A DNA stretch of 34,469 nt from Desulfitibacter sp. BRH_c19 (GTDB taxonomy: Bacteria; Bacillota; DSM-16504; Desulfitibacterales; Desulfitibacteraceae). Shown here piece after piece: positions 1 through 34,469 of this stretch. A program made the translations under genes and the position numbers. A model generated the notes under the pieces. That model searched no databases. It was not told the origin of the DNA and saw nothing but the letters and a program-made list of their open reading frames with translations. The stretch lies in NCBI GenBank assembly GCA_001515945.1, contig LOER01000007.1, positions 1 to 34,469 on the forward strand, given 5' to 3'. How positions within the stretch are numbered: the first letter of the stretch is position 1; each line of letters begins with the position of its first letter.

Positions 1-1430
1 CCACTTCCATCTCTTTCTGTATTCCAGCCAACAAAGGTATATCCTGTTTTTTCAAGTGAACCAGTATTACCCAGGACTGTAATGGTTACCTCTTCTGCAT
101 ATCTATTGTTATCGTTTGGTATACTTCCTCCTATACTTCCATTCCCGTCATAGGCTATGCTATTAAGGGTAACTGCTACTTCTGCTGTTAATGGACTTAT
201 ACTGGTTGTCAGCTTGCTATCGTTTAATGTAATTGTACCTATTCCTTCACTATCTAGGTTCCCATAAACCTCTGCTGTAACTGTTGTTGGACTTGTTTTG
301 TCAACTGTTGCTATATCTAGCCCATCTAATACTCCTTCAAGGCTTATATCTGATGCATATACTGATCCTGTTACTGTGTCATTAACAATGTTTAATGTAA
401 ATACCTGCCTAAAGCTTTTGCTGCCTAGTATGTTAGCTGGGTTAGGTGTCATCATAATGGTTTCTTTGTCTATCCACTTTGCATACAAGAGGATATCCTC
501 TGTTACTTTGTCTACTGTAAAGTTCCAGGCATTGGTTAAGCCCGCTTCTTTATACCACCCTAAAAAAATGTATCCTTCCTTTGTTGTCTGGTCTACTGGT
601 TCTGTTATGGTTGTACTGTAGTCTGCTGTAATATCCGCTACCACACTTCCACCACTACTATTGAAGCTCACTATATATGTGTTTACTTTCCACTGCGCAT
701 ACAGGGTTATATTTGCTGTACTCATTGTTAGGCTTGAATCTTCTAGATAGCTTATCCCACTTCCATCTCTTTCTGTATTCCAGCCAACAAAGGTATATCC
801 TGTTTTTTCAAGTGAGCCAGTATTACCCAGGACTGTAACGGTTGCCTCTTCTGCATATCTATTGTTATCGTTTGGTATACTTCCTCCTATACTTCCGTTC
901 CCGTCATAGGCTATGCTATAAAGGCTAACTGCTACTTCTGCCGTTAATGGACTTATACTGGTTGTCAACTTACTGTCGTTTAATGTAATTGTACCTATTC
1001 CTTCACTATCTAAGTTACCGTAAACCTCTGCTGTAACTGTTGTTGGACTTGTTTTGTCAACTGTTGCTATATCTAGCCCATCTAATACTCCTTCAAGGCT
1101 TATATCTGATGCATATACTGATCCTGTTACTGTGTCATTAACAATGTTTAATGTAAATACCTGCCTAAAGCTTTTGCTGCCTGCTACGTTGGCTGGGTTA
1201 GCTGTCATCATGATGGTTTCCTTGTCTATCCACTTTGCATACAGGGTAGTATCTGTTAATACTTTGTCTCCTGTAAAGCTCCAAACATTAGTTAAGCCTG
1301 GTTCTTTATACCACCCTAAAAAGATGTAACCTTCTTTAGTTGGAGTTATGGGTGATGGGATTGTTGCTTCATAGCGTATATCGGAGGTATCACTTACCCC
1401 GCTACCTCCATTAGTATTGAAGCTGACAGT
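1..1430 (-). repeat. 756-bp (252-residue) tandem coding repeat
   Basis: Bases 1-756 and 757 to about 1430 are two copies of one unit inside the giant surface gene. Each encodes two InlB-type repeats plus one Ig-like module. The offset is exactly 756 bp, so the reading frame is kept. About the first 420 bases of each copy differ at only about a dozen sites. A stretch of about 160 bases (264-425 against 1020-1181) looks identical. The following 200 bases are clearly diverged. The repeat runs off the left edge, so the copy number is unknown. Confidence 0.9.
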
Positions 1431-4115
1431 ATAGGTGTCACGGTCGTAGAAGAGCTTAAGTGTCAGGCTGCCATCATCGAATATTGTTCCACTTGCCACA
1501 CGATCACTATGCGTAGTGTTTTCTATGAATCCTATGTAATTTTTATATACGGCTGTTACAATGGTATCTGTTGTTCCACCCTTGGTCTCAATTTCCATCA
1601 AATTATAGCCACTTGCGTCAATATTTTGCTTGTAGTGTTCTACTTGGTATACGGTATCTGAATTTGCTATCCATCTTGCATATAGGGTTTTGTCCCCGCT
1701 ACTGCCGTTTACTATCTGTGTTAGCTCATTACCATCAGTTGCAGCATTATACCAACCATCAAACGTGTACCCGGCTTTGGTTGGTATACCGAGGTTTATT
1801 GTTTCAGTTTCTACTGTATAGCTTGTAGGAGCCCCATCATAGTTTGTGCCGCCATCAAGGTTGTAGGTGATAGTGTAGGTATCCATTGTCCACTTCGCAT
1901 ATAATGTCACATTGCTTGAACCTCTCGTAAATGTCCTATTGGCCTCATAGTAAGTTCCATTCCCATCTGCCTGGGTATTCCACCCTGCGAAGGTATGGCC
2001 GGTTTTTTCTAATCCCCCGGTATTGCCTAGTACTGTTACTGTTGTTCCATCTTCATATATACTGGAATCAATGGGTAGTGATCCATCTGTATTGCCATTT
2101 CCATAATAGTATACGGTATAAGTCTCTTCTCCAGATACTTGGCTTGTTTGTAAACTATTAATTTCTTCTCCTGTTAATACTCGATTCCAGATGGCTACAT
2201 CATCAATGTATCCTTCCCAGAATCTATCATTTTGATCTCTATATGAACCAATCACCAAACCAGTCAAATCATATATGAATTCAGCTTCTAAAGTTCCACC
2301 TTCTTCACCATTTATATAAGCAGTATGCGTATATGGATCTGAATTATTATAAGTAACAATAATGTTATACCATTTACCTACACTTGCACCATAGACCTCA
2401 TCTTCAGTACTTATATGTGTACTATTACTATGACTCGCAAAGACCTGACCCTTAGCCTCATCTCCTTCATTAAGAAGTCCATAAGATACAGGATAGTAAT
2501 CTCCAGTAGACTCAAGCACAAAGTAGCGATCTGACCCTTCTATAGACTCGGTCAAATAATACCAGGCCATATAGGTAAAGTTGTTACCACTTTCTAGAAT
2601 ACTATTTTCGGTTAAAAGATACTGCTCTTTATCCCTTTCAAACTTAACCGCATTTCTACCCATAAATTGTCCTTGTATAGGCACTCCCTCAGCTCCATGA
2701 CCATTTAAATTAAAATTTACCCCTCCAAAATTAGCAGTAAAGTCGTTATCAAATTTCCAGTATGCCAGCAAGCCATCAGCAGAAGGTGGCAATGTCGAAA
2801 AGGTTACACCAATGGTTGCAGTTGACGCTGCACTTGTTGGTGTTTCCCTCATTCTGGCATAGAAGGTGTACTCGACATCCATAGAAAGATCAGAAAAATA
2901 ATTACTGGCCTGCCACTCTCCACCTTCCATTTTATATTCAGCACCATCTATCGGTGTAAGGGTAATGGAAGTAGCGCTATTGCTTTCAAGTGTTGGCGCA
3001 CTAGGCGGCATAATAACTTCATCATAAGCTCCATATGCTGCTAATACTTTGACATAGGCTCCACCATTAGTAATGTTTGTCAAGGTAACACTAGCCTCAC
3101 CATTTTGATTAGTAGTAGCTGTTGTACTGCTAAGCGTTCCTAAATTCGTGCTAAACTCCACTTCCTCATTGGACGCAAAAGAACCATCAGCGTTTGTTAC
3201 TGCAGCAGTAAGCGTGGTTTCTGTATCACTAACAGGAGAAGCAGTTAAGTTAATTGATGGCCCAGAGACATATTCTTTATTTACTGTGTCAATTGGTCTA
3301 ATGTCGTTACTAAAGTACCAATAATTAATATCATTTGATTCACGACTGCCACCAGTTGTAGCAGAAAAACCAACATAAACTTCGTCCTTCTTCAAAATGT
3401 CCGCAAGGTTAAGATTGTTATAAGATATTAGTGCGTTTTCTGGACGTTCATTTGATTCTCGATTTATCCGCACTTCAATGGTAGAATTTGGTCCATCATA
3501 ATCAATCCATACATGATGTAAATTACCGTCCTTAAAATTATAGCTGGATTCACCAGTAGCAGATACGATTTGTAAATTGGAGGCCGCAGCAACTGGATTA
3601 TCAATATTGCCATTGACATTAATAGCTATATGGTTATACCCAAGATCCTTGTCCCCATACCATTTGTCTGAAGGAGCATTCCAATCAGAATTATCAAAGG
3701 TATCAAACTCTATACCAATGCTGTTATTCATACCATAATACCCTATACCGCCACCGGAAACTCCTAATTGGTTGGTATCATTATTTAGAATAAAGACAAT
3801 ACCATCTGCGCCAAGTCCGTCCGGAATTATTCTAAAGGTAAAATAGGTGCTGAAGGAACGATCATTTTCCAGAGAGATATAGTTTTGGTAATATGCTGTA
3901 CCCGATTTACCATTGACTGCTGGAGTCAGTCTGATAACATCTTTTTCTGTATATGAATCGTTGATTATTTCTGTATCACCATCCAGCTTAATTAAATTAT
4001 TATTGGTAAAATCATCATATTTAAATGTTATGACTTCAGACACACTAGAAATCGCTGGTATTGCAAAAACAAATAAAAGTAGTAAAGCCAGCGTACACAA
4101 TAATGTTTTTCTCAT
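1..4115 (-). CDS. Secreted giant adhesin-like protein, lectin/LamG/InlB-repeat (C-terminus beyond window)
   Basis: Open frame with no stop from the ATG at 4115 to the left edge, at least 1371 residues. GGAGG lies 7 nt before the start. Residues 1-24 are a signal peptide (MRK, hydrophobic core, AIPA). Residues about 30-275 resemble a legume/bacterial L-type lectin (GADGIVFILN, SIGIEFDT, NHIAINVNG). Residues 283-361 look like an invasin-type Ig-like (Big_1) domain and 371-445 like an Fn3-like domain. Residues 445-653 form a LamG/concanavalin-like domain (LLAYWKFDN to YIDDVAIWNR). From residue 660 come InlB B-type (Listeria-Bacteroides) repeats with GYTFxGWN and TLYAKW motifs, alternating with another Ig-like module. 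The family suggests carbohydrate binding or adhesion at the cell surface. The anchor is not visible because the C-terminus is missing. The DUF2442 gene lies 60 bp upstream on the same strand. Confidence 0.88.
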   Translation of the reverse strand, partial: MRKTLLCTLALLLLFVFAIPAISSVSEVITFKYDDFTNNNLIKLDGDTEIINDSYTEKDVIRLTPAVNGKSGTAYYQNYISLENDRSFSTYFTFRIIPDGLGADGIVFILNNDTNQLGVSGGGIGYYGMNNSIGIEFDTFDNSDWNAPSDKWYGDKDLGYNHIAINVNGNIDNPVAAASNLQIVSATGESSYNFKDGNLHHVWIDYDGPNSTIEVRINRESNERPENALISYNNLNLADILKKDEVYVGFSATTGGSRESNDINYWYFSNDIRPIDTVNKEYVSGPSINLTASPVSDTETTLTAAVTNADGSFASNEEVEFSTNLGTLSSTTATTNQNGEASVTLTNITNGGAYVKVLAAYGAYDEVIMPPSAPTLESNSATSITLTPIDGAEYKMEGGEWQASNYFSDLSMDVEYTFYARMRETPTSAASTATIGVTFSTLPPSADGLLAYWKFDNDFTANFGGVNFNLNGHGAEGVPIQGQFMGRNAVKFERDKEQYLLTENSILESGNNFTYMAWYYLTESIEGSDRYFVLESTGDYYPVSYGLLNEGDEAKGQVFASHSNSTHISTEDEVYGASVGKWYNIIVTYNNSDPYTHTAYINGEEGGTLEAEFIYDLTGLVIGSYRDQNDRFWEGYIDDVAIWNRVLTGEEINSLQTSQVSGEETYTVYYYGNGNTDGSLPIDSSIYEDGTTVTVLGNTGGLEKTGHTFAGWNTQADGNGTYYEANRTFTRGSSNVTLYAKWTMDTYTITYNLDGGTNYDGAPTSYTVETETINLGIPTKAGYTFDGWYNAATDGNELTQIVNGSSGDKTLYARWIANSDTVYQVEHYKQNIDASGYNLMEIETKGGTTDTIVTAVYKNYIGFIENTTHSDRVASGTIFDDGSLTLKLFYDRDTYTVSFNTNGGSGVSDTSDIRYEATIPSPITPTKEGYIFLGWYKEPGLTNVWSFTGDKVLTDTTLYAKWIDKETIMMTANPANVAGSKSFRQVFTLNIVNDTVTGSVYASDISLEGVLDGLDIATVDKTSPTTVTAEVYGNLDSEGIGTITLNDSKLTTSISPLTAEVAVSLYSIAYDGNGSIGGSIPNDNNRYAEEATVTVLGNTGSLEKTGYTFVGWNTERDGSGISYLEDSSLTMSTANITLYAQWKVNTYIVSFNSSGGSVVADITADYSTTITEPVDQTTKEGYIFLGWYKEAGLTNAWNFTVDKVTEDILLYAKWIDKETIMMTPNPANILGSKSFRQVFTLNIVNDTVTGSVYASDISLEGVLDGLDIATVDKTSPTTVTAEVYGNLDSEGIGTITLNDSKLTTSISPLTAEVAVTLNSIAYDGNGSIGGSIPNDNNRYAEEVTITVLGNTGSLEKTGYTFVGWNTERDGS

Positions 4116-4175
4116 TTGTTTTCCTCCTTTATTGTTGCTCAATTGAATTACCATTTAACACTTTTAATACCTATC

Positions 4176-4409
4176 TCATCTTTCAATAATATTCATAATT
4201 TCATCAATGGTTATCTCACATAAACTGTCCCAGACTAGGGTATTTCCGTTCTCTACTTTAACGTCTTTAAACTTTTTTATATCAGCAAGATTACAGAATC
4301 TAACTGCATGCAGCCTGGGCTTCATATCGTAGATAATTTTGTGACAGTTATCGAGTTCTATGACCAGGGTATAATTATCATTCGGAATGACATTTATGAT
4401 TTTTGGCAC
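4176..4409 (-). CDS. DUF2442 family small protein
   Basis: 77 residues, start GTG at 4409. AGGAGGG sits 7 nt upstream (4417-4423), which decides this start over an overlapping out-of-frame ATG. The pattern PKIINVIPNDNYTLVIE followed by IIYDMKP fits DUF2442, a small family of unknown function often found next to toxin-antitoxin-like DUF4160 genes; no such partner is present here. It lies between the LuxR-type regulator and the giant lectin gene, all on the minus strand. A terminator just upstream separates it from the regulator, leaving only about 30 bp for its own promoter unless readthrough occurs. Its role is unknown. Confidence 0.72.
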   Translation of the reverse strand: MPKIINVIPNDNYTLVIELDNCHKIIYDMKPRLHAVRFCNLADIKKFKDVKVENGNTLVWDSLCEITIDEIMNIIER

Positions 4410-4440
4410 ATGTATTCCCTCCTCACCAATCCAATAAATA

Positions 4441-4477
4441 AAAAAACTCCACTATCAAAATCATAGCAGAGTTTTTT
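4441..4477 (-). terminator. Intrinsic terminator after the LuxR-type gene
   Basis: AAAAAACTC pairs with GAGTTTTTT, with an inner CTAT/ATAG pairing and a short loop. T-runs occur on both strands, so it may act in both directions. It follows the stop of the MalT-like regulator (4519). Confidence 0.8.
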
Positions 4478-4518
4478 AAAACAAAATATTATCGCATGAG
4501 ATACTTTTTCCTAGAATT

Positions 4519-6999
4519 CTACATTATTTTCATTTCCATAGATTTCTTAACAGCCGAGGCTCGTCCAGTAACATCTAATTTCCGGTAAATAGAAGTGATA
4601 TTTTTCCTGACGGTGACTTCCGCAATAAATAGCTCTGAAGCGATTTCCCGGTTGGTTTTGCCTTCTACAATAAGTTTGAGTATTTCTTCCTCGCGATTCG
4701 TCATTATTGGCACCGTCGATTTTGCACCTTCAATATTTTCCAGGTTAGAAGCATACTGAGATACATATGCCACTAGCCTGTCCAGATATTCATCATTTTC
4801 GGCTTCTCTTTGCATGTCTTGCAGTATTTCCAAAATATGTATACCATATTCTGCAAAAGGTAATACAATATCATCTGACTTGCCTATATCTAGGGCAGAT
4901 AAGATTGCGGATTTTGCCTTTTCCATACCGTAAAGCTTGTATTTGGCAGCTGCATCCAAGATGTAAGTATGTAGGTAACCCAACAGGTTGTTTAGCTGAG
5001 AAAAAGCCTGCAGCATTTCTTCGCATAGCACTTCTAGTTTTATGTAGTCCTTCTTAAGCAAAAGGTATTTTCCATAGATAATGTTGTTAAACCCCATGCC
5101 CTGATACAATACCTCACTTTGTTCCATATCTCCCGACCCTAACCATTTGGCAAACCTGTTATCTTTTCCCGTTATCCCTCCAATATAGCCGGCACACAAG
5201 TCAAATGCACTACTAAGAATGGGGCTGTTGCAAGCATCTACCTCTTCACATAAATCGTCCATAGTTTCTAATGCTTCATCAAACTTCCCCTTTGCAGCAC
5301 AAACTCTTGCAAGTGTCAACTGCGCACAGATAATGACAGAAACCTGTTCCATTGTTCTGGCCTTGTATATCGCCTTGAAAGCGTAAAGCTCGGCCTTATC
5401 AAGATCCCCAATTTCCAGGTAATACTCCCCTCGTAGCAGCTCATCAAATCCCTTGCCACATCCGCCAGCCATTTCCATGTAATGATGAAACATCTCTTCT
5501 ACACACTTCATTGTCCATAGCAATTGCCCTTTTTCCCGATAATATAAGTATAAAGCGTGGGGAGAGCCAAAAGTAATAATCTTATCCTTATTGGCGATCA
5601 AAGAGTGTCCTCCCAGCATCCCATGAGCTTTTGCCAGTTTTTCGTGCATCAAAGAAGCATCATTAAAACCGATATAGGCCTTGATTAACTCTATTTCTCC
5701 AGAAATACGTCTATCCATTGCAGGTGATATTCCGTCATCATTTTGGTAATACCGCTCTATTTCTGTTAGAAGCCGTGCACCAGCCTCCGGATCCACATTG
5801 GTAACATAAAAACCGGCATAGGCAAGATAGCCAATAGGATGACGGTATCTTGCTTCAACAGGAATATGCTCAAATAGTTCTAATATATATCTGGGATTGT
5901 TATCTATCACCAAGTTAATACTGTGCTTCTCAAATTCAGCTAGAATAAGGTCATACTCCTTAGCTTTTAGGAGATATTTAAATCCTGAAATAATATCACC
6001 GTTATTAATACACCATTGCCCGGAACGCTTATGCAATTCGTTGAGCTTTATATTGGATGGCTGTACTTCCAGTAGTTTTTTTAAATAGTTAGTAAAAATA
6101 TTGTGGATTCTATATACCCCTTGATGTTCATCATAACGGATAAAGGAATTCCCATAGCTTAATCTTTGAATAATACTTTCGGTTTCCTTGTCATCAGTCA
6201 TATATACTGCCTGCTGTGGTGTGAAGCTATCAAGCACAGATAGTGATTTCAATATCATTACTTCCTTGTCAGTATATCGTGACATAACTGCCGTTTCGAT
6301 CAGTCTTTCGATACTTCTTCCCGACTCCACCTCCCCTATTTCAGCATACCTTTGCATGATTAGATATACGGCCGATACCCAGCCCTCTGATATCTCATAA
6401 ACCTGTCTAGCGGTATCATCAGAAATATCATGGTTATAGAGGTTAAAGTATTCCTTTATTTCATCAGTATTTATCTCAAATAAATCACTTTTTATTAAGT
6501 AGCAATATCCTTTGAGCATTAATTCATCAATATTCATTTGTGGTATTGTCCTTGAAAGGATGAGAATATGTAACCCATCTATCTTTGCCCGTACAATTTT
6601 CTCAATCAGCCTGTTAAGTTCGGGCGAGTGAGCAAAATGATAATCGTCAATTACCAGTACGGTGTTGGTCATGTAGCTATGGTCTTCGATTATTTTTAAG
6701 ATATTGTCTCTCTGCGGCGCATCATCAGGAAAACCTAAAGCACGAAGCTGTTTACTAAGTTCTGAGTTTGTTTTGGCCAGCTGCCCTATAAGAGAGTCCC
6801 AGATATACTGTGGAGATGATTCGTCACTTTCAACTGACAACCAAGCATACTGTGCATTTACTTCATTGAGATAATCCCTTGCTGAAGTGGTTTTTCCATA
6901 ACCCATAGCCGCTACTGCTACTATCATAGGATAATCAAATATATTACTAAGTTCTGCACTAATATGCCCCCGCTTTAAAATATGTTGCTGCGTTAACAT
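4519..6999 (-). CDS. MalT-like LuxR family transcriptional regulator (STAND ATPase)
   Basis: 826 residues. The N-terminal NTPase has a P-loop AMGYGKTTS (residues 31-39, GYGKTT as in MalT) and Walker B VLVIDDYH (about 114-121). The middle is helical and TPR-like. The C-terminal LuxR helix-turn-helix (about 765-826) starts MTNREEEILKLIVEGKTN and contains EVTVRKNITSIYRKL. Such proteins are ligand- and ATP-dependent activators, usually of carbohydrate or surface functions. The length (about 830-900 aa in the family) and domain order are complete. Start ATG 6999 has AGGTGGT upstream. Likely targets are nearby genes (DUF2442, lectin protein), but that is inference. The inducer is unknown; no MalT box was recognised. 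Confidence 0.9.
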   Translation of the reverse strand: MLTQQHILKRGHISAELSNIFDYPMIVAVAAMGYGKTTSARDYLNEVNAQYAWLSVESDESSPQYIWDSLIGQLAKTNSELSKQLRALGFPDDAPQRDNILKIIEDHSYMTNTVLVIDDYHFAHSPELNRLIEKIVRAKIDGLHILILSRTIPQMNIDELMLKGYCYLIKSDLFEINTDEIKEYFNLYNHDISDDTARQVYEISEGWVSAVYLIMQRYAEIGEVESGRSIERLIETAVMSRYTDKEVMILKSLSVLDSFTPQQAVYMTDDKETESIIQRLSYGNSFIRYDEHQGVYRIHNIFTNYLKKLLEVQPSNIKLNELHKRSGQWCINNGDIISGFKYLLKAKEYDLILAEFEKHSINLVIDNNPRYILELFEHIPVEARYRHPIGYLAYAGFYVTNVDPEAGARLLTEIERYYQNDDGISPAMDRRISGEIELIKAYIGFNDASLMHEKLAKAHGMLGGHSLIANKDKIITFGSPHALYLYYREKGQLLWTMKCVEEMFHHYMEMAGGCGKGFDELLRGEYYLEIGDLDKAELYAFKAIYKARTMEQVSVIICAQLTLARVCAAKGKFDEALETMDDLCEEVDACNSPILSSAFDLCAGYIGGITGKDNRFAKWLGSGDMEQSEVLYQGMGFNNIIYGKYLLLKKDYIKLEVLCEEMLQAFSQLNNLLGYLHTYILDAAAKYKLYGMEKAKSAILSALDIGKSDDIVLPFAEYGIHILEILQDMQREAENDEYLDRLVAYVSQYASNLENIEGAKSTVPIMTNREEEILKLIVEGKTNREIASELFIAEVTVRKNITSIYRKLDVTGRASAVKKSMEMKIM

Positions 7000-7063
7000 A
7001 ACCTACCACCTTTATGTAAAAAACTAATTTCTTAAATATTACCTAAAAATACTTCCACAAAAC

Positions 7064-7089
7064 CGACATTATTCCTGCAAATTCGACAT
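7064..7089. promoter_or_regulatory. Direct repeat CGACAT, 20-bp period, upstream of the luxR-type gene
   Basis: CGACAT at 7064-7069 and again at 7084-7089 are exactly 20 bp (two helical turns) apart, 65-90 bp upstream of the LuxR-type start. A candidate promoter between them and the gene reads TTGTGG, 16 bp, TATTTA on the minus strand. The repeat could be an activator or autoregulatory site; this rests only on spacing and position. Confidence 0.3.
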
Positions 7090-7101
7090 CTAATAATTGG
7101 C

Positions 7102-7213
7102 TTTACCCATTAATCGGCTATAGGCATTTTTGATAGATACCATTATCATACCATACCATTTCAGTAACCATAGTGTTTTGCGCTTCAAAAGGCATCTCCA
7201 TGGTTTGTCTCAT
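7102..7213 (-). pseudogene. Remnant copy of part of the methionine-rich secreted protein gene
   Basis: About 112 bp match the methionine-rich protein gene around 16818-16972. The copy encodes MRQTMEMPF then EAQNTMVTEMVWYDN in the same orientation. Compared with that gene it lacks 39 bp (13 codons, in frame) at a CTTCAAA repeat. It then loses one A from a run of six and meets stops, so it is not functional. Similarity fades out near 7102. Its edge overlaps the last codons of the ROK kinase, and the kinase stop TGA lies in the shared string ACATGAGAC. It may be the relic of a displaced or paralogous gene. Confidence 0.82.
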
Positions 7214-8163
7214 GTGCCTTGCGTTTCAACTAATCTAGCCAGGCCTACGATACCGGCATCATTTCCTAGAGTGGCCGCAAATATGGCTTCCGGCTCTATA
7301 ATATCTGTAAAAAGAAATTTATTAAACCATTTCCTTATGGGCTTAAACAGTATTTCACCTGCTTTTGAAAGACCCCCTCCGATAATTATCCTTTGAGGTG
7401 CTACAACTGTATAAATGTTAGCTAGAGCAAAGCCTAAATAATATGCAGCATTATCTACTAACTCAGTCGCTACCCTATCACCCTGCTGGGCAGCCTGGGT
7501 AATATCCTCAGCAGTTAATTTACCATTTTTCTTCATGATTTCTGCTAAAGAAGTTCTATTTCCATTTTTTATAGCATTAATTCCATAAAAAACTAGTGCA
7601 CTAGCAGAGCTTTCTGTTTCTAAACAACCTATCTGACCACAATTGCACTTTCTCCCGGAATCCATTCGAACTTTAAAATGGCCTATTTCACCTGCCACCC
7701 CATAGCATCCATTATGGATCCTACCACCTACGATTACTCCTGAACCAACTCCCGTGCCTAAGGTTACACAAATAAGATTATCGTTACCTTTACCTGCACC
7801 TCTCCACATTTCCCCAAGTGCAGCAGCATTTGCATCATTAGTGATAAAAACAGGTCGGTCAAAAATTCTTTCCAGCTTTTCTTTAATATTTATATTAACC
7901 CAATGCAGATTAGGGGCTTTAATTACAATACCTTTTTCCGATTCCACATAACCTGGTATTCCAACCCCTACACCTTTTATTATATTTTTATCAATTTTTG
8001 TTTCAGTAATTATGGTATTGCTTATTTTTACAAACTGCATCGTAATTTCATCCACATTTTTGCTTTCTGCTGTTGGAAGCGAGTGCTTATGTATAATCCT
8101 TCCCACTTCATCAATAATTCCCGCCTTAATGTTAGTACCACCTAAGTCAAAAGAAAGATACAT
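7210..8163 (-). CDS. ROK family sugar kinase (glucokinase-like)
   Basis: 317 residues. ATP-phosphate motif DLGGTNIKAG is at 6-15, catalytic Asp is in TNDANAAALGE (D110), and the second phosphate motif is LGTGVGSG (135-142). The zinc site is GEIGH (H162) with CNCGQIGC (C173, C175, C180). This is the ROK signature for cytosolic phosphorylation of glucose or a related hexose or amino sugar; exact specificity cannot be read. GGGGAG precedes the start. It is the last gene of the sugar cluster but lies after a terminator, so it may have its own promoter in 8164-8223. The final codons run into a foreign gene remnant that provides the stop, yet the length is normal for the family. Confidence 0.9.
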   Translation of the reverse strand: MYLSFDLGGTNIKAGIIDEVGRIIHKHSLPTAESKNVDEITMQFVKISNTIITETKIDKNIIKGVGVGIPGYVESEKGIVIKAPNLHWVNINIKEKLERIFDRPVFITNDANAAALGEMWRGAGKGNDNLICVTLGTGVGSGVIVGGRIHNGCYGVAGEIGHFKVRMDSGRKCNCGQIGCLETESSASALVFYGINAIKNGNRTSLAEIMKKNGKLTAEDITQAAQQGDRVATELVDNAAYYLGFALANIYTVVAPQRIIIGGGLSKAGEILFKPIRKWFNKFLFTDIIEPEAIFAATLGNDAGIVGLARLVETQGT

Positions 8164-8223
8164 TTTAGATTTCTCCCCAGTTCAGTTGAATTTATATTTT
8201 TTATAAGTGTACTAAGCATATTC

Positions 8224-8260
8224 AAAATAAGGTCCTGGGATTTTCCCAGAACCTTATTTT
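8224..8260 (-). terminator. Terminator between the lacI-type and ROK genes
   Basis: A long inverted repeat, AAAATAAGGT and CTGGGA pairing with TCCCAG and ACCTTATTTT, with a 2-4 base loop and T-run. It starts 3 nt after the lacI-type stop. Partial readthrough would set the kinase level below that of the transporter genes. Confidence 0.88.
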
Positions 8261-8263
8261 ATA

Positions 8264-9310
8264 CTATTTATCATTTAGCTTAATTTTTTGGGTAGATCCT
8301 CGTATAATTAATTCAGGTTCTACTATAATTTCTTCAAAGTCTCTTTCACCATTTATAAGGCGTAATAACCGTTCCATGGCCAGCCTACCAAAATCAAATG
8401 TTGGATTAATAACAGTTGTTAGGTGGGGATATATACTAAGGGCTATATCTGTATTATCATATCCAACAACAGCAACATCATCTGGTACCCTATAATTATT
8501 ATCATATAAAGCCTGAATGGCACCTGCCGCCATATAGTCATTGGAACAGAAAATTCCATTGGGCGGTGTTCCGCCTTTTAAAATTCTTTCCATAGCTTCA
8601 TATCCACTTTTAGTAGTAAAGTCACCCCGTTCAAACCACTTTTCTTCAGCTTTAACCTTTTCTCCTTGAACCAGTTCTTCCAGAAATCCTCTTTCCCTTA
8701 CAACTGCGTCATAGTGGTTTTCCGGTCCATTTATAAAACCTATAGAATCTATGCCCAGATTAATAAGATGCCTTGTGGCAAGTCTTGCACCTAAATAATT
8801 ATTCAGAGATATTCTTTTAGATTTATTAGTTGTCGTATTAGGGTTAAAAATTATATAAGGGAAGTCATATTTCTCCAAGTCCTGCAAAAAACTATAATGA
8901 TAGTTATACTGAGGAATTATAATCATGCCATCATTAGAACGATCCCGTGAACGCAGGGCAAAAAAGTTGCTTGTTTCAATTTCCTCCCAAGTTTTAACAC
9001 AAAAGCTTAATGAGTAGCCATTTTGCTGAGCAACACTCAAAACCCCTCTTAAAATAGAATAGAAATAGGAGCATTCTCCTGTTAAGTCGGGATTATTGCG
9101 GCTGTTTAAAATATAAAGACCTATAGTATTACTTTTACCAGTAATAAGATTTCTTCCTACGCTGCTCTGAACATAATTTAGCTTGTGAGCTGCTTGGACT
9201 ACTTTTTCTTTAGTATTTACATTTACCCCGTAGCCATCATTAAGAGCTAAACTTGCAGTAGCTATCGAAACCCCAGCTAAAGCTGCTACATCTTTTAATG
9301 TTGTGTTCAT
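8264..9310 (-). CDS. LacI family transcriptional regulator
   Basis: 348 residues from ATG 9310. A GTG at 9319 is possible but would leave no room for a ribosome site, whereas AAGGTG lies 10 nt before the ATG, overlapping the stop of the upstream gene. The N-terminal LacI helix-turn-helix reads TLKDVAALAGVSIATASLAL, then the hinge helix. The rest is a periplasmic-binding-protein-like effector domain (NGIFCSNDYMAAGA, VVGYDNTDIA). It sits inside the sugar operon and is the obvious candidate to bind the perfect palindrome at 15209-15224, with a sugar or sugar phosphate as inducer. Confidence 0.92.
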   Translation of the reverse strand: MNTTLKDVAALAGVSIATASLALNDGYGVNVNTKEKVVQAAHKLNYVQSSVGRNLITGKSNTIGLYILNSRNNPDLTGECSYFYSILRGVLSVAQQNGYSLSFCVKTWEEIETSNFFALRSRDRSNDGMIIIPQYNYHYSFLQDLEKYDFPYIIFNPNTTTNKSKRISLNNYLGARLATRHLINLGIDSIGFINGPENHYDAVVRERGFLEELVQGEKVKAEEKWFERGDFTTKSGYEAMERILKGGTPPNGIFCSNDYMAAGAIQALYDNNYRVPDDVAVVGYDNTDIALSIYPHLTTVINPTFDFGRLAMERLLRLINGERDFEEIIVEPELIIRGSTQKIKLNDK

Positions 9311-9324
9311 CCTTACCACACACC

Positions 9325-10452
9325 TTAGAATTCAATAGGATATTTACCATATTTAAAAGCAGTATCAAATAGTGCCAAAATGTTTTCGGGAGGGCAATTA
9401 GCCTGGATATTGTGGCCTGAAGAAAAAATATAGCCGCCTCCGGGTGCAAACGCTTTAATCCGTTTTTTAGCATCTTCTATGACTAATTCCTTGCTTAGGT
9501 GAAAGACCCCCTGGTTGTTTGTTCCACCATGAAATGACAGTTTATCTCCAAATTCTTGTTTGATTCTTTGCGAATCCATATCCTTAGCTGTAGGCTGTAA
9601 TGGATGCATGATATCCACGTTAATATCAATAAAATCCTGTAAAGCCCAGTAAACTGATCCACAAGTATGGTAAGCCAGCTTAGCTTTTGTTTTAGTTTTA
9701 ATAAAATCATGAAGCTTAGCAAACCGCGGCTTTACAACCTTACGAAAATTATCCGGATTAATCAAAGGTCCTGTTTGTTGACCCCAATCATCACCAACCC
9801 AAAAATACTCTATATATTCACCTATTTCATCTAAATATTTATCATAAAAGGCAATCCACCATTCCAACAGCTCATCCATTAGATATTCTGCAATTCTAGG
9901 TTCTGCAACACTATCCAACATAAACTGCTGATATCCCCTTAAATCCCATGCCGGTGTATATAAAGCCCCAATTGTACCGCCTACTAGTGCATAATCGGTT
10001 TCTTTATATAAATTCTCCGCTTTTTCTTTAAGTCCTGCAAATCGTGCTTTGTCTTCAGGATCGGGAAATTTAAATTTCTTTATTTCCTCCAATGATTTAT
10101 CGGCTAAGGGGTGCCCGACAGAATCAGCATAGAAGCCTACTTTTTTAAAGAGAACATTCCATTCGTTATACCAAGTGCCATCTTCATTCTCTTTATACTC
10201 CCAGTTAGAAGGTCCATTAGCAAATATATATCTCGTATCTACGTGAAGCCTTTCTAGGACAGCATCATCTACCTTTGCCAGACCCTGTATTGGATCATAG
10301 ACTTCAATTTCTGATTCTAACCCTAAGTATTCTAATAGATTTTTGTATGCCACCTTATGCATGCCTGATACTATTCCACCATTATCAATGGGAATTCGAT
10401 CAGGTTCTTTGTGTTCCAACGCAAGTCGAACTCTTTCCCTAGATGTTAGCAT
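9325..10452 (-). CDS. UroD/MtaA superfamily protein (second copy)
   Basis: 375 residues. It starts MLTSRERVRLALEHKEPDRI, typical of the uroporphyrinogen decarboxylase superfamily. The zinc-ligand motif HTCG is present (H262, C264). Where corrinoid methyltransferases have GPGC near the C-terminus, this has SSGHNIQ (H347), with a Cys nearby (C353). True HemE enzymes lack such a zinc site, so heme synthesis is unlikely; there are no heme genes here. Methyl transfer or another zinc chemistry on a sugar derivative is inference. GGAGGG precedes the start. It lies between the sugar-binding lipoprotein and the LacI gene, in the operon. Confidence 0.82.
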   Translation of the reverse strand: MLTSRERVRLALEHKEPDRIPIDNGGIVSGMHKVAYKNLLEYLGLESEIEVYDPIQGLAKVDDAVLERLHVDTRYIFANGPSNWEYKENEDGTWYNEWNVLFKKVGFYADSVGHPLADKSLEEIKKFKFPDPEDKARFAGLKEKAENLYKETDYALVGGTIGALYTPAWDLRGYQQFMLDSVAEPRIAEYLMDELLEWWIAFYDKYLDEIGEYIEYFWVGDDWGQQTGPLINPDNFRKVVKPRFAKLHDFIKTKTKAKLAYHTCGSVYWALQDFIDINVDIMHPLQPTAKDMDSQRIKQEFGDKLSFHGGTNNQGVFHLSKELVIEDAKKRIKAFAPGGGYIFSSGHNIQANCPPENILALFDTAFKYGKYPIEF

Positions 10453-10482
10453 ACTTTTCCCTCCAATAACCTTTTATTTAAA

Positions 10483-10506
10483 GGCCGGTCTATATATAGA
10501 CCGGCC
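10483..10506 (-). terminator. Perfect 24-bp palindrome hairpin between binding-protein and UroD-like genes
   Basis: GGCCGGTC and GACCGGCC flank TATATATA, a perfect palindrome 8 bp after the binding-protein stop. On the minus strand it is followed by TTTAAATAAAA, a weak T-run. It probably acts as a partial terminator or 3' mRNA stabiliser that keeps binding protein more abundant than downstream products. Confidence 0.7.
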
Positions 10507-10514
10507 AAATATAG

Positions 10515-11510
10515 TTACCAGTTCTTCATTTCGTCTTGATAAGAGTCTATGTTTTCTTTTGTAACGAAAATGGTACCAGAGTCAATAATCTTACTAGCAG
10601 GTTCCTTACCTTCTTTAATATAGTCCATTATTAATTCGGAAGCCTGATAACCCATACGATAAAAGTTTTGAGTTAAAGTGCCGTAAATTACATCATTCTT
10701 AATAGCATCAACTGTTTCCTGCATATCGTCAATAGCTACAATTGTAATTTCACCTTTTAATCCCATTTCTTCAACTACTGTAGCAGCAGCAGGACCAACT
10801 TCAGCGGCAACTCCAATAATTACATTAGCATCTGGATATGTCTGCAACATATTTTGGAACTTCTGTACTGCTACCATCATGTCACTATTATCTGATTCTC
10901 TTGACAAGATTTCAGTTCCTGGTGCAGTTTCTAATTCCTCAATATAAGCTTCAATCATCATATTAGCTACTTTAGCATCCATGGTACTCTGCATTGTTAA
11001 GACTTTAGCAGGAGTTCCATCAAGCTTCTTAATTATCTCTTGAGCTCCTGTTTGCCCTAAGTTCTTTTCATCAGTCCCTAAGTAAGCCATACGAGGTGCA
11101 TTTGGTGCATCAGAGTTTACAATAACAACAGGAATCCCAGCTTCTTCAGCCTTTTCTAAGACAGGCTGGAATGCCTCTGGGTTTAGGGCCATAGTTACAA
11201 TACCATCAACATCCTGAGCAATAGCATTTTCAATTTGCTGAATCATTGCATTAGCATCTATTCCCTGGGGTCCTACCCAATCACCGCTAAATCCTAAGTC
11301 TTGTGCAGCTTCATCAAAACCTTGTTTAGCAATAAGCCATACAGGATGCCCAATTAATGGAGTTACGAAAACTATTCTTGCTTCTTCTGAGCTATCTTCA
11401 GAGTTATTTGCCTCATTATCTGTATTTCCGTTTTGACCACAGCCTACCAAAAACAAGCCCATAACTAAAAGACTTACAATAACCCAAATAAACTTTTTGT
11501 TCATTTTCAT
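10515..11510 (-). CDS. Sugar ABC transporter substrate-binding lipoprotein (RbsB type)
   Basis: 331 residues. Lipoprotein signal with lipobox LVGC (Cys24), then an acidic linker. The mature part is a type-1 periplasmic-binding fold (VFVTPLIGHPVW, VDGIVTMALNPEAFQP, VVIVNSDAPNAPRMAYLGTD). The family captures ribose, xylose, galactose, allose or AI-2-like ligands outside the membrane and delivers them to the permease. The ligand cannot be told from sequence. GGGAGG precedes the start. It is the third transporter part, 93 bp after the ATPase gene, and is followed by a strong hairpin. Confidence 0.93.
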   Translation of the reverse strand: MKMNKKFIWVIVSLLVMGLFLVGCGQNGNTDNEANNSEDSSEEARIVFVTPLIGHPVWLIAKQGFDEAAQDLGFSGDWVGPQGIDANAMIQQIENAIAQDVDGIVTMALNPEAFQPVLEKAEEAGIPVVIVNSDAPNAPRMAYLGTDEKNLGQTGAQEIIKKLDGTPAKVLTMQSTMDAKVANMMIEAYIEELETAPGTEILSRESDNSDMMVAVQKFQNMLQTYPDANVIIGVAAEVGPAAATVVEEMGLKGEITIVAIDDMQETVDAIKNDVIYGTLTQNFYRMGYQASELIMDYIKEGKEPASKIIDSGTIFVTKENIDSYQDEMKNW

Positions 11511-11603
11511 TTTACTTAACCTCCCATTTTTTTAAACAAAATTAATCAGTCTGACCAAGAATAGTATTTTCCCTAACTCCCACCCCCTTCAAAGTGAGTT
11601 CAT

Positions 11604-13124
11604 TCAAGCACCTGTAGCTGCCTTCATCACTCTTGCCTGACTTGCTTCATTTTTTAGAAACTCATCTCCTATTTTCCCTCTTGCTAAAACTATAAAACGA
11701 TCACACATGGACAAAAGTTCTGGGAGCTCAGAAGAAATCATTATAATTGCTACTCCACGACGTGCCAGCTCTGTCATCAAATTATATATTTCAACCTTTG
11801 CTCCAACATCTATTCCTCGAGTAGGTTCATCTAAAATCAAAATTTTTACATCTCTCATTAACCATTTTGCTAGAACTACCTTTTGTTGGTTACCACCACT
11901 TAAAGATAAAATACTAGCTTCGCTACCTGTAGATTTAATCCGCAGTTCTTTGATTTTTTCATCAACAAGTTTCTCCTCTTTTGAAGAGTTAACAAAGCCT
12001 AACCTGCTGATCTCAGCAAAACTGGCTAAAGAAATATTCTCGCGAATATTCATGGATCCAACAAAACCTGACTTACGTCTATCCTCGGTAACCAGACCTA
12101 ATCCATTAGCAATAGCATCCACCGGGCATTTTATCTTGACCTTCTTTCCATCAATATAAATCTTAGGTTCTCCACGTGTTTCCAAAGCACCAAAGATGGC
12201 ATTTACCACTTCACTACGTCCCGAACCGATTAAACCTGCAAGTCCTAATATTTCTCCCTTTCTTACTTCAAAGGATACATTTTCAACAATATTCTTAGCC
12301 TTAGTCAAAGGATGTGAAACAGTCAACCCTTCCACTTGTAATACTACGTCTCCAATAGGAACTTCCGTTTTTGGAAATAGGTTTTCAATCTTTCTGCCAA
12401 CCATATCCTCTACCACTTGGTTGGAATTAACATTTTCTTTAAGATAGCTATTGATCAATTTTCCATCTCGTAACACAGTAATACTATCGGCAATGGCAAA
12501 TACCTCATCTAGTTTATGGGAAATATAAATACAGGATATTTTTTCCTTATGCTGTAGATTTTGCAGTAAGTTCAAAAGATTTTGTGCTTCCGTTTCCGTT
12601 AATGCAGATGTAGGTTCATCAAGTACTAAAATCTTGGGTTTACGAACCAGAGATTTAGCAATTGCTATTAGTTGTTGTTGACTGGTACTCAAGTTACGAA
12701 CCTTTTGATGAACATCCACATCAAGTCCTACAGCTTCAAGTGCTTCAAAAGCATTATCATAAACTTCCTGCCACTTAACAAAGCCTAGTTTATTACGTGG
12801 AAGTCTTCCAAGAAAAATATTTTCTGCAACTGAAAGATCTAGATGTAAATTAACCTCCTGATAAATCATCTCTATACCAGCTTCTTCAGATTGCTGTTTG
12901 CTGTTAAAATCAGTTTCTTTACTATCCACAATGATTTGCCCTTCAAAATTACCCTTACAGTAAACTCCACTTAATATTTTCATTAGAGTAGACTTACCCG
13001 CACCATTTTCCCCTACTAATGCCATTATCTGACCCTCACAGAGACTGATGTTAACTTCCTCCAAAGCAGTTATTCCAAAAAACCTCTTGGTGATATTATT
13101 CATCTCTAAGATATTACGTGCCAT
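11604..13124 (-). CDS. Sugar ABC transporter ATP-binding protein (RbsA/MglA type)
   Basis: 506 residues with two fused ABC domains, normal for the RbsA/XylG/MglA family. First domain: Walker A GENGAGKST (38-46), signature LSTSQQQ, Walker B KILVLDEPTSALT. Second domain: degenerate P-loop GLIGSGRSE, signature LSGGNQQKV, Walker B KILILDEPTRGID. It powers sugar import at the inner face of the membrane. GAGGTG overlaps the end of the permease gene 15 bp upstream, indicating coupled expression. Confidence 0.95.
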   Translation of the reverse strand: MARNILEMNNITKRFFGITALEEVNISLCEGQIMALVGENGAGKSTLMKILSGVYCKGNFEGQIIVDSKETDFNSKQQSEEAGIEMIYQEVNLHLDLSVAENIFLGRLPRNKLGFVKWQEVYDNAFEALEAVGLDVDVHQKVRNLSTSQQQLIAIAKSLVRKPKILVLDEPTSALTETEAQNLLNLLQNLQHKEKISCIYISHKLDEVFAIADSITVLRDGKLINSYLKENVNSNQVVEDMVGRKIENLFPKTEVPIGDVVLQVEGLTVSHPLTKAKNIVENVSFEVRKGEILGLAGLIGSGRSEVVNAIFGALETRGEPKIYIDGKKVKIKCPVDAIANGLGLVTEDRRKSGFVGSMNIRENISLASFAEISRLGFVNSSKEEKLVDEKIKELRIKSTGSEASILSLSGGNQQKVVLAKWLMRDVKILILDEPTRGIDVGAKVEIYNLMTELARRGVAIIMISSELPELLSMCDRFIVLARGKIGDEFLKNEASQARVMKAATGA

Positions 13125-13139
13125 TATCTACTCACCTCT

Positions 13140-14132
13140 TTAGTTTAGGCCTGAACGTCTGCGTCTGAACTGATCAATACCTACAGCTAGGACAATTATT
13201 ATTCCAATGACGAAGTCCTGCCAATATGCTGATATACGCATCAAAATCATTCCTGTAGCCACTACATTCATAAAGAATGCACCAAGAAGAGTTCCAAGGA
13301 TGCTTCCCGCTCCTCCAAACATACTTGTTCCTCCAATAATAACTGCAGCTATGACCTGAAGTTCCCAACCGGTACCTGCATTAGCTTGGGCAGAAGCCAA
13401 ACGTCCAGCCATAAGCATTCCTGTAAATGTACTTGCCATCCCTGTAAGCATATAAACAGAAAGCTTTATTTTATCTACATTAATTCCAGACAGCCTGGCC
13501 GTTTCCTCATTGCCTCCTGTGGCGTAAACAGCCCTACCGTAAGTTGTCTTAGTTAAAATAATATGTGCCACTATACCTAGGATAGCAGCTATTATAATTA
13601 CATAGGGTATTCCAGCAATGCCGCCCTGACCAATTTCATTAAATAAAGGGGGTAACGGATAAACAGGAGCACCCTTTGTAAAAACAAGCACTAGTCCCCT
13701 AGCGGCATAAAGCATACCAAGGGTAACAATCAAAGGAGGAATTTTAAATCTTACAATAGTAAGACCGTTTATTAAACCTACTAAAGCACCTAATGCTACT
13801 CCAAGCAAAATACTTAGCGGAATAGGTATACCAGCCTTTAATAACATTCCTGTGATAGTACCACCTAAAGCTATTAAAGAGCCTACAGATAAATCCAATC
13901 CTGCAGAGATAAGTACAAAAGTCATTGCAATTGCAATAATAAAAGTAAAGGAAGTGTTTCTCATTATATTTATTAGGTTATCAAAATTAAAAAAGCTAGG
14001 GTTAATCGTTCCAATTATGATAATTAAAACTACAAGAGGAATAACCAAACCCATTTCAGGATTATTCAATAAGTGCAGAAAACTCTTTTTCTTCTTACGT
14101 GTTTCAGACTTCTCACTTTTTTGAACACTCAC
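13140..14132 (-). CDS. Sugar ABC transporter permease (RbsC type)
   Basis: 330 residues, start GTG with GGAGGG upstream. Many hydrophobic segments. Family motifs include SAGLDLSVGSLIALGG and the cytoplasmic coupling loop AVYATGGNEETARLSGINV. It probably forms the membrane channel as a homodimer with the double-domain ATPase. It begins 17 bp after the MtaA-like gene and ends 15 bp before the ATPase gene, so it is in the middle of the operon. Confidence 0.94.
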   Translation of the reverse strand: MSVQKSEKSETRKKKKSFLHLLNNPEMGLVIPLVVLIIIIGTINPSFFNFDNLINIMRNTSFTFIIAIAMTFVLISAGLDLSVGSLIALGGTITGMLLKAGIPIPLSILLGVALGALVGLINGLTIVRFKIPPLIVTLGMLYAARGLVLVFTKGAPVYPLPPLFNEIGQGGIAGIPYVIIIAAILGIVAHIILTKTTYGRAVYATGGNEETARLSGINVDKIKLSVYMLTGMASTFTGMLMAGRLASAQANAGTGWELQVIAAVIIGGTSMFGGAGSILGTLLGAFFMNVVATGMILMRISAYWQDFVIGIIIVLAVGIDQFRRRRSGLN

Positions 14133-14149
14133 AATCTTCCCTCCATTTT

Positions 14150-15181
14150 TCAGGATATTCCATATTCTCTAGCTGTAGTTATCATTGCAGTTATATTTTC
14201 TTCGGGAGTACCCGGAGCTAGGGCACATCCAGGTCCTAAAATCAAACCACCATCTGCACCTGCAATCTCCATTGCCTTTTTAGTCAGTATTTCTATTTCT
14301 ACTGCAGTTCCAAAACGTAAAACTCTAGGAGAAACTGGTCCAAGCAAACAAGCTTTCCCCTTTACAGCCTCTTTAACCACTTTTAAGTCCACTTTTTCAT
14401 CTATTTCTAATATTTGTGCTCCAGTTTGCACCATTAAATCAATAATTCCCGTACTGTTCCCACAAATATGAAGAGAAATGATACCATTTTTTTCTTTAAC
14501 AGCATCAACTACTCTTTTTTCGTAAGGCTGTGCAAATTCTTCATACATTTTTGGTGAGATTAAATCTGGTCCCGCCAAGCTTTCTCCCATAGAGGTGGCA
14601 TGGGCACCTGCCTCTAATTGGGCTAATGCAAATTTTGTTGTAGCTAATGTACAAATTTCCAACAATCTATCTAAGAGTTCCCTTTTTTCTGGAGCCAACA
14701 AATCCATCAGAAAATTATCTACTCCTCTTAAAAGCGCAGCTAATGAAAATGGTCCCTGATCAGCTCTTCCCATTATAAATGCTTCATTACCAATTTCTTT
14801 TACCATAATTTCTGTTGCCCTCAAAAGCTCTGGCAAAGTAGCCGCACTACCAGGATCAGGTACAGAAAGTTTCTCCACATCTTCCAATCTATCTAAAACA
14901 GGCTTAATCACTTTAGGAACTTCATTCTCTGGATAAACTACTTGAGCACCCATTGCTTCCGCTAAAGCCGTAGTACCATTTTCAAGCAAAATCATATCAT
15001 GCTTAAATTTTTTCCAAAAAGTCATCTGCGTTTTAGCAATTAACTCACCACTTTTAAAAATTTCTGCCATGGAATATGGTGAATTTTCAGCAGCCATTGC
15101 AAAGGCATGCAAATCAACAGGCACGATATCGGTAGCTTCTAATTGAATTGTTTTAAATACCCTTTCTACAGGTGTTAACAT
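14150..15181 (-). CDS. MtaA/UroD family methyltransferase-like enzyme
   Basis: 343 residues, first gene of the sugar operon. It carries the complete zinc triad of the methylcobalamin:CoM methyltransferase (MtaA/MtbA) branch: HICG (H238, C240) and LGPGC (C319) followed by PGTPEENI. The length matches that family. UroD proper lacks these ligands. No corrinoid protein gene is in the window, so the methyl donor and acceptor are unknown. Adjacency to a sugar transporter suggests work on an imported methylated sugar, which is inference. AGGGAGG precedes ATG 15181. Expression is probably controlled by the LacI-type operator immediately upstream. Confidence 0.85.
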   Translation of the reverse strand: MLTPVERVFKTIQLEATDIVPVDLHAFAMAAENSPYSMAEIFKSGELIAKTQMTFWKKFKHDMILLENGTTALAEAMGAQVVYPENEVPKVIKPVLDRLEDVEKLSVPDPGSAATLPELLRATEIMVKEIGNEAFIMGRADQGPFSLAALLRGVDNFLMDLLAPEKRELLDRLLEICTLATTKFALAQLEAGAHATSMGESLAGPDLISPKMYEEFAQPYEKRVVDAVKEKNGIISLHICGNSTGIIDLMVQTGAQILEIDEKVDLKVVKEAVKGKACLLGPVSPRVLRFGTAVEIEILTKKAMEIAGADGGLILGPGCALAPGTPEENITAMITTAREYGIS

Positions 15182-15194
15182 ATCTAGCCTCCCT

Positions 15195-15224
15195 AATATA
15201 AAACAATCTTTAAAACGTTTTAAA
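15195..15224 (-). promoter_or_regulatory. LacI-type operator overlapping the sugar operon promoter
   Basis: TTTAAAACGTTTTAAA at 15209-15224 is a perfect palindrome with the central CG typical of LacI-family operators. On the minus strand its left arm TTTAAA can serve as the -35, with TTATAT 17 bp later as the -10, so bound repressor would block RNA polymerase. It lies 28 bp upstream of the first operon gene. Confidence 0.72.
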
Positions 15225-15269
15225 AAATACTTCGACCTTTATTAAAATAATCCTTCTAAAAAAGAAAAT

Positions 15270-15500
15270 TTATGGGTAAACACTCGTGGATATTGTTACC
15301 TTTACCAAGTTAACATTCGACACTTTTTGACATAGTTCGGGGTATGTGGTTTGATACGAAATCATATAGATACTGCGATGGTTGCCACCTAAGTACTTTG
15401 CGTCATTTTCAGCTAAATCTGCCCCATCGGGTTTCTGACCAGAATGGTTCTACCCAGAATCCCATAACTGCTGGACCAGCCCCATCTGGACTGTTTGGAG
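15270..15500 (-). pseudogene. Decayed coding remnant, unknown family
   Basis: The 440-bp gap between the sugar operon and the membrane-protein gene holds a minus-strand frame ending at 15270. It reads NHSGQKPDGADLAENDAK then YLGGNHRSIYMISY, with coding-like composition. Another frame just upstream reads PDGAGPAVMGFWVEPFWS, so the DNA contains two related GATGGGGC-centred stretches split by frameshifts and stops. No start or ribosome site is visible and the family was not recognised. The rest of the gap (15500-15610) is AT-rich with two ATATTAAT copies and possibly a plus-strand promoter. Confidence 0.35.
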
Positions 15501-15625
15501 TCAGTCCTACATGATGAGAATATTAATCTATAATATGTAAAGCATATTAATAATTCCAATAATGTACCTCATGCTAATGCAAATATAGAAGAGGTTTTAT
15601 CTATCACTCGAGGGGGGTACTAAAT

Positions 15626-16135
15626 TTGTCTATAAATAGAAAAGACAAAAGCAATAGTTTGATCTGGGATAAAAGTAATGCTTTCAATCGTTTAGTTTTG
15701 ATTAGTACATTTAGTGGCGGTATCTCTTCTGTAGCAAAAACTATCATATCAGCAGTATTCTTTTATTCGGGTTACTCAAACTGGTTCAATTTATTGGATG
15801 CTGGATCTGTTATCTACAGAACAACAGAATTTCCTTTGGATTTTTGGTATCTAGCCTTTGCTATGGTTACCCATATTATCTGGGGGAGCATTCTTGGAGT
15901 TGGTTTGGGACTGACTTATCTCCTTGTTGGAAGAAACCACTATCTAATGATAGGAAGTTTCTATGGCTTTTTCATTTGGATACTGGTTAGAAACTTTTTT
16001 GCAACCATATCTTTAACAATGGGTTTACCTTTGATGGATGCAGCATCCATATCCATATCTCTTCCAAGCCATATTCTTTGGGGTACATTAGCTGGATACC
16101 TTATAGTTAGATTGTTTCCGATAAGGAAGATATAA
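15626..16135 (+). CDS. Small integral membrane protein (YqhR-like)
   Basis: 169 residues, start TTG at 15626, supported by AGGGGGGT 7 nt upstream. About four hydrophobic segments (residues about 24-48, 72-100, 106-125, 145-163) with Gly-rich helix contacts (GSILGVGLGLTYLL) and a basic C-terminus. It resembles the conserved YqhR-type membrane proteins of Firmicutes in length and layout, but the match is by eye. It is one of only two intact plus-strand genes in the window. It sits alone between two minus-strand genes, so it is a single transcription unit. Function unknown. Confidence 0.72.
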   Translation: MSINRKDKSNSLIWDKSNAFNRLVLISTFSGGISSVAKTIISAVFFYSGYSNWFNLLDAGSVIYRTTEFPLDFWYLAFAMVTHIIWGSILGVGLGLTYLLVGRNHYLMIGSFYGFFIWILVRNFFATISLTMGLPLMDAASISISLPSHILWGTLAGYLIVRLFPIRKI

Positions 16136-16146
16136 CTCTATAAAAC

Positions 16147-16177
16147 AAAAAAGGCCCTGGAACGGATCCAAGGCCTT
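16147..16177 (-). terminator. Terminator of the methionine-rich protein gene
   Basis: AAGGCC pairs with GGCCTT and an inner TGGA with TCCA. On the minus strand the stem is followed by TTTTTT. It lies between two converging genes and mainly serves the minus-strand gene ending at 16195. Confidence 0.82.
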
Positions 16178-16194
16178 GATAAAACTAAGTTTTG

Positions 16195-17490
16195 TTACTC
16201 CACTTCCACTTCTACTTCTGTTCCTGGCTCAGGCTCTACTTCCACTTCCATCATTTCCATGATTTGTTCCATGTATTCCTGCTGAGTAATTGCATTACTT
16301 AAATCAGGAAGCTCAATTTCTACGCCAAAGTCAGAGAGTATAAAATCACCCTGCATTTGCATATGCATACTTACAGGTCCTTCTGGAATCATTGTCTCAT
16401 CCAATTCAAACTTCAATTCCATATCCATAGACATTCCCTCAGTTAAGAATGTATCTTTATTGATATAGGTTTCAGTATAAAAAGTTAGCTCCATTGTCTC
16501 CAGCATAGACTTAATCACCTGCTGCATTTCAGCATTAACATCTGTCATTTCTTCTTGCTCTTCTTCAGATAGTTCAATGCCTCCAGTAACTAAATCTTCA
16601 AAATTGAAATCGCCCATCAACTCTTCTAGTACTTTTTTAAATGTATCACCATAAACATGGTTTGTTACCGTATAATACTCTTGACCATCTATTACTACAT
16701 CTTCCCCAAATTTATTAGTAATCCCAAATTGACGCATCATATCTACTGACTGCTGGGGAGTAATCTGAATAAGATTAGTCAAACCATCCATCATGCCCAT
16801 TTCAGCTAAATCCTGAACTATCCACTGATCGGCCATTGGCATTTTTTGATAGATAGCATTATCATACCATACCATTTCAGTAACCATAGTGTTTTGCGCT
16901 TCAAACATGGCCATCTCTTCTTCAGTCAAGCCCATTTCTTCAAAAGGCATCTCCATGGTTTGTCTCATGTACATTGCCATTGGTTCCTGTTGAAATACTC
17001 CTTCCATTGTCATATTCATTTCAGGAATTTGTGGCATTTCAGCCATTTCGGCAGCTTCTGGCGTAGTAATGTCCATTACAATTACAGCATCTCCGCTCAT
17101 CTTGTATGTATTAAACTCCTGTAATAGCTCTGTAGACTTGACAACTAAATCATCTGCAGATAAATCACCCTCAGGTAAATCACTAACTGATTCTTGCCAG
17201 AACACAATCACTTGATTGTTGGAACTGTCCCATTCTACCTCTCCACCGAGATTTTCAAAGAAGTTACGAAGAGCTACATAGCCTTCCTCTTCAACAGTTA
17301 CTCCTAGTGTACTAGTTAACGAATCTGCCGAAATATAGCTGACACCATTTTCCAAATACATATCAGCTACATAATCCTCACCGTTAAAAGATAAGGACAC
17401 CCCATCAGCAAAAGCCGCTGGTGTTGCTAGGACTACTACTAAAAGGCCAATCAATAGTAGCAACCCCATTTTCCTTCCCATAATCTTCAT
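16195..17490 (-). CDS. Methionine-rich secreted protein, copper amine oxidase N-terminal-like domain plus DUF6612-like region
   Basis: 431 residues. Signal peptide ends near ATPAAFA. Residues about 30-98 match the copper amine oxidase N-terminal-like domain (SYISADSLTSTLGV, NFFENLGGEVEWDSSNNQVIVFW), which in Clostridia is a surface module, not an oxidase. Residues about 105-410 resemble DUF6612/LolA-like secreted proteins (MSGDAVIVMDI; TETYINKDTFLTEGMSMDME). It is very rich in Met (about 44 by my count, near 10%) and Glu, and ends in an acidic VEVE tail. GGGGGAA precedes the start. Possible roles are lipid or hydrophobic ligand binding, or metal/oxidant buffering; none is shown. A degraded partial copy lies at 7102-7213. 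Confidence 0.8.
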   Translation of the reverse strand: MKIMGRKMGLLLLIGLLVVVLATPAAFADGVSLSFNGEDYVADMYLENGVSYISADSLTSTLGVTVEEEGYVALRNFFENLGGEVEWDSSNNQVIVFWQESVSDLPEGDLSADDLVVKSTELLQEFNTYKMSGDAVIVMDITTPEAAEMAEMPQIPEMNMTMEGVFQQEPMAMYMRQTMEMPFEEMGLTEEEMAMFEAQNTMVTEMVWYDNAIYQKMPMADQWIVQDLAEMGMMDGLTNLIQITPQQSVDMMRQFGITNKFGEDVVIDGQEYYTVTNHVYGDTFKKVLEELMGDFNFEDLVTGGIELSEEEQEEMTDVNAEMQQVIKSMLETMELTFYTETYINKDTFLTEGMSMDMELKFELDETMIPEGPVSMHMQMQGDFILSDFGVEIELPDLSNAITQQEYMEQIMEMMEVEVEPEPGTEVEVEVE

Positions 17491-17681
17491 ACTCTTTCCC
17501 CCAAACTTAAATTTTTTACTACCACTAATAACTAAAGGATCCTAATTTACTTCTTTAAAAGAAACATTAGATTGAAGTAGTCTATTTTCAACTATTCTCT
17601 CTTAGGTTTAAGGAATCCTCTTTAAAACTAAACGAATTTATTCCAAATTTTAGATATAATTACTAATTGAAGTAAGATCTT

Positions 17682-17785
17682 AATTCAGGGGAGTTTTTAC
17701 TCCCGCTGAATTTTAGAGCTACGAATGAATGGCTTAGTTGGCGTTACTCCCACTTGTAGAAGATGGGAGACTTACGCCAAGTTAG
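17682..17785. mobile_element. Paired hairpins resembling an IS200/IS605-type element end
   Basis: Two hairpins lie side by side in the 295-bp gap before the SLH gene end. 17682-17712 has AATTCAG and GGAGT pairing with ACTCC and CTGAATT. 17738-17780 has TTGGCGT and CTCCCA pairing with TGGGAG and ACGCCAA. Neither has a T-run, so they are poor terminators. Paired subterminal hairpins and CTCCCAC-type stems recall ends of IS200/IS605 elements in Firmicutes. No tnpA or tnpB is present, so this would be a scar. The rest of the gap (17515-17680) is AT-rich with nothing else recognised. Confidence 0.35.
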
Positions 17786-19327
17786 TCAGTTAAAAAGTAT
17801 AATATTTTCCCTGTAATCTATTTGTAAATCTTTCTCTAAAAACTCCAGAAATCTTGTAAGCATTGCTGCAGCTTCAGCCCGTGTCATCACCTGATTAGGG
17901 TTGAAATTATTGGCGGTATCCCCGCCTACCAGGCCAACTTCCCGGGCAACATAGACACTATCCTTAGCCCAATTTGGAATCCTTGCATCATCACTAAATT
18001 GGGTTCTAAAACCGGGTGTTGGAGCTTTACTCTCAAATCCCAGAGCCCGAATAAGAATTGTAACAGCTTGAGCACGGGTAAGAGGGTCATTCGGTCCAAA
18101 CTGTATAGCTGAAACACCTTCAATAATTCCTTTATCAAGTGCCTCCATAACATAGTTAAAGTCCGGATCTGTGGAACCTACATCTATAAATGGAGATATT
18201 TCATCCTCAGGCTCGGCATATCTAGTTCTTCTGGTTGGTCTTTCCTCTTCTTCAGCATTAGACTCAACCTTAATATTACAGGCCCTAATTATTCCCTTTG
18301 TAAATTCTACCCTTGTCATTGGTACATCAGGCAAAAAGTATTCATCTATGTTATCAAAAACGTCTAATGAATACATTCTACGTATGTTATCCTCAGACCA
18401 ATGGCCTCCAACATCCCTGAATTTAGGAACAATCAGGCTTTCAAGCTCTGGAACCATCTTCTTTGACAGCTGAAGGACACCCCTATCCCGACCACTTGCA
18501 AGAGGACTTCCCTTAACCATCCTGGGCAGATTATAATCATACATTGAGACCATTTCTCTATTGGTTGTTCTAACATGTCCCCCTTCAAAGCTGATCAAGC
18601 TTGGGCTACTTTCAGAATAAATCAGGTTTTTGTGAGTGCTGTCTGACGCTTGGACTTTATAAGAACCTCCCCAGGCAATTTCCTCTGTGATATCTTCTTC
18701 ATCATCCTCACCCTCTATCAACAGCTCTCTTTCAGTATTAATAACATAATTTATTATCTGAGTTTCAGTCTTTCCCCAAAAATTCTCATAGCCCACATTT
18801 CCTCCAGAAATATCAATCATCACTCTTCCCTGACCACTATTAATGTTGTATATTTTCTTACCTGTAATATTGCCTAAATAATATTTGGCTGCAGGTCTAT
18901 TATCTATGACATCAGATTTCGAGAAAAAATAATCAGCAAGGACATATTTGTCCCCATTTATCTCAATTGTCTCTTTGTAGCTTGATATCTCAGTCTGTCC
19001 CAAAGTTTGCCCCTTATCAGGCCTATCAGTAAAGGTAGTATTATAGGACATTGTTCGGTCAATCTTGCCTTGCATTGATTTGTCTTCTGGTTCTAAGGTA
19101 AACCGATAGCTATTGGTTAGTGAGGCGCTGGTTCCCATTTCAGGTTCAGTAACTTTTACCGTACCCACAAACTTAATGGGTTCACCACTAATAAATATAT
19201 ATTCTTCATACTCGTATTCATTATATACTCCACCTAAAAAATCAGGAGGTACTGCTAATCCAACTCCACCAACAGCTATCAACACCAATACTATTGTCAT
19301 AAATCTAAGTAGCTTTAAATATTTCAT
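17786..19327 (-). CDS. S-layer homology (SLH) domain protein
   Basis: 513 residues. Signal peptide (hydrophobic core 9-25). Residues 26-300 are an unrecognised, Tyr/Ser/Thr-rich extracellular region. Three C-terminal SLH domains follow: about 303-365 (FRDVGGHWSEDNIRRMYSL), 375-430 (FIDVGSTDPDFNYVMEALD) and 443-495 (FSDDARIPNWAKDSVYVARE), with TRAQA and TRAEAAAMLTR motifs. SLH domains bind pyruvylated secondary cell-wall polymer, so this is the probable wall anchor of the surface operon. GGGGGTT precedes the start. It is the last gene of the four-gene group but is 290 bp from the previous one. Confidence 0.93.
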   Translation of the reverse strand: MKYLKLLRFMTIVLVLIAVGGVGLAVPPDFLGGVYNEYEYEEYIFISGEPIKFVGTVKVTEPEMGTSASLTNSYRFTLEPEDKSMQGKIDRTMSYNTTFTDRPDKGQTLGQTEISSYKETIEINGDKYVLADYFFSKSDVIDNRPAAKYYLGNITGKKIYNINSGQGRVMIDISGGNVGYENFWGKTETQIINYVINTERELLIEGEDDEEDITEEIAWGGSYKVQASDSTHKNLIYSESSPSLISFEGGHVRTTNREMVSMYDYNLPRMVKGSPLASGRDRGVLQLSKKMVPELESLIVPKFRDVGGHWSEDNIRRMYSLDVFDNIDEYFLPDVPMTRVEFTKGIIRACNIKVESNAEEEERPTRRTRYAEPEDEISPFIDVGSTDPDFNYVMEALDKGIIEGVSAIQFGPNDPLTRAQAVTILIRALGFESKAPTPGFRTQFSDDARIPNWAKDSVYVAREVGLVGGDTANNFNPNQVMTRAEAAAMLTRFLEFLEKDLQIDYRENIILFN

Positions 19328-19358
19328 GCAGCAACCCCCAGTTGTTTGTTTTAGAATA

Positions 19359-19375
19359 CAGAAGTCAGAAGCCAG
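19359..19375. repeat. 17-bp dispersed repeat, copy 1
   Basis: CAGAAGTCAGAAGCCAG occurs here, 32 bp upstream of the SLH gene start, and again at 33494-33510, 27 bp upstream of the yvrJ start. Both have the same orientation relative to the minus-strand gene and lie beside further GTCAGAA/CAGAATA-like degenerate units. Confidence 0.85.
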
Positions 19376-19407
19376 AATACAGGGAAATGGCGTATGGAGC
19401 GAACCAT

Positions 19408-19539
19408 AATTAAATTATTTTGCAATTCTTAGTTTATGAAAGCTAAAAAGACGTAATGATTTGCTTGTTTGAGTGAAGCGAGTTTGCAAAGCATAGGCTT
19501 TATGATTGAAATAAACTCTAGAATTGCTAAAATTTAATT
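19408..19539. repeat. 132-bp imperfect palindromic element between surface genes
   Basis: Left arm 19408-19437 and right arm 19511-19539 are about 30-bp imperfect inverted repeats (AATTAAATT, GCAATTCT, GTTTAT blocks). Inside are further nested pairings (AAGCTA with TAGGCTT; TTTGC with GCAAA). The whole folds into one long stem-loop and contains no gene. It could be a MITE-like element or a structured spacer RNA. It lies between the unknown secreted protein gene and the SLH gene. Confidence 0.6.
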
Positions 19540-19617
19540 GCCAGGTGAGCATAATATGCCCTTTTCCTATGTAAGTAGCTGCTAACTCTGGTGACCAAGC
19601 AATACTGCCTTCAGACT

Positions 19618-21276
19618 TTATTTTACTATGACCACCTTACCCCTGAAATCATCCCTTACTAGATACAGCCTGTCTCCTATTTTCAATTCCTCGGGTAATA
19701 TAAGCTTTCCATCCTTTATTACAATAGCTCCTTCTAGATTAACCCTTAAAGAAGAATTCTTGGGAACCCACTCTTCATGTCTATTGCTCCAATCATTAGC
19801 ATTCCTTAATGTTGTTGTCCAGCCCACATTGCGATCATCCTCAATAACCTCAATAATCCCATTAGTAACTCTTTGCTTTAGAAGAGAATCAAGATCTTTC
19901 ATTAAACCTATAGAAGCTATCCGATCACCATCAGTATAGATATATCCATACCAGCTTTTTAAATTATTATTTCTAGCATAACGGCTATCCTCATCTACAC
20001 TATAATCCGTTGAATAGAATTCCTTGGTTGTTAGATATGTATCAGTTTCCATATCATAAATGAAAGTATCATTGTCGTAGAAAAGCTCCTTTTCTTCATC
20101 AAAGCCTTCCCATTGATTTTTATTCAAAATAAAGAAATCATCTATCCTGACCAGATCCTCAACAACCATCTCAAGTCTTCCTACATATAATTGGTGATTA
20201 CCAATAGTAGAATTATTGATATCCTCATTCAAAATATAAACCAAGCTGGCCAATCTGCTATCACCATAACCATCGCTTATTACAAAAGCATCAGCCTGGG
20301 AAGTTAAAGAATACATATCTACTAATCTGTCATTTTTGATAACAACTGTGCTGTCGTTAAAATGGAAGTTCCTGTTGTTACTTAGCTCAAAGCCTTGGGT
20401 ATACCAGTTTATATCCTGTATCTTATCATTATAAAAAGATTCATAGTTATTTTTTATGAGCATCCTTTCAATTCTTTCAGTATTAAAAAAATCCTTTGTT
20501 ACCATATATACTGTGCTTCCAGAATAATAGCTAAAATTAGTAAGTGGGATCTGATAGCCGCCTGCAAACAAGGGGATATCCAAAGTATATGGAAGACTCA
20601 TGTGATTATTATATTTTTGCCAATCACCGTTTTCAAATAAATGAACATCCTCCAAGGAAATGGAGTTAGTAAATCTATTAGAAACATTAAGGGTTCCCTT
20701 ATAAATATTATTAATACGAATGGAGTCCCCTTCAATTTCTATTCTACTAGCAACCCTACTATCCACTTCATCAAAGTAAAGCTTAATCCTATCTCCTACA
20801 TAAAGCACATCTAAAGTAACCCTAACTCCTTTTTTTTGAACTAGAGTTACAGGCGATATGAAAAATGTTTCCTGCTCCCCTGTAGCCAAACTTACCTGGA
20901 TTTGGTCCCTATCTATTCTAGCGACTACGCCACTTCTTACCTTGCGCCCTGGAGTTATATATCCCAGGTTTGCAGTTGAGTATCCCTCCAAAAATTCAAC
21001 CTTACCATCTCTAACCTGAACATAAACTTCTATGCCTGGCAAAAAATCAGCAAGGTTTACTGGCCTATTGTCAATTTCAAATCGAGCACTTTCTCCAACA
21101 GGAAGGTTGTAGATGGTTCCATCATATTCTTCAAAAAGTACAAAGTCACTACCTCTGTCCAGCAAAAATCCTTCTACAGTACCTTGCCTAAAATTAGAAT
21201 ACAACTGTGCAGATGCAATGGAACCCACTAACACAATTAGCACTAACAGTAAGATAAATCTAAATGATCTCTTCAT
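19618..21276 (-). CDS. Secreted protein of unknown function in the surface operon
   Basis: 552 residues. Signal peptide MKRSFRFILLLVLIVLVGSIASA. The rest is soluble, rich in Asp, Asn and Tyr. It looks like small beta-barrel segments repeated around phrases such as GTVEGFLLDRGSDFVLFEE, GVVARIDRDQIQVSLATGE, GDRIKLYFDE and, near the end, EELKIGDRLYLVRDDFRGK. No family was recognised. Its ribosome site AGGAGG is embedded in the last codons of the giant IPT gene and its ATG lies just 5 bp past that gene, so translation is coupled. A role in assembly or display of the IPT protein is inferred from this. Confidence 0.85.
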   Translation of the reverse strand: MKRSFRFILLLVLIVLVGSIASAQLYSNFRQGTVEGFLLDRGSDFVLFEEYDGTIYNLPVGESARFEIDNRPVNLADFLPGIEVYVQVRDGKVEFLEGYSTANLGYITPGRKVRSGVVARIDRDQIQVSLATGEQETFFISPVTLVQKKGVRVTLDVLYVGDRIKLYFDEVDSRVASRIEIEGDSIRINNIYKGTLNVSNRFTNSISLEDVHLFENGDWQKYNNHMSLPYTLDIPLFAGGYQIPLTNFSYYSGSTVYMVTKDFFNTERIERMLIKNNYESFYNDKIQDINWYTQGFELSNNRNFHFNDSTVVIKNDRLVDMYSLTSQADAFVISDGYGDSRLASLVYILNEDINNSTIGNHQLYVGRLEMVVEDLVRIDDFFILNKNQWEGFDEEKELFYDNDTFIYDMETDTYLTTKEFYSTDYSVDEDSRYARNNNLKSWYGYIYTDGDRIASIGLMKDLDSLLKQRVTNGIIEVIEDDRNVGWTTTLRNANDWSNRHEEWVPKNSSLRVNLEGAIVIKDGKLILPEELKIGDRLYLVRDDFRGKVVIVK

Positions 21277-21281
21277 CGCTA

Positions 21282-24200
21282 CTACCTCCTGCTCCCTATA
21301 ATAAGATATCTTCCAAGCCTGTCTGTAACAGCTGTAATTGTACTCGAACCTGCTTCATACATGTTGTACTCAATAGGCTCCCAGATACCCCTATTCTCAT
21401 CATACATGTGCAATTTAAAATCATCTAGCCTTCTCATATCAGCCTTTGGTTTATCAAAATCCATACTGAGGTTGATAAAAGAGCGAAGGTAATCTATTTT
21501 AATGTTTTCCCTACCTAGATAAATATTTGCTTCTAGAAGATAGGGGGTGGATAAGTAATTCCCACCAGTAACATTAAGGTTTTCATTTATTGGAGCTATT
21601 CTAAAACGGGCCCCAGCATCATCCCTGCTTTTATTACTATTGACAGTAGTATTATTAAAGGCACTTGGATTAAACTTAATTGAGAAATCCTTACCAATTA
21701 CATTAATATCCTTTGCTCTGTTGTTAGCTATAACTGAAGCTGGTATGCTGATAACTATCTCATTACTACCCGCAAGCTCTCCTCTTAACAGATCAATGAC
21801 AATATCCTTATCATCAAAATCCTTGGTGCCAATGTTAACATCTGCCCTTTGACCGACCCTTGTAAATTGAGTATTTTCATTTATCGCTCCATCATCATCT
21901 GGATAACCAACGCTTCTTCCAGTAGTTACCTCATTGCTCTCAATTGAAGGCGGAGATGAACCAAAGTTTCCTACTGCTTTTATCACAAATCTGTAATCAG
22001 TTCTCGGTTCCAAGTTGCTATAGAGATAACTTGTTAATTTAGTAGAAACTAAAAATTCCATTGGTTGATCATCAACTATAACAAAAATTTCATACTCTTC
22101 AGCACCCTGCACCTCACTCCAATGAACCCGTATATATCTATCATAGACAAGTTCAGCTGCTACACTATGGGGTGCTGTCAAATCTGGAAGAGCATAGCTG
22201 ATATCTTCATAAATATCTGTAGCTCCACCATCACTATTAATCACTATCACACCCCTGTCATTAAGTCGTCCCAATGGAGTTTCAATAATCATGGTTTCGC
22301 TATCTATAAATTCCTCCAGGGTGCCATCAACTCCAGACAGGAGTTGATACGGTTCACCATCAATATATATAATATTTTTACCATCTTCGCTTTCCCCTGT
22401 TGCCAGAGCTTTAATTTCAGGATTAAAGACAATTCTAGAATCAATCTCATATCCTGCTCCCTTTAACTTAATGCTCTGTCCCCCTTCAACAGAAATGTTG
22501 GTAATCAGACTTGTCTCAGTAGGATCATCAGGGTCCACAAGCGCACTAATAGTAGGACTGCTTATATAATAGAAAATTCCACTCGGTCTAGACACAGCAC
22601 CATCGTAATTTTCTATTTTTACTTCCACAGGACCTGGAACATTAGGAGGTGTTACAACACGTATGGTCCTGTAATCTAGTCTAGTTACATTATGGGGAGC
22701 AATTTGGACCTCACCAAAAAATACTAATGGCGGGTTGCCAAGGTGATCCTCTCTAAAGTCTTTTCCAACAATTATTACCTGTGTACCTCCCTTTGCGGGA
22801 CCCTTATCAGGTGTAACACTCTCCACTTCAGGAAAAGATTCGCCCTTGATAAATTTAATGTAAATCGGCTTGGGCTGGACCTCATCAGAAGATGCACTAC
22901 CGCCATCCTCATTAATCACAGTTACCCTAAAAAGCTGCCCTACTCTATCCTCAGGCACTTCAGGAACAGTAAACGTTAATCTTGTAGGTAGATTATAAGT
23001 TAAATAAATATCATCCGAGGGAATTATCATGATATTAGAAATCTGAACCACTGCACCTTCCCTAAAGTCACCACCTATGATACTGACGGTATTTCCACCC
23101 CTGTAATTTAAATTAAGTACCAGCACGTCCTGTTCATCGTCAGGCACAGGGTCTCTGCCGTCCATTGTCATATTGACAATATAAGGTCGGCTGTCAGGAT
23201 TAAGATACTCTAATTCACCCTGAGCGATACTTCCATCTGGGTTAACAACATAAAGATTTACTTGTCCAACTGTATAATAAGCAGGAGTATGAACAATCAA
23301 GTGATAGCTCCCAAAGTATTCAACTGCAGGGGCATACCCAGCATCAACTAGAAGGCGATTTTCTACAATTTCAAAGCGAATTAATTCCTCAAATGGATAA
23401 GCAGTACCTTCAGATAGTAAATCTGTAGTATTAATAAAAACAGGTTCTGACCTAACACCTCTGTATTCATGGGTATATGTTTTTCCGTCAAGCATGATGG
23501 ATACTCGAAGCACTCCATCTCCTGAGCCATCATACTGGGTAATAAGCCCACCAGGTAATCTGACAGTCGCTCTGTGGGACATGATTACTCCAGAATTTTC
23601 GTCCTCCCTTGGCAGATCTTTGTTAGTCCTATCTCCTACCTTCACCATGGTCAAATTCTTTTGCTCGGCAACAGAATAGCCTGTTTCAGTATCATAATCA
23701 GGTCTTAAAAGGGTTATAGAGCTCTCTGCAAATTCATTTCCTAATATTTCCACCCGATCTCCACCATATTTACTAGCCTCGCCAGGCACAATACTTGTTA
23801 TTTCAGGCTTTAATATTTTATAGGTAAATGTAGTACTGTTTGAAATACCAGCATCATTATTGATTACATATACATCTACCGATCCATCTACTCCGGGGGG
23901 CACAATTACCTGGAGATATCCATAATTAAACTCAACAATTTCAGCTTCTTTATTTCCAAAATAAACCTTAGGTAAAAGAACTGATGTAAGAATTTGATAG
24001 TCTGAGTTATACTTGGAAGGAGCCTGATAATCTGAATCCTTCGGTGCCTTGGCTGTATACTCTCCGTCACCATCCAAATCTGTAAAGAACTCTCCTTGGT
24101 CGTACCTGAAATTTCCATTTATATCTGTGAAGGGTTCAAAATCTCTAAAATCGCTTCCAAAGATTTCAACAACATAACCGCCAGATGCAGCCTCCTCTAC

Positions 24201-27200
24201 AGGGGAAATATAATCGATTACAGGATTACTTGTGGGAACAACATAGGTATAACCGCGAATAACACGATCAGTATCTATATTTTCCCTTTCCACATGTAGG
24301 GGTTTATCATATGAAATATTAAAGGTACCCCCATCAGGGTTAACCAAAACTATGGGCACTATAATTCTATCTGTACCCTTCTCTTTAATATCCTCATCAT
24401 AAGCGGGCACCCTAACTTGCATTTCTCGGCCATCAAAGGAAACCTCAACATCCCCGGTAGGAACCTGCTGACTACCCAAAAATACCTTTGTCTTTTGATT
24501 ACCAGTATCCACAAATTTGTAGGTTTCATTAGAATCATCAAGAATAAAAGTAATTATATTTCCGCCACTGTCAGGCCCCTGATCAGGTCTTACATCCTTT
24601 ACAACCGGGAAAATCATCGGTGATGAAAAATAGCGAAAAGCATCAGTTAAAGTTTGACTCTTAATATCAGGGTTAATGATTGTAACATCATAATAGCCTG
24701 GTCCAGTCCAGGGGCTACCAGCTAGTACCGGTACTGTAAATGTCAGCGTACTGCTATCAATATACTGCACTTTGCTGCCTGTTATCTCATGGTAGCCTTC
24801 AACCATTTCTATAAGATAAGGGGTATAGGCTGTCAATGAAAGGTAAATCTCACCCTCACTATCTATTAAGGCTATTTCTCCTTTTTGCGGAAATTCTATT
24901 TCATAAATATAGCTTGCTCTTACAGCAGTAAAGACTTCACTATCTATATCGTAGCCAACAGTATAGCGGTTTCCAAGTCCATCTTCAATTACATAATTGT
25001 TTTGAACATCACGAATTATTCGATAGAATTTATTCGTATTTTCATCAACCAGCAAAACACTATTGAAATTGCTTCCCAGTTCAAGTTGTGCAATATTCTC
25101 TCGATACTCAAAAACATTATCTCTGACAATAAAGTCATCCTCAACAAAGGGAATTAACTCAATTTTGTTGTTAGGCTTTCTATTGTATTTGTTAATATCA
25201 TGCCCATCCATAAGAACCCTGCTGCCAATAAGCCTGTACATCAAAAACTCATCAATGTTAGTTATATCATCGACGACAACAGTAGGGTCCGGTCTTAAAA
25301 AGCTCTCCCCTTTCATAGTAACTAGTGTATTAGTGGTCCCCTCTTCGGGATTAATGAAATATAACTGGGGTTCAGTATAGGTAGACGAATATGTAAATGG
25401 ATGTGTAGCTATTCCGCCTTCAGGGTTTATGATCTGGAGCTGGGTAACTCCTGGTCTACCCGGAGGTGCAATAAAGGCGATAAACTGATTATCTCCTGAA
25501 AATTCAATGTCAGTAACTTCCTTGCCATCTATATAAACCTTGGCACCTGGACGTAGATTACTACCTGTAATCCAAACAGGAACCCCTCCGTCTACAGTAA
25601 CCAGACTGGGATCCACATAGGTTATTCTAGGAAAGTCATTGACGCTGATTACCTTAAAACTTATCATTTCAAAAGATTCCTGATTTTCAAAAATATCGCT
25701 GCCACGTTGAGGGTTAAAAATTGTAATACTTCTGCTTGTCTCAGATAATACTGGAAAAGACGTAGCGCTATCTAAACCGGTTTTAACATAGATTAAAATA
25801 GTATCACCTATCTCATTGCCGGGAGTACCAGCAACTTCCACTCCATTTTTAAGCACCTCATATTCCAATGGAACATAAGTATTCTCAATCGGATCATAAA
25901 CTCCACTTCCTGAAAGATTAGGATTAATATCTACGCCACCAATGCGTATTATGGGTTTGCTGATTCTTTCTATTCCGTTTTCGTCAAAATAACGGGTAAC
26001 CAGAAAATTATCACCCTTAACAGCTATCAGCAGCTCATCTCCCACAGATGGGTGTATATAGTAATCTCCATCTGCATCTTCTGTAATAGGTATAACCGAA
26101 GGTATGACTTCTATAACATTAGGGACAACAGTCGAAGGATGATATGTAAAACCATCTTCCTCAATCACTTCTTTGACAATATCCAAGTCTGTCCTATCCT
26201 CGTCAATAAATTCAATCTTTGTCTCCATTCTTACAACTACATCATGGATTTGTTCCTCCTCAAGACCAAAGTTTCTCGTTTTTACTATGAATCTATTGAT
26301 TGCTCCTAAATCATCAGGATCAAAGATGAACTCTATGATATCTAATTTGTCACCAATAGTTACAGTATACTGTCTAGTTACAGATACATCGTAAGTATCT
26401 CCTCCCAACTCTAACTTACCAGTTCCATAATCCATAACTATAACCCCATTTTGAATCTCAAAACTCTCATCCTCTAGATCGGCATCAGGGTTAAAATCAG
26501 GTATATTATGTTGGGCAAAATCATAACCGGAAATGGTTACCTCCCTTGGATTTCTAGATATGGCATTGTCAGGTTGGATGCTTACAATCCTGGGTTCATT
26601 TCCAATTCGAAAAACTGTAAACTCTTGGTCGTATACGAATGTGGAATGTAAACTTTGCTGAGAATTAGCATTAGTAAATACAATATGATATGGACCGGCA
26701 GCCACATCCGGTACTTCCACAGTAATAACATCATCTCCATCTTGTCTTTGCACACGCCGAAAGTTTGTTGCCATGTTTGCTACTGTAAAAAGGTTCGGAT
26801 TGTCCAAATCACTAATAAAATATATATCATAGTCTTGATTGAAGTTTTGCCTGGTAAATTGAACATCACTTCCCGGCTGACCCGCATTGGGAAACATGGT
26901 CATTCCATCAAGTGCCAGATCTCCTGCAATCCTCACAGCATTACTATAAACAAAAACAACTTCCAGGGTATAATCATCTTCATCTACTGCAGCTCTTTCC
27001 CTGGCAATACTTATATTCTTAGTTCCCGGGGTAAATGGTTGTGCAGGGTTTTTGGGAATAAGATTCACCTGATTAGTCTGGCCAATAATTTCTTCCGCTT
27101 GTGCTTCAACGCTCCCAACCATTATTATATAATCTTCTGCATTAATTACTAGATTCACTAAAGTTGCAGAACCCTTTATGATTATCTCTTCATCCACATC

Positions 27201-27668
27201 CACAATGGATTTTTCTAAAGAGGTAATTACCGGAATAGAACCTTCGTTAACATTTTCATATATTATATTAACATCATTATAGACTGGTGGGTCTTCAGGA
27301 TTTCCAGGAGTGCCTGATAATAATTCTTCACCTGATAAGACCGCCCGCACGATATTAGATTCTTCATCCATATCTATCCTAGCCAATATCAAAGACCCAA
27401 AATCATCAATATCAGGGTTAATAGGCTCACCTTCATCAGTTATTAATGTAAGTTCCTTATTAATCAACGCTTCTATTCGAACATCCTGGATTTCAATAAC
27501 CTTTCTAGTATGGTTAAAATTTTCAAAGGTATTTCTAATAGTTACCCTTCTACTATCATCAGCCTTAGCAATCGGCATATTTACCGGCAGCATTGTAAAG
27601 GCGAAGAAGAAGAGCAGAGTGCAGCTTATGATTTTCTTAATAATCCTTTTTGTGGTTTTCCCCAACAT
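21282..27668 (-). CDS. Giant multi-IPT/TIG surface protein
   Basis: 2128 residues from ATG 27668, preferred because GGGGGAA lies 6 nt upstream and the next residues (MLGKTTKRIIKK then a hydrophobic run) form a signal peptide. An earlier TTG or ATG has no suitable ribosome site. At least nine IPT/TIG-type Ig-like domains follow, each with P-x-I-x-x-V-x-P and GG-x-x-V-x-I-x-G motifs. One carries inserted acidic loops (DINGNFRYDQGE and DLDGDGEYTAK). An Fn3 domain is at about 1831-1925. The C-terminal 200 residues (IVIDLLRGELAGSNEIVISI) are unclassified. No SLH or LPXTG anchor is seen. It is probably an extracellular fibre or adhesin. The start lies within the end of the upstream IPT gene's context (gap 19 bp). 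Confidence 0.9.
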   Translation of the reverse strand: MLGKTTKRIIKKIISCTLLFFFAFTMLPVNMPIAKADDSRRVTIRNTFENFNHTRKVIEIQDVRIEALINKELTLITDEGEPINPDIDDFGSLILARIDMDEESNIVRAVLSGEELLSGTPGNPEDPPVYNDVNIIYENVNEGSIPVITSLEKSIVDVDEEIIIKGSATLVNLVINAEDYIIMVGSVEAQAEEIIGQTNQVNLIPKNPAQPFTPGTKNISIARERAAVDEDDYTLEVVFVYSNAVRIAGDLALDGMTMFPNAGQPGSDVQFTRQNFNQDYDIYFISDLDNPNLFTVANMATNFRRVQRQDGDDVITVEVPDVAAGPYHIVFTNANSQQSLHSTFVYDQEFTVFRIGNEPRIVSIQPDNAISRNPREVTISGYDFAQHNIPDFNPDADLEDESFEIQNGVIVMDYGTGKLELGGDTYDVSVTRQYTVTIGDKLDIIEFIFDPDDLGAINRFIVKTRNFGLEEEQIHDVVVRMETKIEFIDEDRTDLDIVKEVIEEDGFTYHPSTVVPNVIEVIPSVIPITEDADGDYYIHPSVGDELLIAVKGDNFLVTRYFDENGIERISKPIIRIGGVDINPNLSGSGVYDPIENTYVPLEYEVLKNGVEVAGTPGNEIGDTILIYVKTGLDSATSFPVLSETSRSITIFNPQRGSDIFENQESFEMISFKVISVNDFPRITYVDPSLVTVDGGVPVWITGSNLRPGAKVYIDGKEVTDIEFSGDNQFIAFIAPPGRPGVTQLQIINPEGGIATHPFTYSSTYTEPQLYFINPEEGTTNTLVTMKGESFLRPDPTVVVDDITNIDEFLMYRLIGSRVLMDGHDINKYNRKPNNKIELIPFVEDDFIVRDNVFEYRENIAQLELGSNFNSVLLVDENTNKFYRIIRDVQNNYVIEDGLGNRYTVGYDIDSEVFTAVRASYIYEIEFPQKGEIALIDSEGEIYLSLTAYTPYLIEMVEGYHEITGSKVQYIDSSTLTFTVPVLAGSPWTGPGYYDVTIINPDIKSQTLTDAFRYFSSPMIFPVVKDVRPDQGPDSGGNIITFILDDSNETYKFVDTGNQKTKVFLGSQQVPTGDVEVSFDGREMQVRVPAYDEDIKEKGTDRIIVPIVLVNPDGGTFNISYDKPLHVERENIDTDRVIRGYTYVVPTSNPVIDYISPVEEAASGGYVVEIFGSDFRDFEPFTDINGNFRYDQGEFFTDLDGDGEYTAKAPKDSDYQAPSKYNSDYQILTSVLLPKVYFGNKEAEIVEFNYGYLQVIVPPGVDGSVDVYVINNDAGISNSTTFTYKILKPEITSIVPGEASKYGGDRVEILGNEFAESSITLLRPDYDTETGYSVAEQKNLTMVKVGDRTNKDLPREDENSGVIMSHRATVRLPGGLITQYDGSGDGVLRVSIMLDGKTYTHEYRGVRSEPVFINTTDLLSEGTAYPFEELIRFEIVENRLLVDAGYAPAVEYFGSYHLIVHTPAYYTVGQVNLYVVNPDGSIAQGELEYLNPDSRPYIVNMTMDGRDPVPDDEQDVLVLNLNYRGGNTVSIIGGDFREGAVVQISNIMIIPSDDIYLTYNLPTRLTFTVPEVPEDRVGQLFRVTVINEDGGSASSDEVQPKPIYIKFIKGESFPEVESVTPDKGPAKGGTQVIIVGKDFREDHLGNPPLVFFGEVQIAPHNVTRLDYRTIRVVTPPNVPGPVEVKIENYDGAVSRPSGIFYYISSPTISALVDPDDPTETSLITNISVEGGQSIKLKGAGYEIDSRIVFNPEIKALATGESEDGKNIIYIDGEPYQLLSGVDGTLEEFIDSETMIIETPLGRLNDRGVIVINSDGGATDIYEDISYALPDLTAPHSVAAELVYDRYIRVHWSEVQGAEEYEIFVIVDDQPMEFLVSTKLTSYLYSNLEPRTDYRFVIKAVGNFGSSPPSIESNEVTTGRSVGYPDDDGAINENTQFTRVGQRADVNIGTKDFDDKDIVIDLLRGELAGSNEIVISIPASVIANNRAKDINVIGKDFSIKFNPSAFNNTTVNSNKSRDDAGARFRIAPINENLNVTGGNYLSTPYLLEANIYLGRENIKIDYLRSFINLSMDFDKPKADMRRLDDFKLHMYDENRGIWEPIEYNMYEAGSSTITAVTDRLGRYLIIGSRR

Positions 27669-27687
27669 GACATCTTCCCCCATTCTC

Positions 27688-29121
27688 CTATTCAACCACT
27701 ACAAAAATTCCAGGGCTAAAGCTCTGCAGCACTATCCTTCTATCAACAAGGTTGACTGTATAGTAGTCTACATTATACCAACGCCTGGTAATCTCATCAT
27801 AGCGTAACACCTTGAGGTTATCACCGCTACTATTACTAAATGGAATTGAAATTCTTGCCCTTTCAAATCTACAATTATCAGTTACTACCTGAATTAATTC
27901 TGATTTTATACTTCTTTCCCACAAACTTGTTTGAATGGACTGGGCTAAAAAAGGTTCTACCCTTCCTAAACTAATAGTAGCTTTTTCATTTCTAGAGCTA
28001 CTAGAAGCTGATAAGCTAGAAACTGTTATATCAGCCCATTTAGACCTAGTAATAAGTTCACTAATTCTATCACCACTACGGCGGCCCTCAAACTCAACTT
28101 TACGTACCAGCACATCTTCACCCATCAGCTCATCAAGGTTAAACTCAAGCCTCCTAGCATCTCTATAGCGAGATGATAAAACCAGCGTATCTTCACTAGT
28201 TCTGATTGAACTTATTACATCACCCTGCCTGATTTCATTTTTCACTCTGTAATCAGCATTTGGAAGATGATCACCTTCTGGAAGAACACTAAAGACTCCA
28301 TTGTACAGTTGTTCATGGCTTGAACTATTTTCAACGGTTACATCATACATACCGGCTTCAAGTCTCTTTTTACTCCTTGGCAAATACACTTCCAGATAAG
28401 GTGTATCTTCATTATTTCTTAGATAAGCCCTGTAAGCCTTTGTATCACCAAAATATACATCCACACTATCAGCAAAAAAGCCTCCACTAATTATGACCGA
28501 TTTTTGCTCATCGTAGCCTTCTACCACACTACCCGGGGATATTCCCGTTATATATGGTATAGACATTGTATTAAACGACCAGATAGTCATTAAATTGCCG
28601 GATTGTATTTCATCATTCTCAAGAAGAACAATATTAGGATTAACTATCACATCATATGTTGTTCCAGCCTGAAGCAGCCTGATGGGAATATACAGATAAG
28701 CCTCCCCGGCTGACTGATTGTTGTTGAAAATATATTCATCTATGTATTCTGCCCGCTCTTCCGGCTCCATGGCAGTCAAGTAATTCAAAAAATCAAGGTC
28801 CACCAGGTTAGCATGGGCTGAACCAGCAGGAAAAAGCCTTGAAGTTACTATATTATTTAGACCATTAAATTCATTGAAAAAAAGCTCTCCTTCGGGGTCA
28901 TCAAAGGTAATACGGATAAAATATCTCCTAGTATTATCAATAACCCTTGAAAAAAGGCTATGCTCATCATACATACCATCAGTATCCGGGTATTTAGCTT
29001 TGATAACTACCTCTGAATCTTCTGCATAAGCTGGAATTGCAAGAAACATTAATATAACTACAAAAATCAATAATCTTTTTATACTAAATTCATCCTTAGA
29101 AATACTTCCTATTAGACTCAT
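27688..29121 (-). CDS. Secreted IPT-domain protein, first gene of the surface operon
   Basis: 477 residues from ATG 29121, chosen because GGAGGG lies just upstream; a longer frame to 29190 would run through a terminator hairpin. Signal peptide ends IPAYA at about residue 33. Residues 35-185 resemble a cell-surface Ig-like region with YDVIVNPNIVLLE. One IPT/TIG domain spans about 188-277 (PYITGISPGSVVEG, VIISGGFFADSVDVYFG). The C-terminal 190 residues are unrecognised and end in beta-rich GIFVVVE. The domain type matches the following giant gene, suggesting a shared surface structure. Confidence 0.85.
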   Translation of the reverse strand: MSLIGSISKDEFSIKRLLIFVVILMFLAIPAYAEDSEVVIKAKYPDTDGMYDEHSLFSRVIDNTRRYFIRITFDDPEGELFFNEFNGLNNIVTSRLFPAGSAHANLVDLDFLNYLTAMEPEERAEYIDEYIFNNNQSAGEAYLYIPIRLLQAGTTYDVIVNPNIVLLENDEIQSGNLMTIWSFNTMSIPYITGISPGSVVEGYDEQKSVIISGGFFADSVDVYFGDTKAYRAYLRNNEDTPYLEVYLPRSKKRLEAGMYDVTVENSSSHEQLYNGVFSVLPEGDHLPNADYRVKNEIRQGDVISSIRTSEDTLVLSSRYRDARRLEFNLDELMGEDVLVRKVEFEGRRSGDRISELITRSKWADITVSSLSASSSSRNEKATISLGRVEPFLAQSIQTSLWERSIKSELIQVVTDNCRFERARISIPFSNSSGDNLKVLRYDEITRRWYNVDYYTVNLVDRRIVLQSFSPGIFVVVE

Positions 29122-29149
29122 TGTTACCCTCCAATTCCAGTTTTTATCT

Positions 29150-29182
29150 AAAAAAAGACCTATTCTATATATCGGTAATAGG
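29150..29182 (-). terminator. Possible attenuator in the leader of the surface operon
   Basis: On the minus strand CCTATT (29177-29182) pairs with AATAGG (29159-29164), followed by a run of seven T (29150-29156). This is a terminator-like stem, though short and AT-rich, only 28 bp before the start codon of the IPT gene. It would end transcripts before the operon unless relieved, so leader regulation is likely. Sequence upstream (29183-29235) includes ATGGTTAAAGATGGGTCG, which could be part of a sensor or alternative fold. No known riboswitch class was recognised. Confidence 0.5.
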
Positions 29183-29320
29183 CGACCCATCTTTAACCAT
29201 TTCTACATCTGGAAAACTTTACATATTCTATCCTAATTCTGACTTTTTTCTACAAATCCTTTAAGATTTTTTTGAATTAATATTGTAAAACCAAAGAATA
29301 TGTTAAGAAAGTAGTAAGAA

Positions 29321-29350
29321 ATTTGAATACTAAAGCAAATACTATATAAT
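29321..29350 (+). promoter_or_regulatory. Candidate promoter of the cyclodeaminase-like gene
   Basis: TTTGAA, 17 bp, then TATAAT (29345-29350) on the plus strand, in the 250-bp gap between divergent genes. Transcription would begin about 15 bp before the start codon, leaving a very short leader that just holds the ribosome site. Confidence 0.45.
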
Positions 29351-29371
29351 AGCCTAAAGGAGTTGATTGAA

Positions 29372-29941
29372 GTGGATATTAGTAGTCTTGTTATAAAGGA
29401 TTTTCTAAAAAAGATAAATTCAGAAAAACCAATACCAAGTGCTGGTTCTTCTCTGTCAGTAACGGGATCTTTAGGGGCTTCATTACTTGGCCTAACAGCC
29501 AAGATTACCTTAAGGAAGATCCCTAAATGTGATTATGAGCTGTTGAAGGAACTGGCTGATAAATCTGAAAAAGCTTCTCAGAAATTTTTGGAATTAGGAG
29601 ATGCTGATATTTTAGTATATAAGCAGGTGATTGCTAAAGAGCCAGGTGCAGTAAAAAAAGCCATTGAAATACCCTTGGAAATGGCTCAAATGGCTTTGGA
29701 TCTTGTGAATACTTATGAGCAAGTTGTACATATCTGCTACAAGCCGGTAAAAGGAGATGCATGGCTGGGTGTTGAGCTATTGAGAACTTGCGTAAAAAGC
29801 GCAGTCTATATTGCCGTTGTCAATATTGACTTTTTTAAGCCTGAAAACAAAGAGGAGTATCAAAAGCAAATATCTAGAATTGAAGATGAAATTGGGGTTG
29901 AATGTAGTCCAGATGGATGCACCATCCAATTGGATGATTAA
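29372..29941 (+). CDS. Formiminotransferase-cyclodeaminase C-terminal domain (FchA-like) protein
   Basis: 189 residues from GTG 29372. AAGGAG lies 9 nt upstream, whereas the in-frame TTG at 29363 touches it. Stand-alone FTCD_C domain: IPSAGSSLSVTGSLGASLLGL-type helix (near residue 20-40), corresponding to the PTPGGGSVAA motif of cyclodeaminases/methenyl-THF cyclohydrolases (FchA), then GDADILVYKQVIA and an all-helical remainder. Known family members act on folate one-carbon units in the cytoplasm. The Gly-rich motif is altered (SAGSS for TPGGG), so activity is uncertain. It is one of two intact plus-strand genes, with its own promoter and no operon partners. Confidence 0.78.
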   Translation: MDISSLVIKDFLKKINSEKPIPSAGSSLSVTGSLGASLLGLTAKITLRKIPKCDYELLKELADKSEKASQKFLELGDADILVYKQVIAKEPGAVKKAIEIPLEMAQMALDLVNTYEQVVHICYKPVKGDAWLGVELLRTCVKSAVYIAVVNIDFFKPENKEEYQKQISRIEDEIGVECSPDGCTIQLDD

Positions 29942-29967
29942 TGCATGTCTATCCCCCTATCTGGGAG

Positions 29968-30060
29968 TTATGTTATTATCTGTATTTTAACCTGCGTCTC
30001 TTTAATCTTATCTCCTGATGCATTAGCAGTAGTCCCTAGTATTTTATAGTAGCTCTCCAT
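29968..30060 (-). pseudogene. Truncated J-domain (DnaJ-like) remnant
   Basis: A 30-codon minus-strand frame begins MESYYKILGTTANASGDKI, matching helix I and the start of helix II of J-domains (YYKILG-x-x-x-NAS-x-x-x-IK). It stops before the HPD motif and no continuation is seen. No good ribosome site. It lies in the 480-bp gap (29942-30420) that holds only fragments. Confidence 0.55.
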
Positions 30061-30138
30061 GCCCTGGAGTGGTTTCTTCTTTTTTGTAGAACTATATGAG
30101 CTGCTCTTCGTGTTTGCTGCTTTTAAAGAAGGTTCGCC

Positions 30139-30201
30139 AATAGAATTAATTACAGGTCTTACATCGAAGAATTAGAAAAAATTCAAGCACAAATTAAATA
30201 A
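30139..30201 (+). pseudogene. C-terminal remnant of an unknown helical protein
   Basis: Plus-strand frame ending INYRSYIEELEKIQAQIK then TAA, immediately followed by a good terminator. The start of the gene is missing or frameshifted: the adjacent frame reads LLFVFAAFKEGSPIELITG. This looks like the tail of a lost gene; the family is not recognised. Confidence 0.35.
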
Positions 30202-30211
30202 CAACTATTAT

Positions 30212-30250
30212 GCTTTCTTCTATTCCCAGAGGAAAGCTTTTTCTTCTTTT
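30212..30250 (+). terminator. Orphan intrinsic terminator
   Basis: GCTTTC and TCT pair with AGA and GAAAGC around ATTCCC, followed by TTTTTCTTCTTTT on the plus strand. It sits just after the helical remnant's stop with no intact gene in front, supporting former gene content here. Confidence 0.7.
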
Positions 30251-30252
30251 AT

Positions 30253-30423
30253 TTCATTACTCAGCATATCTTAGATGAAAACTCCTTAAAAGAAGAAGCT
30301 ACTGGAAAAATACTGGTAGAAATTATTGCTATTCGGGGCGACTGTTGGTTGGAAGTTAAGGTCTATGGAGAGCTAGTTTTCTATCCTGTATCAAAGCAAT
30401 GTTGGATTGTAAAGGGTGGTTTA
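30253..30423 (+). pseudogene. DUF4115/RodZ C-terminal-like remnant
   Basis: Plus-strand frame reading LDENSLKEEATGKILVEI then RGDCWLEVKVYGELVFYP. The DCW-x-EV-x-V-x-G-x-LVF pattern resembles the DUF4115 domain that ends RodZ-like helix-turn-helix proteins. No start, and the frame then runs antisense into the DUF4143 ATPase gene, whose insertion may have cut it. Confidence 0.35.
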
Positions 30424-31872
30424 AGATTTACTTCCCTTATAACCATACTTTTCAGCATTGCCAAGCAAATACAAAAACGCAAATGCAGGAATGCGGAGCA
30501 AACTTTTTTCTCCTTTGGTTGCTTGTATTCCATAATCATCTACTCGTTTAGTAATTACTATTGAGCAAGACGCTTGATCTGCTAATTCATAAATAGCATC
30601 CTTTTCCCCAACAGGTGCCTGTTCGCGATATTTTACCTCAATGAGAATTTTACCTCTAGGAAAATCTACTACAACATCAATTTTTTTACCTTTTTTACCA
30701 CCTCGATAATAACCAACGCGAGTTGTATTTTGGTAATAAAATGCCGCAACGTGCTTATATACTGCAGTTTCAACCATAATTCCCATTTCTTCAGGATTTA
30801 CTAAAAGATCATCTTGCATCAATACTGCATTGCGTATTGCCGGATCAGCAACATAAATCTTTGAACGAGCTTTTAGAAGTTGTTTGCCTGACATATCTAC
30901 TGGATAGCTACGATAAATTAGATTTGCACTTTCCATATAAGTGATATAATCTTCTACTGTAGCACGGCTTACACTATTTAACTCCTTTGCAATAGCATCA
31001 ATTGCAATAATATTGGAAGAACAATAGCAAAGATACAGAAAAATACGTTCCAGCTCTGTTGAGTTTCTGATGTTATACAGAGCAGGAATATCCCGTTTGA
31101 GAACCTTATCCACAACATCCTCACGCATGATATTCTGTGCTAAAAAATCATCTTTTGATAATGCCAACTCGGGAAACCCACCTACTTGCATATAGCGATT
31201 GAAATGCTTTTGCAAGACAGATAACCTAGTAAATAAGTCATTCCATTCACTTTTATTAAGGTGCATTAATCCTGTTGGCCTGATATCAGGCGATAACTGT
31301 GGTCTATCTTCAACATTTAATAATTCGCAATACTCATAGAAAGATAAAGTCGGTACCTGCAATACAGTCCAACGTCCTGCTCCGCTTTCTGCCGCCTTTT
31401 TAACTAACACCGGACTCGCTGAGCCAGTAGCTACAATTCTTGAAAGAGGCTGTGTATCATATAGCGTCTTTACCCATTGATCCCAATCTGAAGCATATTG
31501 AACTTCATCAAAAAAGTAGTAAGCATCCAACTCACCATATAGATTTTCATGATAGCACTCTAATATTTCGTTTAGCTTGCATAACTTTAAAAGGGGATGA
31601 TCCAACGAAATAAAAATAATTCGTTTGGGATCAATTCCTCGAGCAAGTAAAGTTTCTATTATTTGATATTGAATAGTGGTTTTCCCTACTCGTCTAGTTC
31701 CCGTCAAAATAACAGCACGTCGTATGTCTTCGTGGTCAATGAGTTTGATCGCTTCATGGTAGGCAAATCTTTTGTATTGTTTACTAAACTCTGAACGCAC
31801 TATACCACTTCTCCACCAAGGATTATACGCACTTAATACCTTCAATATGTTTTCCGTACTGGTTATTGCCAT
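30421..31872 (-). CDS. AAA ATPase with DUF4143 domain
   Basis: 483 residues from ATG 31872; GAAGGTG lies 6 nt upstream, so the GTG at 31881 is less likely. AAA_14-type ATPase: Walker A GTRRVGKTT, Walker B YYFFDEVQ, sensor ATGSASP. The DUF4143 part follows: a winged-helix-like middle region and a C-terminal restriction-endonuclease-like motif IDVVVDF then ILIEVKYRE. These cytosolic ATPases are widespread, often patchy and of unknown function; some sit in defence or mobile contexts. A strong promoter precedes it and no partner genes follow. It abuts gene fragments on its 3' side, suggesting recent insertion. Confidence 0.9.
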   Translation of the reverse strand: MAITSTENILKVLSAYNPWWRSGIVRSEFSKQYKRFAYHEAIKLIDHEDIRRAVILTGTRRVGKTTIQYQIIETLLARGIDPKRIIFISLDHPLLKLCKLNEILECYHENLYGELDAYYFFDEVQYASDWDQWVKTLYDTQPLSRIVATGSASPVLVKKAAESGAGRWTVLQVPTLSFYEYCELLNVEDRPQLSPDIRPTGLMHLNKSEWNDLFTRLSVLQKHFNRYMQVGGFPELALSKDDFLAQNIMREDVVDKVLKRDIPALYNIRNSTELERIFLYLCYCSSNIIAIDAIAKELNSVSRATVEDYITYMESANLIYRSYPVDMSGKQLLKARSKIYVADPAIRNAVLMQDDLLVNPEEMGIMVETAVYKHVAAFYYQNTTRVGYYRGGKKGKKIDVVVDFPRGKILIEVKYREQAPVGEKDAIYELADQASCSIVITKRVDDYGIQATKGEKSLLRIPAFAFLYLLGNAEKYGYKGSKS

Positions 31873-31892
31873 AGTTATCACCTTCCATAGAG

Positions 31893-31976
31893 ATTATACG
31901 TCTTATCTGCATTTTTGTAAACAATATTGTAATGTATACTTATATTTATTTACAATAAAAATGTAAAATATACATT
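31893..31976 (-). promoter_or_regulatory. Near-consensus promoter and inverted-repeat cluster upstream of the DUF4143 ATPase
   Basis: Minus strand TTTACA (31916-31921), 17 bp, TATAAT (31893-31898). Immediately upstream are nested inverted repeats: AATGTATA (31931-31938) with TATACATT (31969-31976), and TTTACA with TGTAAA (31949-31967). They may be operator sites; the regulator is unknown. Confidence 0.68.
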
Positions 31977-32069
31977 AAATTATATCCTCCCATCTTTCTA
32001 TCCTTCATGGATTAAATTAGCAAATATAAGTTGCAATGCATCTGTATTGGAATAGTCAGAAGCTTTAAT

Positions 32070-32100
32070 AAAATATAACCCGGAAAAAATTCCAGGTTAT
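32070..32100 (-). terminator. Terminator of the ComK-like operon
   Basis: ATAACC and GGAA pair with TTCC and GGTTAT; on the minus strand this is followed by ATTTTATT. It lies 8 bp after the stop of the ComK-like gene. The region 32000-32069 shows nothing else. Confidence 0.75.
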
Positions 32101-32107
32101 TTACTAG

Positions 32108-32725
32108 TTATAGTTGAATTTTTTCTCTGTCCTTCTTTGCCATTAGCCTGTATTGCAATAGGTTTTTTTCCATGAATGGGATAAAACAGTACTTTATGAA
32201 CTCTTCCTTTAGAAGATCATCATTATTATTTATTACTGTAATTAAATGCAAGTGTCTGTAAGCCCGGTTTACTTTCTTGGCACTCTCCAATATTATTTGA
32301 AAGCTGCGTGTCAAAAGCAATGCGTCAACGTATAATTCATTATCAAAGAATATCCAGATAGTCTTATCCTTCTCAGGATGCTTAGTATAGCAAACTATTT
32401 TTGAAAGGACAACGTATCCCCAGGCTCCATCCTCCCTTGCTATTGGCTTTCTTATCTTAACTGGTACAAGTACAAGGTCCTGATGCAGGGGTATTGGTAC
32501 TGATAGCTTTCTATCCACAAGCTTTGAATACTTCGCACGAGCCGTTTCCACATCTACTGTAAAAAACTTGGCCAAATTCTTAATAACTGTACAGATTTTT
32601 CTCCCATCTATAGCAACTGTACCATCATCAAGATGAACCTCTGTCATATTAGCTCCATTTTCACTATAAATTGGTACCAAGCAGTTAATATTCTGCCATA
32701 TTCCTTCAAAGGATAACTTTTCCAT
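32108..32725 (-). CDS. ComK-like protein
   Basis: 205 residues. The layout recalls competence transcription factor ComK (about 190 aa): an N-terminal strand region (IDGRKICTVIKNLAKFF), a conserved centre (VPIPLHQDLVLVPVKIRKP then WGYVVLSKI, compare PPIMVDP-x-x-x-IFLFPT and WISHVHV), and FFDN-x-x-x-YVDALLLTRSF. The match is by eye and weak in places, so it may be a distant relative with another role. AGGAGGTGG precedes the start. It ends the operon DUF1659, DUF2922, YvrJ, amidase, with a terminator behind. Whether it controls DNA-uptake genes cannot be judged here. Confidence 0.5.
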   Translation of the reverse strand: MEKLSFEGIWQNINCLVPIYSENGANMTEVHLDDGTVAIDGRKICTVIKNLAKFFTVDVETARAKYSKLVDRKLSVPIPLHQDLVLVPVKIRKPIAREDGAWGYVVLSKIVCYTKHPEKDKTIWIFFDNELYVDALLLTRSFQIILESAKKVNRAYRHLHLITVINNNDDLLKEEFIKYCFIPFMEKNLLQYRLMAKKDREKIQL

Positions 32726-32746
32726 TTATCCCACCTCCTAGCTGAC

Positions 32747-33331
32747 CTAATTATAAATCGAACATTTGTTCGTTGTCAATACAGTTTTTACCTGATCTTC
32801 TATATTAATTCTTTCTATTAAGGCCGGAAATCCCATATCCCTTAGAGCCGTTACAGTATTTAAAGCTATATTTTTATCGAAATAAGTTCCAACCTTCACC
32901 TGCCACATCCAGGGAACATCTGGATACAACGCTAGCTTTATTTCATTCCAGTTGAAGAGCTTGCCTGGACACTTTGTACTGCTTCCTTTGACAAGCTTGT
33001 GTAATAATATGTTCTCTAGTTTAATAGAATGCTTCAACTGAAGCCCTTGGAGTAGTGGAATAAGACTATTGATTTGTTCGGCATAGGGGCTACGTTCCTC
33101 AAAATTGCCTATCAGAGCCACTCCAATACTCCTAAAATTCATCCTATCACCTATACAATGGGCCCCTGGAATATCCAAGGGTCTTCCAGTTATGACCTTA
33201 CCATTATTTTCTATGATATAGTTATAGCCAATATCCCTGAAACCTTTTTGTAGGTGATTTCTTTTTACATGCTCAGCATCTGTTTCCTCAGCACCTGTAT
33301 GGTGCAGTACAATGAATTCTCTAGGACACAT
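32747..33331 (-). CDS. N-acetylmuramoyl-L-alanine amidase (Amidase_2/PGRP) with SPOR-like C-terminus
   Basis: 194 residues from ATG 33331, which overlaps the end of yvrJ; an upstream ATG at 33358 lies inside yvrJ and has no ribosome site. Zinc ligands of the amidase fold: HHTG (residues 10-13), LLHKLV (about residue 118) and the KCPG motif (GSSTKCPG). GYNYIIENNGKVITGRP and AHCIGDRMNFRSIGVALIGN are typical. The last 55 residues (WQVKVGTYFDKNIALNTVTA) resemble a SPOR peptidoglycan-binding domain. No signal peptide, like phage or holin-exported amidases. YvrJ-family proteins are small membrane proteins, so export aid by the neighbour is conceivable. Confidence 0.9.
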   Translation of the reverse strand: MCPREFIVLHHTGAEETDAEHVKRNHLQKGFRDIGYNYIIENNGKVITGRPLDIPGAHCIGDRMNFRSIGVALIGNFEERSPYAEQINSLIPLLQGLQLKHSIKLENILLHKLVKGSSTKCPGKLFNWNEIKLALYPDVPWMWQVKVGTYFDKNIALNTVTALRDMGFPALIERINIEDQVKTVLTTNKCSIYN

Positions 33332-33467
33332 TCTTCTCAACCACCCTTCCAAGTTCATTTATAGCTATGGTTAATTCATCTAGTTTCTTTTCAACCCTTA
33401 CCAGGAGATATATGGCTACAACCATTGGAAAGCCAAAATTCCCCACCTGGGTTAAAATCATTTCCAT
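33321..33467 (-). CDS. yvrJ: YvrJ family small membrane protein
   Basis: 48 residues: MEMILTQVGNFGFPMVVAIY then LLVRVEKKLDEL. One transmembrane helix (about 8-24) followed by an amphipathic tail, the hallmark of the YvrJ family (GFPIVVAIYLLVRIEKKLD). GGAGGTG sits 5 nt before ATG 33467. The 3' end overlaps the amidase start by 11 bp, so they are coupled. Family function is unknown; it resembles BhlA/holin-like small membrane proteins in size. Confidence 0.9.
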   Translation of the reverse strand: MEMILTQVGNFGFPMVVAIYLLVRVEKKLDELTIAINELGRVVEKNVS

Positions 33468-33493
33468 ATTTTCACCTCCGGATAACAAAAATT

Positions 33494-33510
33494 CAGAAGT
33501 CAGAAGCCAG
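33494..33510. repeat. 17-bp dispersed repeat, copy 2
   Basis: CAGAAGTCAGAAGCCAG, identical to 19359-19375. It continues as GAGTCAGAAT, another degenerate unit. It is 27 bp upstream of the yvrJ start, in the 97-bp gap after DUF2922. Confidence 0.85.
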
Positions 33511-33564
33511 GAGTCAGAATAAAACCTAACCCCTGCCCCCTGTACAACTGTCCAACTTAAAATC

Positions 33565-33792
33565 TTACTCCTCCACTATTGCGAATTCGGTAACCTCTCT
33601 GGAAACAATTCTTGCTCCGGATACTGCAACCAAATCACCTCTGGGGGATGTAAAAACATCCTCAGCTAGAATGGCATCCATAGCAGCCTTAACCTCAATA
33701 TCGGTTAAATCTACTTTAGGATCCACCAGGCCTATAGTTGACCTGGTTCCTGCTTCATTTAAAAACTGTAGTTCTAATCTAGTAGTAATCAC
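33565..33792 (-). CDS. DUF2922 family protein
   Basis: 75 residues, start GTG 33792 with GGGGGTG 7 nt upstream. Sequence LELQFLNEAGTRSTIGLVDP then AAMDAILAEDVF, ending in VSGARIVSREVTEF, matches DUF2922, short cytosolic proteins of Firmicutes. Function unknown. It follows DUF1659 by 60 bp; the two families are regularly paired, and both end in a similar hydrophobic strand, suggesting they may form a complex. Confidence 0.85.
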   Translation of the reverse strand: MITTRLELQFLNEAGTRSTIGLVDPKVDLTDIEVKAAMDAILAEDVFTSPRGDLVAVSGARIVSREVTEFAIVEE

Positions 33793-33852
33793 TTAAGTTC
33801 ACCCCCTTTCTTCCCTTACGGTTTCTCCCCATTTTCATCCATTAGATTGACA

Positions 33853-34077
33853 TTACTCGAAAATCAGGTCACTTTCTGTAACCTTTCTGATGGCAGTAAC
33901 AGGATACTGCTGAAGCTGTCCAAGTTGATCACCAACATTGTAAATTGCTTCGTCAGTTGCTTCTGGCTTTACCCTACTGAAGTTCCTAGAACGAACAACT
34001 GGTAATCCATCGTCATCCATACCTGTCTGTACCAACACTTTTAACCCTGAGTCTATAACTGAACTAATAACTGGCAT
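33853..34077 (-). CDS. DUF1659 family protein
   Basis: 74 residues. AGGAGGTG precedes ATG 34077. Sequence SGLKVLVQTGMDDDGLPVVR then RNFSRVKPEATDEAIYNVGD matches DUF1659, another small Firmicutes family of unknown function, nearly always with DUF2922 and YvrJ. It is the first gene of this operon, which runs on to the amidase and ComK-like protein. Confidence 0.87.
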   Translation of the reverse strand: MPVISSVIDSGLKVLVQTGMDDDGLPVVRSRNFSRVKPEATDEAIYNVGDQLGQLQQYPVTAIRKVTESDLIFE

Positions 34078-34136
34078 GTATTTTCACCTCCTCTCTTTTG
34101 AAGTTATTTACATGATAAACCCCAGAGGTGAAAAAG

Positions 34137-34163
34137 AAAAAAACCGACCTAGAAGGCGGTTTT
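34137..34163 (-). terminator. Terminator after the coiled-coil gene
   Basis: AAAACCG and CCT pair with AGG and CGGTTTT. On the minus strand the stem is followed by TTTTTTTCTTTTT. It separates the DUF1659 operon from the gene at the right edge. The 120 bp between 34165 and 34285 hold only AT-rich sequence. Confidence 0.82.
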
Positions 34164-34285
34164 GTCTACTTATACTTTAATAGAGTTTGAACTATATTCT
34201 TTTTATTGACTCAGATTTCAAGTCGGCACAAATATTCGTCCAAATAGCCGATTCAGAAACATGTGGGACAATATTATAATGCAGA

Positions 34286-34469
34286 TTATCTAATTCTTCT
34301 TAGGATAATTTCTTCATGTCTGGAAACTTCCTTTTCAATGCGATTTAACTGTTGTCTGGTTTGTTCATGGCCATCAAAAAGGACATCTATTTTTGACTTT
34401 ATGTCATGTTCAATCATCATTTCAAGATTCTGCTGTCTTGCTTCAAGACCTTTTAGTCCCATTTCAAGA
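34286..34469 (-). CDS. Coiled-coil protein, C-terminal fragment (continues beyond window)
   Basis: The last 60 or so codons of a minus-strand gene, ending HEEIILRRIR then TAA at 34286. The visible part is a highly charged coiled coil (LEARQQNLEMMIEHDIKSK then FDGHEQTRQQLNRIEKE). Similar coiled-coil proteins with repeated LE-x-x-x-xQ-x-LE units are common in Clostridia and have no known function. The N-terminus is outside the window. Confidence 0.75.
   Translation of the reverse strand, partial: LEMGLKGLEARQQNLEMMIEHDIKSKIDVLFDGHEQTRQQLNRIEKEVSRHEEIILRRIR

Follow-up and report, generated by a model that had tools for sequence, protein, structure and literature searches.

Disabled pieces of genes are a known class in prokaryotes and are often tied to horizontal transfer (PMC522871). 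Two further reports describe spontaneous duplications between short repeats as frequent in bacteria (PMC3411829) and duplications around horizontally transferred genes (PMC11111574). Here, we analyzed a locus of Desulfitibacter sp. BRH_c19 that resembles both kinds: a decayed piece of a DUF6612 gene lies directly behind a gene for a ROK family kinase. It is located in a stretch of 34,469 nt (contig LOER01000007.1), which is called the window below. We regard the piece, with a probability of roughly 0.6, as a recent partial duplicate of the DUF6612 gene, i.e., as a non-functional scar at the edge of an insert of foreign genes, left by a tandem duplication and a subsequent deletion. The coordinates of the features are summarized in Table 1.

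Table 1. Features of the window around the copied DUF6612 segment
Feature	Position	Strand	Remarks
N-terminal part of a 1909-aa repeat-rich surface protein, rest on contig C17	1..4154	-	815-base overlap, continuous ORF
LuxR/MalT-type regulator left of the copy	4519..6999	-	not found in G001-G003
13-mer TTTACCCATTAAT, left edge of the copy	7102..7114	+	recurs at C17:61739-61751, close to the opposite edge of the LuxR-adhesin block
Core of the decayed DUF6612 copy, codons ~171-224	7115..7213	-	39-bp in-frame deletion, 1-bp deletion, 3 substitutions; alignment, shuffle test, genome search, polarized by the G002 orthologue
ROK family (glucokinase-like) kinase, TGA 7212-7210 in copied DNA	7210..8163	-	PF00480, TIGR00744
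Joint of kinase 3' end and copy	7213..7225	-	G003 kinase gene homologous down to 7225
LacI regulator, UroD-like protein, ribose-type ABC transporter (binding protein, ATPase, permease), second UroD/MtaA-like protein	8264..15181	-	operon in distant Firmicutes
Intact parent, DUF6612 with N-terminal copper amine oxidase-like domain	16195..17490	-	PF20316, PF07833

A partial DUF6612 copy at the end of the kinase gene

Alignment of positions 7040-7300 with 16760-17060 yielded a single match, in which 7104-7223 corresponds to 16819-16978 in the same orientation. The latter range lies within the DUF6612 gene, which encodes a methionine-rich protein. The original prediction of about 112 bp at 7102-7213 that match this gene in the same orientation was thus confirmed, with a slightly longer match. 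Copy and parent are directly oriented and 9.7 kb apart. Over about 119 aligned bases, 8 are substituted; in addition, a T run contains a gap of 1 base, and there is one 39-base gap, both ends of which are at CTTCAAA repeats (16899 and 16938). The 39-base deletion is in-frame, and the alignment bears out that the copy is 13 codons shorter at this repeat, has lost one base, and contains stops. In the parental frame, it reads MRQTMEMPFEAQNTMVTEMVWYDNGIYQKCL and then ends at a stop. The TGA of the kinase ORF sits, as had been claimed, within bases that are identical to the parent (CATGAGAC...). In the core of the copy, only 3 of about 98 bases are substituted, which corresponds to an identity of about 97% with the present gene. 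Toward the LuxR gene, no above-background alignment extended the copy leftward, and no trace of the rest of the DUF6612 gene was found there.

The match is significant. The score of 7102-7213 against the DUF6612 gene was 161, while the maximum among 1000 dinucleotide shuffles was 45. A BLAST search of the whole genome with 7090-7230 retrieved the DUF6612 gene with E values of 5e-29 (92% identity) and 2e-11 (95%), and, besides the query itself and this gene, no match of like strength. The copy therefore has, like a pseudogene from a partial duplication, significant similarity to an intact gene of the same genome. Chance is excluded by the shuffle test. The assembly is a draft of 48 contigs, and the repeat is long enough to confuse a short-read assembly, but a mis-join at a repeat would not account for the substitutions and two deletions that distinguish the two copies. 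Taken together, chance similarity or an assembly artefact is highly improbable.

Two other identities of the region were considered and rejected. The substitutions (T/C, C/T, G/A, and C/G on the same strand) and the deletions are not confined to template adenines, as opposed to the variable region of a diversity-generating retroelement. A structured RNA was rejected because the window contained no Rfam match and the strand of 7000-7225 did not fold better than shuffled sequences (z 0.82).

Direction and age of the copying

The congener G002 has an orthologue of the parent (59% identity, a figure distinct from the value of about 66% at the DNA level), which made it possible to polarize the differences. 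The orthologue retains the 39-base region that is deleted in the copy. Among the substituted positions open to judgment, it has the parental base at most and the base of the copy at one. Therefore, the piece behind the kinase gene is the derived, decayed version, and its disabling changes are its own, the frameshift being found in the copy only. At the DNA level, the difference between the G002 orthologue and the present gene amounts to about a third. Because the copy is far nearer to the present gene than this orthologue is, the comparison indicates that it is recent and was made inside this genome, and dates the copying to a time after this lineage had separated from that of G002.

This bears on the alternative that an old, full-length DUF6612 paralogue was formerly located behind the kinase gene and that the piece is what remains of it. 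Two DUF6612 genes would yield the same direct repeat, but an old paralogue would not be expected to have a core about 97% identical to the present gene when the G002 orthologue has only about 66%, and a search of the genome revealed no other DUF6612 copy or paralogue. We consider this alternative very unlikely. From the original prediction, which had offered a past rearrangement or a lost paralogue, the rearrangement has been retained, with a DUF6612 piece that supplies the kinase stop at the point where homology to the G003 kinase ends, and the lost old paralogue has been dropped.

Scanned with the DUF6612 protein, the species-level genome collection yielded no relatives, and no mention of DUF6612 was found in the literature searched. 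An adhesin terminator on contig C17 was considered as the lost terminator of the DUF6612 gene and rejected, because its 79% identity over 38 bp is too diverged in comparison with the core of about 97%.

The kinase gene and its new end

The kinase matches PF00480 over residues 2-314 of 317 and TIGR00744 with 318 bits (cut-off 260). Past the conserved GIVGLA motif, its tail comprises 8 residues, versus 8 to 10 in the kinases of G113 and Moorella, and therefore nothing conserved was lost. Judged by these comparisons, the kinase end in the joint is short yet of normal length, and the conserved domain is complete. The nearest kinase gene is that of the related genome G003, with 68% identity versus 38-43% for the ROK kinases of G113 and Moorella. 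The DNA homology between the two genes stops at 7225, where the copy starts, and the G003 kinase carries on with a different tail.

It had also been proposed that the rearrangement may have removed the terminator of the kinase gene. The evidence did not establish this: no terminator-like site was called on the minus strand between the kinase and LuxR genes (7210 to 6999), but the whole scan was at chance level versus shuffled sequences; the G003 kinase gene runs gaplessly into pfkA and leaves no room for a terminator; and the G113 kinase gene has one weak candidate only. The loss of a kinase terminator is possible. A hairpin at 8235-8249, between the LacI and kinase genes, was called on the plus strand and has A/T-rich flanks on both sides; given this hairpin, the kinase gene may be outside the LacI transcript.

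A frame of 31 codons derived from DUF6612 starts with the ATG at 7213 and extends to 7118, in frame through the 39-base deletion, and its start codon forms an ATGA overlap with the kinase stop. That this frame would be translated by coupling into a new short peptide is hardly credible, and the scar itself probably does nothing.

A variable cargo site with a probably foreign operon

The terminal 815 bases of contig C17 (C17:63401-64215) are identical to positions 1-815 of the window, and joining the two yields one uninterrupted ORF for the surface protein of 1909 aa. The exact overlap and the uninterrupted ORF therefore make C17 the neighbor of the window. The contig break falls within the surface protein gene, which has internal repeats of 300 nt (1-300 and 757-1056, 96%). 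Colinearity between G002 and the window extends from 16247 to 34171 and is absent further to the left. The genes to the left of DUF6612 in G002 are found on C17 in this genome, which ends 2.6 kb past them. It follows from the join that the interval between the MacA-like gene and the DUF6612 gene is about 17.9 kb here versus 0.97 kb in G002. The copy thus sits within about 17 kb that are missing from G002.

G002, the sole congener with DUF6612, has its own MNT gene at the same spot. G001 lacks DUF6612 here, and the same side of its SLH gene leads straight to an MNT gene along with another small gene, probably the HEPN partner of MNT. The gene contents compared identify the site between the MacA-like gene and the SLH/DUF6612 genes as a variable cargo site in this genus. 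An ORF for a membrane protein-like product of 169 aa (15626-16135) is opposite to its neighbors and had no Pfam, NCBIfam, or PHROG match. An intergenic repeat of about 160 bp, mostly with 83-91% identity, is dispersed over the genome at well over twenty sites, for example, at C34:192069-192233 and C5:1-482, and also at L037:15178-15340 of G002; on C5, a part of it is in tandem with a period of 56 bp.

The same gene order of LacI, UroD, binding protein, ATPase, permease, and UroD was found in G113, Moorella stamsii, Acididesulfobacillus acetoxydans, and Peptococcaceae bacterium CEB3. The binding protein is 81% identical to that of G113, which belongs to another family of the phylum, and 74% identical to that of Moorella stamsii; in G001, G002, and G003, it had no match at E 1e-50. 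The gene after LacI in G113 is a ROK gene; in Moorella, a ROK gene likewise comes after LacI, with one gene of opposite direction between them. Because of its patchy distribution in Firmicutes, the operon was probably acquired horizontally. In G113, the operon has an interrupted LacI gene, with two overlapping ORFs inside it (L049:12563-13884) that resemble a broken IS transposase.

Edges of the copy and proposed origin

On the right side, the CCTTG immediately next to the kinase stop can be aligned with a CCTTG of G003. The outermost right bases (about 7214-7223) resemble kinase sequence and are thus probably not part of the copy. No perfect long microhomology is visible at this joint; at most a few bases (TTGC) would be shared. 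On the left side, all bases within 7102-7122 that differ from the parent agree with the sequence at C17:61739, which begins with TTTACCCATTAATGGG. The outermost left bases (7102-7114) thus resemble the far edge of the insert and are probably not copied either.

The two 13-mer sites form a direct repeat, are 8.76 kb apart, and lie at or near the two edges of the LuxR-adhesin block. The 13-mer could be the boundary of this block, inserted at a later time. With a count of six in the genome, this evidence is only suggestive. For a mobile element with a target-site duplication, the block offers the 13-bp direct repeat with its six genomic occurrences, and no transposase was recognized. A dispersed repeat family was rejected as an explanation of the 13-mer, since the six sites do not have common flanks.

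The copy and its parent, the decay of the copy, and its position in DNA absent from G002 are shown directly; beyond them, we infer the following order of events. The operon and the kinase gene would first have been placed downstream of the DUF6612 gene. A tandem duplication by illegitimate recombination would then have joined the 3' end of the kinase gene to about codon 171 of DUF6612, creating a novel joint. A deletion would have taken away the remainder of the second copy, to about codon 224, and slippage between the CTTCAAA repeats and the loss of one base would have led to the decay of the remaining piece. Parent and copy are directly oriented on either side of the segment, and this orientation across the operon, together with a kinase end joined to the interior of DUF6612, is how the joint of a tandem duplication is expected to look. 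Several results argue against this route: no second kinase-operon segment was found in the genome, neither the pre-insertion nor the duplicated state was seen in any genome examined, and the two joints require two events.

A templated insertion would need only one. In this case, a break would have opened between the kinase end and the LuxR side and been mended with a filler of about 140 bases copied from DUF6612, both ends stemming from the same event. The copied piece is indeed short and gene-internal, the rest of the gene is missing to its left, and both outermost ends resemble foreign flanks. However, the direct orientation just across the operon from the parent is predicted by a duplication joint and not by random filler. 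This main rival is possible, and we hold it to be clearly less probable than tandem duplication followed by deletion.

Discussion

The rearrangement scar is real and of an ordinary kind. It is a clean and recent case of an insertion site that leaves gene debris, from which a working gene then takes its end. It places the variable cargo site between the MacA-like gene and the SLH/DUF6612 genes, and the kinase is otherwise unchanged.

Like the gene-fragment pseudogenes of prokaryotes (PMC522871), the copy is a disabled, partial version of a native gene that is intergenic and lies beside horizontally acquired genes. In contrast to them, it is only about 100 bases long, abuts another gene, and supplies the stop codon of that gene. 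Novel joints of spontaneous tandem duplications that arise by illegitimate recombination (PMC3411829; PMC11111574 for those around horizontally transferred genes) share with this locus the join in direct orientation, from the end of one gene to the interior of another, at the flank of an acquired segment. The locus differs from these joints in that the duplicate is gone, so that the duplication is deduced, and there is little microhomology.
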